This document shows positions 1 to 64,000 of a DNA stretch of 64,000 bases, piece after piece; position 1 is the stretch's first letter; the number at the start of each line of letters is the position of its first letter. Below the pieces are notes generated by a model. That model searched no databases. It worked only from the letters and a program-made list of their open reading frames with translations, and had not been told where the DNA came from. Position numbers and translations under genes: made by a program. Source of the DNA: Bacteroidaceae bacterium (GTDB lineage: Bacteria; Bacteroidota; Bacteroidia; Bacteroidales; Bacteroidaceae); contig JAFSRW010000057.1 in assembly GCA_017445925.1 (NCBI GenBank), forward strand, positions 49,577 through 113,576. Direction: 5' to 3'.

Positions 1-1377
1 AGCGTTGTAGTAGGATTCCAGACTGGGTGTGGCAGAACCCAATAGTGTTTTAGCTCTATTTGCCTTAGCCATTACCAATGCAACGTTTCGTGCTTGGTAT
101 CTGGGTGCAGGATCTTGTTGTTTGAAACTTGTCTCATGTTCCTCATCAATGATGATAAGTCCTAAATTCTTGAACGGCAGGAAGATGCTACTCCTAACAC
201 CTACAATTATCTCATAAGGCTTATCGGAAAGCATTTTCTGATACACTTCCACTCGTTCTGCATCTGGGTAACGAGAATGATATACGCCTAAGCGGTCGCC
301 AAAGACTCGTTTTAGACGGTCTGTCAGTTGAGCGGTTAGCACTATCTCGGGCAACATGAAAAGCACTTGTTTCCCCTCTTCTATGGTTTCTTTTATTAGA
401 TGAATATATACTTCCGTCTTTCCGCTGCTTGTTACGCCATGCAGTAAGCAAATATCGTGTTGTTTCCAGGTTTCTTTTATCTCTCTCTTAGCTCGTGATT
501 GGTCTTCACTTAACGGATGCATAACCAACTCAGCAGGAAGGTTCTGTTGTGCTAAACGTCCAATAGGTTTCTGGTATTGTTCTATGATGCCTTTCTGGCA
601 TAGTGCTTTCAGAACATTAGGAGTGCAGGATGTACTTTCCATGAGTTCCTGTTTGGTGATTTCTTTCACCAACTGTCTGTTTTTCAAAGCTAATGCTGCA
701 GAAAGACCGGATAATGATGCATACTTTAGGAGAAGATCAACTTGTTTCGTTGACCGTTTCATTTGTGTCAGTGTTTCGTTGAGTATTGTTTCATTAAAGA
801 AAGGTTCTGTAATCCTGACGTATGTGGCAAAGCGAGGCTTGTATATTCTTTTAACTTCTTCCTTTATGTGGACGGCACCTTTCTCAAGTAGCCTTTTAAT
901 AATAGGCAGAATATTCTTTATGCCCGTCTTCTTTTGGAGGCTTGATAGCGTTTGTGCTGTTTCCTCTTCTAATGCTTGAATGATTTTATGCTCAGAAGGT
1001 GAGAGTGTATCTTCCGCAATGAATTCATCATTGTATATTACGCTTGATTCACTCTCCAGTTTCATTCCACTGGGAAGAGCTGCTTTATAGACATCCCCAA
1101 TAGTACACAGGTAATAGTCTGCTATCCATTCCCATAGATTTAGTTGAGAGGGGGTTATGATTGGAGAAATGTCAAGTAATTCTGTAACCTCCTTGGTTTT
1201 ATAGGGTGGATTATCATTGTGCAATTTTACTACGATTGCACTATAATACTTTGCCGTTCCAAAAGGTATAATAACCCTACAACCTACCTGGACAAGGTTG
1301 GAGAAACTCTTGGGTAAGCTATAGGTGAAAGTACCTTCTAGGGGTAGAGGTAGTATGACATCGGCAAACTGTGCCAT
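1..1377 (-). CDS. priA: Primosomal protein N' (PriA helicase), 3' end beyond window
   Basis: This minus-strand frame is open from an ATG at 1377 to the left edge (459 codons), so only the N-terminal part is present. The translation begins MAQFADVILPLPLEGTF, the usual PriA N-terminal DNA-binding domain. It continues through a winged-helix-like region to the helicase core, with Walker A GVTSSGKTE near 434-460 and DEEH (Walker B) near 137-150. PriA is the 3'-to-5' helicase that reloads the replisome at stalled forks, in the cytoplasm. The zinc-binding region and motifs IV-VI would lie outside the window. The start is six bases after the gldN stop, so it is probably cotranscribed with the T9SS operon. 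The identification is firm. What is missing is only due to the window edge. Confidence 0.95.
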   Translation of the reverse strand, partial: MAQFADVILPLPLEGTFTYSLPKSFSNLVQVGCRVIIPFGTAKYYSAIVVKLHNDNPPYKTKEVTELLDISPIITPSQLNLWEWIADYYLCTIGDVYKAALPSGMKLESESSVIYNDEFIAEDTLSPSEHKIIQALEEETAQTLSSLQKKTGIKNILPIIKRLLEKGAVHIKEEVKRIYKPRFATYVRITEPFFNETILNETLTQMKRSTKQVDLLLKYASLSGLSAALALKNRQLVKEITKQELMESTSCTPNVLKALCQKGIIEQYQKPIGRLAQQNLPAELVMHPLSEDQSRAKREIKETWKQHDICLLHGVTSSGKTEVYIHLIKETIEEGKQVLFMLPEIVLTAQLTDRLKRVFGDRLGVYHSRYPDAERVEVYQKMLSDKPYEIIVGVRSSIFLPFKNLGLIIIDEEHETSFKQQDPAPRYQARNVALVMAKANRAKTLLGSATPSLESYYNA

Positions 1378-1383
1378 CTGTCT

Positions 1384-2484
1384 TTACCTCCTCTGTCTGC
1401 GAGCACTTACGCGTGCTGCAGCTGGGGCAGCCTCCTTTCCTTTCTTAGTATCAGTTGTACTGGTTGTGGGTGTTTTCGTCTTTCTTCCCCAGATGCTTGA
1501 CGACTTCTTTTCTGTCTTTTCAGCAGCCATTTTCGCCAGTGTTATGCTGTCTAACTTTGTGCTATCAATAATCTCATGCCCCCAAACGCCTTCTTCGAAG
1601 TCGACAATCTGCTTTTCAATTTTCAACTGCTCTTTTTTCATGGCGCTGTCGGTTTCGCAATAGTTCGCTAACACTTTGCCTTGCAGATTATTCGTTTTAT
1701 AGATTTTACCTTCATAGCGGTTTAGTGTAAAGTAGTCGTCAGCTGTCAAGTTAGAAACATTGTTCAGGTTACTGCCCATCATAGGCAGTTTTGCCAGCCA
1801 AGGTGCTATGTCATCATATTTGAGCCAGAAGAGAGGGTAGGGGGTTGCGGCATCTGTGCTGAACTCATCGGCTCCGCGCATCAGAATGGGGCAGAGTGCT
1901 GTTACCTTCGTGCTGAAGGTTCCTGTTCGCTGATCCAGATAGACGCTTTCTTTGATATAATAACGCGTGGCTTCTGCACTGGGCACGTCAGCATCGGCAA
2001 CGACAATCTTGCCGTCTTTTTCTTCGTAGTAGATGCCGTAGCGCTCCAACATGTCTTTAACGCTTAGTTTGTCCTTTTCTTCAAACGACTCATTTCCATC
2101 CAATTTGTAGGTATAGGCTGTCACACGTCCCGTCTGAATCAGGCGGAACAAGTAAGTAAACAGGTTCACCTGCTTGCCTATAGGTTCTACAGGATAGTAC
2201 ATAGGTGCGTTTTTGTCTTTCATCAGGTCGAGCTGACGATAGATATCACGCTTCCATACCACATCTTCGGGCATCACTGCTGATGTAGGGAATTGCAGGG
2301 ATGCACGGTCGCTGGTTTGTTTGGCTTCCGTAGTTTTTGCAGTAGTGGTTGTACTTGCAGCGGATGATGTAGTACGACGTTTTGCAGGCTGCGCATTGGC
2401 TGTGCCAATTGACAATGGGTAATCGACAATGGATAATGCACCCATGCCAAACATTAGAATCAGGAACAGGGTTATGCGTTTCAT
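1384..2484 (-). CDS. gldN: T9SS ring protein GldN/PorN
   Basis: GldN (PorN) is a periplasmic or outer-membrane-associated component that forms the T9SS ring with the GldK lipoprotein. The 366-residue protein has a signal peptide (MKRITLFLILMFG..., cleavage probably after ANAQ) and a Thr/Ser-rich stretch. The conserved core carries the VVWKRDIYRQLDL, NLFTYLFRL and GHEIIDSTKL blocks typical of GldN. It ends in a basic Arg-rich tail. I chose the ATG at 2484. The frame extends upstream to a TTG at 2502, but that would place charged residues ahead of the signal peptide. It is the last gene of sprF-gldK-gldL-gldM-gldN. Oddity: the end of the signal peptide (SIVDYPLSIG) is encoded by an intergenic-type repeat word (see 2406-2438). 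Confidence 0.93.
   Translation of the reverse strand: MKRITLFLILMFGMGALSIVDYPLSIGTANAQPAKRRTTSSAASTTTTAKTTEAKQTSDRASLQFPTSAVMPEDVVWKRDIYRQLDLMKDKNAPMYYPVEPIGKQVNLFTYLFRLIQTGRVTAYTYKLDGNESFEEKDKLSVKDMLERYGIYYEEKDGKIVVADADVPSAEATRYYIKESVYLDQRTGTFSTKVTALCPILMRGADEFSTDAATPYPLFWLKYDDIAPWLAKLPMMGSNLNNVSNLTADDYFTLNRYEGKIYKTNNLQGKVLANYCETDSAMKKEQLKIEKQIVDFEEGVWGHEIIDSTKLDSITLAKMAAEKTEKKSSSIWGRKTKTPTTSTTDTKKGKEAAPAAARVSARRQRR
2406..2438. repeat. TTGACAAT-type repeat word inside the gldN signal peptide region
   Basis: The + strand reads CAATTGACAAT, then GGGTAATCGACAATGGATAA. These degenerate words match those at 38071-38102 inside the signal peptide of another gene. They are translated here as SIVDYPLSIG just before the predicted cleavage site. 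Confidence 0.6.
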
Positions 2485-2559
2485 ATATCTTTTAATTTTC
2501 AATGTTATTCATTTATAATTCGTTTCCGTCTCTTCTGGGAGAGTTAGGATGTGACTACA

Positions 2560-4125
2560 TTAATTAATCTTAACTTCCATGGCTCCGTCCAATTTTCTTT
2601 CTATGCCGTCAGGTCCAACAGCACGGACTTCAGTGATATAGAATCGTTTGTTACGTGCTAAGCCTCTGATTTGGTTTTTCTGTTGGTCTGAAAAGTTGGC
2701 TCCATTGCTCTTATAAGGAACGGCGTTACCCATTGCGTCATAGAAGACAGTTTCAAAACCCTGAACGCGGAAGGTAATATTGAGAAGTCCATCGTCGATG
2801 GCTGCACCAACACCTTCTGTTCCCATCAGTATCTGTTTGCTCAGACTTCCACCCTTAAAATGGTTTTCTCCACCATTTCCGTCAGAATATGCGATAAAGG
2901 CTGTTGGATCGGGCAACTTCCTAACACGGAAGGTGAATTTTCCCATTTCCTGAGTACGCCCCTCATTTTGGGCAGACACCGTAAATACTGCTTCTCCGCC
3001 TGGATTGGAAGGACGTGCAATGTAATGCCCATCACCTTTTTGGGTAAGTGTACCTCCTGTCATGGTCACTTGCAGTTTGTTACTGGGGATTCCCGGAACG
3101 GAAACGCTCATGGGGTTGTCATAACCGGCATACAATACGTTCATAATGTCAGCACTAACGGTGGCACTTGGAGCTACAACAGTATATTTCTGTGAAAAAT
3201 CGCGCTTTACCTTTTCACCATCACCGTTAAGCATCTCAATGAAGCCACTCAGTGTAAAATCACCCGTTTTATTACAAATGGTTTCATAGAGTCCATGTTC
3301 ACTTTTTATCGGTTGTCCGCCGATGTAGATGGTGGGTCTGCGTGTGGTATCCACAGCTGCCATAATAATCTGTGCGCTGAATTTGCCACCTTGTACTACA
3401 GTCTGTGAACTGGGGATAACATAGGCATTCAGTTGGTTCACACGTATATCCTTTACGTCCACATTACTGATAAGGTTGTGAAGAATCTCGCCTTCAGCGT
3501 AGCGCACATCACCTTGCAGTTTGGTCAACAGGGTAACAGCAGCTGCGGTGGGCATACTCTCAAACATATACTCCTGCCAGTTCTTTCCCATCAAACGTGC
3601 TTTTGTGGGCACTTCTGTGCTAAAGTTGCTTGAGATGATTTCTCTCTTCTCCTTGTCCGTTACCATCTTTATTATCTTCTCACGATAATTATTTATGGCT
3701 TGACGGAGTTCTTTGCCGCGACCAGTACCAGGTGCCAGCATTACCTGTGTGCTGGCTTCCAGATCTTCGCGGTTCTTGATATTATTTACGTCACCCTCTT
3801 CACCGTCGCTTTCCCTTACGATGGCTTCCTTCAGTTCTTCAGCCAGATTGTAGAGCGAATCGCTGATGCCACGCACATACTGGGCCTTATCATACCATTG
3901 CTTTACTTTGGCAGGGTTGTTCTTCATCTGCTCATCAAAGGCCTTGTATATGTCATTGTTTACATGACTGGCATTCTGGGTAGTTTTGCTTAGGCTGTCC
4001 GACACCAGCGAGAAACCATTCAGCACATCGCTTGATACATTCAGGGCCAACATGGCCATCAGTACCAAGTACATCAGGTTTATCATTTTTTGGCGAGGAG
4101 AGACCCTCTTCTTCTGTATAGGCAT
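2560..4125 (-). CDS. gldM: T9SS/gliding motor periplasmic protein GldM/PorM
   Basis: GldM spans the inner membrane once and projects a long periplasmic arm that couples the GldL proton channel to the GldK/N ring. The 521-residue product starts MPIQKKRVSPRQKMINLMYL, with the single transmembrane helix (LMYLVLMAMLALNVSSDVL) near residues 15-35. That helix is followed by the helical and beta-domain periplasmic region. The C-terminal domains (VRKLPDPTAFIAYSDGNGG; MNVLYAGYDNPMSVSVPG) match the GldM D2-D4 pattern. The length is normal for the family. It is 44 bp downstream of gldL and 75 bp upstream of gldN in the same operon. The start is fixed by the membrane anchor. Confidence 0.95.
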   Translation of the reverse strand: MPIQKKRVSPRQKMINLMYLVLMAMLALNVSSDVLNGFSLVSDSLSKTTQNASHVNNDIYKAFDEQMKNNPAKVKQWYDKAQYVRGISDSLYNLAEELKEAIVRESDGEEGDVNNIKNREDLEASTQVMLAPGTGRGKELRQAINNYREKIIKMVTDKEKREIISSNFSTEVPTKARLMGKNWQEYMFESMPTAAAVTLLTKLQGDVRYAEGEILHNLISNVDVKDIRVNQLNAYVIPSSQTVVQGGKFSAQIIMAAVDTTRRPTIYIGGQPIKSEHGLYETICNKTGDFTLSGFIEMLNGDGEKVKRDFSQKYTVVAPSATVSADIMNVLYAGYDNPMSVSVPGIPSNKLQVTMTGGTLTQKGDGHYIARPSNPGGEAVFTVSAQNEGRTQEMGKFTFRVRKLPDPTAFIAYSDGNGGENHFKGGSLSKQILMGTEGVGAAIDDGLLNITFRVQGFETVFYDAMGNAVPYKSNGANFSDQQKNQIRGLARNKRFYITEVRAVGPDGIERKLDGAMEVKIN

Positions 4126-4169
4126 CGTAATTATGAATTAAGAATTATGAATTAAGAATTCTTCACTTT

Positions 4170-5099
4170 TCATTTTTCACTTTCTCCCTCTTCACTCTTC
4201 ACTCCAGCTACGGGTCCCATATTAACGGTGAGCGCCTTAATCATACGGCTGTATACCTCGTTCAGTTCCTGAATCTGCTGAGCCATCTTGCGTGTCTGTT
4301 CATCAATCTGCTCAATGGTGCTAACTTGCTTGCTGATATTGCGTAACTGTAATTCGTAAACAGTAGCGATACCTGTGAGGGTGCGATTCAGGTTCTCCAT
4401 TTCTTCGCTGTCGGTACTCATGCGTGCCGCCTGAGCTTTTACGCGTCCCAGAACTTCTGTCAGTTCTGTGAGTTCCTCGGCATAATTCTTTACAGCTTCT
4501 TCTATGGCTGCTGGGTCCGTAGCTTTTATCTGGTTGGGGTCGATAGTAGGACCGCCATTCTGTATCTGTTCCAGTGCCAATTGTGCCTGTGCGGCAGCTT
4601 GTCCAGCTGCAGCTAAGTTTGCTGCTGCTGCGCTCAGTCCTGTTCCTGCTGCTAATGCATCTGGATCTATGTTACCAACAGGAGCACCAGCAATTACAGG
4701 AGCACCGCCAGCAATCACAGGGCCACCGCCAGCAACCACAGGACCTCCTCCTATAACCGGAGCACCACCACCTATAACAATAGGACCTTCAGGAATTTCT
4801 GCACCTTCGGGTAAGGGTGTTCCACCGCCACCGGCCACAACAACAGTCGGACCGCCAATAGCTTCTGCCCCCTCTGTTTTGGGAGTTTTCTCGTATGTCT
4901 TTTCAAATCCAGAGATAAAGAACACAATTGCCTCAACAATCATACCTATGAAGAGCATGACATTAGCACCAGTAATGTGTGTTAGCTTAAACAATGCTCC
5001 CAAGATAACGACTGAAGCACCCCAACTGTAGGCATAGTTCATAAATAACTGACCTGCAGGGGAGTCCATCCATTTTTGCAGTTTTATTATAGGATTCAT
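4170..5099 (-). CDS. gldL: T9SS/gliding motor inner-membrane protein GldL/PorL
   Basis: GldL forms the pentameric inner-membrane proton channel that energises the T9SS with GldM. The 309-residue product has two N-terminal transmembrane segments, around residues 17-37 (AYSWGASVVILGALFKLTHI) and 42-62 (GANVMLFIGMIVEAIVFFIS). The Glu in the second segment (VEAIVFF) corresponds to the conserved charged residue of the channel. The C-terminal half is helical (ELTEVLGRVKAQAARMS...; IDEQTRKMAQQIQELNEVY). Unusual: between them, at about residues 84-150, is a low-complexity Gly/Ala/Pro/Val repeat (IGGGAPV, VAGGGPV, IAGGAPV). Position in the operon and the membrane segments make the assignment secure. 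Confidence 0.93.
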   Translation of the reverse strand: MNPIIKLQKWMDSPAGQLFMNYAYSWGASVVILGALFKLTHITGANVMLFIGMIVEAIVFFISGFEKTYEKTPKTEGAEAIGGPTVVVAGGGGTPLPEGAEIPEGPIVIGGGAPVIGGGPVVAGGGPVIAGGAPVIAGAPVGNIDPDALAAGTGLSAAAANLAAAGQAAAQAQLALEQIQNGGPTIDPNQIKATDPAAIEEAVKNYAEELTELTEVLGRVKAQAARMSTDSEEMENLNRTLTGIATVYELQLRNISKQVSTIEQIDEQTRKMAQQIQELNEVYSRMIKALTVNMGPVAGVKSEEGESEK

Positions 5100-5112
5100 A
5101 TCTTTATATTTG

Positions 5113-5150
5113 GCCTCTCTCCACCGCTCTCCCCCAAGAGGGAGGGTTCC
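5113..5150. repeat. G/C-rich palindromic intergenic element
   Basis: Between gldK and gldL lies GCCTCTCTCC...CTCTCCCCCAAGAGGGAGGG. It is an imperfect hairpin of the same family as elements at 18543, 48587, 50976 and (inside a gene) 40291. Confidence 0.55.
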
Positions 5151-5246
5151 AAGGTTCTGAGGACTTTTTTATTTGTTTTACATTATTATTTCTTCGTCTT
5201 TAAGTTCCCCATTCGCGACGGTGTTCGGGTTGGGGGTGAGGCTTTT

Positions 5247-6767
5247 TTATCTCCTTGTTTTACGTGTACTTACTGTTGCACCGCCTGAGCTCTTACCGCC
5301 TCCGCCTTTTCCACTTGCTTTACCGCCTTTCTGGGCTCCAGCAGTTCCTCTATCACTTACCATAGTTCTAACACAGCGGAAGCCTACATAGCAGCGGGGC
5401 TGATTCTGGTATTCGTAAGAACGCCATGCACTGCGAATCATGCTCTCGGGGTCCTTCCAGGAACCACCTCTTACGCTTTTCTTTTTCAGGCGATAGGGGT
5501 CTTCTTTGGCTGCATTGTATTTAAGGTCGGGGTTCATGTCGCTCATGCTTTCTACACCGGCCTCTGTATATACAGTGCTTGTCCATTCTGCCACGTTGCC
5601 TGCCATATCATAAAGCCCATTGCTATTGGCACTGAAAATGCCGCATTTGCTGGTAATAAGACTACCGTCCTTGGTATAATTCCCCCTGTCAGGTTTAAAG
5701 TTGGCGTAGTAGCAACCTTTGTCGCTTTTAACCTCAAGACTTGTCCAAGGGAAGGGATTCCCCTCTTTTCCTCGAGCGGCATACTCCCATTCAACCTCGC
5801 TTGGTAGACGATAACGCTGAATCTGCTTGGCATAACCGCCCAGTCCTTTCATTAGGAAGTTGGTGCGCCATGCGCAAAATGCATTTGCTTGATCCCATGA
5901 GATACCTACTACGGGATAATCGTCGTAGGCAGGATTACTGAAGTATAACTTCATGTATCGCTCGTTGTCGGCATTCTGGAAATCGTTTACCCAACAAGTG
6001 GTATCAGGATAGATATTTACAATATATGTATTCAGGAAGTCCCATGGTCCGCTCAGTGGGCGTGTAATAGTCTGTCGGATAATCTTTCCGTCATCATCAA
6101 TCCATGCGGTATCCTTGCTAATCATTACTTGCTCGTTGCTGATAGCGTGGTCAGTGTTCAAGTCACGCTCTTCGGGATCCAGACGATACTTGCGCTGAGC
6201 AGCTGCTACGTAGTCATAAACTTCATAGCGATAGTTCATCTGCTTGGCGTCCAGCATCTTGGTGCCGTCAATGGGGTGAATGACATATACACTTTGAATG
6301 GCGCGGTCTTCGTCCTCATTTGCCTTACGCCAAGGAATGGGCTTGCTCCAGTTCAGATAAGGTGTAATAGGATTACCCTCCTTATCTTCCTCAATTTTGT
6401 AAGTTTCATCACCACCATAGGCGGGGTCGGCTAAACGCTCACGGATAATACTGTCTCGAACCCAGTTTACAAACTGACGGTATTTGGCATTGCTTACCTC
6501 GTGCTCATCCATCCAGAAACCGTCAACACTGATGTCTCTGATGGGGAATTCGGCACCCCAAAGGGTATCGTTTTCCTGAAGTCCCACCTTTAATGAACCT
6601 TTGTGAACGGCCACCATACCGTATGGTGTAGGTTCTGACATTGCAGATCCTCTGACCCCTGTCAGTTCACCTCCAACTGCATTAGCCGAAGAGTTCGACC
6701 CCATACATGCAGCCAAGGTCAGGCAAAGAATTGCCATCAAGAAAAATCCCAGACTTTTTGTCTTCAT
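5247..6767 (-). CDS. gldK: T9SS ring lipoprotein GldK/PorK (FGE-sulfatase-like domain)
   Basis: GldK is an outer-membrane lipoprotein that forms the periplasmic T9SS ring with GldN. The 506-residue product has a lipoprotein signal peptide (lipobox LAAC, Cys21). A formylglycine-generating-enzyme-like domain follows (MVAVHKGSLKVG; FWMDEHEVSNAKYRQFVNW; YRLPSEVEWEYAARG; GLYDMAGNVAEWTS; VRGGSWKD; YVGFRCVR). The large insert between the first blocks is normal for GldK. The tail is Gly/Lys-rich (KGGKASGKGGGGKSSGG) and basic. It is the second gene of the operon, 116 bp after porP/sprF, a gap filled by hexamer repeats. It is structural, not a sulfatase-modifying enzyme, judging from family and operon context. 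Confidence 0.95.
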   Translation of the reverse strand: MKTKSLGFFLMAILCLTLAACMGSNSSANAVGGELTGVRGSAMSEPTPYGMVAVHKGSLKVGLQENDTLWGAEFPIRDISVDGFWMDEHEVSNAKYRQFVNWVRDSIIRERLADPAYGGDETYKIEEDKEGNPITPYLNWSKPIPWRKANEDEDRAIQSVYVIHPIDGTKMLDAKQMNYRYEVYDYVAAAQRKYRLDPEERDLNTDHAISNEQVMISKDTAWIDDDGKIIRQTITRPLSGPWDFLNTYIVNIYPDTTCWVNDFQNADNERYMKLYFSNPAYDDYPVVGISWDQANAFCAWRTNFLMKGLGGYAKQIQRYRLPSEVEWEYAARGKEGNPFPWTSLEVKSDKGCYYANFKPDRGNYTKDGSLITSKCGIFSANSNGLYDMAGNVAEWTSTVYTEAGVESMSDMNPDLKYNAAKEDPYRLKKKSVRGGSWKDPESMIRSAWRSYEYQNQPRCYVGFRCVRTMVSDRGTAGAQKGGKASGKGGGGKSSGGATVSTRKTRR

Positions 6768-6800
6768 ATATTATACCTTATTTATATATAATTCAATTTT

Positions 6801-6877
6801 TAAACGTTAACGTTAACGATAACGATAACCTTCTTTTTCTTTATTTTATTTGTTCACGTTCACGTTGACGTTCCCGT
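6801..6877. repeat. AACGTT/AACGAT hexamer repeat block
   Basis: The gap between porP/sprF and gldK contains tandem degenerate hexamers: AACGTT, AACGTT, AACGAT, AACGAT at 6803-6829, then GTTCACGTTCACGTTGACG near 6852-6872. The same hexamers recur at 38182, 41977, 42437, 51126, 61432, 62403 and 62560, and inside several coding regions. Confidence 0.8.
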
Positions 6878-6883
6878 TTTTAC

Positions 6884-7822
6884 CTACAGCAGTCGCACGC
6901 TCTTATGCAGGTTTTTCCCTTTCTTTCCCAGATTCAGGTCGGTTTGGTATCCTATCATTATCTCGTGCGTTCCGTTCAGCACTCCTATTCCCCCTGTGTA
7001 CACCTCGTAAGAGTATCCAATGTTTATGCCCTGGAAATTGTATCCCAACAGTATTCCAACACTGTTCATGGGGCTGTACAAGATGCCACCGTACATTTTA
7101 TGTTTCTCGCCATCATATTCCAGTCGGGCAGTTATGTCTCCTCTCCATGATTGTAGGTCAGTCCTCAGAATGGCATCTGCTGCTATGGCATAGCGTGGGT
7201 AGCGGAGCTTATACCTGTATCCTCCTGTCATAAAGAAAACGGGATCAATGCTAACCTCATGCTTCTTGTCATCTCCCACTGTAATGGTAGGCCCCATAAG
7301 ATGATGTACGCTGGCTCCAGCATACCATATTTTCTTATGGGTGTATCGGAGGCCGAGGTCCAAGTCTATGGTCTGCCCCTTTCCTTCACTTGTTGTAAAG
7401 GCCGGGTCGTTCGGGTCATTCAGATCCAGTTTGGAGCCATCCGTCTTTTCAACCAGTAGTGCAGGCTTTACGCCTATGCTCATGATTCCGCCCCACAATT
7501 TGTGGTGGTAGGCATACGTCAGAGATATTTTTTGCGTGGAGAAAATGGCCGCTTTGTCGTTATACAGTCCAAGTCCGACACCGTGACTGGGTCCCAGAAA
7601 GAATAGAGGCATGTCTGCTGTTACCAGAATGGTCTTGGGGGCATCCTCGAAACCAACCATCTGCATATTGTATGCAGCTCTGACGTTTAGCAGACCATCC
7701 AATCCTGCCGCTGCAGGGTTGAAGTGGGATTGAAGAGCCCAGGCGTTGGTGAATGCCGCATCAAACTGAGCTCTTGCACCCAGACTGATTAACAGCAGAC
7801 CTATCCAGAGTATTCTTTTCAT
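6884..7822 (-). CDS. T9SS outer-membrane protein PorP/SprF family
   Basis: PorP/SprF proteins are 14-stranded outer-membrane barrels that link the T9SS core to the cell surface. The 312-residue product has a signal peptide (MKRILWIGLLLISLGARAQ) and then FDAAFTNAWALQSHFNPAAAGLDGLLNV, the hallmark N-terminal block (x-NPAxAG). Amphipathic strands with alternating aromatics run to the end (IMIGYQTDLNLGKKGK). The frame also holds an ATG at 7849, but the one at 7822 starts the signal peptide and follows the promoter at 7872-7902 at a sensible distance. It is the first gene of the T9SS operon, as in Porphyromonas porP-K-L-M-N. Confidence 0.93.
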   Translation of the reverse strand: MKRILWIGLLLISLGARAQFDAAFTNAWALQSHFNPAAAGLDGLLNVRAAYNMQMVGFEDAPKTILVTADMPLFFLGPSHGVGLGLYNDKAAIFSTQKISLTYAYHHKLWGGIMSIGVKPALLVEKTDGSKLDLNDPNDPAFTTSEGKGQTIDLDLGLRYTHKKIWYAGASVHHLMGPTITVGDDKKHEVSIDPVFFMTGGYRYKLRYPRYAIAADAILRTDLQSWRGDITARLEYDGEKHKMYGGILYSPMNSVGILLGYNFQGINIGYSYEVYTGGIGVLNGTHEIMIGYQTDLNLGKKGKNLHKSVRLL

Positions 7823-7871
7823 CCTAATGTTAATAACGTCAGAAAACATACATTTATTGTATAATTGGGTG

Positions 7872-7902
7872 CAAAATTACGATTTAGTGAGCGGAATACA
7901 AA
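7872..7902 (-). promoter_or_regulatory. Bacteroidetes-type promoter of the T9SS operon
   Basis: On the minus strand, TTTG (7899-7902), 19 bases, then TAATTTTG (7872-7879). This matches the -33 and -7 consensus exactly and leaves a leader of roughly 45 nt before porP/sprF. Confidence 0.75.
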
Positions 7903-7954
7903 ATAAACAGAAATATTTTTTCATTCATTTTTCTTTCACACGTGGGAGTAATAG

Positions 7955-7991
7955 CTATTAATACTAGCAATTGTTACTATTAATACTAGCA
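7955..7991. repeat. 15-bp direct repeat with 22-bp period, operator-like
   Basis: The gene-free stretch 7823-8189 contains CTATTAATACTAGCA twice without mismatch (7955-7969 and 7977-7991). They lie between the divergent promoters of the T9SS operon and the surface-protein gene at 8190. The 22-bp phasing puts both on the same helix face, as expected of a regulator site. No regulator is identified. Confidence 0.6.
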
Positions 7992-8039
7992 GTTTTTACA
8001 TTTAATACCCCCTCCAAGATTGAAAAAACGAGTTAATTC

Positions 8040-8070
8040 TTGGGTTGTATTAAAAAAAAATGTATCTTTG
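8040..8070 (+). promoter_or_regulatory. Promoter of the first discoidin-repeat surface protein
   Basis: TTG at 8040-8042, 20 bases, then TATCTTTG at 8063-8070. The leader would be about 110 nt. The last bases before the ATG (CTTAACAACA.TTGTTTT) are shared with the paralog at 13056. Confidence 0.65.
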
Positions 8071-8189
8071 CCCTGATTTTTTGGCTAAATACAAAAGCAA
8101 TATAATAATTAACCGCCTGTTTTGGAACCATATCCATGTCAAAAAAGGTTTCCTCTCAGGTAAAATATTAACTTAACAACACTTGTTTT

Positions 8190-11100
8190 ATGAAAAGAAA
8201 CAAACTTTTGATGTTGTTTGCTGCAACCCTATTGTGGTTGGGTGGACAAAGTGCAAGTGCCGTCACGCTTACTGCTGTGGCAGGTAATCACTGGGGATCT
8301 AATGAGAGCCCAGTACAATTGGTGGACGGTAAAAAAGGAACCAAATGGGGAAATGGCGGCGATTGCCCGCATTATGCAATCTTTAAATCAGATTTACCTC
8401 TTACCCCCGCATCGTATGTCCTGAGAATTGCCAATGACACAAACTCTAACACAGGTCGTAACTGGAAGTCTTGGAAGATTTATGGTGGCAACTTTGCTTC
8501 TGACGAAGAGGCTCAGAGCGAAGCCGCAGTATGGAATTTGATTGATACTCAAACTGATGTTGAGCTTCCGACAGCTCAGTACGAAGAATGTACTATCACA
8601 GTTTCTGGTGACAATAGCAATTTTTATTCTTATTTCAAGATTGTTGTTGAGCATCTGGTTTCTGATGGTCAGTATATGCAGATGGATGAATTCTGGTTCA
8701 AAGATTATACTGTTGACACCAGCGCTTTCGATGAGCAAATTCAGAACTGTAAGGTTTTCGACTTGACAGGAGTGGATGAAGACATTACTGCTGAGTACAA
8801 TGGTAAGCTGAATGAACTTATAAATTCCGAAGACCCTGCTGTTATTGAGAAATTAATCAGTGAATTGAACAGCCTGCAAGCTTTCATCACAGAATATAAG
8901 GATAAGGTATTTGCTCCACTGTCTGCTGTAGGAGAAAGTGTTTGGGGCGATGGTTCTTGGACAAACTTGATCGATGGCAATATGGATACCAAGTGTGGTG
9001 GTGGTCTTCCCGCAGGTGGTGCATGGCTGGTATTCCGTGCTAATGGTGGTGCTGATCCATTTGTATATACGCTGACAACAGGTAAGGACACAAAGCAGTA
9101 TCCTGGCCGTAACTGGAAGTCTTGGAAGATTTATGGTGCTAACTTTGCAACTCTTGCCGAAGCAACTCGTGATGCAGAGGGTTGGGTATTGCTCGACAGC
9201 CGCGAGAATGTAGGTCAGGATTTGTTCCCTGCAGAGAACCTGAGTCCTGCAGCATTTAGTTTCAGCGAATTCCCTGACGGTTTGGACAAGAAATACTATT
9301 ACTTCCGCGTTGAGTTGTCTGCTGCTTATGATGGCACAGCTTATCAGATGACTGAGATTGAGTTCCTTACAAAGCAACAGGTGGAAGATACAAGAAAGAG
9401 CTTCTTGGCAGAATTTGATGACTTTGATGTTGAGGCACTTAATATTGAGGCCTCTATGGCCAATGTCAAGGCAGAGTATCTCGCCAGGTTAGAGGAATTG
9501 AAGACAACCTCTGATGTCGTAGCTATGTCTAAGGCATACAATGCATTGAAAGAACTGAGAAAGCAGCTTCAGGCCTCTGCTGATTACGTTGCAGGTGATC
9601 TTTACAAGGTATTGTCAGGTAATACTGCTTGGGGCGATGGTGAAAACTGGACCAAGTTGCTTGATGGCGACATAAGCACCAAGTGGGGTGGTGGTATGCC
9701 TGAGGATGGATCATACGTTATCTTCAGAACCTATGCTGCCAACACATCAGTTGCATATACATTGGTAACGGGTAATGATACAGGCAATAGCCCTGGCCGT
9801 AACTGGAAGACTTGGAAGATTTACGGAGCTAATATTAAGGGCGACATGGATGAATCGGCAGTTCGCAACTTCAGCAACTGGAAGTTGATTGACCAAAAGA
9901 GTGACATCGGCCAGGATCAACTGCCTCCAGCTAACTTTGCTCCCGCTTTCTTCAGCTTCAGTGAAGAATGGAGTAAGTATAAGTACTTTAAGATTGAGGT
10001 AGAAGCAGCATACGATGGTGGCAATATCCAGATGTCAGAGTTCAAGATGTACTCAGACGAAGAGTGGAAACTTGTATGTCAGGAGTATGCAGACTCTCTG
10101 AATAGATTGCTGATAAAAGTTATAGACAATAAGCCACTTACAGAGCCTGTTGCAACAGAAGTTTCATCTGCTATTACTGCTGTAAGCGAGGCTACACCTG
10201 AAGAGTTGCTGACTAAGTTTGCTGCTGCTCATGAGGTTATCAATAATGCTCTTAAGAAGAGTTATGCTGAAGTTGCTGCTGGTGATGCAGACTGCATCCT
10301 TCCTTCTATGAAGTGGGGTGGCGATTATAAGGCATTCACCTATCTGGCTCAAGGTGACTTCGAATATGGTGACTGGAACGACCAGAATCCCAACTATAAC
10401 AAGATCATCGGTGTGCCTGAGGCACAGGATGGTAAGGATTGGTATTCACCTGACTATGCTGTAGGTTCTTGGAACTATGGCCAGGATCTGCCTAACTTTG
10501 GTGATGGACGTCCTGCTGACGTATATGCCGTTCGCTACTTTACAGTTAATGGTGAGATTCCTTCTACCGTTTATATGCCTGCTGCTCACGATGATGCTCC
10601 TTGCGAGTACTACATCAATGGTGAGTTGATTTGGGCAGAGACCGATGGTTGGAAGGAAGATGAGGTCGTTCGTTTGACCGACTCTCAGAAGGCTCTTATC
10701 AAGACCGACGGTAGTGTAAACGTATTTGCATTCCATGTTCACCAGAACTGGGGTGGCCGCTATGCTGACGGTGGTCTCTATACTGCTGGTAATATGGTTA
10801 ACGATTTTAACAATACCGCACCTGCTGTAGATGCTACACTTGCTTTGGCAGAAAAAGAAGGCATCGATGCAGAGGTAATAGAATTTGCAAAGTCAAAAGT
10901 TAATTATCGTGCCGGAAGAGACCAGGCTCTTACTAAATTACGTCAGGCTCGTCGCTTTGCAGCAGATTCGCGTACAGAAAACTTCAAGGGTACTGCACCT
11001 ACAGATGGCCTGACAGTTTATATCTTCAACGTAGGTGCCAAGATGTTCTTGGCTGGTGGTAACGATTGGGGTACACACGCTTCTTTGAACCACATGGGTG

Positions 11101-12611
11101 CTAAGTGCGTTCTCCGCGCTAACTCTTCAGGCGAGAACCGCTATGCTATCAAGACCAACCTGCCTAATGGTAGTCGCAACGACTATGATGGTCTTGGCCA
11201 TAACGGATATGTTGACTGCCAATATGGTGCTGACTTCACAACTGCAGAAGGTTGGGCTTGGACATTCGAGGCTTTGGAAGATGGCACATACCACATTATC
11301 AACTCTCAGAACAGTGGCGCTAACATTTATTTGGGTATGACAGATGACGATCGTCTGCAGGTTGATACCGACAAGTCTGGTGCTGACAATCCGTTCAACA
11401 AGTGGTTGCTGGTTACTCCAGAAGAGTTCCTTGCTTTGGCAGAGGAAGCAACAGCTGAGAATCCTGTTGACCTTGGTCATCTGATTCATCAGGCAACCTT
11501 CTCTCAGAACGACTTCGAAGGTGATGATAAGGGTCCAGCCAATCTGTATGAGGACAACAATGAGATTTGGGAAAAATATTCTAAGTGGGAACGTAACGCT
11601 GGTTCAATCTGGAATTATAAGGGTAATGCTGCCGGTGGCGACTACATGTTTGAGCAGTGGAATACTGCTGACAGGGGTAAGGTATATCTGATTCAGGAGG
11701 TTGAAGGCCTGCCCGCTGGTAAGTATACCGTATCTATGAACGGTTACTATCGTGATGGTAACTATGAGGACGCTATTGGTGGCAACGTTCGTCAGTTGGC
11801 ATACCTGTTTGCAGGTTCTGAGGAGAACTGTGTTCCTCTGGCAAGTATTATGGAAGGCGAAGGTAATGCACCCGGTTACGGACGTGATGGCAGAATACCT
11901 GATGGCTGTTATGATGCTGCTAAATTCTTCCAGGTAGGTACATATACCAACACGATTGATGCTGTAGTAGGTGCTGACGGCAAGTTGAAGATTGGCGTAT
12001 TCCGCGATGCTGAAGACGTTAAGGGTGGTGACTGGATTACCACTGACAACTGGCGTCTCTTCTATAAGGGTAATTCCGTTGATGTAACTATCTCTGATGC
12101 TGGCTATGCAACCTTTGTTGCTCCTGGATACATCGACGAGATGCCTGAGGGCGTAGAGGCATTTGCCGCTAAGGTTCAAGAGGGTTATGTTCATCTGGAG
12201 CCTGTAACAGCTATTCCTACTGATGCTGCCGTTGTATTGAAGGGTGATGAAGGTACTTATTCATTCTATCCAAAGGCTGTTGGTGTAGACCTTGTTCTTG
12301 ATAACGATTTGGTTGCTGCCAAGGAAGAGGTTACAGCTAATGGTGGTCAGTTCATTTTGGCTAAGTTGGACGGCAAGGCAGGTTTTGCTAAGGCTGCTCC
12401 CGGCACCGTTATTCCTGCTGGTAAGGGCTACTTGGTATTCTTGAATGCTGTGAAGGCCTTCTATCCTTTCGGCGAAGAAGAAACAGGCATTGAGAACGTT
12501 AATGCTAACCTTAACCTTAACGAGGGTCCTATTTACAACATAGCAGGTCAGCGTGTGAACAAGGCTCAGAAAGGTATTTATATTATTAACGGCAAAAAAA
12601 TACTTAAGTAA
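8190..12611 (+). CDS. Giant T9SS-exported protein with three discoidin-like repeats
   Basis: The signal peptide is MKRNKLLMLFAATLLWLGGQSASA. Three F5/8-C (discoidin)-like repeats follow, each with a W-G-x-G...DG...T-K-W-G block and an RNWK[ST]WKIYG[GA]N motif near residues 90, 308 and 538. A galactose-binding-like jelly roll lies near residues 700-850 (EYYINGELIW, VFAFHVHQNWGGRYADGGLY). A ricin-like beta-trefoil candidate is near 934-1071, and another carbohydrate-binding-like module (GKYTVSMNGYYRDG) lies near 1094-1291. A beta domain shared with other proteins here (VDVTISDAGYATFVAPG) spans about 1297-1431. The last 40 residues are a T9SS sorting tail ending KGIYIINGKKILK. No catalytic domain was recognised. 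The likely role is a surface adhesin or glycan-binding protein (inferred). A paralog follows at 13056, and a peptide gene starts one base after the stop. Confidence 0.9.
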   Translation: MKRNKLLMLFAATLLWLGGQSASAVTLTAVAGNHWGSNESPVQLVDGKKGTKWGNGGDCPHYAIFKSDLPLTPASYVLRIANDTNSNTGRNWKSWKIYGGNFASDEEAQSEAAVWNLIDTQTDVELPTAQYEECTITVSGDNSNFYSYFKIVVEHLVSDGQYMQMDEFWFKDYTVDTSAFDEQIQNCKVFDLTGVDEDITAEYNGKLNELINSEDPAVIEKLISELNSLQAFITEYKDKVFAPLSAVGESVWGDGSWTNLIDGNMDTKCGGGLPAGGAWLVFRANGGADPFVYTLTTGKDTKQYPGRNWKSWKIYGANFATLAEATRDAEGWVLLDSRENVGQDLFPAENLSPAAFSFSEFPDGLDKKYYYFRVELSAAYDGTAYQMTEIEFLTKQQVEDTRKSFLAEFDDFDVEALNIEASMANVKAEYLARLEELKTTSDVVAMSKAYNALKELRKQLQASADYVAGDLYKVLSGNTAWGDGENWTKLLDGDISTKWGGGMPEDGSYVIFRTYAANTSVAYTLVTGNDTGNSPGRNWKTWKIYGANIKGDMDESAVRNFSNWKLIDQKSDIGQDQLPPANFAPAFFSFSEEWSKYKYFKIEVEAAYDGGNIQMSEFKMYSDEEWKLVCQEYADSLNRLLIKVIDNKPLTEPVATEVSSAITAVSEATPEELLTKFAAAHEVINNALKKSYAEVAAGDADCILPSMKWGGDYKAFTYLAQGDFEYGDWNDQNPNYNKIIGVPEAQDGKDWYSPDYAVGSWNYGQDLPNFGDGRPADVYAVRYFTVNGEIPSTVYMPAAHDDAPCEYYINGELIWAETDGWKEDEVVRLTDSQKALIKTDGSVNVFAFHVHQNWGGRYADGGLYTAGNMVNDFNNTAPAVDATLALAEKEGIDAEVIEFAKSKVNYRAGRDQALTKLRQARRFAADSRTENFKGTAPTDGLTVYIFNVGAKMFLAGGNDWGTHASLNHMGAKCVLRANSSGENRYAIKTNLPNGSRNDYDGLGHNGYVDCQYGADFTTAEGWAWTFEALEDGTYHIINSQNSGANIYLGMTDDDRLQVDTDKSGADNPFNKWLLVTPEEFLALAEEATAENPVDLGHLIHQATFSQNDFEGDDKGPANLYEDNNEIWEKYSKWERNAGSIWNYKGNAAGGDYMFEQWNTADRGKVYLIQEVEGLPAGKYTVSMNGYYRDGNYEDAIGGNVRQLAYLFAGSEENCVPLASIMEGEGNAPGYGRDGRIPDGCYDAAKFFQVGTYTNTIDAVVGADGKLKIGVFRDAEDVKGGDWITTDNWRLFYKGNSVDVTISDAGYATFVAPGYIDEMPEGVEAFAAKVQEGYVHLEPVTAIPTDAAVVLKGDEGTYSFYPKAVGVDLVLDNDLVAAKEEVTANGGQFILAKLDGKAGFAKAAPGTVIPAGKGYLVFLNAVKAFYPFGEEETGIENVNANLNLNEGPIYNIAGQRVNKAQKGIYIINGKKILK

Positions 12612-12612
12612 T

Positions 12613-12771
12613 ATGATGAAATATATTAAACCCGCTCTGCGGGTAGAAGAGGCAGAAGTTGTCAGCATGCTGGCAGAGAGTCTGCCAATCGATAGTGACA
12701 CCACAGTAGATGGTGGTGAAGCATTGACAAAGGAAAGTTCTTGGGAGATTTGGTCTGATGATAAGGAATAA
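12613..12771 (+). CDS. Small acidic peptide, copy 1 of a three-member family
   Basis: This 52-codon ORF begins MMKYIKPALRVEEAEVV and ends in an acidic segment containing TKESSWEIW and DDKE. Two near-identical copies occur at 18664 and 48706; all three share SMLAESLPID and VDGGEALTKE. Each lies right behind a T9SS-substrate gene. Here the ATG is one base after the stop of that gene, so translational coupling is likely. A strong terminator follows at 12810-12845. There is no signal peptide or membrane segment. The Gly-Gly followed by a short Trp-containing acidic C-terminus resembles a leader-core peptide precursor, but this is inference from shape only. Conservation of reading frame across the three copies, with mostly synonymous or conservative changes, supports a real gene. 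Confidence 0.82.
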   Translation: MMKYIKPALRVEEAEVVSMLAESLPIDSDTTVDGGEALTKESSWEIWSDDKE

Positions 12772-12809
12772 TCTCATGTCAATGACATAATCATTTAATA
12801 TTCTAAGTG

Positions 12810-12845
12810 AGAGACTGGTGCTAAGTTTAGTGCCAGTCTCTTTTT
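12810..12845 (+). terminator. Rho-independent terminator after peptide copy 1
   Basis: The hairpin pairs AGAGACTGG-GC at 12810-12821 with GC-CAGTCTCT at 12832-12842 and is followed by a T run at 12841-12845. Confidence 0.85.
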
Positions 12846-12866
12846 GTTGAAAAAAAACGGTTTTTA

Positions 12867-12898
12867 TTTGGGGCGTAATAAAAAAAAACATATCTTTG
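12867..12898 (+). promoter_or_regulatory. Promoter of the second discoidin-repeat surface protein
   Basis: TTTG (12867-12870), 20 bases, then TATCTTTG (12891-12898): a full Bacteroidetes promoter just after the terminator. The leader of about 150 nt has no ORF. Confidence 0.75.
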
Positions 12899-13055
12899 CG
12901 CAGTAGAATGGCAATAATTTGCTTTTGATCTGGTTGTGATATACAATGTAGTGCGCAGGTCGGCATACCCATAAGTAACCTTAAACAATGCTTTCGAGTG
13001 GTGTTAATTTCGCACTAACTGACCCATTCCGAGCAAACTTAACAACATTTGTTTT

Positions 13056-16000
13056 ATGAAAAGAAACAAACTTTTGATGTTGTTCACTGCAGTACTGTTG
13101 TGGCTGGGTGGACAAAGTGCAAATGCAGGTGTCACGCTTACGTGCTTAAGCGGTTCCGGCTTTGGCGGTAATGAAGGTCCCGCCAAGTTGGTAGATGGCA
13201 CCCAGGACACCAAGTGGGGTACTTGGGCAGGTTGGTATCATACTTATGAAAGTAATGATAATCTGCCGAATGCTATCTTCAAGGCTGCTCTTCCTATTGC
13301 AGTCGCTGACTATGAGTTGGTCATTGCCAACGACACCAATGGGCATCCCGGTCGTAACTGGAAATCTTGGAGAATCTATGGTGGCAACTTTGCATCTGAT
13401 GCAGATGCTGTTTACAGTGAAACGGGAGAAGGCTGGGTATTGCTTGACCAGAAGGTGGATCAGGCAATGACAACAGATCAGTTTGCTGTAGTGCCTCTGA
13501 CTGTTTCAAATCCCGACGGTAAGTTCTATTCTTATTTCATGATTATCGTTGATGCTATTTGTTCAGATGCAGCTTTTGATGACTACACACAGATGGACGA
13601 GTTCCGTTTTGTGAACGAGAAGGTTGACACATCTGCTGGTCAGGTTTATTTGGATTACAATCCAACAGATGTTGATGCAGACCTCGTGGAAGCATACGCT
13701 GCAAAGAAGGCAGCTTTGCAGGCAGCTTATGATGCTGTTGATGTAGAGGCAATCATCGCCGCAACGAGCGAATGTGCTCAATTAAAGGATAAGATTACTA
13801 CTCTTCAGAACGGAGGATTCATCGCTCTTGATTGGACTGCTGCTTGGGGTGACGGTCCCGGCTCAAACCTTGTGGACAAGGATGATTACACCAAGTGGGG
13901 TGGTAACTTCCCTGACGAAGGTGAGCATGTTCAGTATGTAGTATTCCGCTGTCAGTCACAGCAGCCCTATTTTTATAAGTTAGTGACTGGTGGTGATACA
14001 GAAAGATGGAACACACGTAACTGGAAGACATGGAAGGTGTTTGGTGGAAACTTTGCCTCTGAAGCTGAGGCAACAAGAAGTGCTGAGGGATGGGTAGTGC
14101 TTGATGACAGAACGGACATTAGCACCGATTACCTGCCCAATAAGAACAATTATCCTGCTACCCTTACCTTTACCAATGGCGTAACAGCAGCTTATTCTTT
14201 CTACAAGGTGGAGGTTTATGCTTCTGGTGGCAGCCAGCAGCAGATGTCTGAGATTTATCTCTGCACAGAGGAAGAGTTCAATGCTATCCGTCAGGGTTTG
14301 GTGGATGAGCTGGCAGAGTTTGCTGCCGGTTTGGAAAACCTGGTTGTTACTTCCGACATGGAAGCAAGCAAGACAACCTTCGCAGAGAAGTATGCAGAGT
14401 TGCAGACCACAACCAATGCTGACGAGTTGACTTTCAAATTTAACGAACTCGTAGCCTTGAAAGAAGCTCTCGAAGAGTCTGCTGCCTATGCAGGCGGTGG
14501 CTATCGTGTTCTTGATGGTAATACGGCTTGGGGAGATAACGAGAACTGGACCAAATTGCTTGATGGTAAAGAAGAGACCAAGTGGGGTGGCGGTATGCCA
14601 GAAGGTGGTTCATTTGTAATCTTCAGAACTTACGCAGCTAATAAGTACAATCAGTATATGCTGGTTACCGGTAACGATACCAAGAATAGCCCGGGTCGTA
14701 ACTGGAAGACTTGGAAGATTTATGGTGCCAATGTAAAGGGCGACATGGATGATCAGGCAAAACGCGACTTCAGTAACTGGAAGTTGATTGACCAGAAGAG
14801 TGATATTGGTCAGGATCTGTTGCCTGGTGCCAACTTTACCCCAGCTTTCTTCAACTTCAGCGAAGAGTGGAGTAAGTATAAGTACTTCAAGATTGAGGTT
14901 GAGGCAGCATACGATGGAGGTTCTATTCAGATGTCTGAATTCAAGTTCTTGAGTGATGAAGAATATGCAGCAAAACGTCAGGAATATGTAAATGCTTTGA
15001 CCGAGGCAGGCATGTCTCTTGCAGACCTTGCTGAACAGATAGATCTTCCTGCTGCTGTGAAGGAACAGTTGTTAGCACAGTTAACAGAAAAAGTAGGCGG
15101 CATGATTGCTGAGGTAGCTCAAGCTCCTGCAGGTGAATTGCTTCCCAAGTATAATGCAGCAATGGAATTCATTACCAAGGGTATTCCTGCATTGGCTGCT
15201 GATTATACCTTGGAGGAGGTTGATGGTGTATATCAGATCTCTAAGCCTCAGCAGATGGTTACCTTCGCTGCAATCGTAAACAGTGGTAATCCAGAGGTTG
15301 ATGCAGTTCTTACTGCTGACATTGATATGTCTGAAATAGCTAATTGGACAGCCATCGGTGACTGGGGTGGCATTAGTGGCACTGCAAGTGCTTGCTACAA
15401 GGGTCACTTCGACGGCCAGGGACACACCATTAACAACTTCACATTTACATCGACCCATAACTATTATGGAGTCTTTGGTGTAATCTCAACAGGTGCACTC
15501 ATTGAGAACTTTGATATCTATGGTACTATTAACACCACAATCCAAAATGCTGGTGGCGTAGCAGGTTATGCTCGTGACGAAGGTCCTACCATTCGCAATA
15601 TCCATAGCTTTGTCAACATCAACAATTCTTTCGCTGGTGGCAGACAAGGTGGTATCCTGGGGAATTCTAACAATGGTACTGTATTTATTGAGAATTGTTG
15701 GTATTCTGGTACATTGGATGGCAATGATGCTGCTAATAATGGTAACTATGGTGGTATTATTGGTTATGTTCAGAATAATGCAAAGGCTATCGTTACAGTT
15801 AATAACTGCTTGTTCGATGGTAAGGTAATTAATACTGCTGAGACTCCGGGAAATTGCACCTTTGGCGGTATCATTGGATACAACAATGGTGGTAAGGCTA
15901 CAATTAAGAACTGTTTGTCTATTGGCACATTACAATCTGCCATAACAGGTCAGTTCTTTGGAAAGATCAATGGGAACAACTCTATTTTTGCCAATAACTA

Positions 16001-18542
16001 TTATAAGGGTTCATTCGTTAATGGCAATGGTAGCGCTGGAACTGTAGGTGGTGATGCTCCGGTAGAAGTTACCGATGATCAGCTCGCAAGCGGTGAGATT
16101 GCATGCAAGCTTGGCGGTGGTTGGGACCAGAATCTTGGAGAGAATCCTGATCCATATCCTGTACCCGGTGGCGAGTTGTACATCATCGAAAGCGATGGAA
16201 AATATGTGCATCCTTCTGTAGAAGTGGCTAAGGGCGATGCCGAGTGCATCCTTCCTTCTAAGAAATATGATGGCGCATACGACGCTTACACCTTCGTTGC
16301 TCAGGGCGATTTTGACTATGGTGATTGGAACGAGCAGAACCCCAACTATAACAAGATTATTGGTGTTCCTGCTGAGCAGGACGGTATAGCATGGTATGCT
16401 CCCAGTTTCTCTGTAAATGGCTGGAATTATGGCCAGGATCTGCCTAACTTTGGTGACGGACGTCCTGCTGATGTATATGCAGTTCGCTACTTCACTGTTG
16501 AGGGTGAGATTCCTTCTACTCTTTATATGCCTGCTCCTCACGATGATGCTCCTTGCGAGTACTACATCAATGGTGAGTTGATTTGGGCTGAAACCGATGG
16601 TTGGAAGGAAGATGAAGTTGTTCGTCTGACCGACTCTCAGAAGGCTCTTATCAAGACCGACGGTAGTGTAAACGTATTTGCTTTCCACGTTCACCAGAAC
16701 TGGGGTGGCCGCTATGCTGACGGTGGTCTCTATACTGCTGGTGCTATGGTTGACGCCTTTAATAATGATGTTAAGGCTCTTGATGCTACAATTGCTTTGG
16801 CAGAGAAGGAAGGCATCGATGCTGATATTATTGATTTTGCAAAGGCTAAGGCTTCATACCGTGGCGGTATGGGTACTGGTCTTTCATACTTGCGTATGGC
16901 TCGTCGCTTTGTTGCAGACGCTCGTACCGAGAACTTCAAGGGTACAGAGGCTGCAGATGGCCTGACAGCTTACATCTTCAACGTAGGTGCTAAGATGTTC
17001 TTGGCAGGTGGTAATGATTGGGGAACTCATGTTTCTCTGAACCACATGGGTGCTAAGTGCGTGTTGCTCGCTAACTCATCTGGCGAAAACCGCTACACCA
17101 TCCAAACCAACCTGCCTAACGGACTCCGTGGCAAGAACGATGCTCTCGGCCACAACGGTTATGTTGACTGCGGCGATTTGAATACAACCGAAGAGCGTTG
17201 GGCTTGGACATTCGAGGCTTTAGCCGATGGCACATACAATATTATCAATGCCGAGAATGGAAAATTCTTGGGTATGACTAAGGGTGAAGGCCTACAGGTT
17301 GATACCGACAAGGATGCTGCCAATGGCGACTACAACAAGTGGATACTCGTAACTCCTGAAGAGTTTATGGATTTGGCAGCTGAAGCTACACCAAACAATC
17401 CTGTTGACCTCGGTCACCTGATTCATCAGGCAACCTTCGCACAGAATGATTTCGACGGTAATGATAAGGGCGCTGCTAATGCTGATCTCAACGATTCTAA
17501 GTGGGAGTGCAACGCTGGTAGTATCTGGAACTGGAAGGGTAATTCTGCTGGTGGTGACTACATGTTTGAGCAGTGGAACACCGCTGACAAGGGTAAGGTA
17601 TATTTGGTTCAGGAGGTTGAAGGTCTGCCCGCAGGTAAGTACACCGTATCTATGAACGGCTACTATCGTGATGGTAACTTCGAGAGTGCTGATGAGGGTA
17701 ACGTTCGTCAGTTGGCTTATCTGTTTGCTGGTACTGAAGAAAACTGCGTACCTCTGGTTAGCATTGTTGAAGGTAGCGGCAACGCTCCTGGTTATGGTCG
17801 TGGTGGTGCCAGTGGTATCGTAATACCTGATGGTTGCCATGATGCTGCCAAGTTCTTCCAGGTAGGTACCTACATTAACACCATTGAAGCTGAAGTTGGT
17901 GCTGATGGTAAGTTGAAGATTGGCGTCTTCCGCGATGCAGAGGATGTTAAGGGTGGTGACTGGATTACTACCGACAACTGGCGTCTCTACTACATGGGTA
18001 ACCCCGTTGATGTAACTATCACTGATGCTGGTTATGCAACCTTCGTTGCTCCTGGTTATGTCGATGAGTTGCCTGAGGGCGTTGAGGCATTTGCTGCTAA
18101 GGTTCAAGAGGGTTATGTTCATCTGGAGCCTGTAACTGCTATTCCTGCAGATGCAGCTGTTGTACTGAAGGGTGTTGCTGGTGATTATACCATCTATCCT
18201 AAGTCTGTAGGTGTTGACCTTGTTCTCGACAACGATCTGATTGCTGCTAAGGAAGAGGTAACAGCTGACGGTTCTCAGTTCATTCTGGCTGAGATGGGTA
18301 AGACTGTAGGCTTCGCCAAGGCTACTCCTGATACTAAGATTGCTGCAGGCAAGGGTTACTTGGTATTCTTGAATGCTGTGAAGGCCTTCTATCCCTTCGA
18401 TGAGGAAGGTGAGACTGGCATTGAGAACGTTAACGCTAACCTTAACCTTAACGAAGGCGCTATCTACAACATAGCTGGTCAGCGTGTGAACAAGGCTCAG
18501 AAGGGCATCTTCATTATTAATGGTAAGAAGGTGCTGAAATAG
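13056..18542 (+). CDS. Giant T9SS-exported protein, discoidin repeats plus GLUG insert
   Basis: This is a paralog of the protein at 8190, longer at 1828 residues. The signal peptide (MKRNKLLMLFTAVLLWLGGQSANA) and the bases just before the ATG are almost identical to it. Discoidin-like repeats have their RNWK-[ST]-W motifs near residues 102, 323 and 550. A region absent from the paralog spans about 766-982 and has GLUG-type beta-helix motifs (GHFDGQGHTINNFTF, GVFGVISTGALIENF, NAGGVAGYA, GGIIGYNNGGKATIKNC). After it, the galactose-binding-like (about 1062-1212), ricin-like, and C-terminal modules realign with the paralog. It ends in a T9SS tail, KGIFIINGKKVLK. GLUG repeats are known from IgA-peptidase-like and adhesin proteins, so adhesion or glycan binding is the best guess. 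No enzyme motif was found. Confidence 0.9.
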   Translation: MKRNKLLMLFTAVLLWLGGQSANAGVTLTCLSGSGFGGNEGPAKLVDGTQDTKWGTWAGWYHTYESNDNLPNAIFKAALPIAVADYELVIANDTNGHPGRNWKSWRIYGGNFASDADAVYSETGEGWVLLDQKVDQAMTTDQFAVVPLTVSNPDGKFYSYFMIIVDAICSDAAFDDYTQMDEFRFVNEKVDTSAGQVYLDYNPTDVDADLVEAYAAKKAALQAAYDAVDVEAIIAATSECAQLKDKITTLQNGGFIALDWTAAWGDGPGSNLVDKDDYTKWGGNFPDEGEHVQYVVFRCQSQQPYFYKLVTGGDTERWNTRNWKTWKVFGGNFASEAEATRSAEGWVVLDDRTDISTDYLPNKNNYPATLTFTNGVTAAYSFYKVEVYASGGSQQQMSEIYLCTEEEFNAIRQGLVDELAEFAAGLENLVVTSDMEASKTTFAEKYAELQTTTNADELTFKFNELVALKEALEESAAYAGGGYRVLDGNTAWGDNENWTKLLDGKEETKWGGGMPEGGSFVIFRTYAANKYNQYMLVTGNDTKNSPGRNWKTWKIYGANVKGDMDDQAKRDFSNWKLIDQKSDIGQDLLPGANFTPAFFNFSEEWSKYKYFKIEVEAAYDGGSIQMSEFKFLSDEEYAAKRQEYVNALTEAGMSLADLAEQIDLPAAVKEQLLAQLTEKVGGMIAEVAQAPAGELLPKYNAAMEFITKGIPALAADYTLEEVDGVYQISKPQQMVTFAAIVNSGNPEVDAVLTADIDMSEIANWTAIGDWGGISGTASACYKGHFDGQGHTINNFTFTSTHNYYGVFGVISTGALIENFDIYGTINTTIQNAGGVAGYARDEGPTIRNIHSFVNINNSFAGGRQGGILGNSNNGTVFIENCWYSGTLDGNDAANNGNYGGIIGYVQNNAKAIVTVNNCLFDGKVINTAETPGNCTFGGIIGYNNGGKATIKNCLSIGTLQSAITGQFFGKINGNNSIFANNYYKGSFVNGNGSAGTVGGDAPVEVTDDQLASGEIACKLGGGWDQNLGENPDPYPVPGGELYIIESDGKYVHPSVEVAKGDAECILPSKKYDGAYDAYTFVAQGDFDYGDWNEQNPNYNKIIGVPAEQDGIAWYAPSFSVNGWNYGQDLPNFGDGRPADVYAVRYFTVEGEIPSTLYMPAPHDDAPCEYYINGELIWAETDGWKEDEVVRLTDSQKALIKTDGSVNVFAFHVHQNWGGRYADGGLYTAGAMVDAFNNDVKALDATIALAEKEGIDADIIDFAKAKASYRGGMGTGLSYLRMARRFVADARTENFKGTEAADGLTAYIFNVGAKMFLAGGNDWGTHVSLNHMGAKCVLLANSSGENRYTIQTNLPNGLRGKNDALGHNGYVDCGDLNTTEERWAWTFEALADGTYNIINAENGKFLGMTKGEGLQVDTDKDAANGDYNKWILVTPEEFMDLAAEATPNNPVDLGHLIHQATFAQNDFDGNDKGAANADLNDSKWECNAGSIWNWKGNSAGGDYMFEQWNTADKGKVYLVQEVEGLPAGKYTVSMNGYYRDGNFESADEGNVRQLAYLFAGTEENCVPLVSIVEGSGNAPGYGRGGASGIVIPDGCHDAAKFFQVGTYINTIEAEVGADGKLKIGVFRDAEDVKGGDWITTDNWRLYYMGNPVDVTITDAGYATFVAPGYVDELPEGVEAFAAKVQEGYVHLEPVTAIPADAAVVLKGVAGDYTIYPKSVGVDLVLDNDLIAAKEEVTADGSQFILAEMGKTVGFAKATPDTKIAAGKGYLVFLNAVKAFYPFDEEGETGIENVNANLNLNEGAIYNIAGQRVNKAQKGIFIINGKKVLK

Positions 18543-18663
18543 GACCCACCCCGGCCCTCCCTTTAGGGAGGGTGAGGGGTTTAATAAAATATGATTATTA
18601 ACTTATGACTCATACCCTCATTAGTCACCTCCCCTAAAGGGGAGGATGGGAGGGGTCCAGATT
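18543..18663. repeat. Paired palindromic spacer element, copy A
   Basis: Two G/C-rich hairpins (CCCTCCCTTTAGGGAGGG and CCTCCCCTAAAGGGGAGG) bracket an A/T-rich middle with TATGATTATTAACTT. A nearly identical 119-bp element is at 48587-48705, in the same place between a T9SS gene and a peptide gene. It is absent at 12612. Confidence 0.85.
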
Positions 18664-18819
18664 ATGAAATATATTAAACCTATTTTGAAGGTGGAAGAGG
18701 CTGAAGTTGTCAGCATGCTGGCAGAGAGCCTGCCAATCGATGGTGGCACCACAGTAGATGGTGGTGAAGCATTGACTAAGGAAAGTTCTTGGGAGATTTG
18801 GTCCGATGATAAGGAATAG
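18664..18819 (+). CDS. Small acidic peptide, copy 2 of a three-member family
   Basis: This 51-codon ORF starts MKYIKPILKVEEAEVVSML and ends with ...WEIWSDDKE and TAG. Compared with copy 1 it differs mainly at residues 7-9 and in GG for SD before TTVDGG; most other base changes are silent. It lies 121 bp behind the stop of the second discoidin protein, separated by the paired palindromic element. Transcription from the upstream gene would have to pass those hairpins, so expression may be reduced or processed relative to copy 1. Function unknown; see copy 1 for what can be said about shape. Confidence 0.82.
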   Translation: MKYIKPILKVEEAEVVSMLAESLPIDGGTTVDGGEALTKESSWEIWSDDKE

Positions 18820-18842
18820 TCTTTAGTTTTAGAGTATAGAAG

Positions 18843-18874
18843 AAGGGCTGGTGCAAATAGCGCCAGCCCTTTAT
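18843..18874 (+). terminator. Hairpin terminator between peptide copy 2 and gltX
   Basis: AAGGGCTGG-GC pairs with GC-CAGCCCTT and a short T-rich tail follows. It sits between convergent genes and may serve both. Confidence 0.65.
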
Positions 18875-18904
18875 TACTTTAATGGAGCACTAATACTCGC
18901 GCTC

Positions 18905-20464
18905 TTATTTCAAAGTTTCAATAGCAAATTTCATGCGCTTTAGCGTTTCCTCTTTTCCTAAGAAAGCGGCTAATTCATACATATCCGGTCCTTGCCCGGC
19001 ACCTACCAAGCAGATACGCCATGCATTCCAGGGACGCAGACCGGAAGTTTCTGCCCACGGGTCAACTACTGCCTTCATGCCATCTATGCTGAAATCTTGG
19101 ATGTCGGATAACACCTCATAGAAATGTTGCATTTCAGCAGCAGTATTTTCTGTCCAGTTTTTGCGGATGAATTTGTCCTCACGATCGAAACTCTCAGGTG
19201 CCACAAAGAAGAAGCGGGTAAGGGGCCACAAATCAGATGGGAAACTGATATTGCGCTTACGCTTGTTACCTTGTCCGTCAATATACTCTATTACCTTCAG
19301 TTTCATCATGCGTACCACTTCTGCTTCTTGCTCTGTGGTAGCATTGATACCTTCAGCTTTCAAAATCTTGTCGAAGGCAGGAGCCCACGCTTCATCAGGT
19401 TGCTGAATCAGGTATTGGTGGTTGAACCATGCAGCTTTCACATAATCAAACTTGGCACCGTTCTTCGAGCACTTGCTCAGGTCGAAGAGTTTCACCATCT
19501 CATCCAGTGTCATCAGTTCCTGATCATTGCCGGGATTCCATCCGAGGAGCGCCAGGAAGTTGACAACAGCCTGAGGCAGATAACCTTTTTCGCGGTATCC
19601 GCTGGACACCTCACCTGTCTTGGGGTCGTGCCATTCCAGAGGGAATACGGGGAATCCCAGTTTGTCACCGTCACGTTTGCTAAGTTTGCCGTTTCCTATA
19701 GGTTTAAGTAATAAAGGCAGGTGTGCAAAACGGGGCATGGTATCTGCCCAGCCGAAAGCTTCATACAAAAGCACGTGCAGTGGAGCACTGGGTAACCACT
19801 CCTCGCCACGGATAACATGGGTAACCTCCATTAGGTGATCGTCCACAATATTAGCCAGATGGTAGGTGGGCAGCTCGTCGGCACTCTTGTATAGCACCTT
19901 GTCATCCAGTATACTACTGTTAATGCGTACCTCACCGCGGATTAAGTCATCTACCAGAACATCTTTTCCGGGTTCAATCAGGAAGCGGACTACATACTGC
20001 TTTCCTTCAGCTATGAGCTTGTCAACTTCCTCTTTTGTCATTGTCAGCGAATTGCGCATCTGCATTCGTGTGCTGGCATCGTATTGGAAGTTTTCTATCT
20101 CGGCACGTTTGGCCTCCAGTTCCTCTGGCGTATCAAAGGCAATGTAAGCCTTCCCGTTGTCCAAGAGTTGCTGAACATACTTTTTGTAGATGTCCCTGCG
20201 CTCGCTCTGACGGTATGGACCATGCGAGCCGCCATAGCTGACACCTTCATCAAACTTGATACCTAACCACTGGAAACTTTCAATAATATATTCCTCGGCT
20301 CCAGGTACAAAACGTCCGCTGTCGGTATCCTCAATACGGAAAATTAAGTCACCACCATGCTGGCGTGCAAAAAGGTAGTTGTATAACGCGGTCCTGACAC
20401 CACCAATATGGAGTGGACCTGTAGGACTTGGGGCAAATCTTACCCTTACTTTTCTATCTTGCAT
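18905..20464 (-). CDS. gltX: Glutamyl-tRNA synthetase
   Basis: GltX attaches glutamate to tRNA-Glu in the cytoplasm. The 519-residue product starts [20 protein letters not shown] with the class I signature HIGG in place of HIGH. The KMSKS-equivalent KLSKRDG follows the LLLKPIGNG segment. The C-terminal part holds the anticodon-binding helical domain. The length is normal for Bacteroidetes GltX, which carries an insertion relative to E. coli. On the minus strand a -7-like TACTTTTG lies at 20489-20496, giving a short leader. It is divergent from the HD hydrolase gene and convergent with peptide copy 2. Confidence 0.97.
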
Positions 20465-20560
20465 AAGCTAATGTTGTCAAAATTCGTGCAAAAGTAAACA
20501 TTTTTTTTCTAACAAAAGAGTTTTTTTTGTATTTTCGCACTCAGAAAGAGAAAAAGAACA

Positions 20561-22627
20561 ATGAGCCGATACAATAGGAAGAGAAAAATCAGCAACAAAG
20601 AGTACCTGTATAGGGTTGCAGGTCTTGTTGCCATGATAGCCATTCTGACAGTTTTTCTGCCCAAGGGTGGTTATAGTAAATATGATTATAAGATAGGGGA
20701 GCCCTGGGATGATGCGCAGGTTATAGCACAAGACAGTTTCCCCGTGTACAAGAGTGAAGCTCAACTGAACCATGAGAAAGACAGCCTGCGTAATTACTAT
20801 GAACCTTATTTTGAGCGTAACAATGCTGTTTTTGTGAAGCAGTCTGGACGGTTGAAGGAGGAGTTTAAGACATTATCGGCAGATGGAGTTCCATCATATT
20901 ATCTACCCTATTTGTTGGAGAAACTTCGTCACCTGTATACGCAAGGCATTTTAGATACCCAGGACTATGATATGCTGAAAAAAGATAGTACACGTCAGGT
21001 CTGGCTTTTTGAGAATAATGAGTCACAGCCCCGTTATGTTAAACAGCTGTACACCTTGAAGTCTGCTTATGAATATATAATGGCAGAGGAAGACAGCCTT
21101 CGTTACAATCATAGCCGTATGATGCGCTGTGGCTTGGAAAGGTTCATTCAGCCCAATCTGACTTATGATGCGGAGAAGTCGTTCCAACAGCGGCAAGAGG
21201 TTGATGCTCAATTGGTACCCTACATAGGTCAGGTACTTGTTGGGCAGAAATTGGTGGACCATGGTCAGATAGTTGATGAGTACACGTATTGTGTTCTTCA
21301 GTCTATGGAGCGTTTCCAGAAGACTCGTTCGCTGAGCAATACCGAGAAGTTGCTGCAGTTGGCAGGACAGGTTACATATATTGCTATCATGATGATTCTG
21401 CTCTTGTTTTATTTTGAGCAGTTCCGAAGCGATTATCTGACCAGCCCACGGTATATCCTGCTGGTGGTGAGCCAATGTATTTTATTCCCGTTGGTAACGT
21501 ACACATTGATGTCACATAGCCTGATGAGTGTTTACGTTGTTCCCTATTGTATTTTGCCTATTCTTATCCGTGTGTTCATGGATAGCCGAACGGCATTTAT
21601 TGCACATATTATATCCATCCTATTGTGCGCTGTTTCACTCCATCATCCATACGAATTTATCGTAACCCAGTTGGTGGCAGGTCTGGTTGCTATTTATAGC
21701 CTGAGACAGCTTTCACAGCGCAGTGAGCTGGTTCGTGCTGCAGCCTTGGTAACGGTGGTCTCATTAATTACCTATTTCTGTATTGAACTGTTGCATGGTA
21801 GTCCATATAGCTCTAACGGGTTCGATAGATGGACATATATCTATATCTTGTTGGCGGGTGTCCTGTCCCTTCTTTCCTATACGCTACTCATGCCTATAGA
21901 GCGTATCTTTGGTTTTACGTCCAACGTTACATTGGTAGAACTTTCCAATATCAACAACACCATTCTTCGCCGACTGTCCGAGGAGGCACCCGGAACATTC
22001 CAGCACAGCATGCAGGTGGCTAATTTAGCTGCCGAGGTGGCCAATAGGATAGGTGGAAAGAGCCAGTTAGTCAGAACGGGTGCCCTATATCACGATATAG
22101 GAAAGTTGGAGAACCCCGTCTTTTTCACCGAAAATCAGTCGGGCACGAATCCTCATGATAATTTGCCCTACGAACAGAGTGCTCAGATTATTATCCAACA
22201 TGTAAAGAATGGTTTACGTCTGGCAGATAAATATCGGCTCCCTTCTGTCATTAAGGAGTTCATCTCAACTCATCACGGACGTAGTCTGGCTAAATACTTC
22301 TACGTTTCCTGCAAGAATGATTATCCTGACAAAGAAATAGATAAGCGACTGTTTACCTATCCTGGTCCCAATCCCACCACGTTGGAACAGGCCATTCTTA
22401 TGATGGCAGACTCTGTTGAAGCCGCCTCTCGGAGTCTATCAGAATATACAGAGGAAAGCCTGAATAGTATGGTCGACAGGATTGTTGATGATCAGGTGAC
22501 CTCAGGCTATTTTGCGGGGTGTCCTATCTCTTTTTTAGAGATTGCTGACGCGAAGGAGGTTTTCAAGACCAAATTGCGCACGATGTATCATACTCGCATC
22601 CAATACCCTGAGCTTACAGGTAAGTGA
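20561..22627 (+). CDS. 7TM-HD family phosphohydrolase (PgpH-like)
   Basis: The 688-residue protein has one N-terminal membrane helix (VAGLVAMIAILTVFLPKG) and an extracytoplasmic 7TMR-HDED-type domain to about residue 265. Several membrane helices follow between about 270 and 450 (YIAIMMILLLFYF, YILLVVSQCILFPLVTYTL and others). The cytoplasmic HD domain carries H-D at residues 511-512 (YHDIGKLENP) and later HH and D residues (STHHGRS, MMADSVEAA). This is the PgpH architecture, and PgpH members hydrolyse cyclic-di-AMP. That substrate is inferred from family, not shown here. The gene is divergent from gltX and monocistronic by appearance. Confidence 0.9.
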   Translation: MSRYNRKRKISNKEYLYRVAGLVAMIAILTVFLPKGGYSKYDYKIGEPWDDAQVIAQDSFPVYKSEAQLNHEKDSLRNYYEPYFERNNAVFVKQSGRLKEEFKTLSADGVPSYYLPYLLEKLRHLYTQGILDTQDYDMLKKDSTRQVWLFENNESQPRYVKQLYTLKSAYEYIMAEEDSLRYNHSRMMRCGLERFIQPNLTYDAEKSFQQRQEVDAQLVPYIGQVLVGQKLVDHGQIVDEYTYCVLQSMERFQKTRSLSNTEKLLQLAGQVTYIAIMMILLLFYFEQFRSDYLTSPRYILLVVSQCILFPLVTYTLMSHSLMSVYVVPYCILPILIRVFMDSRTAFIAHIISILLCAVSLHHPYEFIVTQLVAGLVAIYSLRQLSQRSELVRAAALVTVVSLITYFCIELLHGSPYSSNGFDRWTYIYILLAGVLSLLSYTLLMPIERIFGFTSNVTLVELSNINNTILRRLSEEAPGTFQHSMQVANLAAEVANRIGGKSQLVRTGALYHDIGKLENPVFFTENQSGTNPHDNLPYEQSAQIIIQHVKNGLRLADKYRLPSVIKEFISTHHGRSLAKYFYVSCKNDYPDKEIDKRLFTYPGPNPTTLEQAILMMADSVEAASRSLSEYTEESLNSMVDRIVDDQVTSGYFAGCPISFLEIADAKEVFKTKLRTMYHTRIQYPELTGK

Positions 22628-22652
22628 TGAAATTGCTAAAAAAGGTTAGGAA

Positions 22653-22685
22653 TTTGCAGAAATGAATAAAAATTCATTATCTTTG
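22653..22685 (+). promoter_or_regulatory. Promoter of the M60 peptidase gene
   Basis: TTTG (22653-22656), 21 bases, then TATCTTTG (22678-22685), 26 bp before the ATG. The leader would be short. Confidence 0.7.
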
Positions 22686-22710
22686 CAGTGTTAATCAAAA
22701 ACAAAAGATT

Positions 22711-25700
22711 ATGAAGACTAAGATATATGCGTTTCTGCTGACGATATTGCTTTATGGCGCCTTCTCCTTGACGGCGCAGAGTCAGACTGTCGGTGATTTG
22801 GAAGGCAAGGATTACGTCGACGACATCCTTAGCAAAGGAGGTTTGGTTCGTATTACCAATCGAAGGACTTCCAGTGCCAATCTAACCGATGACGGGACCA
22901 AGACCCTTGGTGCCCGATCCAATGTGAATAATCTGCAACAGGTGTGGATTTTGCAGAGATATAACAAGAGTTATACCCTGCGTAACGGTGGTACAGGCCG
23001 CTTCCTTTCGTCCACTGATAATTACCGTTCACCAAGTACAACGGCCAAGATGCTGTACATTCAGTATAGCCCCAACAATACGGGAAATTCCTCTTACGTC
23101 AACATTTCAGAAAAGAGTGATTTTAGCGGTACCTCCTGCCTAAATCTGAATGGTGATGGTGTCACCTTGTATAAATGGAGTTACCAAGGTGATTTTGGTT
23201 CAGACTGGAAGATATCTGCAGTGGATAACTTTACTATGGAGGAGGTGCTGGAAGGATTGCTGGCACAAAGTCCTTATAAAACTCCTGAGGTTGGTAAGTA
23301 CTATCGTATCCGCAACATGGGTTATGATACCTATATGAATGAGGACTTCGGTAATAATGCCATCAGTTGCGAGGCAAAAAGCGAGGACAAGCTTTCTCAA
23401 TACTGGACTTTGGTATCTGCTTCGTCGGGTAAGTATCATTTGCAGAACCTCTGTACCCAGCGCTATATTGTCCGCCAGAACGGTGCACTCAGCAAACAAT
23501 ACAAGACTCAGACGGGCAAACCTACCGTGGGATTTTCGCTCACACGTAACGGTGACGAAACGAACCTGCTGTATTACATAGTGGACAATGGTAACGTTGC
23601 TCTGCATTGTGATGCCCAAAGTGCAATGGTGGGTTGGTATACCGACAATATTCCTGGCAGCACATGGGGCTTTGAGGAGGTGGAACTTACCGATGAGTTT
23701 ATAGAGAAAGGTCGAAGTGGTCTGAATGCCTATAATGAACTTAAATCCAAGTCGTCAGCTTATAAGTCTGCACTTAACAGACTCTTCAAGGATGGTGCCT
23801 GCACAGAGCTAAACGACGAGATACAGGCTCTTTCGGATGAAGCGTTGGCAGAGAATGCAGATTTTCAGTTGTTGAATGCCGATATGCAGGCCATGATTCT
23901 GAAGGTTAAGAATAACACTTGGGAAACATGTACGGGCAGTAATGGGTATAGTCGTGACTTTGAGAAGTTCTTCCGTGTTCGCGACGATTATCAGGTTTAC
24001 AGTCATTACCAGAAGATGGCGGGCAATGCGTATTGTGGCATGAGCAATTCCTTCGGCAAACTTTCCGGTCCAACGGGTATCTGTGGTAATGCAGGAGATA
24101 TCATCTATCTTTACGTTGATAAGGAACCTAATTCCAATTGTACCTTACAGGTCGAGGTTATTGCCGATAGCGACAGTCCGGGCGACCATCAAACTGGTGC
24201 TACAACGGATTTGCACAAAGGCCTTAATGCAATTATATTGAGTAATAAGAGCACCATATACATTTTCTATCAGCTCAATGACCCAGAGAAATATCTTGCC
24301 AACTACCCTGATATGAAGATTCATATCGAGGGAGGACAGGTACAAGGTTATTGGGATGCCACGCGAGATATGACAAATGCCGACTGGCTCCTTTTGCGTG
24401 AAAAGATGCTCAACAAGAGTAGCATCCTGAACCTTAAATGCAAGCGCCTGGTCTTTGTTATGAACAACAGTCTGGTACAGAAAGCCATCAGTGCCGATAA
24501 TAATATGGAAGGCCTGATGCGTGTCTGGAACACCATGTTACAGAACGAAGAGGACCTGATGGGCTTCCAGGAGAAGGTAGAAGGCAAGTTCAACAATATC
24601 TGGAACTGCTTCTCTATCAACCACAGTTACATGTATGCCACCACATACGGAACCTATTATGAGAACAGCACCCTGTCCACCGTCATGAGCTATAAGGCAC
24701 TGACAGAGACGGGTGGTGGTGCTCTCTGGGGACCCAGTCATGAGATGGGACACAACCACCAGGCCTGCATCAATGGTGTGGGAAGTACAGAAACCAGTAA
24801 TAACCTGTTCTCTAATGTCAACGTCTATCTGCATGGTGTGAGCACTAGTCGTGGTGATGCCGCCGAGACCTGCTTCAGCGACTTTGCTGCCGACAAGTCG
24901 TGGCTGCAGCGCGGTACTTGGGCACAAGCCAGATTCTATTATCAACTGTACTTATACTATCATGCTACAGGGCGTAACACCGACTTCTACCCCAAACTCT
25001 TTACACTTCTACGCCAGAGTCCCATTAACAAAGGTTCGTGGGATGACACCTTAGAGGCAGATACTGATGGAGACGGAGTTAACGATGTAAAGGGTGGTTA
25101 CAAAAGTTATGGAAAGAACGATTATCTGCATATAGCCAAGAAGATGTGCGATGCGGCGGGTGAGGACCTGAGCGAGTTCTTTGAGGCATACGGTATGTTT
25201 ATTCCTGTGAAGGATATGTTTGTCGATGATTACTCCAAATATTGGGTAACCACTACCCAGGCCGATATAAATGCTGCCAAGAAATACATGCAACGTTATC
25301 CTAAGGCAGGTAACATCATCTTCATAGAAGACCGTATCAAGCAGTCACCCTCTGTTGCCGATGGTCCGTTGGAGGGAAAGCCCAAGAGTAAGTATCGTGT
25401 TCCTATCAGCGATGAGGATTGCAACCAGATTGGCAAGCATGGCGATGTGGGCCAGTATTCCGATTATGTGGACGATTATGTTACCAACGGATATTATTAC
25501 ACCACTTCCACCAGTTCCGGAAATACTACTTTTAGAATTACAGGTACAGGAGCCGTAGGATTTAAGATTTATGACAGCAACGATAAGTTGGTATACCTGA
25601 GCAACAAGAAGACTTTCACTGTTCCCTCTGCCGTTCAGAAGAAGATAAAGGACGGTTTCCGGCTTTATGCTGCCGAGGGTAATGGTTATGATGTCTTAGT

Positions 25701-26397
25701 ACAGTTCGGCCCAGCCTCGTATCGTGGCGAGATGATTGCTTACTATGCAGGAAATCCCACGCCTCATACCTTATATTATTATGGAACAGGAACAGCGGGT
25801 AAGAGCGATATTGCTACGTTGCCACCCAACTCTCTTGTTTATATAAAGTCAGATCAGGATGAGAAGAAACAACCCACAGAAGAATTGTTGCAGAAGGCTA
25901 ATGTGGTAAGTGCTGAGAGCGAAGCACAGAAAGTTGAAATTGACGGCGACAAGCCCTTCTATATCCCCACGGAGTTCACAGCTCAACAAGTAATCTTCAC
26001 CAAGGAGGGGACTGGTTATCAGGCACTTAAACTCCCGTTCGATATGATAGAGGAAGATACAAAAACTATTCCTGCTGGCGAACCTGTGATTAAAGAGGGT
26101 AAAGTGGAGATTAATGCAAACAGTGTGGTAATAAAAGCTGGCACCTATGATGTAACAGAAAGCGGCTATATCCTTGCTTCAGATGGCAACTCATACATCT
26201 TTGCTGAAAACATCTCGCCCTTCACATACGTCTGGGATGAGCCGAATGGCATTGAAAACGTTAACGTCAACGATAACGTTAACAAGGGTGAAGAGGGGGC
26301 AGTTTACGACCTCGCTGGCCGAAAGATAGCCAACGGCCAAAAGCCAACAGCCAAAGGCCTGTATATACATAACGGTAAAAAGATATTGATAAAATAA
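22711..26397 (+). CDS. Secreted M60-like (enhancin/mucinase-type) metallopeptidase with T9SS tail
   Basis: The 1228-residue product has a signal peptide (to about residue 25) and two RICIN-like or beta-trefoil-like segments near residues 30-330. A peptidase M60 domain follows, with the zinc motif HEMGH at residues 677-681 (in GPSHEMGHNHQ). Near residue 730 is an ETCFSDFA segment that could hold the third ligand region. M60 enzymes cut O-glycosylated mucin-type glycoproteins, at the cell surface or outside it. The protein ends in a T9SS tail (YDLAGRKI ... KGLYIHNGKKILIK), consistent with export by the system at 1384-7822. The linker before the tail (IENVNVNDNVNK) is encoded by the AACGTT hexamer repeat. 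The stop overlaps the next start by one base (TAATG). Confidence 0.9.
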   Translation: MKTKIYAFLLTILLYGAFSLTAQSQTVGDLEGKDYVDDILSKGGLVRITNRRTSSANLTDDGTKTLGARSNVNNLQQVWILQRYNKSYTLRNGGTGRFLSSTDNYRSPSTTAKMLYIQYSPNNTGNSSYVNISEKSDFSGTSCLNLNGDGVTLYKWSYQGDFGSDWKISAVDNFTMEEVLEGLLAQSPYKTPEVGKYYRIRNMGYDTYMNEDFGNNAISCEAKSEDKLSQYWTLVSASSGKYHLQNLCTQRYIVRQNGALSKQYKTQTGKPTVGFSLTRNGDETNLLYYIVDNGNVALHCDAQSAMVGWYTDNIPGSTWGFEEVELTDEFIEKGRSGLNAYNELKSKSSAYKSALNRLFKDGACTELNDEIQALSDEALAENADFQLLNADMQAMILKVKNNTWETCTGSNGYSRDFEKFFRVRDDYQVYSHYQKMAGNAYCGMSNSFGKLSGPTGICGNAGDIIYLYVDKEPNSNCTLQVEVIADSDSPGDHQTGATTDLHKGLNAIILSNKSTIYIFYQLNDPEKYLANYPDMKIHIEGGQVQGYWDATRDMTNADWLLLREKMLNKSSILNLKCKRLVFVMNNSLVQKAISADNNMEGLMRVWNTMLQNEEDLMGFQEKVEGKFNNIWNCFSINHSYMYATTYGTYYENSTLSTVMSYKALTETGGGALWGPSHEMGHNHQACINGVGSTETSNNLFSNVNVYLHGVSTSRGDAAETCFSDFAADKSWLQRGTWAQARFYYQLYLYYHATGRNTDFYPKLFTLLRQSPINKGSWDDTLEADTDGDGVNDVKGGYKSYGKNDYLHIAKKMCDAAGEDLSEFFEAYGMFIPVKDMFVDDYSKYWVTTTQADINAAKKYMQRYPKAGNIIFIEDRIKQSPSVADGPLEGKPKSKYRVPISDEDCNQIGKHGDVGQYSDYVDDYVTNGYYYTTSTSSGNTTFRITGTGAVGFKIYDSNDKLVYLSNKKTFTVPSAVQKKIKDGFRLYAAEGNGYDVLVQFGPASYRGEMIAYYAGNPTPHTLYYYGTGTAGKSDIATLPPNSLVYIKSDQDEKKQPTEELLQKANVVSAESEAQKVEIDGDKPFYIPTEFTAQQVIFTKEGTGYQALKLPFDMIEEDTKTIPAGEPVIKEGKVEINANSVVIKAGTYDVTESGYILASDGNSYIFAENISPFTYVWDEPNGIENVNVNDNVNKGEEGAVYDLAGRKIANGQKPTAKGLYIHNGKKILIK

Positions 26398-28004
26398 TGG
26401 CAAAAGAAAAACCTAACAAGAGTAAAAAGGATGTTGCTAAGGGTGCATCAACGCCCCCAGTAGCAGAAAAGAAGAAAAGGTCTGTGCGCCTGCCAGTGCT
26501 CCTGCTCTTCTGTGTGGCAGTACTGTTGTGGTCGGCATGGTATTACGGAAGTGTCTTTCATTTGAGTCGTGAATACAGTTTCTGGGTAGCAGATACCCGT
26601 CAGATGGATTTCATACTCTCCTGTTCATTTGGCAGTATGCGCTATGTAGGAAGAGCCTTGCTTATGACCTATAAATATCCTTGGTTGGGCGGACTCCTGA
26701 TGGCGTTCCTGCTTACGGTGGGCACGTGGTTGGTAGGTTACTGTTGGCGCCTGAAAGCCAAATGGCGTTCCATTCAGTATCTGCCTGCATTGGCTTATAT
26801 GGGCACTGTTACCTATCTTGGTCTTGATATCTTCTTTGAAGCCGAAACAGGTTATATCCTAGGAATACCTTTCCTGACGGTATTGGTCCTTGCCATTTGT
26901 GGCATCATGATTAGGAGCTTCAGTCGTAAGAAGGTACATGCCCTCTTTGCTGTTCCTGCCGACGAGACCCAGCGCGACAATCTTTTTCAGTTGGTTGTCT
27001 GCATCGTAGGCTTTGCTGCCATAATAGGTTTTAATGAGTGGAAACGTCCCTATGTGCGTGTTATTACCCAGTTGGCTGCTATGGAGCAGGAGCAGGATTG
27101 GGAGGGAATACAGAGGGTGGCCAGAGCTCATTCCTACCAGAGCAACCGTCCTATGGCCTGCATGTATGCCATAGCTCTTGTTCATACGGAACAGATAGCC
27201 TACCGCATGTATGATATCCGTTTGGATTACGATTCGCTTTATATACACGGGAAGGACGGCACTCATAACAATGCCAGCAATATGTATATTCCTGAGGGTA
27301 GTTATCATGGCGGTTTCTCAGAATCCTGTATGCATTCTTGCATGGAGCAGATGGTGATGGAAGGTCCTTCGTTGCGTCTGATGAAACTCTACATTAAGAG
27401 TGCCTTGATGCGTGGTGAGTGGGAACTCTGTCGTAAGTATCTCCGTATTCTCAGTGATGTCCCCTTTGAGAGTGCTTTCTGTGGGAAATACGGAGCTATG
27501 GTGGGAAATGATTCCCTGGTGAATGCCGACCCTGAGATTGCTAAGATCCGGCTTACCGAGCCTCTTCATGACAGTTTCGAGAGTATGTATCAACCGCCTT
27601 TGTTCATGGGATACAACCTGTCGTTGGTGGAGGGACGTAGTGTGAACGCCTTGTACAACTCGCTATGCGTCTGCCTCTATACCAAGTTGATGCCTGCCTT
27701 CCTTTCGCGTTTGGAGCCTATCATGGGAACAACACCCCCAGACATCATTGGTGATGGCATCTTATTGTCCGCCAGCAAAAATCCTGGCTTAGAAAATAAT
27801 TTCACGGGTCTGAACATGCGTATTCCTCGAATTCAAAGTTTTATGCAACAAATACAGCCCTATATGAGTGACCGTCCAGGACATGCGTATGAGCTGTTTG
27901 GCAAATATAAGGGGTATTATCCTTACTATTATTTCTTTGGCAACCTGAAAGCCACCAAGAAGGGATATACGGGAGAGGCTACATCTAATTCTGGTGTAAA
28001 CTAA
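26397..28004 (+). CDS. DUF6057-like inner-membrane protein
   Basis: The 535-residue product has a Lys-rich cytoplasmic N-terminus and then about five hydrophobic helices within residues 30-225 (VLLLFCVAVLLWSAWYY; LGGLLMAFLLTVGTWLVGY; FLTVLVLAICGIMI; LFQLVVCIVGFAAIIGF). A long soluble tail with TPR-like helices follows (DWEGIQRVARAHSYQSNRP). The layout agrees with the uncharacterised DUF6057 family of Bacteroidales; I am confident of the membrane topology, less so of the family name. It starts on the last base of the M60 stop codon, so translation is probably coupled. The downstream gene encodes a CxxCH/PD40 lipoprotein. Function unknown. Confidence 0.8.
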   Translation: MAKEKPNKSKKDVAKGASTPPVAEKKKRSVRLPVLLLFCVAVLLWSAWYYGSVFHLSREYSFWVADTRQMDFILSCSFGSMRYVGRALLMTYKYPWLGGLLMAFLLTVGTWLVGYCWRLKAKWRSIQYLPALAYMGTVTYLGLDIFFEAETGYILGIPFLTVLVLAICGIMIRSFSRKKVHALFAVPADETQRDNLFQLVVCIVGFAAIIGFNEWKRPYVRVITQLAAMEQEQDWEGIQRVARAHSYQSNRPMACMYAIALVHTEQIAYRMYDIRLDYDSLYIHGKDGTHNNASNMYIPEGSYHGGFSESCMHSCMEQMVMEGPSLRLMKLYIKSALMRGEWELCRKYLRILSDVPFESAFCGKYGAMVGNDSLVNADPEIAKIRLTEPLHDSFESMYQPPLFMGYNLSLVEGRSVNALYNSLCVCLYTKLMPAFLSRLEPIMGTTPPDIIGDGILLSASKNPGLENNFTGLNMRIPRIQSFMQQIQPYMSDRPGHAYELFGKYKGYYPYYYFFGNLKATKKGYTGEATSNSGVN

Positions 28005-28028
28005 TAATTATAGACTGCCCAAGGTTCT

Positions 28029-28063
28029 CCTAGGACGTCCTAGGCTTTCCTAGCTGAACCTAG
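28029..28063. repeat. Four CCTAG words at exact 10-bp spacing
   Basis: CCTAG begins at 28029, 28039, 28049 and 28059, in the 73-bp gap just ahead of the gene at 28078. The spacing equals about one helical turn. Confidence 0.7.
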
Positions 28064-28077
28064 TAAAAAATTGAATT

Positions 28078-29679
28078 ATGAATCATAAAATAAATATTTT
28101 TTTGATAGCAATAGCAGCTGTTCTGCTGGCTGCCTGTGGTAAACCTGCTGCTCAGGTACCTGACCAATATACACAGGTAGAGGAGCAGGCTAATATTTAC
28201 CCTGATTATACAGGTGTTGTGGTGCCGCCCAACATAGCGCCACTCAACTTCATCGTACGTGATTCGTTGGCCGATGCCTTTGTTGTCCAATTGCAAGGGA
28301 ATGGGGTTGAATTGCTGGCATCTGCAGGGAAGGATGGCGTTGTCCAGATGGATATAGCACAGTGGAAGAAACTGCTTTCTGCCTGCAAGGGCGCAGACGT
28401 TAGTGTTACAGTTTATTCCAAAAGAGGGGAGAAGTGGTACGCATACAAACCCTATGCACTTACTGTGGCAGAAGAACCCGTTGATGCATTCCTGAGCTAC
28501 CGTCTCATTCAACCCAGCTATGAGCTGTATCGCCAGTTGGGTATTTATCAGCGTAACCTTACTAACTGGGATGTTCGCACCATCTATGAGAACAACCGTG
28601 AGTTCGATAATAAAGCCAATCATTGCATCAACTGTCATAACTATCGCAGCAATAGTTCTGCTGATATGATGTTCCACGTCAGAGCCAACTTCGGTGGTAC
28701 CGTTATCATACAAAATGGTAAGGCACATAAGGTTCAGATGAAGGACAGCACCATAATCACGGCGGGTGTCTATCCCTCTTGGCATCCTACAGAAAATCTG
28801 ATAGCATTCTCTACCAACAAGACGGGACAGGCCTTCCATGTGTATCATGACGAAAAGATTGAGGTGATGGACGAGTCCAGCGACCTCCTGTTGTATGATG
28901 TGACTAAGAACGAGGTCTGCCATATTCTGCGCACGCCAGATGATTTGGAGACTTTCCCCTGCTGGGCACCAGACGGCAAGAAACTTTATTTCTGCAATGC
29001 CAACATCGCCCCATTGCTGCGACCCGATTTGCCTGACAGCACACGCACCCAGCAGTTGATGATTCAGTATGATAGCATCTATTACAATCTGATGTCCGTT
29101 AGTTTCGACCCCAAGACCCGTCAGTTTGGCGAACCTCAGGTAGAGATCGATGCAGCCTCAGAGGGTAAGAGTATCAGCGTACCCAGGGTAAGTCCCGATG
29201 GCAGATACGTGTTGTATACGCAGGGCGACTATGGCCAGTTCCACATTTGGCACAAGAGTGCTGACCTTTGGGTAAAGGACCTTCAGACCGACAGTTGCTA
29301 TGCACTTAATGAGGCCAACAGCCTGGATACCGAGAGTTTTCATTCCTGGAGCAGCAATGGTAGGTGGATGGCCTTCGCCAGTCGTAGGATGGATGGGAAC
29401 TATTCAAGGGCCTTCTTGGCATATTTCGATAAGAACGGAAAGGCTCACAAGGCTTTTGTTATCCCACAGGAAAATCCTGAGTATAATATCCTCTTGTTGA
29501 AGAGTTTTAATGTGCCTGAACTGACCAAAGATTCGGTTGCCATCTCTACAGATGATATTACCAAGTGTGTGATAGAAACAGAGGCTGAGAATGCCAAATA
29601 CATACCAACGGATGCCACCTTCCGTCATCAAAAGCCAAAAACCGATGCTGTAACGGGAGCAAGTCCAAAGAGGAAATAA
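28078..29679 (+). CDS. Lipoprotein with CxxCH heme motif and PD40/TolB-like beta-propeller
   Basis: The 533-residue product has a lipoprotein signal (LLAACGKP, lipid Cys at about residue 21). Near residue 183 is CINCHNY, a single CxxCH that fits covalent heme c or a metal site. A propeller follows, with PD40/TolB-type repeats (YPSWHPTENLIAFSTNKTG; FPCWAPDGKKLYFCNAN; VPRVSPDGRYVLYTQGD; FHSWSSNGRWMAFASRR). Similar Bacteroides proteins have been named cytochrome c biosynthesis proteins, but no enzymatic role is established that I can state. It follows the M60 and DUF6057 genes in the same direction, so a shared role at the envelope is plausible. Confidence 0.85.
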   Translation: MNHKINIFLIAIAAVLLAACGKPAAQVPDQYTQVEEQANIYPDYTGVVVPPNIAPLNFIVRDSLADAFVVQLQGNGVELLASAGKDGVVQMDIAQWKKLLSACKGADVSVTVYSKRGEKWYAYKPYALTVAEEPVDAFLSYRLIQPSYELYRQLGIYQRNLTNWDVRTIYENNREFDNKANHCINCHNYRSNSSADMMFHVRANFGGTVIIQNGKAHKVQMKDSTIITAGVYPSWHPTENLIAFSTNKTGQAFHVYHDEKIEVMDESSDLLLYDVTKNEVCHILRTPDDLETFPCWAPDGKKLYFCNANIAPLLRPDLPDSTRTQQLMIQYDSIYYNLMSVSFDPKTRQFGEPQVEIDAASEGKSISVPRVSPDGRYVLYTQGDYGQFHIWHKSADLWVKDLQTDSCYALNEANSLDTESFHSWSSNGRWMAFASRRMDGNYSRAFLAYFDKNGKAHKAFVIPQENPEYNILLLKSFNVPELTKDSVAISTDDITKCVIETEAENAKYIPTDATFRHQKPKTDAVTGASPKRK

Positions 29680-29754
29680 TTATTAATAATAATCATAGAC
29701 CCACGGCCCTGTTTGTCTATCCCGTATGGGAGTATGGAGGGGGCTAATAACAGC

Positions 29755-30546
29755 ATGAGAGTAATCATCAATCCTGATTATGCTTCACTTTCAAAGTGGG
29801 CAGCAAATTATGTTGCAGCAAAGATTAATGCTGCCAAGCCAACACCTGAGAAGCCTTTCAAATTGGGTTGCCCCACAGGTTCTTCTCCCTTGGGGTTGTA
29901 CAAGGAACTTATTGCACTGAACAAGGCTGGTAAGGTCTCTTTCCAGAATGTAATCACCTTCAATATGGATGAGTATGTAAACCTTCCCGAAGAGCATCCT
30001 GAGTCATATCATAGTTTTATGTGGACCAACTTCTTTTCACATATCGATATCAAGAAGGAGAACGTTCATATCCTGAATGGTAATGCTCCTGATTTGGCTG
30101 CTGAGTGCGCTGCATACGAGCAGGCTATCGTTGATGCCGGTGGTATCGACCTCTTCATGGGTGGAATAGGTCCTGATGGTCATATCGCTTTCAATGAGCC
30201 AGGTTCATCCCTGACTTCACGTACTCGTGTGAAGACGTTGACCACAGACACCATTATTGCCAACTGCCGTTTCTTCGACAACGATGTCAATAAGGTTCCT
30301 AAGACTGCTTTGACCGTTGGTGTGGATACTGTCATGGATGCCAAGGAAGTGCTAATTGTTGTGAACGGTCACAACAAGGCCCGTGCTCTTCAGCATGGTG
30401 TTGAAGAGGGTGTAAGTCAGATGTGGACCATCTCCGCTCTTCAGTTACATCCCCATGCCATCATTGTATGCGATGAAGCCGCCTGTGGTGAGCTGAAAGT
30501 CGATACCTACAAGTACTTCAAGGACATTGAGAAGGATAATTTATAA
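29755..30546 (+). CDS. nagB: Glucosamine-6-phosphate deaminase
   Basis: NagB converts glucosamine-6-phosphate to fructose-6-phosphate and ammonia in the cytoplasm, the committed step of amino-sugar use. The product is 263 residues from the ATG at 29755 ([17 protein letters not shown]), close to the E. coli length of 266. The frame runs upstream to a TTG at 29713, but that extension has no homology-like content, and a G-rich stretch (GGAGGGGG) sits about 12 bases before 29755. Active-site segments are clear: [10 protein letters not shown] (catalytic Asp), [17 protein letters not shown] (His loop) and [15 protein letters not shown]. With GH89 nearby it supports N-acetylglucosamine use. Confidence 0.95.
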
Positions 30547-30929
30547 GTTTAGAGTTTCGAGTTTAGAGTGTAGAGACAGTTGAAAAAGTGGAAGGCTGCG
30601 GTTAAGCGAGAGGAGAGACGAAAGTCGCTTTCAGGCTATCCCGAGCGGAAGCAGTCTCGACCGCAGGTCATAGTTTCGAGTTTGAAGTAATAAACTGGTT
30701 AAACTTTAATCTAAAAAACCGACTCTACACTCTCAACTCTAAACTGGATAATTATGAATTATGAATTAAACTAAACATAATTTCCCTTAAGATTTTTTGA
30801 TATTAATCAATAAAGATACGGGAAAGAAAGGATTTTATTTGAAAACGTTGCAGGATTACGGAATTGGCCGTACCTTTGCAACGTTTTCATGGTATTAGTT
30901 TAAGGTTAAATTTTGTAAATGAAAAGATT
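30547..30929. other. Gene-free 380-bp stretch with repeat words and a perfect inverted repeat
   Basis: It holds tandem GTTTAGAGTTTCGAG-like words (30545-30580 and 30665-30680) and an AATTATGAATTATGAATT word near 30750. A perfect 12-bp inverted repeat, GAAAACGTTGCA (30841-30852) and TGCAACGTTTTC (30877-30888), encloses a -7-like TACCTTTG (30871-30878). No ORF is supported. Confidence 0.6.
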
Positions 30930-30957
30930 GGTTGTCGGGATGACAGCCTTCTTTTTT
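30930..30957 (+). terminator. Terminator at the end of the nagB region
   Basis: GGTTGTC (30930-30936) pairs with GACAGCC (30942-30948), followed by CTTTTTTT-rich sequence. It abuts the stop of the convergent HAD gene. Confidence 0.6.
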
Positions 30958-31601
30958 TATATCCCTATAATATCTTCCGGTTTCTCAATGAACTGCTCTG
31001 CGCCATGTTCAAGCAGAAAATCCTTGTCGCGGAATCCCCACAAAACACTTATACAGGGAACGCCGGCATTCTTTGCTGTTTGGATGTCCACATCGCTGTC
31101 TCCAATGTAAACTGCTGCATTGGCGTCTACGCCCAGTTGTTTCAGTGCTTCGTACACCATATCAGGTGCAGGTTTCTTTCGTATTCCCTCGACCTCGTTC
31201 TCGCCTATTGCCACTTCTATCTCAGGAAAGAAGTGTGCCACCAGTTCTTGTGTGGCAGCCATCATCTTGTTGCTCACAACGGCCATCTTACAACCGCGTC
31301 TTTTCAGTTCTTGCAGCACCTCTGGAATGCCTTCGTAGGGTTTAGTGACATCTAAGGAATGTTTCATATAGTACGCACGGAAGTCCGCAAATACTAGATT
31401 CAGTATCGAAGATTCCGTCCCTTCAGGCACAGCGCGTTCAATAAGTTTCCGTACGCCATTCCCTACAAATCTTCTGATATCATCTATGGAGTGTTCCTCC
31501 ATCCCATTCTTACGCAGCGCATAGTTCACAGCCGCTGCCAAATCTTGTAATGTATCCAGCAGCGTCCCGTCAAGGTCAAAAATGTAAGTTGTTTTCTTCA
31601 T
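30957..31601 (-). CDS. HAD-superfamily phosphatase (Gph-like)
   Basis: The 214-residue product starts MKKTTYIFDLDGTLLDTLQD, carrying HAD motif I (DLDGT, with the nucleophile and acid/base Asp). A helical cap domain follows, then motif II (VVSNK), a Lys (RKKPAPD) and motif IV (IGDSDVD). These match phosphoglycolate phosphatase/beta-phosphoglucomutase-like hydrolases acting on small phosphoesters in the cytoplasm; the substrate cannot be read from the sequence. I chose the ATG at 31601 because it precedes motif I directly. The frame continues to an ATG at 31640, which would overlap the GH89 gene. It is 20 bp downstream of GH89 and probably in its operon. Confidence 0.92.
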   Translation of the reverse strand: MKKTTYIFDLDGTLLDTLQDLAAAVNYALRKNGMEEHSIDDIRRFVGNGVRKLIERAVPEGTESSILNLVFADFRAYYMKHSLDVTKPYEGIPEVLQELKRRGCKMAVVSNKMMAATQELVAHFFPEIEVAIGENEVEGIRKKPAPDMVYEALKQLGVDANAAVYIGDSDVDIQTAKNAGVPCISVLWGFRDKDFLLEHGAEQFIEKPEDIIGI

Positions 31602-31621
31602 ATCGGGGGGAAAGAGCTTTT

Positions 31622-33781
31622 TTATTTCCAATGTGCCCATTTGGTCTCAAAGTCCCAGATCTCAGCATCAAGTTTCAGAGCTCTCTCGCATTCTTCCTTT
31701 GTTTTCCCGTTCGGAACACGTGGGCCTCTGAGGTTGACAAATGGCTCTCCGGCATCATAGGCTGCCAGAACAGCATCGAAGAACATCTTCCAGCGAGCCT
31801 TGTAGAAGGTCTCCACTAATCCGTCCCAGTCGCGGTTGGCATAGTCGGCGAGGTGATAGGTGTCGCCCCATACGGTAATGATGGTGCGGGCATTCATCTC
31901 AAAATAGTCTTTTTCGGCTTCGGTCTTACCCCAGGCACGGGCATCACGAATCCAATCGCCGAGCGAGAACTCGGGGCAGTTATTCATCACCTCGACCATC
32001 TGGTCGCACATACCCAGGAATTCCTGCGAAGCTGCTACCATTTCGTCCCTGTTGCCTTCCTTGTAGGCATCGGAAAAGCGTTTCCTTACGGCTAAAGCCC
32101 TGTTGCGGATGGACTGACGGCGTGTGTTGGCCAGGTCGAATTTCAGATAGTTGGAATTTCCCTTTACCTTCTCTAAGATAGCCAGCGCCTCGTCCAGATT
32201 ATTGATGTCATAGCCCTTACGGAGCTCTGTTGTCCAGTTCCATTCGCCCTCCAGGTTGGGATGGGCATTGATGATGCCAGCCGCACCCGTGCTGGTGTGG
32301 GTAGTGCAAACCTTATCTACCATCGTATGCCAGAATGCTCTGTAATTTGCATCTACACGCCCCAAATGGCGGTCTGCGATATTGTCGATATATTCATCAA
32401 ATCCCACACCTGTGTTCCAAGCCTGTGCCAACATGGCTTCATAAACGGGCTCGTTGACGCCAAAGCCTTCCAGTGTGGAACCGATGCCCACGAACTCTTT
32501 GCCGCCCTCAGCCTTTGTGCCGTCAATCAGCTTGGCGTTATGTTTGTAGTCGCCCTCAATTTCTGTCATACCTCCGAAGTTGCCTAAGTAGCACCAGATG
32601 AATTGATGGCCGTAGAAATGTTCGGTGAGTCGCCATATCTCGGTGTAGTCACACTCATAGTCAAGCATAATCATCCTGCCTAGAGGAACGGCGGTGAGGT
32701 AGGCCTTGATTCTCTCAGGTGTCCACGCTTTCTTGTTGCTGATGAAGAGCCAGGCCATTTGCAGCCAAATGGCTTCGGGGTCAACACTCGCAAGGGATTC
32801 ATACACGCCAGCTGAAATCTTGGCCAACGAGTCGGGTTCCCAGGATGGGGGAGAAACTTCGTTGAATAGGTCAACTCCATAGATGTGATTGGTTCCGTAC
32901 ATCCGGGTTTGCTCTTCCAGGAAGTCTTTCTGGATGCGTGCAAAGATGGGGTCTGAGGGATTCAGGTAGGTGCAACGGTATTTCTGGTCGAAGTTGCACC
33001 AACGGTTCACTTTTGAGGTCCTGATGCCTGGAACGGTCTGTTCCAAATCTGCGGGAATATGACCTGCGAAGGCTGGGAGGACGGGTGTCATGTTCAGTTC
33101 GCGCTCACGTTCCAGTATTTGCTTCTGTAGCTCAGCCTGTCCGTCAATCCAGCTTTGGGGAAGTGGTCCCTGCCAGCGGTCGATATTTATCATACGTTGC
33201 CAAGGCAGATGGGCAGGGCCTGTGAAGTACGCACGAATCTGCTCGTCAGTCATGCCGTATTTGCGCCATACCTTCTGCCAGACTGCTTCCTGTCCTGTGA
33301 TAGCAAGTGGCATATTCACACCGTTCAGCGCCATCCAGTCTATGAAACGCTCCCACTGTTTCCATTTCCACCAGGGCATGGTATAGCCGAAAGTGCAATA
33401 GTTCAGGAAGAATCGGATGGGCACCTCCACCTTGCCTGACACCTTCTCGGGCACCTGTGGCATCGTTTTGGGAAGTTCAACAGGATTGAAGTCGTACCAG
33501 CTTACGTTGGCGAGACAATATTGCTGGATGTAGCGGTTCAGGCCGACAGCCATGGAGTTGGCGTTGTTGCCTCGGATGAGGACTTTCTTGCCCTTCTGTT
33601 CCAGCTCGTAGGAATCTGTCGTCGCGTTTGTCTGTTCGAAAACTACGGCTTTAGCCTTGCTTCCCATCACTCTGCGTGCCAACGCTTCGGCAGCACGCTC
33701 ATCATCAGTTTTGAACGACATAAATACCAGTGAAACTACCAGCAGCAGGATTGATTGTAAGAAGTTCTTGTGTATACTCAT
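31622..33781 (-). CDS. Alpha-N-acetylglucosaminidase (GH89)
   Basis: GH89 (NAGLU-type) enzymes remove alpha-linked N-acetylglucosamine, as found in heparan sulfate and gastric mucin. The 719-residue product has an N-terminal signal (LLLVVSLVFMSF) and a small alpha/beta domain (residues ~25-100). The TIM barrel has the family blocks FFLNYCTFGYTMPWWKWKQW, MALNGVNMPLAITGQEAVW, GVDLFNEVSPPSWEP (probable acid/base Glu) and EGFGVNEPVYEAM (probable nucleophile Glu). A helical C-terminal domain follows. There is no T9SS tail, so it is probably periplasmic. A good promoter lies at 33805-33835 and a palindrome array just beyond. It shares its transcript with a HAD phosphatase. Confidence 0.95.
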   Translation of the reverse strand: MSIHKNFLQSILLLVVSLVFMSFKTDDERAAEALARRVMGSKAKAVVFEQTNATTDSYELEQKGKKVLIRGNNANSMAVGLNRYIQQYCLANVSWYDFNPVELPKTMPQVPEKVSGKVEVPIRFFLNYCTFGYTMPWWKWKQWERFIDWMALNGVNMPLAITGQEAVWQKVWRKYGMTDEQIRAYFTGPAHLPWQRMINIDRWQGPLPQSWIDGQAELQKQILERERELNMTPVLPAFAGHIPADLEQTVPGIRTSKVNRWCNFDQKYRCTYLNPSDPIFARIQKDFLEEQTRMYGTNHIYGVDLFNEVSPPSWEPDSLAKISAGVYESLASVDPEAIWLQMAWLFISNKKAWTPERIKAYLTAVPLGRMIMLDYECDYTEIWRLTEHFYGHQFIWCYLGNFGGMTEIEGDYKHNAKLIDGTKAEGGKEFVGIGSTLEGFGVNEPVYEAMLAQAWNTGVGFDEYIDNIADRHLGRVDANYRAFWHTMVDKVCTTHTSTGAAGIINAHPNLEGEWNWTTELRKGYDINNLDEALAILEKVKGNSNYLKFDLANTRRQSIRNRALAVRKRFSDAYKEGNRDEMVAASQEFLGMCDQMVEVMNNCPEFSLGDWIRDARAWGKTEAEKDYFEMNARTIITVWGDTYHLADYANRDWDGLVETFYKARWKMFFDAVLAAYDAGEPFVNLRGPRVPNGKTKEECERALKLDAEIWDFETKWAHWK

Positions 33782-33804
33782 AGTGAATTATTTTATTTTT
33801 TATG

Positions 33805-33835
33805 CAAAGGTACAACTTTATTTTTGCCTCACAAA
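33805..33835 (-). promoter_or_regulatory. Promoter of the GH89-HAD operon
   Basis: On the minus strand, TTTG (33832-33835), 19 bases, then TACCTTTG (33805-33812), about 24 bp before the start codon. Confidence 0.78.
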
Positions 33836-33923
33836 TTTTCAAGGGTTATTTATATTTCCACAAAATGTTTATGACCTGTTCTTTCACTCGTTCAGATAGT
33901 GTTTCTCACATGTGGATTTAATG

Positions 33924-33982
33924 GAAACAAAGTGTTTCTCCAAGGGAAACAAACTGTTTCGCCAATGGGAACAAAGTGTTTC
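33924..33982. promoter_or_regulatory. Three 15-bp palindromes at 22-bp spacing, candidate operators
   Basis: GAAACAAAGTGTTTC at 33924-33938, GAAACAAACTGTTTC at 33946-33960 and GGAACAAAGTGTTTC at 33968-33982. Each is a near-palindrome (GAAACA-nnn-TGTTTC) and the period is exactly 22 bp. A partial TGTTTC lies at 33900. The array is about 90 bp upstream of the GH89 -33 box, and the same site recurs at the promoter of the regulator gene (35961-35975). Confidence 0.75.
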
Positions 33983-34163
33983 ACTTAGGGTTACTGTCGT
34001 GAAACTCCCTAAAAACCAATGACTTATACTCTTAAAAACTTTGAAATGAGGCCCCAAATAGCCAAATAATGAATAAACGATGAATAAAATGAATGTATCA
34101 TTCATTCGTTAATTTACTGAATATTAGTATGTTACAACGAAGAATGAATAAAATCGGCAAAAT

Positions 34164-35915
34164 TCAACCTTCGTCTAGTACCCATTCGAATTTCTTTTCC
34201 CAGCGCCAGATAGTAACACGGGCCATATCGGTCATGTTCATGATCTGACGTTTAGACAGACCGATTCTTAACAGGTACATGACTTGCATTTCTTTTTCGC
34301 TGAGTCGTTCCGGCTGTTTTAATATTGTTTCGTGGAATGTAGGGTACAGTTCATCTACAGCCTGATATAGTTGTTTCCATTCAGCCATTGTCATTTCCTT
34401 TTTACCCTTGGATGCTTCTCGGACTGCCTTGATGACATCTTCGGCAGAAGCCTCAAATTCCGATTGGTGCAAAAGTTTGATGAAGGTCTTGTTTTGTTCT
34501 TTTCTCTCTTCAAGTTGCTTCTCTGTCTTCTTCAGCGCTTCGTCATATTCCAATAGCTCTTGGTGTGCAGTTTGATATTTTTGCTTAACGTCATCCAGTT
34601 CATTTGATTTCTCCTTCAGTGATTCTCTTGACACCACCAGTTCATCTTCCTTCTTTTTTATCTCCTTGCGGAGTTGTTCACCATCGTTAGAAACCCGTTG
34701 TAATGCCGATGAAAGTGCCGCAACTTCTTTCTGGTGCTTTTGTTTTCTTTTAAAATTAATGATGTATGCCATACTTACTATCAGTGATGCCGCCAGGAAT
34801 GATATGATGGTGATGTTCTTGTAATGTTCACTTTTCTCTTTCAGTTCACGTTCTTTTTTCTGATCCAAATGATACTGATAGATATTGTTGACCGTTGCTG
34901 CCAGTTCCTGACGTTTTCCAAAGTCCAGTGAATCGCTCAGTTGCATATACACCTCGGCATATCGTCTGGCATTCTCAGCATCCCCGATTTGACTATACAT
35001 ACTGAATAATAGCTTTGCTGCATCATACTTACTATATATATCACCTCCCTCGTCTATCATTCGTTTGCAATATATGGCAGCCGAGTCTATCTGACCTAAT
35101 GTTTTGTAATATTCAGCAAAAGCCACGCAGGAGTAACCTGGTGTTCCTTCCAATGGATTATCTTTTATTAGTGCAAGGCATTCTTTTGCCTTCGACATCT
35201 GTTTTAGTTCAGAATAGTTGTTAGTTAAAATTGTGAGCAGTTCCTGATGTTCAGATACGGTATTTGTTTGAATGACATATACATAGGCAGAATCATAGAA
35301 TGCTTCTGCCTCTTTTGTTTTATCCATTGCTTGGCATGAGGTTCCGAGGTGAGAGAAAGGAGTAGTTGGGTCTATCTTCATTTTCTTGCAAAGTTCAAGT
35401 TCTTTGACGGCAGCTTTGAATGCCTCATTGTAATTCTGAACCTTGTATTGCAGATAGTTAATATTGGAGTATGAGTTGCATAACATTACAGAATCTAATC
35501 CTGCTTTGTTTTTTTCTGCGTATTCGGTAGCCTTGAAGAAATGTTCCAGTGCTCGTGGCGCATCTTGTAAATCGCGGTAGACGCTGCCTGCATAGTGGTG
35601 TACCTCTTGTTTTTCGGCAGTGGTTCCCTTCTCCTCAAAATAGGTCACCAGTTTCTTAATCATAATATCAGAACTGGGCATAATATATGCCTTGTCGTTC
35701 AGCCTGATTTGCAACAGATCATATTTATTGCGTATATATACGTTCTTGTCCCTTACCTCAACCTCTAATGAGTCGAGCATTTTCAGGGCTTCAATAGGAT
35801 TATTATCTCCAATTGCCTTAATATGTTCCATTTTCCTCAGAGAATCATCTTTGGCACATGATGCCAGAAATAGGATCATGGAAGCTAAAATAAGCGGAAA
35901 AACATGCTTTTTCAT
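34164..35915 (-). CDS. TPR lipoprotein/membrane regulator with C-terminal HTH
   Basis: The 583-residue product has a lipoprotein-like signal (LILASMILFLASCAKD). TPR-like helical repeats span residues ~25-350 (ALKMLDSLE; YRDLQDAPRALEHFFKATEYAE; DKTKEAEAFYDSAYVY). One membrane helix lies near residue 370 (ITIISFLAASLIVSMAYIINF). A coiled coil follows (residues ~390-480, many E/K/Q heptads) and a C-terminal HTH of LuxR-like type (LSEKEMQVMYLLRIGLSKRQI). Such one-piece Bacteroidetes regulators sense something in the periplasm and bind DNA on the cytoplasmic side; they often lie next to DUF3244 genes, as here. I chose the ATG at 35915; the frame opens at a TTG at 35942. Its own promoter overlaps a GAAACA/TGTTTC site, which suggests autoregulation. 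Confidence 0.88.
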   Translation of the reverse strand: MKKHVFPLILASMILFLASCAKDDSLRKMEHIKAIGDNNPIEALKMLDSLEVEVRDKNVYIRNKYDLLQIRLNDKAYIMPSSDIMIKKLVTYFEEKGTTAEKQEVHHYAGSVYRDLQDAPRALEHFFKATEYAEKNKAGLDSVMLCNSYSNINYLQYKVQNYNEAFKAAVKELELCKKMKIDPTTPFSHLGTSCQAMDKTKEAEAFYDSAYVYVIQTNTVSEHQELLTILTNNYSELKQMSKAKECLALIKDNPLEGTPGYSCVAFAEYYKTLGQIDSAAIYCKRMIDEGGDIYSKYDAAKLLFSMYSQIGDAENARRYAEVYMQLSDSLDFGKRQELAATVNNIYQYHLDQKKERELKEKSEHYKNITIISFLAASLIVSMAYIINFKRKQKHQKEVAALSSALQRVSNDGEQLRKEIKKKEDELVVSRESLKEKSNELDDVKQKYQTAHQELLEYDEALKKTEKQLEERKEQNKTFIKLLHQSEFEASAEDVIKAVREASKGKKEMTMAEWKQLYQAVDELYPTFHETILKQPERLSEKEMQVMYLLRIGLSKRQIMNMTDMARVTIWRWEKKFEWVLDEG

Positions 35916-35939
35916 ACATCTAATACCATAAAACTGCGA

Positions 35940-36134
35940 CAAAGATATATAAAAAAAATGAAAACAAAGTGTTTCATGGCAAAAAATGGTGTTTCATTGT
36001 GTTTCACGTGCGATTTTTTTATTCCTGGGATAAAGATGTTTCTTATATGGTATAACTCGCTGAATATTAGGGCAATACAATCGCCAAAAAACAATGAAAC
36101 AAATTTTAACATATCAGAGAAACACAATGAAACA
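35940..36134. promoter_or_regulatory. Divergent control region with mirrored TGTTTCA/TGAAACA sites
   Basis: A minus-strand -7 box TATCTTTG (35940-35947) has TTTG at 35965-35968 for the regulator gene. The imperfect palindrome ATGAAAACAAAGTGTTTCAT (35958-35977) covers that -33 box. TGTTTCA also starts at 35990 and 36000 (TGTTTC at 36037). The inverse words GAAACA (36119) and TGAAACA (36095, 36128) lie on the DUF3244 side. The set is roughly mirror-symmetric between the two genes. Confidence 0.65.
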
Positions 36135-36165
36135 TTAAAAATTTTTCTGTTTGGTGGAATGCACG

Positions 36166-36173
36166 TAATTTTG
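36166..36173 (+). promoter_or_regulatory. -7 box of the DUF3244 gene
   Basis: TAATTTTG matches TAnnTTTG exactly and lies 34 bp before the ATG. No good -33 TTTG is present, and TGAAACA words occupy the area just upstream, so activation by a regulator is plausible. Confidence 0.55.
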
Positions 36174-36206
36174 CACTCGTCAAACAACCACTAAAACTCA
36201 AATAAT

Positions 36207-36614
36207 ATGAAAACGACCTTTAAGTTATTCGTGATTCTGTTTGTTCTTGCTGCATTGCAAGCAACTCCTGTGTGTGCAGATGATAATGGTACACCTCTGT
36301 GCCTTACTCTGAAAAGCGGTCCCAAAACGAACAATAATGTTGGACCAAGAAGAGCACCTGCCAGACCTACTCCATTGTATATGGATCTATTCCTGAACAT
36401 GGAAGACCGCACCCTTGATTTGTACAATCCTGCAGGCAATACCATTACCTATTATATATTCAATGAGGATGATGATGAGATGTGTAGCGGAACAATCAGT
36501 TTTGCACAACAGAATGAAGCTTCTGTTTCTCTTGCATCTTTTCCTGATGGTATATATTACCTGGAGATAGTTGTCAACGGAACAACTTACGAGTGTGAAT
36601 TCGGACTCGAATAG
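36207..36614 (+). CDS. Small secreted DUF3244 protein
   Basis: The 135-residue product has a signal peptide (MKTTFKLFVILFVLAALQATPVCA). One Ig-like beta-sandwich follows, with YMDLFLNMEDRTLDLYNPAGNTITYYI and FPDGIYYLEIVVNGTTYECEFGLE, the pattern of DUF3244. That domain resembles the Ig-like module before T9SS tails, but no sorting tail is present here. DUF3244 genes usually stand beside a TPR/HTH regulator gene in Bacteroidetes, and here they are divergent and share operator-like sites. Role unknown; perhaps a periplasmic ligand or partner of the regulator (inference). Confidence 0.85.
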   Translation: MKTTFKLFVILFVLAALQATPVCADDNGTPLCLTLKSGPKTNNNVGPRRAPARPTPLYMDLFLNMEDRTLDLYNPAGNTITYYIFNEDDDEMCSGTISFAQQNEASVSLASFPDGIYYLEIVVNGTTYECEFGLE

Positions 36615-36730
36615 TAGATTATTATAGACAGAATAAGAATCAAGTATCATACAGGCTTGGTTATGTATTCGCTTATTTGTTACACTTAATTTTTTTCCTC
36701 ACTTACACTTAGTTAGTTATTTTAGTTCCT

Positions 36731-36783
36731 GGGAAGTCTGCATGAAGTAAATGACGTGATGTCAAAAACTCATCAGACTTCCC
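36731..36783. repeat. Perfect 10-bp inverted repeat upstream of a small secreted protein
   Basis: GGGAAGTCTG (36731-36740) and CAGACTTCCC (36774-36783) with a 33-nt loop; the inner ATGA/TCAT can extend pairing. It lies 28 bp before the gene at 36812 and could be a 5'-UTR structure or a weak terminator of DUF3244. Confidence 0.55.
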
Positions 36784-36811
36784 TGGGTGGGGGAAGTTAT
36801 ATTTTGAAATT

Positions 36812-37165
36812 ATGAAACGATTATTTGCATACATTATAGCTATCATGCTATTTCCGCAGATTATTTCTGCAGTTATTCTTGTGTCAAAACCCGTCAGGAA
36901 TATCTCCATGACGCAAACATATATTGCTCCAGCAAAGGAGTTTAAGAACAGAAGTTACTTTGCACCAAAGTTATGGTTATCTCACCATTGCAAGAATCAG
37001 AACGTAGACTGGAATACAGATCAGATATCTCGTCCTAAGAGGCCAACTTCTCATGACATGCTTAACAGATACATTTGCCAATATAAATCGATCTCCGCGG
37101 GAAGAAAAACCTCTGGGAAATTGATTCAAGGCTCTGATCGTAGGTTGAGTCAGGTTTTACGTTAG
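36812..37165 (+). CDS. Small secreted protein of unknown family
   Basis: This 117-residue ORF has a credible signal peptide (MKRLFAYIIAIMLFPQIISA). A basic mature region follows, rich in Lys, Arg, Ser and His, without recognised domains or Cys pattern (two Cys only). It is isolated, with an inverted repeat upstream and a strong terminator downstream, which supports a separate transcript. There is no sorting tail. I do not recognise the family, and the possibility that it is a spurious ORF remains. Confidence 0.5.
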   Translation: MKRLFAYIIAIMLFPQIISAVILVSKPVRNISMTQTYIAPAKEFKNRSYFAPKLWLSHHCKNQNVDWNTDQISRPKRPTSHDMLNRYICQYKSISAGRKTSGKLIQGSDRRLSQVLR

Positions 37166-37218
37166 CCCTTTGTAACTAATTACATATAGAATTTGTTTAA
37201 GGTAGTATGATGTTTACG

Positions 37219-37260
37219 CCTGCCATTCTTCTTCCAGCGAGAGAATGGCAGGTTATTTTT
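37219..37260 (+). terminator. Strong bidirectional terminator
   Basis: CCTGCCATTCT (37219-37229) pairs with AGAATGGCAGG (37242-37252), then TTATTTTTTA. It separates the convergent genes at 36812 and 37279. Confidence 0.85.
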
Positions 37261-37278
37261 TACAGGTAAGTGAAGCCC

Positions 37279-38139
37279 CTACTCTACTTCCATTTCTATG
37301 GATCCGACGAAACAGGCGTTTTTCCCTTGATGGTCCACAATAACTTGATGACCCTTTTTGTCGTTCACATACGCAGGTGCTGTAAAATAGGTATGTGAAT
37401 GACCACCTAAGAGTATATCGATTCCTGAAATATGGGCAATGAAATCCTTGTCCTGCTCGTGAGCATCCCCCCATCCTAAATGACTGAGGCAAACCACTAC
37501 ATCGCATTTTTCGTGGTGTCGGAGTTTGTCTATGATAGGTTGGGCTGCAACGGCAGGTGAGGTAAACTTCATGCCCTCGTAATTCTTGCTTACAATTAAT
37601 CCCTTGGGTTGGGGGCAGACGCCAAATACACCAATCTTTTTCCCACCTCGTTCTATCACAATGTAAGGTTTCACCAAACCTTCACAAGGGGTTCCTGTAA
37701 AGTCGTAATTACAGCACACGATGGGAAATTCAGCCATACGGAAGATGCGGGCCATATTCTCAAGGCCGAAGTCGAACTCGTGGTTCCCGATAGTTACGGC
37801 ATCGTAATTCATCAGATTCATGAGTCTTACTTCCACTTCGCCCTTGAACAGGTTATAATATACACTTCCTTGCGAGAAATCGCCACAATCGAAAGTCAGT
37901 ACTGCATCAGGATTCTGCTCCCTCAACTGGTTGAATAAAGAGATACGTCGCACATAACCTCCCTTATTGGCAAATGAAGCCACCGTGAAATTAGGGGAAA
38001 GGGGCTCAATACACGAGTGTGTATCGCTTGTATGAAGAATCAAGAACTGTTTCGGCTGCGCCAAAACTGAGTTGACAATTGACAATTGACAGTTGACAAT
38101 TGGGAAAAGCAGGAATAATATAAGCAATATTCGTTTCAT
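37279..38139 (-). CDS. Secreted metallophosphoesterase, N-terminal half of a split 5'-nucleotidase
   Basis: The 286-residue product has a signal peptide and then a calcineurin-like phosphoesterase domain. Metal-binding motifs are HTSDTHSC (D-x-H), TFDCGDFSQGS (GD), TIGNHEFDFG (GNHE), CLSHLG and LGGHSHTYF (GHSH). This corresponds to the catalytic domain of 5'-nucleotidase/UDP-sugar hydrolase acting in the periplasm. The substrate-binding C-terminal domain is missing but is encoded by the gene just upstream in the operon (38245-38991), so the order is reversed relative to the fused enzyme. Residues 14-24 of the signal peptide (PIVNCQLSIVN) are encoded by TTGACAA repeat words. Confidence 0.92.
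   Translation of the reverse strand: MKRILLILFLLFPIVNCQLSIVNSVLAQPKQFLILHTSDTHSCIEPLSPNFTVASFANKGGYVRRISLFNQLREQNPDAVLTFDCGDFSQGSVYYNLFKGEVEVRLMNLMNYDAVTIGNHEFDFGLENMARIFRMAEFPIVCCNYDFTGTPCEGLVKPYIVIERGGKKIGVFGVCPQPKGLIVSKNYEGMKFTSPAVAAQPIIDKLRHHEKCDVVVCLSHLGWGDAHEQDKDFIAHISGIDILLGGHSHTYFTAPAYVNDKKGHQVIVDHQGKNACFVGSIEMEVE
38071..38102. repeat. TTGACAA repeat words inside a signal-peptide coding region
   Basis: The + strand carries TTGACAATTGACAATTGAC, then AGTTGACAATTG, translated on the minus strand as part of the signal peptide of the metallophosphoesterase. It resembles the word set in gldN at 2406. Confidence 0.7.
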
Positions 38140-38181
38140 AATTATTATCTATTTTAGTTGACGAGTTTAAGGGCTCAATAA

Positions 38182-38215
38182 TAGTTATCGTTATCGTTAA
38201 CGTTATCGTTGATTA
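38182..38215. repeat. Hexamer repeat block between the split nucleotidase genes
   Basis: GTTATC, GTTATC, GTTAAC, GTTATC, GTTGAT units in tandem, the inverse of the AACGTT/AACGAT family. Confidence 0.75.
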
Positions 38216-38244
38216 ACTCTTCACTCTTCACTCTTCATTCTTAA

Positions 38245-38991
38245 TTAATCACTAACCGTGATTCTCCCTTCCATCTTACTGTCTATGATGCGATGTTTAA
38301 CTACGCTCTCCATAAGTACCTCTCGGGTTTTCAGGCCAATATCATGACGTTTCTTGGCCTTCTTCAAGGCATACATCTTGTCGTTTCCCTCAGCCAGATA
38401 ATCCAGTGTAGCAACGGTGTAAGTACGCTTACGGGAAATCTCCTCTCCGTTGATTGTGGCACTGATTAGTTTCCTGTCTTTACTGATAACAATCCTGACG
38501 CTATGGCTTACCCCCTCGCCTCCTACAGCAGCAATGTTACGCATAAGTTCCAACAAGTGCTTGCCTTTCATCTCCAGAACTACAAGTTCGTTCTCGAAGG
38601 GAGAGATAAGAATGATGTCGCCACATGTAACTACACCCTCAGGCATATTATTACGCAGACCGCCTATATTCACCAATCCCATATCTGCAGCAGGTAATCC
38701 TGTAGCTGTGCTGCCCTCTACCATCACGTCTGCTGCCCAGTTGCTGAGAAGGCTTTCAGGTCTTTTGGGAGACATGGCTACGCGGCTCATGCCCAAAACG
38801 GGAGACATCACGCTATCAACACTGACTTTGTAAGGTGCTATGATGGCCAAAGCCACAGAATCGGGATTGGCATCAAAGGCACTGGTTACCTCAATACGTT
38901 TCCAATTACTGAAACGTACCTTATTTTGTTGTGCGTGCAAACTGGCTGTTACAACAGCAAGGAAGCACAATAAAAGAAGTTTTCTTGTCAT
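38245..38991 (-). CDS. Secreted 5'-nucleotidase C-terminal domain protein
   Basis: The 248-residue product has a signal peptide (MTRKLLLLCFLAVVTASLHAQ) and a single 5_nucleotid_C domain. Recognisable blocks are LLSNWAADVM, ADMGLVNIGGLRNNMPEG, GDIILISPFENELVVLEMKG and TYTVATLDYLAEGND. In fused enzymes this domain binds the nucleotide base and follows the metallophosphoesterase domain. Here it is a separate upstream gene with its own signal peptide, 105 bp ahead of the catalytic gene. A complete promoter is at 39012-39042. The two proteins probably associate in the periplasm (inference). Confidence 0.92.
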   Translation of the reverse strand: MTRKLLLLCFLAVVTASLHAQQNKVRFSNWKRIEVTSAFDANPDSVALAIIAPYKVSVDSVMSPVLGMSRVAMSPKRPESLLSNWAADVMVEGSTATGLPAADMGLVNIGGLRNNMPEGVVTCGDIILISPFENELVVLEMKGKHLLELMRNIAAVGGEGVSHSVRIVISKDRKLISATINGEEISRKRTYTVATLDYLAEGNDKMYALKKAKKRHDIGLKTREVLMESVVKHRIIDSKMEGRITVSD

Positions 38992-39011
38992 AAAACGGTA
39001 TTTTTCGGCTT

Positions 39012-39042
39012 CAAAATTATAAAATATGCGGGAAAAAGCAAA
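39012..39042 (-). promoter_or_regulatory. Promoter of the split 5'-nucleotidase operon
   Basis: On the minus strand, TTTG (39039-39042), 19 bases, TAATTTTG (39012-39019), 20 bp before the ATG. Confidence 0.75.
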
Positions 39043-39179
39043 ATTATGAATTGAAAATTATGAATTATGAATCTAAAGTAGTACCTTTGCGCCCGCTTTC
39101 CCATAGGTCGCTGGCAGGAGAAGTGTGACCTGTTATGCCTATCGGTGATCGACAAACAATTTTTAAACGTAAAGCAAAA

Positions 39180-39548
39180 ATGGCTGATTTAATTAAAATT
39201 GCTGAAGAAGCATTTGCTACTGGTAAGAGCCATCCTTCATTCAAGGCAGGTGACACCGTAACTGTAGCATACAAAATTGTCGAGGGTAACAAGGAGCGCG
39301 TTCAGCTCTATCGTGGTGTAGTGATTAAGATCTCTGGTCACGGTGACAAGAAGCGTTTCACTGTTCGCAAGATGTCTGGTACCGTTGGTGTTGAGCGTAT
39401 CTTCCCCATCGAGTCTCCCGCCATCGACAGCATTACCGTTAACAAGGTTGGTAAGGTACGTCGCGCTAAGTTGTACTACCTCCGTAACCTCACCGGTAAG
39501 AAGGCACGTATCGCTGAAAAGCGTGTTGCCGCTAAGGAAGCAGAATAA
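39180..39548 (+). CDS. rplS: Ribosomal protein L19 (bL19)
   Basis: The 122-residue protein [20 protein letters not shown]... contains the L19 core [54 protein letters not shown] and [20 protein letters not shown]. It sits at the 30S-50S interface. I chose the ATG at 39180; the in-frame ATG at 39135 would add 15 residues not typical of L19. A -7 TACCTTTG lies at 39082-39089. It is alone in its transcript, with a terminator at 39581. Confidence 0.97.
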
Positions 39549-39580
39549 GAGACTTCCCTCTGAAAACTTGAATCAAGAGA

Positions 39581-39612
39581 GCATCAGGAAAACTTTTCCT
39601 GGTGCTTTTCTT
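39581..39612 (+). terminator. rplS terminator
   Basis: GCATCAGGAAA pairs with TTTCCTGGTGC, followed by TTTTCTTGTTT. Confidence 0.8.
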
Positions 39613-39641
39613 GTTTATAAACAAAAAACCTCTTATCTTTG
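39611..39641 (+). promoter_or_regulatory. Promoter of the GH27 gene
   Basis: TTG (39611-39613), 20 bases, TATCTTTG (39634-39641). The 86-bp leader is made of CTATAACC/CCATAAACTG-like repeat words. Confidence 0.65.
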
Positions 39642-39727
39642 CGGGTGAAATTAGGCTTTAGTCAATTCTATAACCTATAACCAATAACCCATAAACTGTA
39701 AACCGTAAACTATAAACTAATAAAAAA

Positions 39728-41971
39728 ATGAAACGAATCCTAACAGCACTGGTACTTACCTGTACCGTTTCTCTCCAATCCTTTGCACAGGATATCTTCT
39801 TGGAGAATGCAAAATTCCGCGTAGGCGATGATGCTTCCTGGTCAGGCGTTAGCGTAGATGAGAGTTCATGGCGTAACATCACCAACACCACTACCTGGAC
39901 CTCACAAGGTGTAAAATGTGAGAATGGTTTTGGCTGGTATCGCTATCATGTAAACATTCCCAAGAGTTTGTTGGAAAAGTCGGATCTCAAGGAGACCGTG
40001 GACTTCAAGATGGGTAAGATTGATGATGCCGACGAGGTGTATCTGAATGGTAAGCTCATAGGCAAGACAGGTCGTTTCCCCTCTGACGCTAATGGCTATC
40101 TGGGCCAATGGAACACACCACGTTTGTATAGCGTAAAGGTAAACAGCGGACTCATCAAGTGGGATGCCGACAATGTGATAGCTGTAAGAGTTTACAATGC
40201 AGGTGATCCGGGCGGTATGTTCTCAGGTCCCGTGTGTGTACGCGTACCTAATACTATTGATAACCTGAGCATAGTTATTAAAGAAAAAAACCTCACCCCT
40301 AACCCCTCTACTGTGGGCGAGGGGACTGCCGTTTGCACTCTCAACAGTAAGATGGATGCTACTAAGAGCGGTGTGTTCACTGTTAAGGTTCAGGATCCGG
40401 AGTCTGGTAAGGTGCTGACAGAGAAGACGCAGAAGGTATCTGTTAACGCTAAGAAGAGCAGAGCTATCAACTTGCCTTACGACAATCACCAGATGGTACG
40501 TATCATTGCTACCTTCACAGAGAGTAAGACTGGTCTGAGCACCACTACTCAGTATATTCCCAAGTATATTCTTACACCTGCTGCTCCTGCAGAGCCTCGT
40601 TTCAATACCACTCCTCTCTATGGTGTTCGTCCTGGTTCTCCCATCCACTTCCGCTTTGGCGTGAGCGGCGAGAAGCCCATGAAGTTCTCTTCCGACGATC
40701 TGCCAAATGGTCTCGCCATCAATCCCGACAATGGTGCCTTGAGCGGTAAACTGGACAGGCCCGGTTCTTACACCTTTACTGTAAAGGCCAAGAATGCCAA
40801 GGGTGAGCAGACACAGAAGTTCACCATCCGTTGCGGTAGCAAGATTGCCCTGACTCCTCCCATGGGTTGGAACAGCTGGAACTGCTGGGGTCTGAGTGTT
40901 ACACAAGATAAGGTAATCAGTAGTTCAAAGGCTCTTATTGAGAAAGGTCTGGCCGACTACGGTTATTGCTATATGAACATTGATGACGGTTGGGAAGCTC
41001 CCAAGCGTAATGCTGATGGTACTATCGCTGTAAACGAGAAGTTCCCCAGCATGAAGGAACTGGGTGACTGGCTGCACAGCGAGGGTCTGAAGTTTGGTAT
41101 CTATTCTTCTCCCGGCGACCTGACCTGTGGTGGTTACTTAGGTTCTATCGACCATGAGTTGCAGGATGCTGAAAGCTACAACAGTTGGGGTATCGACTAC
41201 CTGAAGTACGACTGGTGCGGTTATGGTCGTAAGCACAGAACAGAGCCCGACAACCAGACGGTTGCCAGCTACGTTCGTCCTTACCTGTTGATGGAGCGCT
41301 GTCTGCGTCAGCAGCCTCGCGATATTTTCTACAGCCTTTGTCAGTATGGTATGGCTGAGGTATGGAAGTGGGGACATGCTGTGGATGCCAACTCCTGGCG
41401 TACAACAGGTGATATCACCGATACATGGGAAAGCCTTTATGACATAGGTTTCGGTCAGCAGCCCGACCTCTATCCTTACGCACAGCCCGGTCATTGGAAC
41501 GATCCCGATATGCTGATTGTCGGAAAGGTAGGTTGGAGCAACAACCTGCGCGATAGTCGTCTTACCCCCGATGAGCAGTACACTCACATCAGTCTGTGGA
41601 CACTCCTTGCCAGCAATATGCTGATTGGTTGCGATATCGCCCAGATGGATGATTTTACCGTAAGTCTGCTCTGCAACCACGAGGTAAATGCCGTTAACCA
41701 GGATATCTTGGGTAAGCAGGCACAGCGTGTTGTGCTGGATGGAAGCATTCAGATTTGGAGTCGTCCCTTGAGCGATGGTTCATACGCTGTAGGTATCTTT
41801 AATGTCGGCCCGTCAGACGCTCGCGTCGATTTCAAGAAGTATTTCAAGGAGATGGGCATCAGTTCTCTGCAGAGCGTTCGCGACCTCTGGCGTCAGCAGA
41901 ACCTGAGCACAACGGATGTGAACTACTTTATCCCCACACATGGTGTGAAGTATCTGAAGGTCCGGTTCTGA
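39728..41971 (+). CDS. Secreted alpha-galactosidase-like glycosidase (GH27)
   Basis: The 747-residue product has a signal peptide (MKRILTALVLTCTVSLQSFAQ) and a jelly-roll sugar-binding domain (residues ~22-180; GWYRYHVNIP, DADEVYLNGKLIGKTG). A linker region and a putative Ig domain (FRFGVSGEKPM, NPDNGALSG, YTFTVKAKNAKGEQ) follow. The GH27 barrel opens with PPMGWNSWNCWG near residue 379. The predicted nucleophile is Asp495 in YLKYDWCG and the predicted acid/base is Asp562 in RTTGDI. GH27 enzymes are alpha-galactosidases or alpha-N-acetylgalactosaminidases; which one cannot be told here. There is no T9SS tail. Residues ~188-199 are encoded by a palindromic repeat element (see 40291). Confidence 0.93.
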   Translation: MKRILTALVLTCTVSLQSFAQDIFLENAKFRVGDDASWSGVSVDESSWRNITNTTTWTSQGVKCENGFGWYRYHVNIPKSLLEKSDLKETVDFKMGKIDDADEVYLNGKLIGKTGRFPSDANGYLGQWNTPRLYSVKVNSGLIKWDADNVIAVRVYNAGDPGGMFSGPVCVRVPNTIDNLSIVIKEKNLTPNPSTVGEGTAVCTLNSKMDATKSGVFTVKVQDPESGKVLTEKTQKVSVNAKKSRAINLPYDNHQMVRIIATFTESKTGLSTTTQYIPKYILTPAAPAEPRFNTTPLYGVRPGSPIHFRFGVSGEKPMKFSSDDLPNGLAINPDNGALSGKLDRPGSYTFTVKAKNAKGEQTQKFTIRCGSKIALTPPMGWNSWNCWGLSVTQDKVISSSKALIEKGLADYGYCYMNIDDGWEAPKRNADGTIAVNEKFPSMKELGDWLHSEGLKFGIYSSPGDLTCGGYLGSIDHELQDAESYNSWGIDYLKYDWCGYGRKHRTEPDNQTVASYVRPYLLMERCLRQQPRDIFYSLCQYGMAEVWKWGHAVDANSWRTTGDITDTWESLYDIGFGQQPDLYPYAQPGHWNDPDMLIVGKVGWSNNLRDSRLTPDEQYTHISLWTLLASNMLIGCDIAQMDDFTVSLLCNHEVNAVNQDILGKQAQRVVLDGSIQIWSRPLSDGSYAVGIFNVGPSDARVDFKKYFKEMGISSLQSVRDLWRQQNLSTTDVNYFIPTHGVKYLKVRF
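40291..40324. repeat. Palindromic repeat element embedded in the GH27 gene
   Basis: CCTCACCCCTAACCCCTC...GTGGGCGAGGGG resembles the intergenic hairpin family at 18543 and 48587. It is read in frame as NLTPNPSTVGEG in the GH27 protein, between two domains. Confidence 0.7.
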
Positions 41972-42015
41972 CCTTCAACGATAACGGGAACGTTAACGAT
42001 AAAGAATGAAAAAGA

Positions 42016-42050
42016 GACCGTTGGAAAAAACATCCAGCGGTCCCTTTTTA
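42016..42050 (+). terminator. Terminator of the GH27 gene
   Basis: GACCGTTGGA (42016-42025) pairs with TCCAGCGGTC (42033-42042) with one G-T pair, followed by CCTTTTT. The hexamer repeat AACGATAACGGGAACGTTAACG lies just before it. Confidence 0.82.
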
Positions 42051-42052
42051 TG

Positions 42053-42134
42053 TACGCCTGATAAGACTCGAACTTACACGCCTCACGGCACTAGATCCTA
42101 AGTCTAGCGTGTCTACCAATTCCACCACAGGCGC
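42053..42134 (-). tRNA. tRNA-Leu (anticodon TAG)
   Basis: The minus strand begins GCGCCTGTGGTGG and ends CAGGCGT plus discriminator A, giving a 7-bp acceptor stem with one G-U at the first pair. The D-loop (AATTGGTAGAC), the anticodon stem-loop CTAGACTTAGGATCTAG with TAG, a variable arm and the T-loop (GTTCGAGTC) are present. CCA is not encoded. A -7 box TACCTTTG (minus, 42154-42161) lies about 20 bp upstream. Confidence 0.93.
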
Positions 42135-42250
42135 ATTCTTGGTTAAGACGGCGCAAAGGTACAATTTTTAATTCATAATTCATAATTCATAATTTTGCTG
42201 TTTACCTTCAAATTATGAACGAATATGTACCAAATAGCATCATTATGAAC

Positions 42251-42347
42251 GCACTGCTCTCACCTAATCACAACTTTGAACTTCGTTCGAGCTTGCTCAC
42301 ATTCGGCAGTGCGAACAAGCTCGCACTGCTCTCACTTAATCACAACC
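42251..42347. repeat. 25-bp direct repeat overlapping the 3' end of the glutaminase-like gene
   Basis: GCACTGCTCTCAC-[CT]TAATCACAAC occurs at 42251-42275 and 42323-42347. Between them are AGCTTGCTCAC and GCGAACAAGCTCGC words also seen near 55995-56040. The second copy covers the stop codon of the gene at 42332. Confidence 0.65.
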
Positions 42348-45300
42348 TTTCTCCCATTGACAATGTAAATGCCCTTATTGGGTTGAGAGTTGATTTTTCT
42401 TCCACTGAGGTCATAAATGCTTTCCTCGCCTTTGTAAAGGTTATCGTTAACGTTAGCGTTAAGGTTTGCAATCCCTGTCATCAGTTCCCCTGAAAGGCAC
42501 TTGTCCAGGAGCACTTTCATCCAGTGACCACCAACTACGGAACGGCCTATGAAAGCCACACTGTTACCGCTATCAGTGAAGTACCAGTCGGACAGAGGTA
42601 CGCGTGACTTAGTCTCATTGGCATATTTGTACAGGCGATCCATGTGAGTAGTGAACTGTGCCTGGGTTCCCAGACAAGCAGTCCATGAAATCCAGTCGGT
42701 CTTTGAATAAAGAGAGCGGTTGTCCAGAGGCAGACCGTATGTTTTCGTCTGTCCGTTGTAATAAACCATCTCCTGTCTGTAAACAGCATCCGGGAAGAGT
42801 TTGGTCTGCCAAACCTTGTCCCACACCATATTATACTTTTGGCTCCAGGTTCCAGTCCTGTCGAAAGCCAACTTGTAATGAGCACCGTCCTTAGCTAATT
42901 TTACCCATTCACTAGCCATCTCCTGCGCTTTACCGAAGTAGTAATTATAGCTTTCTGTGTCACCCTTCTGCCTGCACAACAGCGCAAATCCGGTTACACC
43001 CATAATGGCCTTGAGAGAGAGGTTGGCATTATGTGCCAAATGACCGGCAAAGTCATCGGTACATAGCTGGTTTTCAGGGTCGAGACCATTCTCTACCAGG
43101 TAATCGGTCCATTTCTTCAGGGTCTTCCAATACTTGTTGGCCCACGTCATATCATCATCAATAAGGGTAATGGCAGCAGCCAGAACGACAATATTACCAG
43201 ACTCCTCAATAGGCATGTTTCCTGCAAACCCACCACTGGCATCCGGGAAGCGGATAGAGTAAACCTGATTGTTGGCATGCGGATAGGTACCCAGATCATG
43301 GGCAGCAAAATCGAAGCCCCATCGGTTACTTTCGCAATAATCCAGAATAGAGGTACACATACCCTTCATGAGGTCTGTATTATATATAAGGAATAAGGGA
43401 GCCGAAGGATAAGTCAGGTCAACGGTATTCACACATCCGTTGGAATTGTTTTCCTTAGAGAAGAAAAGCAGGTTCCCCTTGTTGTCCTGGAAAATCTTAT
43501 GTGCTGCAATAACATGGCGATAACAGCCGGAGAGCAGCTCGGCATATTTGGCATTGCCGGCAGCTAAGCCATCATCGTAAATCTGCTTGTCCTGTGCCTG
43601 ACAGTCAGTCATAATCTGGTCGTAACGGTTGTTCAGCTCCTCAAAGGCTGTAAAGATGGTTTTCCCGTTCCGTGCCCAATAGCCTTTGTAGTCAACGTCC
43701 ATATAACGCATATCCTTCACCTCGTCATAACCAATCATCATATAGGAGTTGGCTTGTAAGACCTTGCCCAAATCGCAACTGAAGGCCAGCGAAGGCATGT
43801 CACCCTCTTCTGTACTGGCTACGGTGGTAGTAGGAGCCTCTGGCAGTTTACCTGTTGTGGCAAAGGTCGTAGATACTTCCTGACGGTCTCCAATGGTGAT
43901 GGTTCCGTTAATCTCAGGGATGTACAGATAGCCCCAGTCGATGCAGATCATATCTCCCGCCTTACCCAGTACCTTCTGGGTCTTGGCACCCGATTTGATG
44001 TAGCGTATACCATTTTCTTCTATAACAGATGACACCGTGGCCTGCATATTGTTGTTCACGGTAAGCTCAGGTGATGTGGCAAAGTAGAACTGCACATCAT
44101 GCTCCTCTCCGTCATTGGATGTTACCTGATAGGAGATGAAGTTGATGGGCGTTGACATAAGGTCGACATCCTTCATCAGCATAGGAGCCGTGAAGACAAC
44201 GTCCAACGTAACGGGGCCACAGGTGAATTTGTAATACGTATTGGTAGCCAATACATGACAGTTGGTTTGCTCAGCAACCTGTTCACCCGTGATGCTGTAG
44301 TACAGACCTATATCTGCCAGGGCTCCGCCAGTGGTGTTATGAACGTGATAAGCAATGATGTTCTCTCCTTCATGCAGTACGGCCTTGTCGGCATCTGTGA
44401 GCTGATAGTCCACGTTCTTAACCCACGTCTCGCCTGTGGAGAAGATCTTGCGTCCGTTGATATAGCCCTCACAAACATCGTCGTGTGAATAAATAACATG
44501 CAGGTCGCGCTGCAGATCCTCGGCTGTGAGGGTGATACGACGACGGATATAAATATCTGAACCTGTGGCAGACCATGGGGTGTTGACGTATGGTTCGCCG
44601 TCAGAACCGAAGGCACCCTGACTATCTTTCCATGTTGAACCGGTATCATCATAGTCTTCCTTGGTCCATGTGGTTCCAGATAAGGTGGCATTACGTACAC
44701 GGGCATCCCATGGACCTTGGTCGGCCATAGGCGCGATGGACTCCATGCCAGGATGGAAGCCTAATGCATTGCGGAAAAGTCCCACATCGGCCAATGCGCC
44801 GCCACGAGTATTGATAACGTGGAAAGCAATAACGTTATCACCTGCCACCAGGGCATCGCGTGAGGCACCCTGAAGGTGAACTTTTACGTTCTGTTTCCAG
44901 GTGTTCCCGTCTGTTGCTTCTGCCAACTTTACGCCATTGATATAAAGCTCAAAATTATCGTCGTGAGAATATATAATCCACAAGTCGCTTTTCAAGTCTT
45001 CTTCTGTCAGCGTAACATGCCTGCGGATGTAATACTGTGATATATCGTTCCAGTCTGTATAGACTCCATCATACTCGTTCTTGGAACCAAATGCACCGTA
45101 GCCATTGGTCCATCCACTCTCACTGGCATCTTTTTCGTACCAGTTGTCAGCAACGTTTGAACGTTTGATTTTTGCTGCCCAACGTCCCTTGTTGCCCATG
45201 GGAGCGATGGCCTCCAGCAGCACATCCTTCTGTGTGCCCATAAAACGGTAGTTTGTACCGTCAACGCGCAGGATACCGTCCATAGCCTTGACAGCACCTG

Positions 45301-45490
45301 TCCAATGACGGGTGGTTCCGCCTGTAAGTTTATTGTAGGGCGACCAGAAAGAAATATAGGGGTCGTTGGAAATCAGGGGAACTGATGGCAGACGCAACTT
45401 GGTCTGCTGATAAGGGGTAAAGTAATCTGTTTGGGCATACATGGTAACAGAAACCAGCAGTGCCGTCAAAAAGGTTAATGTCTTGTTCAT
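42332..45490 (-). CDS. Glutaminase-A-like (DUF4964/5127/4965/1793) protein with two jelly-roll inserts and T9SS tail
   Basis: The 1052-residue product has a signal peptide and an N-terminal block VPLISNDPYISFWSPYNKL (DUF4964-like). Near residues 96-238 and 253-400 are two tandem modules related to each other (each with YIRR..TLT.EDL..DL..IYSHDD..E.YING and GGALAD[VI]GL), galactose-binding-like folds. The glutaminase A-type region then continues: DUF5127-like FISYQVTSNDGEEHDVQFYFATSP, then DVDYKGYWARNGKTIFTAFEELNNRYD, and a helical toroid-like C-terminal part (VDLTYPSAPLFLIYNTDLM; RFPDASGGFAGNMPIEESGN). It ends in a T9SS tail (YDLSGRKI...KGIYIVNGRKVVIK). The linker IANLNANVNDNLYK comes from the hexamer repeat. 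The substrate is unknown; fungal GtaA cleaves glutamine, but bacterial relatives lie among glycan-use genes. Confidence 0.87.
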   Translation of the reverse strand: MNKTLTFLTALLVSVTMYAQTDYFTPYQQTKLRLPSVPLISNDPYISFWSPYNKLTGGTTRHWTGAVKAMDGILRVDGTNYRFMGTQKDVLLEAIAPMGNKGRWAAKIKRSNVADNWYEKDASESGWTNGYGAFGSKNEYDGVYTDWNDISQYYIRRHVTLTEEDLKSDLWIIYSHDDNFELYINGVKLAEATDGNTWKQNVKVHLQGASRDALVAGDNVIAFHVINTRGGALADVGLFRNALGFHPGMESIAPMADQGPWDARVRNATLSGTTWTKEDYDDTGSTWKDSQGAFGSDGEPYVNTPWSATGSDIYIRRRITLTAEDLQRDLHVIYSHDDVCEGYINGRKIFSTGETWVKNVDYQLTDADKAVLHEGENIIAYHVHNTTGGALADIGLYYSITGEQVAEQTNCHVLATNTYYKFTCGPVTLDVVFTAPMLMKDVDLMSTPINFISYQVTSNDGEEHDVQFYFATSPELTVNNNMQATVSSVIEENGIRYIKSGAKTQKVLGKAGDMICIDWGYLYIPEINGTITIGDRQEVSTTFATTGKLPEAPTTTVASTEEGDMPSLAFSCDLGKVLQANSYMMIGYDEVKDMRYMDVDYKGYWARNGKTIFTAFEELNNRYDQIMTDCQAQDKQIYDDGLAAGNAKYAELLSGCYRHVIAAHKIFQDNKGNLLFFSKENNSNGCVNTVDLTYPSAPLFLIYNTDLMKGMCTSILDYCESNRWGFDFAAHDLGTYPHANNQVYSIRFPDASGGFAGNMPIEESGNIVVLAAAITLIDDDMTWANKYWKTLKKWTDYLVENGLDPENQLCTDDFAGHLAHNANLSLKAIMGVTGFALLCRQKGDTESYNYYFGKAQEMASEWVKLAKDGAHYKLAFDRTGTWSQKYNMVWDKVWQTKLFPDAVYRQEMVYYNGQTKTYGLPLDNRSLYSKTDWISWTACLGTQAQFTTHMDRLYKYANETKSRVPLSDWYFTDSGNSVAFIGRSVVGGHWMKVLLDKCLSGELMTGIANLNANVNDNLYKGEESIYDLSGRKINSQPNKGIYIVNGRKVVIK

Positions 45491-45516
45491 CGGCTAATAT
45501 TTATTTATAATGTTAG

Positions 45517-45557
45517 TTTCGCGCCGCGAAATTACAGATTTATGAATAAAAAACAAA
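45517..45557 (-). promoter_or_regulatory. Promoter with overlapping TTTCGCG palindrome
   Basis: On the minus strand, TTTG (45554-45557), 19 bases, TAATTTCG (45527-45534). The perfect palindrome TTTCGCG-C-CGCGAAA (45517-45531) overlaps the -7 box and start region, as a repressor site would. Confidence 0.65.
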
Positions 45558-45637
45558 ATATCCTCTGTCTTATTGCAAGCTAAATAGATATTTTTGAGAA
45601 AAAATTGTCGGTTTGCAAATAAAATAAGGTCTGAATA

Positions 45638-45669
45638 TTTGGTTCGTGAAGATTATTTTTGCAATTTTG
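45638..45669 (+). promoter_or_regulatory. Possible promoter of the third T9SS substrate gene
   Basis: TTTG (45638-45641), 20 bases, CAATTTTG (45662-45669), one base off consensus; an alternative TATTTTTG is at 45654-45661. Confidence 0.45.
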
Positions 45670-45730
45670 CATGTCAAATAGTGGAAATTATTAACATGAA
45701 CTACAAATATTAACTTAAACAAACAAAGTT

Positions 45731-48586
45731 ATGAAGAAAATCCTACTTTTTTTCATTGGATTGGTGATGGCAACCATTACGTATGCCGCCCCCATTGAGG
45801 CTACGCCGGTGGATAACATCGCGTCGTACACAGGAAGTGACCCTTACGTCTATGACCAGACGGCAAGGAAATTCTATGCTTACAACAACCAAGGTGTTTA
45901 TGAGGAGTATGGCATTATTACTAAGGTCAATACCCTGAAAGTTGCCGGTGGCGGAGCTACAGAGATTGAGTATATCGCCACTACCGTTGCCACGGGCAAG
46001 CCCTATATCAATACGGAATATGTACATACCGCTAACACCCGTATTTTAATGGAGTGTGATATTGATGGCAGCAATACAGGCAATTATCAGGCTCCTTTCG
46101 GTTCCCGTTCAAACTATGGAACCGACATGTTTGTTTTCTTCTGGCGCTTTGCAGGTCAGAATACCGGTTGCTTCGCCCGCAATGCCGAGGTAACAGGAAC
46201 AGAAGAAATTCCCACAGGAGAAAAGATTCTGGTAGATGCCGGTGGCTTGACCCTGAATGTTTTCAAAGACGGAGAGGCAGAGCCCTGCGCAACCATTACT
46301 GGTGAGGGTGAATCCAAGGGTGGTACAACACCTATGTATATCTTTGACCTCTGTCATACCAATCATCCCGATAACTCAGCAACTTTCATGAAGCTTTATA
46401 CCTTCAAGATTTTCGAAGGTGAGTTGTTGAGGATGGACCTTGTTCCCGTTGTTGACAGCGAGGGAAAAGGCGGTTTGAAGGACAAAATCACAGGTAAGGT
46501 ATTCTATTCTGCTAATGAAGCCAACTTTGAGCTCAGCCCCGACGGTCAGGCTATTGCCGAAGAAGCAGGTATTACTGTGTATCCCGGCAAGCTTGTTGTC
46601 AACACCAAGGACAACCACGAGTACAAGTGGAACGGTACTGATTGGGAGGACATGGGTGCTGTAAATACGGTAGCTATTAATCAGAAGGAATACAAGGACC
46701 TGAATAACTGGACCACCAACAACGATCACAAGAACGTATTCGAGGGCAAGATTACATACGATGAAGCAGCAGGAACCTGCCATCTGGACAACTATGTTGG
46801 TACTGGCGGCTGGGAGCCTCTCTATTACAGAATGGAAGGCTTGGAGGCTGGTGTTACCTATAAGGTGTCATTCGTCTTCAGTTGCGAACAGTGGAAATCA
46901 TGGAACGAGGGAGCCTACTCATTCCTGCCCTTCTATGTCCGCAATACCGATGCATTCGACCACGCTTCAGCTCCCAATAACGTAGGTGGCGAAATCTTAG
47001 GTATGACCCGTTTGCCAAAGGCACAGACTACCAACCAGCCTTACTCATTTGAGTTTACAGCAGATAAGGATTGGGATGTGTTGAACATCCAGTTCGGTGT
47101 ATGCGACGACGGCGAGCACAATCCTCCTTACTATTTCTATTTTGACAATCTCACGATTGAGAAGTATGTCTTCCCCGCAGCATACGACGAGATAACCTGG
47201 AAGGATACCAAGAAGTACACCCCGCTGGCATACATTGAGAGTGTAAGCGCTGCCCGCGAGAACGTATTTGAGTTCCCCTATAAGCCTACTACCGACAGCA
47301 AGGTGAACATTAAGTTCCAAACTGAGGTTGAAGGCGGTTGGCGTGCTATCTTCAGTGCACGTAACATATATGCAGGAACAGGTATGTCACTCTACATCAA
47401 CGGTAACGACAATGCCCACATCGGTTACTTCACTGGTGGTACAACAGGTAGCGGTGACAACCGTGCTCCATTTGAAATTGGTAAGGAATATGAGGCAGAG
47501 TGTACTGTTGACAACCTGAAACTCAACGATGTGGACTATCCTACTGGTGAGACTGCTTGCAATGCAACAAGCCGTAACTTCAGCATCTTCGCTAACCCCG
47601 AGTGGGACAACGCTTTCCATGGTCGCATCTGGTACTTCAGACTTTCAGAAGGTGAAGAGGAAATCTGCAACTACGTACCTGCTATGCGTCACGATGGCGT
47701 ATTCGGTTTCTATGATACTGTGAAGGGCGATTTCGTTCTGCCTAAGCAGGGATTCGACGGATATACTTTCCAGTTGTCAGAGGATCAGGCTTATGTTTGC
47801 TTCCTCCCAGAGGCTCGTACCGTAGCAGCCGGAGCAAAAGCAAACTTCCAGCCCACCATCCAGAATTTGGATAATGTGAATTTGACATGGAAGTCAGCCG
47901 ACGAGAGCATTGCTACCGTTGCTGAGGATGGTACTGTTACAGGTGTAGCATTAGGTAAGGTTCAGATTACCTGTACTACCGATGCTGATGGTGGTTGGGA
48001 AGCTGCCTATACGTTGGAAGTTACCCAGAAGACAACAGACACTTACCAGTTTGCTGAGGGTTCTGTTTATGGTACTTACGTAGCTCCATTCGATATCTCT
48101 AAACTCCACTCTAAGGTTCAGGCATTTACTGTAGAGGTAGTGGACGGCGGATTTGCCAAGTTGAACGAGGTGAAGGCCATTCCTAAGGGCGAGGCTGTTG
48201 TCCTCAAGGATAATGGTACAGGTCATAAGTATGCACTTAACAAGTCGGAGGAAACCGTTCCTGCTATCACAGGCAACGACTTGCAGCCTGCCAACGAAGA
48301 GATTACAGCCAACGGAGGTCAGTTCATTCTGGCTAAGTTGGATGGTAAGGTTGGCTTTGCCAAGGCTGCTCCCGGCACCGTTATTCCTGCTGGCAAGGGC
48401 TACCTGGTATTCTTGACTGCTGTGAAGGCATTCTATCCCTTCGAAGAGGAAGATGCTACTGGCGTTGAGAACGTTAACGCTAACCTTAACCTTAACGAAG
48501 GTGCTATCTACAACATAGCTGGTCAGCGTGTGAACAAGGCTCAGAAGGGCATCTTCATTATTAATGGTAAGAAGGTGCTGAAATAG
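45731..48586 (+). CDS. T9SS-exported multidomain surface protein, LamG-like and Ig-like modules
   Basis: The 951-residue product has a signal peptide (MKKILLFFIGLVMATITYA) and a LamG/concanavalin-like module near residues 75-270 (GKPYINTEYVHTANTRILMEC; FMKLYTFKIFEGE). A carbohydrate-binding-like module lies near 315-480 (YYRMEGLEAGVTYKVSFVF). A second LamG-like module is near 500-680 (FQTEVEGGWRAIFSARNIYAG), and a Big_2-like Ig domain near 694-767 (NLTWKSADESIATVAEDGTV). The C-terminal beta domain (GTYVAPFDISKL ... PAGKGYLVFL) and T9SS tail are almost the same as in the proteins at 8190 and 13056. No catalytic motif was found; glycan binding or adhesion is likely. Peptide copy 3 follows after a paired palindromic spacer. 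Confidence 0.87.
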   Translation: MKKILLFFIGLVMATITYAAPIEATPVDNIASYTGSDPYVYDQTARKFYAYNNQGVYEEYGIITKVNTLKVAGGGATEIEYIATTVATGKPYINTEYVHTANTRILMECDIDGSNTGNYQAPFGSRSNYGTDMFVFFWRFAGQNTGCFARNAEVTGTEEIPTGEKILVDAGGLTLNVFKDGEAEPCATITGEGESKGGTTPMYIFDLCHTNHPDNSATFMKLYTFKIFEGELLRMDLVPVVDSEGKGGLKDKITGKVFYSANEANFELSPDGQAIAEEAGITVYPGKLVVNTKDNHEYKWNGTDWEDMGAVNTVAINQKEYKDLNNWTTNNDHKNVFEGKITYDEAAGTCHLDNYVGTGGWEPLYYRMEGLEAGVTYKVSFVFSCEQWKSWNEGAYSFLPFYVRNTDAFDHASAPNNVGGEILGMTRLPKAQTTNQPYSFEFTADKDWDVLNIQFGVCDDGEHNPPYYFYFDNLTIEKYVFPAAYDEITWKDTKKYTPLAYIESVSAARENVFEFPYKPTTDSKVNIKFQTEVEGGWRAIFSARNIYAGTGMSLYINGNDNAHIGYFTGGTTGSGDNRAPFEIGKEYEAECTVDNLKLNDVDYPTGETACNATSRNFSIFANPEWDNAFHGRIWYFRLSEGEEEICNYVPAMRHDGVFGFYDTVKGDFVLPKQGFDGYTFQLSEDQAYVCFLPEARTVAAGAKANFQPTIQNLDNVNLTWKSADESIATVAEDGTVTGVALGKVQITCTTDADGGWEAAYTLEVTQKTTDTYQFAEGSVYGTYVAPFDISKLHSKVQAFTVEVVDGGFAKLNEVKAIPKGEAVVLKDNGTGHKYALNKSEETVPAITGNDLQPANEEITANGGQFILAKLDGKVGFAKAAPGTVIPAGKGYLVFLTAVKAFYPFEEEDATGVENVNANLNLNEGAIYNIAGQRVNKAQKGIFIINGKKVLK

Positions 48587-48705
48587 GACCCACCCCGTGC
48601 CCTCCCTCTAGGGAGGGTGAGGGGTTATGAAAATATGATTATTAACTTTTGACCCAAACCCTCATTAGTCACCTCCCCTAGAGGGGAGGATGGGAGGGGT
48701 CTTAT
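48587..48705. repeat. Paired palindromic spacer element, copy B
   Basis: It is nearly the same as 18543-18663: hairpins CCCTCCCTCTAGGGAGGG and CCTCCCCTAGAGGGGAGG around an A/T-rich centre. Changes inside each hairpin are compensating (TTTA against TCTA; TAAA against TAGA), so pairing is kept. Confidence 0.85.
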
Positions 48706-48861
48706 ATGAGATACATTAAACCAATAATTAAAGTAGAAGAGGCAGAAGTTGTCAGCATGCTGGCAGAGAGCCTGCCAATCGATGGTAACACCACAGTAGA
48801 TGGTGGTGAAGCACTGACCAAGGAAAGCAGTTGGGAAATCTGGTCAGATGACAAGGAGTAA
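48706..48861 (+). CDS. Small acidic peptide, copy 3 of a three-member family
   Basis: This 51-codon ORF starts MRYIKPIIKVEEAEVVSML, continues through VDGGEALTKESS and ends WEIWSDDKE with TAA. Relative to copy 2 it differs by K2R, L8I and G28N (approximate positions) plus silent changes (for example AGC/AGT, GCA CTG/GCA TTG). It lies 119 bp after the third T9SS substrate gene and is followed by a strong terminator, so the upstream gene and the peptide are a transcription unit in all three cases. Nothing in the copy suggests decay. Function unknown. Confidence 0.82.
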   Translation: MRYIKPIIKVEEAEVVSMLAESLPIDGNTTVDGGEALTKESSWEIWSDDKE

Positions 48862-48900
48862 TCCTTTTCCCAACAGGCCATACATTATTTATATTCATAA

Positions 48901-48935
48901 AAGAGGCAGAAACGGGAACGTTTCCGCCTCTTTTT
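48901..48935 (+). terminator. Terminator after peptide copy 3
   Basis: AAGAGGC-GAAACG pairs with CGTTTC-GCCTCTT, followed by TTT. Confidence 0.82.
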
Positions 48936-49024
48936 GCATAAAAAACAACGAAAATTATTATTAAAATCCATTTATTATTACTACCTTTGCGCCAAAACTA
49001 ACACGTTAAAATTATTATTTACGC

Positions 49025-50974
49025 ATGAACATTATGAAAAACATGACAGTAGCGGCGCTTCTCTTAGCTGTCACCTCTTTAGTAGGACATGCCGCAGAGG
49101 TAAAGGAGATTGCATCTCCCAACGGAACATTGCGTGTACAACTGCAGCAAAGTCCCTTAGGTTGGACGGTTACCAAGAACGGAACCATCCTCTATACCAT
49201 TAAGGACGTTAATATGCTGATTGGCGGCAAGAACTATGCTGGTACCACTCCTTTCAAGAGTGTAAAGACAACCTCCGCCAAGGAGACCATCAAGCCTGTC
49301 GTTCCCATTAAGTTTAGCACGGTAGAAAGTTCATATACCCAAGCTACCCTCTCATACGGCAGTTACTCCGTGGAGATGCGTGTGATGGACAATGCTGTTG
49401 CATATCGCTTTGTCACCAAGATCAAGGGTGATGTTGAGGTGCAGGAGGATAACTTCACCTTGGTTCCTGCCGAGGGCTATGTGGCTCATCGTCAGACCAC
49501 AGGTAACTTCAACACCTCATTCGAGGAGGCTTACCGTCATGAGACATTGGAACAGTGGAACCAGAGCGACCGCAAGCTTACCACTATTCCCTGTCTGCTT
49601 TCCGGTCCCAACGACACTCAGTTGCTGATGGGCGAAGCTGATGTGGATGATTATCCCCGTCTCTTCCTACAGCCTACAGCAGAGGGCATCGAGGCCATCT
49701 ACCCTAAGGCCCCTGTCAAGTGGGAACCCAGAGGTGACCGTAGTGAGACCATTACCGAGGAAGGCAACTTTATCGCCAAGACTGCCGGAACACGCTCTTT
49801 CCCTTGGCGTTATGTAGTATGCACCGATAGTAAGGGCATTGTGGAACAGACCGTTACCCTTCAGCTCTCCCGTAAGCCTGTTCTTACTGATACCAGTTGG
49901 ATTAAGCCTGGTCAGGTAAGTTGGGAATGGTGGAACGGAGCAGCTCCCTTCGGCCCTGATGTTGACTTTGTCTCTGGTTGTAACTACGAGACATATAAAT
50001 ATTTTGCAGATTTTGCCGCCAAGTATGGCGTAGAATACATCCTGTTGGATGAAGGTTGGGCAAAGAACACAAGAGATCCTTATACCGCCAATGACGATAT
50101 GCGCTTGAAAGACCTTATTCAGTATTGCAAAAGCAAGGGCGTAGGTGTTATCCTGTGGCTCCCCTGGTTGACGGTTGAGCAGAATTGGGACCTCTTTAAG
50201 ACATACGCAGAATGGGGCGTCGCCGGTGTGAAGATCGACTTCATGGACCATGCCGACCAGTGGATGGTGAACTTCTACAAGCGCGTTGTTTCTGAGGCTG
50301 CCAAGTATAAGTTGCTGGTTGACCTGCACGGTTCTTTCACTCCTGCCGGTTTGGAATATGAATATCCCAACTTCCTCTCTTACGAGGGTATTCGCGGCCT
50401 GGAGCAGATGGGCAGCTGTCGTCCAGAGAACACCACTTATCTGCCTTTCATCCGTAATGCTGTAGGTCCTGCCGACTTCACCCCCGGTGGTATGAACAAC
50501 ATGCAGCCCGACCGTTATCATGCCAGTCGTCCCAACAGCGGTGCCATGGGTACCCGTTGTTTCCAGATGGCCCTCTACGTAGTTTTGGAGAGTGGTATTC
50601 AGATGTTGGCAGACAATCCAACCCGTTATTATCAGAACGACGATTGTACCCGTTATATCGCCTCTGTTCCCACTACATGGGATGAGACCCGCTGTCTGGC
50701 AGCCGATGCAGGTAAGTATGTTATCACTGCCAAGCGCAAAGGCAACAAGTGGTTCATCGGCGGTATTTGCAATGGCGATGAGGACTCCCGTACTTTCAGT
50801 GTTAAGTTGGACTTCCTGGGAGCCGGCAACCATACACTTACAGGTTACAAGGATGGTGTGAATGCCAACTGGCAGGCTATGCACTATAATAAGGAGCAGC
50901 GTCAGGTAAGTGCCTCCACCACTCTCGATATCAAGATGATGAAGAATGGTGGCTATGCAGCAGTGATAGAATAG
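49025..50974 (+). CDS. Glycoside hydrolase family 97
   Basis: The 649-residue product has a signal peptide (MKNMTVAALLLAVTSLVGHA; starts at 49025 or 49034 are both possible). It has the GH97 N-terminal beta-sandwich (VKEIASPNGTLRVQL; VAYRFVTKIKGDVEV), a barrel (VSWEWWNGAAPFGPDVDFVSG; YILLDEGWAKN; GVILWLPWLTVEQNWDLFKTYAEWG; GVKIDFMDHADQ) and a C-terminal beta domain. Asp405 in VKIDFMD is at the position used as nucleophile in retaining GH97 alpha-galactosidases, while inverting SusB-type alpha-glucosidases lack it; this points to the retaining group (inference from family knowledge). There is no T9SS tail, so it is probably periplasmic. A -7 TACCTTTG lies at 48982-48989. Confidence 0.93.
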   Translation: MNIMKNMTVAALLLAVTSLVGHAAEVKEIASPNGTLRVQLQQSPLGWTVTKNGTILYTIKDVNMLIGGKNYAGTTPFKSVKTTSAKETIKPVVPIKFSTVESSYTQATLSYGSYSVEMRVMDNAVAYRFVTKIKGDVEVQEDNFTLVPAEGYVAHRQTTGNFNTSFEEAYRHETLEQWNQSDRKLTTIPCLLSGPNDTQLLMGEADVDDYPRLFLQPTAEGIEAIYPKAPVKWEPRGDRSETITEEGNFIAKTAGTRSFPWRYVVCTDSKGIVEQTVTLQLSRKPVLTDTSWIKPGQVSWEWWNGAAPFGPDVDFVSGCNYETYKYFADFAAKYGVEYILLDEGWAKNTRDPYTANDDMRLKDLIQYCKSKGVGVILWLPWLTVEQNWDLFKTYAEWGVAGVKIDFMDHADQWMVNFYKRVVSEAAKYKLLVDLHGSFTPAGLEYEYPNFLSYEGIRGLEQMGSCRPENTTYLPFIRNAVGPADFTPGGMNNMQPDRYHASRPNSGAMGTRCFQMALYVVLESGIQMLADNPTRYYQNDDCTRYIASVPTTWDETRCLAADAGKYVITAKRKGNKWFIGGICNGDEDSRTFSVKLDFLGAGNHTLTGYKDGVNANWQAMHYNKEQRQVSASTTLDIKMMKNGGYAAVIE

Positions 50975-51022
50975 CCTCTCCCCGGCCCTCCCCCGAGAGG
51001 GAGGGAGAAAGTGAAGAGTTTA

Positions 51023-51155
51023 TTGGTTATAGGTTAGGGGTTATTGAGACTTTGGCTATTGGCTATTGGCTTTTAACAAAAACGGAGATAATTAACAAAT
51101 AACAATTAACAATTAACAAAAAAAGTTATCGTTATCGTTAACGTTATCGTTAAAT
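51023..51155 (-). repeat. Composite intergenic repeat, copy 1 (inverted relative to copies 2 and 3)
   Basis: Read on the minus strand: AACGAT/AACGTT hexamers, then TTGTTAATTGTTAATTG, ATTATCTCCGTTTTTGTTAA, AGCCAATAGCCAATAGCC, then AAAGTCTCAATAACCCCTAA. The same order occurs at 61432-61552 and 62403-62523. A palindromic CCCTCCCCCGAGAGGGAGGG hairpin lies next to it (50985-51004). Confidence 0.8.
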
Positions 51156-51165
51156 TTATCATTCA

Positions 51166-51939
51166 ATGAAAAAGACGTTTCTCATATTAGCTTTGGCTTG
51201 CGCATCAGTGATGATGTATGCGCAGCCAAAGGTGGTGGCTCATCGCGGTTACTGGCGTACCGATGGTAGTGCCCAGAATTCCATTGCATCGCTCCAGAAG
51301 GCGGCCGCTGTCGGCTGCTACGGCTCTGAATTCGATGTATGGCTGACGGTTGACGGCGTGCCTGTTGTCTTCCACGATGCCACTATCAATGGTATAAGAA
51401 TCGAGGATGCCACCTATGCCGAGTTGATGAACCATCGCTTGGCGAATGGTGAGTTCATCCCTACCCTACAGCAGTACTTGTTGGAGGGTACAAAGATAGA
51501 AGGCTGCCAACTGATTCTAGAGATTAAGCCTCACAGCACAGCACAGCGCGACGAGCGTATCGTTCAGCGTTGTCTGGAACTGGTTCACATGTTGAAGCTG
51601 GAAAAGCGTACCGAGTACATCTCCTTTAGTAAACATGTTTGTGAGTACCTCCATGCTCAGGAACCCAATGCCAAGATTGCCTATCTGAACGGCGATATTT
51701 CGCCCAAGGATATCAAGGCAATGGGACTGACGGGAATTGACTATCACTTCAATGTGTTTAAGAAACATCCCGAATGGCTGACAGAATCGCAGCAGTTGGG
51801 TGTAGAGGTAAATGTGTGGACGGTTGACGGAAATGAAGCCCTTACCGAGTTTGCCAACATGAAGGGCATAGACCTCATTACCACAAATGACCCTGAGATT
51901 CTTCAAACCATTCTCAAAAATAAACAACACAAAAAATGA
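51166..51939 (+). CDS. Secreted glycerophosphodiester phosphodiesterase
   Basis: The 257-residue product has a signal peptide (MKKTFLILALACASVMMYAQ) and a GDPD TIM barrel. The catalytic motif HRGYWRTDGSAQNSIASL (His, Arg and the Asn position of HRG...EN), EFDVWLTVDGVPVVFHD (metal Glu/Asp and second His) and LEIKPH are present. It would hydrolyse glycerophosphodiesters from phospholipids in the periplasm. The stop overlaps the next ATG by four bases (ATGA), so it forms an operon with the protease and SDR genes downstream. Confidence 0.93.
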   Translation: MKKTFLILALACASVMMYAQPKVVAHRGYWRTDGSAQNSIASLQKAAAVGCYGSEFDVWLTVDGVPVVFHDATINGIRIEDATYAELMNHRLANGEFIPTLQQYLLEGTKIEGCQLILEIKPHSTAQRDERIVQRCLELVHMLKLEKRTEYISFSKHVCEYLHAQEPNAKIAYLNGDISPKDIKAMGLTGIDYHFNVFKKHPEWLTESQQLGVEVNVWTVDGNEALTEFANMKGIDLITTNDPEILQTILKNKQHKK

Positions 51940-53456
51940 AACGTAACCTATTTTTATTCGCCATCTTTATGATGGGATGCGTTGCAACGTTTGCACAACG
52001 CCTTGACATTACATTAGACGACAACTCCATCGTCTCGTATGATGTAAGCAAAATCAAGAGTATGGAGTTTATGCCCGAATCAGAACCAGGCCAGATTAGT
52101 GGATATTGGTATCTTGGTTGGCGTGTAATGAGCTCCTCAACAAATCACTACAATGGTGATGAGAAGTGGATATTCAACGGCACAGTCATGAAGCAAGTGA
52201 AATCATCGGGTACTGAGACAGTCTTTGACTTGGAGTATGCCGAGGACATGAAGAGTTTTAAGGCTGTGCCACGTGAATCAGGATCGATGGTCGAATATAA
52301 AATCATTGCCAAGGAAGAGGGGCTGCTTGTATTGAAAAACGGCACGATTACCCGTCATTTCTACAAGACGATGATTGCAGCACACGACGCCACATCTGTC
52401 ACCCCGTTCCCCAATCGAGAGGAATATACTGATACAGCCAAGGTATGGGCTTTGAAGAGTGGCGCTACACATTCCAACACCTCTCCGATGGGTAACCATT
52501 ATGCAAAGTATGCTGCTGCCACACAGACACAGAAGGAATGGCTGGCAGATCCGGCAAACCAACCGGATTATACACTTGCCGATGCAAATAAAGAGTATGA
52601 CCGTTGGACTGCCAAGACCATCACGTTGTATCCTCTTGATAATGGTAATCCCTCACCTGCCGATGTGAACCAGCATGGTATTGGTGACTGTTGTATGTGT
52701 GCCGTGTTCGCTTCATTGGCTTACATTTATCCTGACTTCATCAAGAGTATCATTACCAAGGAAACTTCTACCACATACATTATTAAAATGTATGATCCCA
52801 AAGGCAATCCCATTGATGTGGCTGTGGACAATAAGTTGCTCTGCAACAGTAGCGGCAGCTGCGTGCAGTTGAGCGGAAAAAGCGATAAGTACAACTGGGC
52901 AACCCTTATGGAAAAGGCACTGATGAAGTGGCTTACCTGCTTTAAGACGGGTGGTCTCGGCGGCATTGGAACAGAACACGCCGCTCCTCCATTCACTGGC
53001 GAAGGTGACAGTTGGGCAATCAACTCAGGCAAGCTCTTCAACGGAGAGCTTACCATGGTTGCTGACTACGCCCTAAAGAACGGAATGATTAGTGTGGGCG
53101 GTTTCAACAAGGGTGGATTATTGTGCGGTACGCTGGAAACAGTGACAGCTCACGCCTTTACCGTCATGTACACTCGCAGTCCTAGCAAGTATTGTTTCTC
53201 TATGCGTAACCCATGGGGTGTTTCCTCTGTCGACGGCGTGCTGGAAATTCCCGATAAGCGAGAGATTATGAACACCATCGACTTCCGACTGGTGATGCCA
53301 GGTGCAGCAGCTCCTTATAAGCGTCAGGATCTGGGCGGATACATACCTCCCAAGTTTAACATGGGCGTGAACGACAGAAGAGTCAGTCCAGCTATGCTTA
53401 AGATGTATAACTTAGAGTCTTACGGATCTACTGTAGAGGAGGAAGACGAAGAATGA
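51936..53456 (+). CDS. Secreted calpain-like (C2) cysteine protease
   Basis: The 506-residue product has a signal peptide (MKRNLFLFAIFMMGCVATFAQ) and an N-terminal beta region (residues ~20-130). A papain-fold domain follows with the calpain pattern: QHGIGDCCMCAVFASLA (nucleophile Cys252 after Asp), TAHAFTVMY (His) and MRNPWG (Asn). The calpain signature normally has Trp after Cys; here it is a second Cys. Bacterial C2 proteases exist (for example Porphyromonas Tpr), but secretion by a signal peptide in a lipid-hydrolase operon is uncommon. There is no sorting tail. The ATGA overlaps at both ends mean it is the middle gene of a coupled three-gene operon. Confidence 0.85.
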   Translation: MKRNLFLFAIFMMGCVATFAQRLDITLDDNSIVSYDVSKIKSMEFMPESEPGQISGYWYLGWRVMSSSTNHYNGDEKWIFNGTVMKQVKSSGTETVFDLEYAEDMKSFKAVPRESGSMVEYKIIAKEEGLLVLKNGTITRHFYKTMIAAHDATSVTPFPNREEYTDTAKVWALKSGATHSNTSPMGNHYAKYAAATQTQKEWLADPANQPDYTLADANKEYDRWTAKTITLYPLDNGNPSPADVNQHGIGDCCMCAVFASLAYIYPDFIKSIITKETSTTYIIKMYDPKGNPIDVAVDNKLLCNSSGSCVQLSGKSDKYNWATLMEKALMKWLTCFKTGGLGGIGTEHAAPPFTGEGDSWAINSGKLFNGELTMVADYALKNGMISVGGFNKGGLLCGTLETVTAHAFTVMYTRSPSKYCFSMRNPWGVSSVDGVLEIPDKREIMNTIDFRLVMPGAAAPYKRQDLGGYIPPKFNMGVNDRRVSPAMLKMYNLESYGSTVEEEDEE

Positions 53457-54499
53457 CAATCTTGGTAACGGGAGCCAGCGGCTTCATAGGTAGTTATATT
53501 GTTCAGGAAGGGCTGGACAAAGGGTTCGAGGTCTGGGCTGGTGTCCGTGGCACCAGTAGCCGAGGCTACCTGCAGGATGAACGCATTAAGTTTGCCCAGC
53601 TCGATCTCTCCAATCCCGAGACCCTGCGCAGCCAACTCCTGCAATACAAGGCGGAGATGGGTGGAAAAGGTTGGGACTATGTGGTGCATGCTGCAGGAGC
53701 CACCAAGTGCCTGAACGAGAAAGATTTCTACCGCACCAATACCGATGGCACCCGTTATCTCATAGATGCATTGAGGAGCACCGATATGGTACCTAAGAGA
53801 TTTGTCTTTGTCAGCAGTCTCAGCATCTTTGGTGCCATCAGGGAGATACCCGTCCGGGAACCATCGGAAGATAATCCCTGGATTTACAGCCCTATTCTCC
53901 TTACTGATACGCCAAAGCCCAACACCGCCTATGGCAAGAGTAAGTTGAAAGCCGAGGAATACCTGCTCCAACAGAAGGATTTCCCTTTCACCATTCTCAG
54001 ACCGACAGGTGTGTATGGGCCACGTGAGAAGGATTATTTTATGATGGCAAAGAGCATCCGTCAGCACATCGACTTTGCCGTGGGCTACCAGCCACAGGAA
54101 ATTACCTTTGTCTATATGATGGATGTGGTACAGGCTATATATAAATGTATAGAGTCGGTGGCTGCCGAGGGCAAGGCCTATTTCCTCAGCGATGGCGAGG
54201 TGTATAACAGCCGCAGGTTCAGCGATCTCCTCCAGCAACACTTGGGGAATCCCTGGGTCTTGCATATAAAAGCACCCCTATGGTTGCTCCGGATTATCTG
54301 CTGGGTAAGTACCCGCGTCAGCCATCTTACGGGAAAAATGAATGCGCTGAACGATGACAAGTTTCATATTCTCAGCCAACGCAATTGGCAGTGTGACATT
54401 GAGCCTGCTATCAAGGATTTTGGCTATCAGCCTCAATGGAAATTGGAACAGGGCGTGGAGCGTACCATTAAATGGTATAAGGAGAACGGATGGATATAA
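53453..54499 (+). CDS. NAD-dependent epimerase/dehydratase (extended SDR)
   Basis: The 348-residue cytoplasmic protein starts MTILVTGASGFIGSYIVQEG, the Rossmann NAD(P) motif GxxGFIG. It then has DLSN, VVHAAGATK, SSLSIFG and the catalytic pair in AYGKSKLKAEEYL (Tyr-x3-Lys). The later VYGPREKDYFMMAKSI segment is typical of sugar-nucleotide or steroid-type SDRs. The exact substrate is unknown. It overlaps the protease stop by four bases and ends the operon 51166-54499. Confidence 0.92.
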   Translation: MTILVTGASGFIGSYIVQEGLDKGFEVWAGVRGTSSRGYLQDERIKFAQLDLSNPETLRSQLLQYKAEMGGKGWDYVVHAAGATKCLNEKDFYRTNTDGTRYLIDALRSTDMVPKRFVFVSSLSIFGAIREIPVREPSEDNPWIYSPILLTDTPKPNTAYGKSKLKAEEYLLQQKDFPFTILRPTGVYGPREKDYFMMAKSIRQHIDFAVGYQPQEITFVYMMDVVQAIYKCIESVAAEGKAYFLSDGEVYNSRRFSDLLQQHLGNPWVLHIKAPLWLLRIICWVSTRVSHLTGKMNALNDDKFHILSQRNWQCDIEPAIKDFGYQPQWKLEQGVERTIKWYKENGWI

Positions 54500-54576
54500 T
54501 TCTTGCTCCATTTTAAGGCAAAAAACATGGTAAAAAACATTTTCGGCAAAAAAAATCAAAAAAAAAGCAAAATAAT

Positions 54577-54608
54577 CTTTGGTGATTGAGAAAAAATATG
54601 TAAGTTTG
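54577..54608 (+). promoter_or_regulatory. Promoter of the cohesin/dockerin-like protein gene
   Basis: TTTG (54577-54580), 20 bases, TAAGTTTG (54601-54608), giving a leader near 90 nt. Confidence 0.75.
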
Positions 54609-54701
54609 CATCGTATAACTGTGTTTAGACCTCAAAAGCTAACTATAAACAATAACGAAAACAAAAAAATAAACAAATTATTCACTTTAAAAATTTATCT
54701 T

Positions 54702-55334
54702 ATGAAAAGAAGATTTTTATTTTTGTTGATGGCAGTTTGCTCCTTCGTAGGTGCCAATGCTGCAATTAACCGTGCGAACAACTATTTGCAGGCTGCGGAT
54801 GTGAAAGCTACACAGGGCCAAACTGTAGAAGTAGCCTTGACTATGGTGAACAAGACATTTGACATTATCAACTGGCAGACTGAGCTCGTTCTCCCCGAGG
54901 GCGTTACTTTCGTAAGTGCTACTCCTGCTGACCGTTGGACAGAAGCTATCCAGGTTGATGGTGTTAAGTTATTCTCTGAGACCGAAACCGCTGTTGCTAA
55001 GGGTGAAGGTGTTGTTGCTAAGATTACTCTGCAGGTTGACGCTACTGTAGCTGCCGGTGAGTATGACCTTGCTTTGAAGGGCGTTGTTATGACCGCTGCT
55101 GACGGTACTTCTATCGCTCAGGTTGAGAACAAGGGCTTTAAGCTGACCGTTGAAGAAGCTACTGGTACTAAGGGTGACTTGACAGGTGACGGTGAAGTTA
55201 ACGCTGCTGATATCCAGGCTCTTCTGAACATTATCGCAGCTGGTGAATTCAATCCTGCAGCTGACTTGACAGGTGACGGCGACGTTAACGCTGGTGATAT
55301 CCAGGCTCTTCTGAACATTATCGCTGAGCAGTAA
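54702..55334 (+). CDS. Secreted protein with cohesin-like and dockerin type I-like domains
   Basis: The 210-residue product has a signal peptide (MKRRFLFLLMAVCSFVGANA). A cohesin-like beta-sandwich spans ~25-150 (VKATQGQTVEVALTMVN, WQTELVLPEGVTFVSATP, GVVAKITLQVDATVAAGEYDL). Two dockerin-type EF-hand repeats follow (GDLTGDGEVNAADIQALLNI and ADLTGDGDVNAGDIQALLNI) with the calcium ligands D-x-[TN]-x-D-G...D. Having both modules in one small protein could allow self-assembly; this is inference. I chose the ATG at 54702, which begins the signal peptide; the frame is open upstream to a TTG at 54579. There is no T9SS tail. It is followed after 54 bp by a second cohesin-like protein. Confidence 0.87.
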   Translation: MKRRFLFLLMAVCSFVGANAAINRANNYLQAADVKATQGQTVEVALTMVNKTFDIINWQTELVLPEGVTFVSATPADRWTEAIQVDGVKLFSETETAVAKGEGVVAKITLQVDATVAAGEYDLALKGVVMTAADGTSIAQVENKGFKLTVEEATGTKGDLTGDGEVNAADIQALLNIIAAGEFNPAADLTGDGDVNAGDIQALLNIIAEQ

Positions 55335-55388
55335 TATCCCATCGAGATTCTTCGAAAATAACAAACAACAAATAAATAAAAATAGATT

Positions 55389-55991
55389 ATGAAAAAGATT
55401 TTTACTTTGATGGCTGCCTTCGTTTTGACATTGGCAGCAAATGCTCAGAAAGCAGATTTTACGGTAACCGGTGACGGTACTGACTGGATTGTTGTCAGTC
55501 TGGAAAACGATTTCAACTGTGGTGCATTTGGCTTCAAGTTGGATCTTCCCGAAGGTGCAAAACTTGCTTTTGATGAGGACGAAGAGGACTATGTGTATGA
55601 GAAGAACACAGATCGTCTTAAGGGTACGAAGTGGACAGTTGACGTAAAAACAACAGCCACCGGTTATTCAATTAATATCTACGGCTCAACAGTTAGAGAG
55701 AATTCTGGTGAACTTGTTAGATTTAAGTTAGCTAATCCCGTTTCAGGTACTGCAACTTTCTCATCTGTTAACTTTACAGACGTAGGTGAGGATGGCAAAG
55801 GTACTACATCTGTTTATCCAGATGGTGATAAGACTAAGACTTTTACTCTTGACCTGAAGGCTGACGCTATCAATGGCATCAATGCTGAGCAGACAAAGAG
55901 CGGTGTTATCTACAACGTTGCTGGCCAGCGTGTAAGCAAGGCACAGAAGGGTATCTTCATTGTTGACGGCAAAAAGGTTGCGATTAAGTGA
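55389..55991 (+). CDS. Small T9SS-exported cohesin-like protein
   Basis: The 200-residue product has a signal peptide (MKKIFTLMAAFVLTLAANAQ) and one beta-sandwich resembling a cohesin (NDFNCGAFGFKLDLPEGAKL; SGELVRFKLANPVSGTATF). A T9SS sorting tail follows (VIYNVAGQRV...KGIFIVDGKKVAIK). It is probably cotranscribed with the cohesin/dockerin-like gene upstream and could be a surface anchor for its dockerin (inference). It is far smaller than the other sorting-tail proteins in the window. A terminator lies at 56096. Confidence 0.82.
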   Translation: MKKIFTLMAAFVLTLAANAQKADFTVTGDGTDWIVVSLENDFNCGAFGFKLDLPEGAKLAFDEDEEDYVYEKNTDRLKGTKWTVDVKTTATGYSINIYGSTVRENSGELVRFKLANPVSGTATFSSVNFTDVGEDGKGTTSVYPDGDKTKTFTLDLKADAINGINAEQTKSGVIYNVAGQRVSKAQKGIFIVDGKKVAIK

Positions 55992-56095
55992 GTGAAGTGA
56001 GAGCTCGCTCATACTTCCGAACGTGAGCAAGCTCGAACGGAGTTCAAGGTTGCTGTTAAGTAATTAAGGTAAATTACAGCATAAATTTCAATAGG

Positions 56096-56121
56096 GGCTC
56101 GACATCTGTCGGGCCTTTTTT
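56096..56121 (+). terminator. Terminator after the cohesin-like genes
   Basis: GGCTCGACA pairs with TGTCGGGCC (one G-T pair) around a very short loop, followed by TTTTTT. The gap 55992-56090 before it carries GAGCTCGCTCA/GAGCAAGCTCGAACG words also seen near 42290. Confidence 0.75.
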
Positions 56122-56151
56122 ATGCTTACAACAGGAATTATCCTTTATAGA

Positions 56152-56183
56152 TTTGGATAATAGCTCACTTATTTGTACTTTTG
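56152..56183 (+). promoter_or_regulatory. Promoter immediately upstream of the gene at 56188
   Basis: TTTG (56152-56155), 20 bases, TACTTTTG (56176-56183). The expected transcription start falls at or within a few bases of the ATG at 56188. Confidence 0.72.
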
Positions 56184-56187
56184 TATT

Positions 56188-56715
56188 ATGTATAGGTTTA
56201 CGAATCCTCTTATTTGGTTGTCCCGCTTCAGGCATCGTTGCGGTTATGGGGTTCATTCACCCTTTGCTTTCCGTTTTATTACGGAGGTGATATATGAGAA
56301 GGCGGCCTATTACGCATACTGGGAGTTGGATAGGACACTCCCGTTCAGAGACCGTTTCAGAGTCCGCAAGATACTGCATCTGTTGTTTCGTATCAGCAAC
56401 TGGAGTCAACCTGACGTAATAGTCTGTTTCTCATCCTCAGATAAGGTACCAAAGTATTTGGCGGCTGGATGCAGAAAGGCTCGGATAGTAGTTCACGTTC
56501 CAGATGGGGAGATTGACCTGTGCTGGTTGGATAAGCCCAACAACGATGTTCTGTCACACTTGCATGAGCATTCTGTGCTTATGATAGATCATTTGAATGA
56601 AAACAGGGAATGGTTTCAGAACCTACCCGCTATTGTTACCTTCGACCTATATGATATAGGTATAGCCTTCTTTGATACTAAGTACAACAAACAACACTAT
56701 ATAATTAATTTCTGA
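56188..56715 (+). CDS. Protein resembling truncated SAM-methyltransferase family of Bacteroidetes
   Basis: This is a 175-residue cytoplasmic protein. The N-terminus MYRFTNPLIWLSRFRHRCGYGVHSPFAFRF has the GxHSPFxF motif seen at the start of a class I methyltransferase-like family in Bacteroidetes. The later VIVCFSSSDKVPKYLAAG, SVLMIDHLNENREWF and ATVTFDLYDIGIAFF-like strands would fit a reduced Rossmann-like fold, but the glycine-rich SAM motif is not evident. It overlaps the next start by one base (TGATG) and is probably coupled to the cobalamin adenosyltransferase. A TTG at 56173 is in frame but lies in the promoter, so ATG 56188 is the only sensible start. The name is tentative. Confidence 0.75.
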   Translation: MYRFTNPLIWLSRFRHRCGYGVHSPFAFRFITEVIYEKAAYYAYWELDRTLPFRDRFRVRKILHLLFRISNWSQPDVIVCFSSSDKVPKYLAAGCRKARIVVHVPDGEIDLCWLDKPNNDVLSHLHEHSVLMIDHLNENREWFQNLPAIVTFDLYDIGIAFFDTKYNKQHYIINF

Positions 56716-57269
56716 TGAAAAAATGTAATGTCTATACACGCACCGGTGATCAGGGTATGACAAGCCTTGTGGGTGGGAAGCGTGTGCCCAAATCCAGTTT
56801 GCGAATTGAGAGTTATGGCACTATTGATGAGTTGAACAGTCAGTTGGGTCTGCTCCTGACATATCTTAATGACCCTTCCGACTGCGACTGTTTGATTAAG
56901 ATCCAGTGCCAGTTGTTTGCTATCGGTAATATACTGGCTACCGATCCTGAGAGTGACACTCCCAGCAAGTGTAAGATTACTGAGGAGGATATCATAGAAC
57001 TGGAGCACAGCATTGATAAAGCCAACGACGGCCTTCCCGGTTGGCGTGGTTTCACCTTGCCAGGAGGTTGCAGAGCAGCAGCAGTGGCTCATGTTTGCAG
57101 GACTATTTGTCGGAGGGCGGAACGACTCATCTATGCATTGGATGCACAAGAGCCGGTTGACAAAAATGTTACGGCTTATATCAACCGATTAAGCGATTAT
57201 TTCTATGTTTTGGCGTGCAGGCTAAATTTTTTGGGCGGTACAGATGAAATTTTATGGCATAAAGGATGA
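56715..57269 (+). CDS. Cob(I)alamin adenosyltransferase, PduO type
   Basis: The 184-residue protein makes adenosylcobalamin from cob(I)alamin and ATP in the cytoplasm. It carries the PduO N-terminal ATP-binding motif (VYTRTGDQGMTSLVGGKRVPK), ESYGTIDELNSQLG, and the helical active-site segment (RAAAVAHVCRTICRRAERLIYAL) with the conserved Arg residues, then YINRLSDYFYVLACRLN. The length is standard. Starting on the TGA of the preceding gene indicates translational coupling. Confidence 0.95.
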   Translation: MKKCNVYTRTGDQGMTSLVGGKRVPKSSLRIESYGTIDELNSQLGLLLTYLNDPSDCDCLIKIQCQLFAIGNILATDPESDTPSKCKITEEDIIELEHSIDKANDGLPGWRGFTLPGGCRAAAVAHVCRTICRRAERLIYALDAQEPVDKNVTAYINRLSDYFYVLACRLNFLGGTDEILWHKG

Positions 57270-57287
57270 TAATTACAGAAATTATTG

Positions 57288-57295
57288 TACCTTTG
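57288..57295 (+). promoter_or_regulatory. -7 box of the DUF2795 gene
   Basis: TACCTTTG, about 90 bp before the ATG. No clear -33. The leader contains three GGCCCCATA/GCCCCATAG words (57330-57350). Confidence 0.45.
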
Positions 57296-57386
57296 TGCTC
57301 CCGAAAGGAAAAGGGGTAAACCTATAGGCCCCATAAGCCCCATAGGCCCTAAAAAAAGATAATTAATTGAAACAATTGTAAGAAAT

Positions 57387-57608
57387 ATGTACTGGACATT
57401 GGAATTAGCTTCAAAACTTGAGGATGCTCCCTGGCCTGCGACCAAAGAGGAGCTCATTGATTATGCAACACGTAGCGGTGCTCCTCTTGAAGTAATAGAA
57501 AATCTTTCTGAGATTGAGGATGAGGGAGATGTCTATGAGAACATCGAAGATATTTGGCCTGATTATCCCACAAAAGAAGACTTCCTTTTCAACGAGGATG
57601 AGTATTAG
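57387..57608 (+). CDS. DUF2795-like small acidic protein
   Basis: This 73-residue ORF, MYWTLELASKLEDAPWPATKEEL, has the short DUF2795 pattern (AxKxELxDYAxRxGAPxEVIENL). A strongly acidic tail follows (IEDIWPDYPTKEDFLFNEDEY). Such proteins are widely conserved in Bacteroidetes as small cytoplasmic proteins of unknown function. The codon pattern, position 117 bp after the adenosyltransferase gene and a long hairpin terminator after it support a real gene. Confidence 0.85.
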   Translation: MYWTLELASKLEDAPWPATKEELIDYATRSGAPLEVIENLSEIEDEGDVYENIEDIWPDYPTKEDFLFNEDEY

Positions 57609-57637
57609 ACTTCCTAAAAGTCTAATGGAATGAGTAC

Positions 57638-57674
57638 CAACGGGATAAGAGACAATTAATCTTTTGTTCCGTTG
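57638..57674 (+). terminator. Long-stem terminator after the DUF2795 gene
   Basis: CAACGGGATAAGAGA can pair along its whole length with TCTTTTGTTCCGTTG (several G-T pairs) around CAATTAA, followed by TCGTTTTA. Confidence 0.7.
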
Positions 57675-57823
57675 TCGTTTTATGGTATCTATAGAGCGTA
57701 GGATGTCCTGTTAAATGTTAAAATAATGTGTTTGTTTGTCTAAATGATGTAACTGTCCGAAATCAGCCATACTATATATGTGGAAAAATTCGAAAATTTG
57801 CACTCAGATATCGTTTGATACTA

Positions 57824-59251
57824 ATGACTCCAGATAAGTTAAAGACAATCATAGCCCAGAAAGAGGGTACAGAGATTGAGTTCAAGGAATCTAAGGATAG
57901 CTTGGCTCGAAAGGTCTATGAGTCTATCTGTGCATTTCTGAACCGCAGAGGTGGTCATGTCGTATTAGGAGCGAAGGACAATGGGGAAATTGTCGGTGTC
58001 AACCCTACAAAGGTCCAAGAACAGATGGATCAGCTGGCTAAGGACATGAATAATCCTCAGTTGTTTAAGCCCACTTACTATCTGACTTATGAACCTATGG
58101 ACATAGATGGGAAGAAGATTATCTATTTCTATGTTCCTGAGAGTAACCAGGCTCATAGCTATAAGGGAATCTACTACGACCGTAATCAGGATGGTGACTT
58201 TGAATTGCGCAGTACCGAGCAGATTGCCAATCTGTTTATACGGAAAAGCAAGATGAAAACCGAGGATAGGGTATATCCGATGTTGGGAATGAAGGATTTG
58301 GATGAGGAAGCATTCGATGAGTTGAGAAGGGGCATCCGAATTGAGAATTCACAACACCCTTGGCTTAATTTGTCGAACGAAGAAATCATACGCTCGGCAG
58401 AGTTGCTTGCTGTTGATCCAGAAACAGGAAAGGAAGGCCTGACGTTGGCTGCTATTCTTCTGTTTGGTAACAGCCATGCCATCACCACAGCCCTTCCTGC
58501 TTACCGCATAGATTTGCTTTGCCGCGTAAATAATACGGAACTCTATGATGACAGGGAACTTCTGAGTTGTAATCTGCTGAAAGCCTATCCAATAATGATG
58601 GACTTTATCAAGAAGCATCTGCCAGAGCAACCCTATATTGAAGGCATACAGCGTTTCAGCCTTCGTGACACAATCTTACGAGAGGTGGTTCTGAACATGA
58701 TTATACATCGTGAGTATAGTAGTGCTTACCCTACGACGTTTACCATCTATCGTGATACTATCGTTACTGAGAACTGGAACATCCCATACGTCTATGGTCA
58801 CATAGACCTTCAGACCATGCGTCCGCATCGTAAGAATCCAAAGATTGCCAAGGTGTTCTCTCAGATGGGAATCGTAGAAGAGCTTGGTAGTGGTATGCGG
58901 AAGATGTTCAAGTACACACCTCTATACGCTAATGGCAAAGAGCCCGTCATTGAGGAGCAAGACGTTTACCGCATAGAGATTCCTTATGTTCCCACTTTAC
59001 TTCCCACTGGTGAAGAGGAAAGTGGGAAGAAAAGTACATTGAAAAGTACATTGAAAAGTACATTGAAAGGTACAAGGAAAGATATTGTGGAAATTATTAT
59101 TAATTCCCCTTATATAACAATCCCACAAATTGCAGATCAGTTGGGGTTAAATGCCAGAGGCATTGCTAAACATATCAAGAATCTTCAGGAAGAAGGAATT
59201 ATTAAGCGTATTGGCCCTGACAAGGGTGGTCATTGGGAGGTAGTGGAATGA
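57824..59251 (+). CDS. AlbA_2 (Schlafen-like) ATP-binding/HTH regulator
   Basis: The 475-residue product has an AlbA_2 domain (residues ~1-130: KEGTEIEFKESKDSL, ESICAFLNRRGGHVVLGAKDNGEIVGV). A middle region of the COG2865 type follows (FSLRDTILREVVLNMIIHREYSS), with GSGMRKMFKY. A C-terminal winged helix ends it (ITIPQIADQLGLNARGIAKHIKNLQEEGIIKRIG). These proteins are predicted transcriptional regulators, sometimes linked to defence or conflict. The linker before the winged helix is a repeat of S-T-L-K units encoded by a 12-bp tandem repeat at 59034-59072. I chose the ATG at 57824; the open frame reaches 57728 through non-ATG codons. It overlaps the next small gene by four bases. Confidence 0.88.
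   Translation: MTPDKLKTIIAQKEGTEIEFKESKDSLARKVYESICAFLNRRGGHVVLGAKDNGEIVGVNPTKVQEQMDQLAKDMNNPQLFKPTYYLTYEPMDIDGKKIIYFYVPESNQAHSYKGIYYDRNQDGDFELRSTEQIANLFIRKSKMKTEDRVYPMLGMKDLDEEAFDELRRGIRIENSQHPWLNLSNEEIIRSAELLAVDPETGKEGLTLAAILLFGNSHAITTALPAYRIDLLCRVNNTELYDDRELLSCNLLKAYPIMMDFIKKHLPEQPYIEGIQRFSLRDTILREVVLNMIIHREYSSAYPTTFTIYRDTIVTENWNIPYVYGHIDLQTMRPHRKNPKIAKVFSQMGIVEELGSGMRKMFKYTPLYANGKEPVIEEQDVYRIEIPYVPTLLPTGEEESGKKSTLKSTLKSTLKGTRKDIVEIIINSPYITIPQIADQLGLNARGIAKHIKNLQEEGIIKRIGPDKGGHWEVVE
59034..59075. repeat. 12-bp in-frame tandem repeat in the AlbA_2 gene
   Basis: AAAAGTACATTG is repeated three times plus a partial unit, encoding STLK-STLK-STLK-GT in the hinge before the winged helix. Copy-number change would alter hinge length in steps of four residues without a frameshift. 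Confidence 0.8.
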
Positions 59252-59514
59252 CGGCAATGCTTCAAGTTGTATTCATGGCAATAGGATTGGCAGTCCTATT
59301 AGGCATCACCCTTAGTTATGCTTGCTCGTTCATCTTCATTTATGGTGCTGAGAAGACCAATAAAGCCCTACATCAGAATTGTTCAACTTCGGAAATGTCC
59401 ATAGCTCAGCCCGTGCAAGTTGTTGACGAAGGGGTGTTACAGCCAGAACAAACTATTGAAGAGGAGTTGCCACAACCTGAATATGAACTATGTGTTCAAT
59501 TACCCTTCGGTTGA
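59248..59514 (+). CDS. Small single-pass membrane protein
   Basis: The 88-residue ORF starts with ATG overlapping the preceding TGA (ATGA). It has one N-terminal hydrophobic helix (VVFMAIGLAVLLGITLSYACSF). A polar, Glu/Gln/Pro-rich tail follows (QPVQVVDEGVLQPEQ). No family recognised. The overlap suggests translation coupled to the AlbA_2 regulator gene. Confidence is moderate because the ORF is short and has no confirming motif. Confidence 0.5.
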   Translation: MTAMLQVVFMAIGLAVLLGITLSYACSFIFIYGAEKTNKALHQNCSTSEMSIAQPVQVVDEGVLQPEQTIEEELPQPEYELCVQLPFG

Positions 59515-59636
59515 TCCCTTTGGCAAACCCTGCACACTTAGCGGTACCATCACAGTCAACAAGTCGCTGATAAAAGACGATAAGCCCTTCCGTGGCAAAT
59601 TCTGGAAATATTATTTAAGTTATCGCTTCGCTTAGG

Positions 59637-59781
59637 AGTTAAAGAAGTTAAAGAAGTTATCGCCAGCTAAGCTGGCTAGGACGTCACTTTAGACTTCTTG
59701 TTAGCATGTGTATAACTATCGTCTTTAACTCCTGTCCGAATGGACGAGCGAAGCGATAACTTCTTTAACTTCTTTAACTCC
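59637..59781 (+). repeat. Composite repeat, left copy, next to the PqqD/ABC operon
   Basis: It contains AGGAGTTAAAGAAGTT words, a GCCAGCTAAGCTGGC hairpin near 59662 and a 71-bp block (59711-59781). That block matches 63712-63782 with a single difference and has the same orientation. Confidence 0.9.
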
Positions 59782-59789
59782 TGTAAATA

Positions 59790-61421
59790 TTATTTGTCTA
59801 GTTTTATAACCTCGTTGCACAATTCACAGACCGTAGTACGATGGGTAATAAAGATCATCGTCTTCTGTGGATAGGCAGCAAACAGACGGCTATACAGTTC
59901 GTGTTCTGTCTCTTCGTCGAGTGACGCGCTGATTTCATCTAACAGCATAATGTTACCCGGTCTGAGCAACCCGCGTGCTATCGCTATGCGCTGTGCCTGA
60001 CCCTCGCTCAGGCCACTACCCCGTTCTCCACACTCAGCATCCATGCCTTCCGGCAAGTTGAGCACGAAGTCTGCCATAGCCGTATGGAGTACCTGACGCA
60101 TTTCCTCGTCGGTAGCATCGGGTTTGGCTAACAGCAGGTTATAGCGGATGCTGCCACTCATCAGGGTATTGCCTTGAGGCACGAATACGAAGTTGGTGCG
60201 AGTGCTTTCGCTGACAACTTGCCTCCTGTCGGCATTAAATAACGTCATCGTTCCCTGGTCAGGCTTGATGAGTGCCAACAACAGGCGGAACAGCGTTGTC
60301 TTACCTGCTCCTGTGTGTCCCATCAGTGCTGTCTTGCTGCCAGGAGCAAACAGATGTGTAAAGTGAGAGAGAATCTCGCGGTCGCCCAAGGCATAGCGGA
60401 AACTTACATCCTGAATATCCAATCCCAGCTGCCCCTCCATCTTACAGCTGTCATCATGGCGTTCTTCCTCAGCTTCCATGTGTTCCATCTCCTCCAATCG
60501 GTCTATGCTAGCTGAAGCCTGAAACATCTGAGGCATCATATTCACCATCTGCAGGATGGGTTGTTGAATCTGGCTTACCAATTGAAGGAACGAAGTCATC
60601 ACACCAAAGGTGATAACGCCAGCCTTCAGTTGCAGGCCGCCCCAGATAAAGGCAACGATGTATCCCAAGCTGAAACTCATACCGATTAATAAGCGGAACA
60701 GCACCGTGAATTGTGCCCGATGGTTCACCTTCCCTCTCAGGTCGTGCTGCATGTTGTCAAGGCGTCCTGTCACCCAGTCTCCGCTCTCCAACGAACGCAG
60801 CACGGCATTATGTTCCATCGACTCCTGCACCAGCATCTGAATGACGCTCTCCTGCCGACGTATCTCCTGCGTCATCTTACGGATTTTCCACGCCACCATC
60901 TTGCCTATCATCACAAATACCGGAGTCAGCAACAGCAGCACCCAAGCTAAGCGTTCATCCATTACCTGCATCAGCAGGAAGGCGCCTAACAACTGAAAAG
61001 TGGTTACGCACAGGTCAGGAATGATGGACGTAGTAGCACTGCTTACCGTACTGATGTCTTTTTCCAGACGCGAGGAGATATCGCCAGAGTGCATCTCCTT
61101 CTGCTCAAACATCTGCCGGCGAAACAGATGGCTGAAGATACGCAGACGGATAGAAGTGCTCTGTCTGGCTTCGGCTTTCACACCTAAGTAATAGTAGATC
61201 TGACGACAGATAATTCCGCCAATCACCACAGACACGATATAGGCTACCATCAGCACAATATCCTCGTCGGACCCCGTCCTGATAGTCACATCAATAAACT
61301 GTTTGCATAGCCACACCATTAGCAGGCCGAGCAATACTCGCCCGATTCCTGCCATGATGCGCACCAGCATATTCAGCCTAATGCCCACCGTGTTATGCCA
61401 AAGCCATGTTATGTACTTCAT
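59790..61421 (-). CDS. ABC transporter, fused membrane and ATPase domains (exporter type)
   Basis: The 543-residue half-transporter has about six membrane helices over residues 15-290 (IMAGIGRVLLGLLMVWLC; IVLMVAYIVSVVIGGIICRQ; VLLLLTPVFVMIGKMVAW; LLIGMSFSLGYIVAFIWGG). The ATPase has Walker A GHTGAGKTTLF near residue 368, Q-loop FVPQGN, signature LSEGQAQRIAIARG (LSEGQ variant of LSGGQ), Walker B IMLLDEISASLD and the H-loop FITHR. There is no N-terminal C39 peptidase domain. It is the last gene of an operon with HPr-kinase-like, S26-type peptidase and PqqD genes, where such exporters carry the mature peptide out (inference). Confidence 0.92.
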   Translation of the reverse strand: MKYITWLWHNTVGIRLNMLVRIMAGIGRVLLGLLMVWLCKQFIDVTIRTGSDEDIVLMVAYIVSVVIGGIICRQIYYYLGVKAEARQSTSIRLRIFSHLFRRQMFEQKEMHSGDISSRLEKDISTVSSATTSIIPDLCVTTFQLLGAFLLMQVMDERLAWVLLLLTPVFVMIGKMVAWKIRKMTQEIRRQESVIQMLVQESMEHNAVLRSLESGDWVTGRLDNMQHDLRGKVNHRAQFTVLFRLLIGMSFSLGYIVAFIWGGLQLKAGVITFGVMTSFLQLVSQIQQPILQMVNMMPQMFQASASIDRLEEMEHMEAEEERHDDSCKMEGQLGLDIQDVSFRYALGDREILSHFTHLFAPGSKTALMGHTGAGKTTLFRLLLALIKPDQGTMTLFNADRRQVVSESTRTNFVFVPQGNTLMSGSIRYNLLLAKPDATDEEMRQVLHTAMADFVLNLPEGMDAECGERGSGLSEGQAQRIAIARGLLRPGNIMLLDEISASLDEETEHELYSRLFAAYPQKTMIFITHRTTVCELCNEVIKLDK

Positions 61422-61431
61422 CCTATTTCAA

Positions 61432-61552
61432 CGATAACGTTAACGATAACGATAACTCTTTTTGTTATTTGTTAATTATCTCCGTTTTTGTTAAAAGCCA
61501 ATAGCCAATAGCCAAAGTCTCAATAACCCCTAACCGCTAACCCCTAACCGTT
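61432..61552 (+). repeat. Composite intergenic repeat, copy 2
   Basis: Same word order as 51023-51155 (read inverted) and 62403-62523: hexamers, TTATTTGTTAATTATCTCCG, then AGCCAATAGCCAATAGCC. The rest of the gap to 61656 repeats TTGAACCCTTGAACTTCTTG, AGCCAATAGCC and CTAACCTCTAACCGCTAACC words. It separates pqqD-like from the ABC gene (235 bp). Confidence 0.8.
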
Positions 61553-61656
61553 CTTGAACCCTTGAACTTCTTGAACCCCTTGAACTTTTTGAACTCTTGT
61601 TAGCCAATAGCCAATAGCCAAAGTCTCGCTAACCTCTAACCGCTAACCTCTAACCG

Positions 61657-61926
61657 CTAATCAATAAGTCCCGCTTCCTTCCACTTTGCGGTCAGCTTCT
61701 CCACATCGTTGAGAGCTTGCTCGCGACTTACCTCATATACCTCCACCAACGCATCAGCCAACTGTTCTATGGTAAAGTCACCCAGCTCGGTAGCTTTCTG
61801 CCACAGCGTTGCTGCTGTATCATTAACGCTGATAAGCTTGCCAAAGTTGATTGTTTCCAGGCCTTCGCCCACTATGACTTTCTCGCCGCACACTTCGCGC
61901 AGCACAAATCCTTTCTTGATTTTCAT
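61657..61926 (-). CDS. PqqD family protein (RiPP recognition element)
   Basis: The 89-residue protein starts MKIKKGFVLREVCGEKVIVG. It has the PqqD pattern INFGKLISVNDTAATLWQKA and FTIEQLADALVEVYEVSREQALNDVEKL, ending KWKEAGLID. PqqD-type winged-helix domains bind leader peptides of ribosomally made, modified peptides and present them to the modifying enzymes. Its first bases overlap the peptidase stop by four (ATGA), so the two are translated together. No precursor peptide gene is adjacent; see findings. Confidence 0.92.
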   Translation of the reverse strand: MKIKKGFVLREVCGEKVIVGEGLETINFGKLISVNDTAATLWQKATELGDFTIEQLADALVEVYEVSREQALNDVEKLTAKWKEAGLID

Positions 61927-62399
61927 ATAACTATATTCAATTTAACTAATGTTCTACGATAAATGGCCAGTATCCAGCGCCTTACAGGAAGCAGCCTGCG
62001 CCACATACGAGCAAAGCGCATCCTGCCCTTCGTGTACAGATACCGGCGCTTCCCTTTGGGAGAGATCACATATTCAGCTATGGCAGCCACCTCATCTTTC
62101 GAGCAGCGCTCTATACCTCTTATATTACCGTCGCCCATCAGGCTAATCTGGTTTCCCTCTATTCCGATGATGCGATGTATCACATAGTGCGAGCCATCCA
62201 CCCAGGCTAACACCACATCACCCACTTTCAAAGGAGCTTGCGGACTCACCAGTTCCACGCTCTCCTTGCCACCGATGATAAACGGGTGCATGCTACCGCC
62301 TTTTACCGCCAGCACCACTCTCCTACCCTCCTGCAGCAACGTAATAGCCTCCTTAATAAGGATATCACCATACAGCGCCTTCACAACTGGTTGTTCCAT
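61923..62399 (-). CDS. S24/S26-type peptidase (signal-peptidase-like) in PqqD operon
   Basis: The 158-residue protein has GGSMHPFIIGG with the catalytic Ser (near residue 36) and LKVGDVVLAWVDG. The next block is YVIHRIIGIEGNQISLMGDGN, where His occupies the place of the usual Lys, as in ER/SipW-type signal peptidases. The C-terminus is basic and partly hydrophobic. Instead of secretory signal peptides it may cut the leader of a modified peptide, given its place between the HPr-kinase-like and PqqD genes (inference). The frame overlaps PqqD by four bases. Confidence 0.85.
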   Translation of the reverse strand: MEQPVVKALYGDILIKEAITLLQEGRRVVLAVKGGSMHPFIIGGKESVELVSPQAPLKVGDVVLAWVDGSHYVIHRIIGIEGNQISLMGDGNIRGIERCSKDEVAAIAEYVISPKGKRRYLYTKGRMRFARMWRRLLPVRRWILAIYRRTLVKLNIVI

Positions 62400-62402
62400 A
62401 CT

Positions 62403-62585
62403 TTTTAACGATAACGTTAACGATAACTCTTTTTTGTTAATTGTTAATTGTTATTTGTTAATTATCTCCGTTTTTGTTAATAGCCAATAGCCAATAGCCA
62501 AAGTCTCAATAACCCCTAACCGTTCTTGAACCCTTGAACTTCTTGAACCCCTTGAACTAGTTAACGTTAGCGTTAACGTTAGGGT
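62403..62585 (+). repeat. Composite intergenic repeat, copy 3
   Basis: Hexamers (62405-62427), TTGTTAATTGTTATTTG, ATTATCTCCGTTTTTG, AGCCAATAGCCAATAGCC, CTTGAACCCTTGAACTTCTTG. It ends in GTTAAC/GTTAGC hexamers (62559-62583), which form the last codons of the HPr-kinase-like gene. Confidence 0.8.
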
Positions 62586-63441
62586 TTTTAACCGTGCTAT
62601 TGCACACCCTCGCTGCCTCTTCATCGGGCAGACAGTCCAAGTGCCAGACAGAAGCGTTTGTGGCCAATAGGTTTTCCGTCTCATGCAAACCTTCCGCTAA
62701 ACGGCTGTCCCAGCGTTTGCCAGAGATAGACATCATCAGGGCAGCGTATGCTTCTAAGGGTTTTAATTTACGGATAGCATTCTTGGGAGCCTGGCTCAGG
62801 TCCACGAGTGCTCCTAAGGGGTAGCTGACGTTGCGGTAACAAGGCGTCTTTCCGCTCCAGGGTGAGCCATAAACACGGATAGAACCATCGTCGAGTAGAC
62901 GCACCACAGGGTTATCATCGTTTACCAGTTCCGTTCCCTCAATGTATTTCAGCCACAGTTTAGAGTGTGTACTCTTGCCGGTTCCGCTTTCCCCTAGGAA
63001 CATATATGCCTTGCCTTCGTAGCTGACCACCGAAGAGTGGAACAGTGCCGTATGTTTATCGGCAGTGGCCAGGGCAAACATTACCATCATGGCATTGTTG
63101 ATGCCAAACAGGTTGTTATTCTCTGCATAAACGTCAGCGTACTTATAATCTGTATGGCATACGAGTACGCCTTTTAGCTGATTATGATGGAAAAACTGAT
63201 AACAGGGTTCCTCTCCTAAGTGGCCCACTAAGATATGCTGACCTTCATCATCCTGTCTCCATTCCTGCGTAAAGTCATCCAGCGACAGTGGCTCAGATAG
63301 GAGTTGCATACGGAACAACACATTCTCCGTAGGGTCAGTCACAAACGGGTCGTATTGTCTCAGGTTGAGTACCGCCGTCTCGTTGTTTCCCAGTTCCAAG
63401 GCAAACACATGGTCCGCCACCTTATAATATATTTCTTTCAT
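62557..63441 (-). CDS. HPr-kinase-like (HprK/PEPCK-fold) peptide-modifying ATPase
   Basis: The 294-residue product has an N-terminal region of about 130 residues without known motif. A PEPCK/HPr-kinase-like ATPase follows: LFHSSVVSYEGKAYMFLGESGTGKST (Walker A GESGTGKST, near residue 160), ELVNDDNPVVR (acidic loop, Walker B-like) and YGSPWSGKTPCY. Members in lasso-peptide operons phosphorylate the precursor peptide; that role is inferred here. I chose the ATG at 63441, which lies 22 bp after the -7 box; the frame extends through TTG to 63465. Oddity: the last residues, NPNVNANVN, are the translation of the AACGTT hexamer repeat, so the C-terminus grew into or was replaced by a repeat. Confidence 0.85.
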   Translation of the reverse strand: MKEIYYKVADHVFALELGNNETAVLNLRQYDPFVTDPTENVLFRMQLLSEPLSLDDFTQEWRQDDEGQHILVGHLGEEPCYQFFHHNQLKGVLVCHTDYKYADVYAENNNLFGINNAMMVMFALATADKHTALFHSSVVSYEGKAYMFLGESGTGKSTHSKLWLKYIEGTELVNDDNPVVRLLDDGSIRVYGSPWSGKTPCYRNVSYPLGALVDLSQAPKNAIRKLKPLEAYAALMMSISGKRWDSRLAEGLHETENLLATNASVWHLDCLPDEEAARVCNSTVKNPNVNANVN

Positions 63442-63462
63442 TCCTTTTCTAATTCGAGCATG

Positions 63463-63494
63463 CAAAGTTATGGATTCTATGCGAATTCAGCAAA
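63463..63494 (-). promoter_or_regulatory. Promoter of the HprK-like/S26/PqqD/ABC operon
   Basis: On the minus strand, TTTG (63491-63494), 20 bases, TAACTTTG (63463-63470). It is an exact consensus match with a leader of about 15 nt. Confidence 0.78.
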
Positions 63495-63500
63495 TTTGAG

Positions 63501-63546
63501 AAATGAAAACTGCTGAAATGGTGCCAGATGCATACCATTTCAGCAG
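63501..63546 (-). terminator. Hairpin terminator upstream of the operon
   Basis: CTGCTGAAATGGT (63510-63522) and ACCATTTCAGCAG (63534-63546) pair perfectly over 13 bp. On the minus strand TTTTCATTT follows. It would end transcription arriving from the T9SS gene at 63832. Confidence 0.72.
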
Positions 63547-63573
63547 TAATTGTCATTGAACGAAGTTCCATTT

Positions 63574-63782
63574 AGGAGTTATCGCCAGCTAAGGAGTTAT
63601 CGCTTCGCTAAGGAGTTAAAGGAGTTATCGGGCTTTCAGCCCTTAGGAGTTATCGCGGCTAAAGCCGCTAAGACGTTTGTCCTACACATGCTCTCAATAA
63701 TTCTCAAGAGGTATAACTATCGTCTTTAACTCCTGTCCGAATGGACGAGCGAAGCGATAACTTCTTTAACTTCTCTAACTCC
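63574..63782 (+). repeat. Composite repeat, right copy, flanking the PqqD/ABC operon
   Basis: It has several AGGAGTTATCGC words with small hairpins between them (GGGCTTTCAGCCC, GCGGCTAAAGCCGC). It ends in the 71-bp block 63712-63782, which matches 59711-59781 with one difference. Confidence 0.9.
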
Positions 63783-63810
63783 AATGTTTTCGTCTCTCTA
63801 ACCTCTAACC

Positions 63811-63840
63811 GTTCAATAACAGCACCGGCTGTTATTGAAC
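63811..63840. repeat. Perfect 13-bp inverted repeat overlapping a stop codon
   Basis: GTTCAATAACAGC (63811-63823) and GCTGTTATTGAAC (63828-63840) around ACCG. It contains the stop codon of the T9SS gene at 63832. It has no T run, so its role as a terminator is uncertain. Confidence 0.7.
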
Positions 63841-64000
63841 TATTACTCGTCCCTGACGGATGTAAATACCCTTCTGAGCAGCCTTGCTAACCTTCTTACC
63901 GTCAACAGTGTAGATGCTCTCGCCGTTAATGTCGTTAGCGAACTCGATAGCGTCGATTGCAGTCTCAGTACCGTCGGGCTCCTCGATGTAGATGCGAGCA
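63832..64000 (-). CDS. C-terminus of a T9SS-exported protein (5' part beyond window)
   Basis: The minus-strand frame entering from the right edge reads ...ARIYIEEPDGTETAIDAIEFA, then NGESIYTVDGKKVSKAAQ, then KGIYIRQGRVIVQ and TAA at 63834-63832. The last 35 or so residues fit the sorting-tail pattern used by the other T9SS substrates in the window. Nothing can be said about the rest of the protein. It lies upstream of the HprK-like operon in the same direction, but a hairpin terminator and a promoter separate them. Confidence 0.8.
   Translation of the reverse strand, partial: ARIYIEEPDGTETAIDAIEFANDINGESIYTVDGKKVSKAAQKGIYIRQGRVIVQ

Follow-up and report, generated by a model that had tools for sequence, protein, structure and literature searches.

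Short Acidic Peptides Encoded behind T9SS-Like Cargo Genes of Bacteroidaceae as Candidate Leader-Core Precursors

Organization of the Locus

The window described here is a stretch of 64,000 nucleotides on contig JAFSRW010000057.1 of a Bacteroidaceae bacterium (assembly GCA_017445925.1). Its forward strand holds three small open reading frames (ORFs) at positions 12613..12771, 18664..18819 and 48706..48861, which encode peptides of 52, 51 and 51 amino acids, respectively, and are recognized by ORF, alignment, profile match and codon statistics. The initial annotation had described peptides of 51–52 residues that share nearly all of their residues, and both points were borne out, with 88–94% identity between the copies and 45 of 52 alignment columns identical. 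The peptides are acidic, with a pI of 4.2–4.3 and a charge of −7.5 to −8.5. At approximately 50 amino acids, they have no significant Pfam or NCBIfam match, and neither a signal peptide nor a membrane helix was seen by eye.

Each peptide ORF is preceded on the plus strand by a gene for a larger protein, here termed the cargo. Cargo gene 1 (8190..12611) encodes 1473 amino acids, cargo gene 2 (13056..18542) encodes 1828 and cargo gene 3 (45731..48586), which includes a Big_2 domain, encodes 951. The three proteins end in the same C-terminal domain followed by a short T9SS-like tail, and their N-termini resemble signal peptides by eye. In cargo 1, this C-terminal region of undescribed beta domain and tail is encoded by 12069..12608 (plus strand).

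The spacing between cargo and peptide is a single nucleotide for copy 1 and approximately 120 nucleotides, including a palindrome-rich repeat, for copies 2 and 3. As this intergenic DNA varies by copy, the peptide has been retained while its surroundings change. Downstream of copies 1 and 2, a scan for terminator-like sites returned stem-loops at 12809..12842 and 18842..18872, and a weaker site of two overlapping short stems follows copy 3 at 48909..48926 (all plus strand). Terminator-like sites overall are no more frequent than in shuffled sequence, and the case for terminators behind the peptides is thus argued from their position. The earlier view of the peptide as the last gene of a unit closed by a terminator agrees with these two-gene units and their stem-loops.

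Coding Potential and Distribution of the Peptide Family

The peptide ORFs are coding and under purifying selection. Among the copies of this genome, the pooled pN/pS is 0.23, calculated on the six of eight profile-detected copies that are of equal length. In a wider set of 54 of 79 copies, again of equal length, the 319 pairs whose dS falls between 0.05 and 1 have a median dN/dS of 0.24. A family without homologs outside this genome, or without codon-position bias, had been named beforehand as the mark of a non-coding duplicated tail. Homologs were found in other genomes, and the same six equal-length copies differ at 89, 58 and 190 sites at codon positions 1, 2 and 3, respectively.

The family is larger than first thought. 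The three copies of the window stand, but profile A2 detects eight in this genome, which is 84% complete, and two further divergent members lie behind the cargo genes of loci L091 and L116, for a total of at least ten. The broader profile A4 (E ≤ 0.001) matches 134 of the 139 genomes that represent the genus. In a sample of 301 genomes from the family it matches 154, spread over 19 of 30 genera. The stricter A2 profile, at E ≤ 0.1, gave no match in 24 other families of the order, each represented by one genome. The named loci belong to uncultured Bacteroidaceae, Prevotellaceae or Bacteroidales, and many of their record titles refer to gut samples of sheep, goat, yak, roe deer or buffalo. Among the 120 protein database entries listed of 188 and 516 hits, the products are unnamed or termed “hypothetical protein”.

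Linkage of Peptide and Cargo Genes

Seventy-eight named peptide loci were examined, eight of which end at a contig edge. In all 70 with enough upstream DNA, a tail-bearing cargo gene lies immediately upstream on the same strand, as recognized by a profile of the last 69 residues (domain end and tail). The spacing ranges from −1 to 226 nucleotides, and at some loci the stop codon of the cargo gene overlaps or abuts the start codon of the peptide gene. A broader profile, with the best locus taken per genome and weaker matches left out, gave 29 loci, three at contig edges; the other 26 all have an upstream cargo, two of them being places already seen. Within loci L001–L039, a cargo is present in 37 of 39, or 34 of 36 distinct places. 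One of these loci, L028, was rejected as a false hit. At another, L032, a YxxP-type peptide with a leader ending in MLAAS lies before a lipoprotein-like gene and not behind a cargo; this leader type may serve other partners.

The reverse link, from cargo to peptide, is loose. The surroundings of the 78 loci contain 84 tail genes that include the domain end, 70 of which had been fetched because of their peptide, and 25 tail genes that lack it. None of these 25 is followed by a peptide (0/25). Fourteen cargos of the type were fetched independently of the peptide; five have one and nine do not, six of the latter with ample room, two at a contig edge and one a weak match. In the genome of the window, 95 tail matches were found and 70 inspected, and ten of these have a peptide. 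The eight strongest of the 95 are the eight with a profile-detected peptide; this ranking is partly circular, since genes of this kind had served to build the tail profile, whereas the adjacency counts are not circular.

Such linkage could also arise if domain, tail and peptide were a recombining 3′ cassette that spreads between cargo genes, with the peptide a passenger of no specific role. The tails and peptides of different cargos within one genome are very alike, their distances correlate, and some cargos of the type have no peptide, all of which would fit. A mere passenger would not be expected to show purifying selection at the protein level or to be kept while the intergenic DNA varies, and the linkage persists over genera with very different peptide cores. 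The cassette explanation is thus regarded as very improbable.

A dedicated gene directly downstream of the cargo is also known for type B T9SS substrates, whose SprF/PorP-like partners are described as beta-barrel outer-membrane proteins in the available text of PMC12618676 and PMC10202324. An SprF/PorP-like accessory was ruled out here on the grounds of products of approximately 50 amino acids with no significant Pfam or NCBIfam match.

The Cargo C-Terminal Domain and T9SS-Like Tail

The cargo ends follow the consensus AGYAT...VLKG...N.LKG...YVLAKPEG..VGFY...GKAYL...VKAF...ATGI...IYNLAGQR..K.QKGINIVNGKK, the front part of which deviates in some cargos, e.g., at L177 and L181. The C-terminal domain has no significant match to a Pfam or NCBIfam family. 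A first AlphaFold model, made for the cargo 1 end, gives a confident beta domain over residues 1–120 (block means of 88–97), with the tail less certain. Elsewhere in the cargos, matches over the cut-off were obtained in three of seven other pieces, namely laminin-G-like, F5/8C with laminin-G-like, and an M26 N-terminal region.

The initial annotation had placed T9SS-exported proteins at the head of each unit. A cargo-like gene is indeed upstream, but the curated T9SS tail model, TIGR04183, does not recognize its tail: it exceeds its cut-off at 15 places in the genome and at none of the ten peptide-linked cargo genes. The tails are of a shorter type and fit, by eye and on consensus, the published short T9SS tail motifs of P. 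intermedia (PMC11969387). As far as the available text of that paper goes, the likeness consists of a GI close to the presumed cleavage site, a Tyr/Gly motif with a basic residue after it, an Ile following G-x-Y or G-x-N, and a terminal Lys/Arg. That text mentions no downstream peptide (“downstream” and “operon” have 0 occurrences in it), and the cargos here differ in the extra undescribed domain that precedes the tail.

The genome (G000) encodes the SprA translocon, with one match to TIGR04189 at an E of 0. From the short-type tail and SprA together, export of the cargo by the T9SS is inferred. Among the surveyed genomes of the family, SprA is matched in 145 of 154 that are peptide-positive (no match in the other nine) and in 88 of 147 that are peptide-negative, a comparison uncorrected for kinship. 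Since a short-tail profile (E ≤ 0.01) returns 95 matches in this genome vs. the 15 TIGR04183 places, cargo counts based on TIGR04183 are likely too low here. A further gene end with a T9SS-like tail (IYTVDGKKVSKAAQKGIYIRQG) occupies 63832–64000 on the minus strand, just upstream of the enzyme genes described below, and no peptide gene was seen after it.

A Core Motif Common to Peptide and Cargo Domain

For 58 of 83 cargo domains, it was possible to define the limits of the loop that precedes N.LKG; 44 of these loops are short (8–20 amino acids) and 14 are long (36–45 amino acids). The peptide core motif TVDGGxALTK is present inside the domain in 14/14 long loops and 0/44 short ones; an earlier pattern scan had located it in 14 of the 83 cargos and in none of 1095 other ORFs. 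An HMM of the peptide core scores the long loops at 7.6–21.8 bits, 13 of the 14 exceeding 9.8, the maximum of 100 shuffles, and a comparison of insert and peptide-core profiles gives P 2e-8 over 20 columns. The likeness is confined to this segment: no alignment is obtained between profiles of the entire peptide and the entire domain, nor for the domain hairpin. Eleven of the 14 cargos with a built-in motif also have a separate peptide, two do not and one is at a contig edge. With 11 of 13 keeping the separate peptide, the insert does not replace it.

The motif finding preceded a structural model in which a cargo end and its peptide (L157) were tethered. In this model, the NKDTTVDGAD block of the peptide reaches a mean pLDDT of 93, the other peptide blocks lying at 45–66, and a strand is formed at SLPI just before it. 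The model is one single-chain job with 15 paired rows of 38, from which pLDDT and not coordinates was read, and the high value of the core segment could reflect conservation. Docking of the core onto the cargo C-terminal domain is predicted on this basis. The common motif points to a single site on the domain for both peptide core and insert; a third partner shared by the two is possible. Of the earlier proposal that the peptides are partners of the surface proteins, it is this sequence-level likeness between peptide and cargo domain that lends partial support.

The Leader-Like Half of the Peptide

Across 30 diverse members, the only invariant residues are the Tyr and Pro of a YxxP motif and one Ser. 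The Tyr-to-Ser spacing is 19 in 30/30, and an Ala stands two positions before the Ser in 29/30, with Cys in its place in some other members. YxxP is followed by the consensus xxxVEEAQVxxML. The segment before the Ala is near neutral (−3 to +3), and from the Ala onward the charge is −4 to −15. At the loci of the broader profile, the leader pattern is kept between genera and the core is variable. The peptide is likely a precursor of leader and core that undergoes processing. A Gly-Gly had been read earlier as a leader feature; it is not conserved among the 30 members and is therefore not a double-glycine leader site.

The part of PMC12710340 that was available describes YxxP as a characterized motif for RRE recognition in lasso peptides. 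The precursor of a classical lasso peptide or of a graspetide might be considered on this motif and on weak matches of three of the 30 members to a lasso precursor model (best E 0.025). The lasso B2 protease (PF13471) has no match in any of the 20 genomes surveyed for it (0/20), and the MvdD-type ligase of graspetides (TIGR04184) is absent from G000, which leaves this identity with almost no probability.

The Kinase-Peptidase-RRE Set

Toward the end of the window, on the minus strand, are genes for a PqqD-type RRE protein of 89 amino acids (61657..61926), an S24/S26 signal-peptidase-like protease of 158 amino acids (61923..62399) and an HprK-like kinase of 302 amino acids (62557..63465), which are the candidate leader reader, leader peptidase and Ser kinase, respectively. 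Beside them, on the same strand, is an ABC exporter of the MsbA or peptide-export type (59790..61421, 543 amino acids), with no peptidase domain among its Pfam matches. The family matches of the protease are weak, to PF00717 above the cut-off (E 1.2e-5) and to an archaeal-type signal peptidase model below it (E 6.4e-6); it appears signal-peptidase-I-like, with the Ser, His and Asp positions. The kinase likewise has weak matches to ScmC (2.1e-4) and HprK_rel_A (1.9e-3), both below the cut-offs. Adjoining the exporter gene on the opposite strand is a Schlafen/AlbA_2-type protein with a winged-helix end (57728–59251).

The enzymes were surveyed in 20 peptide-bearing genomes, chosen by the authors and mostly peptide-rich. 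PqqD (PF05402) exceeds its cut-off in 20/20, at 26 loci that were fetched, one being in the window. At 21 of the 26, kinase, protease and RRE genes are adjacent, in that order and on one strand, and each of the 20 genomes has at least one such set. The SM, HR and GDGN motifs of the protease and the GTGKST (Walker A) of the kinase are kept in at least 95% of the 21 sets. PqqD is also found in a control genome, Bacteroides ihuae. Using the window protein as the query, no relative of the exporter turned up in the DNA fetched around the remaining 20 sets (1/21). A second set in the same genome (L247, contig C50) has no exporter and has neighbors as in other genomes.

PqqD matches outside complete sets occur at L260, L261, L262, L270 and L271, with the domains of L260 and L261 within longer frames. 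At L271, there is a kinase and an RRE without a recognized protease. A YxxP-like peptide of the family, behind its own tail gene, lies on the opposite strand, approximately 1.2 kb away from the gene for this kinase.

No precursor of the family lies beside any of the 21 complete sets, the nearest being a weak match approximately 2.5 kb away (L257). The substrates of the enzyme unit must therefore be looked for at other loci. As a candidate substrate, the peptide family fits, judged by its motif, the enzyme types and their co-occurrence in peptide-bearing genomes. The leader-like YxxP half and an enzyme set in 20/20 genomes also give partial support to the earlier suggestion of a secreted or modified peptide.

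A system of similar build is found in the linear polyphosphorylated peptides (LPP) of Bacillota. In the available text of PMC13381572, LPP have a YxxP leader, a discrete RRE and an MsbA-like exporter; a signal-peptidase-like protease cuts with the help of the RRE, and an HprK-like kinase acts on Ser3 of a core that begins A1-Q2-S3. The peptides here likewise have a YxxP leader and a Ser shortly past the expected cut (A1-x-S3), and the discrete RRE and the signal-peptidase-like protease recur. The weak family matches of the kinase would make it HprK-like, and an MsbA-like exporter lies beside the window set only. The differences are several. No NTP transferase was noticed beside the window set. 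The phylum is another one, “bacteroid” having 0 occurrences in the main text of that paper; the precursors are many per genome and scattered behind T9SS-like cargo rather than in the enzyme cluster; and the Tyr-Ser spacing is 19 in contrast to 18 in the LPP motif. The motif VLxHQxIxFET, placed between the Pro and the core in the LPP leader as given there, is not present here, only YxxP and the Ser matching. As the full leader motif and an in-cluster precursor are both lacking, LPP membership is not claimed; on present evidence, by analogy, the peptide would work like an LPP.

Proposed Function of the Peptides

The proposal put forward here, tentatively and at somewhat less than an even chance, is that the peptide is a leader-core precursor, that it is cut and exported by an RRE-peptidase-kinase set whose genes lie at another place in the genome, and that its acidic core docks onto the C-terminal domain of the neighboring cargo. 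Cargo and peptide genes lie in one unit, as their adjacency and spacing show. The YxxP leader would be bound by the stand-alone PqqD-type RRE, and the signal-peptidase-like protease would cut just before [A/C]-x-S, yielding a core of approximately 32 residues with A1-x-S3 at its start. The invariant Ser is a possible target of the HprK-like kinase. Transport of the core to the periplasm, the expected folding site of the Sec-exported cargo, could be carried out by the MsbA-like ABC exporter beside the set in the window. The segment SLPI..TTVDGGxAL is predicted to dock on the cargo domain. That each cargo is paired with its own copy is more suggestive of a dedicated subunit or folding partner than of a diffusible signal.

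Beta domains completed by a short segment are familiar from the donor-strand complementation of pilus subunits. A core supplied in trans or built in would similarly complete the beta domain of the cargo, if the predicted docking applies.

It could be argued instead that the peptides are modified signals or antagonists of a RiPP-like kind, encoded behind surface proteins for co-expression only and with no binding to the cargo. The leader-core build, the enzyme set, and a conserved leader joined to a core that varies between genera are all as such peptides would have them. The homology of the core motif to a cargo-domain insert is at odds with this, as is the tethered model, in which the core segment is predicted to be ordered, and ten similar copies in a single genome would be odd for a signal. 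This role is considered decidedly unlikely.

Unlikely to a lesser degree is a dedicated cytosolic chaperone or export timer, whereby the acidic peptide would stay unprocessed and bind the basic tail or last domain of the cargo emerging from the ribosome. Such a role would be in keeping with the strict linkage, the close spacing, the negative charge of the peptide and a pI of approximately 10 for two cargo tails. Within genomes, peptides also diverge in step with the tails of their own cargos (N-half: r 0.46, p 0.0005). A chaperone leaves the invariant YxxP...S pattern and the matching enzyme set unexplained, however, and the core motif built into some cargo domains points to the compartment in which the cargo folds.

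The leader-core proposal can be extended to a distributed RiPP pathway: a single RRE-peptidase-kinase set would mature many cargo-specific phosphopeptides, and each of these would act as a strand-donating subunit of the adjacent T9SS surface protein, possibly providing that protein with a phosphate- or sugar-linked anchor. This fuller version is doubtful. If the leader-core proposal is true, RiPP-type processing would have a part in assembling secreted surface proteins, beyond its use for antibiotics or signals, and peptide-modifying enzymes would be tied to a bacterial secretion system. The stand-alone kinase-peptidase-RRE set, present in all 20 genomes surveyed, would gain a candidate substrate. 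Whether the peptides undergo processing and bind the cargo can now be tested directly with a handful of clones, and the analysis points to an undescribed cargo domain as well as to a protein family whose database entries are unnamed or “hypothetical”.

Repeats between Cargo and Peptide Genes

The palindrome-rich repeat (CCTCCC-N3-AGGGAGG ... GGGGAGGATGGGAGGGG) occupies 18556–18655, ahead of copy 2, and 48601–48699, ahead of copy 3, in both cases downstream of the cargo gene, and within the window its exact form is found at these two places only. In other genomes, a similar repeat is present 5′ of the peptides at several contig ends, and it may break assemblies.
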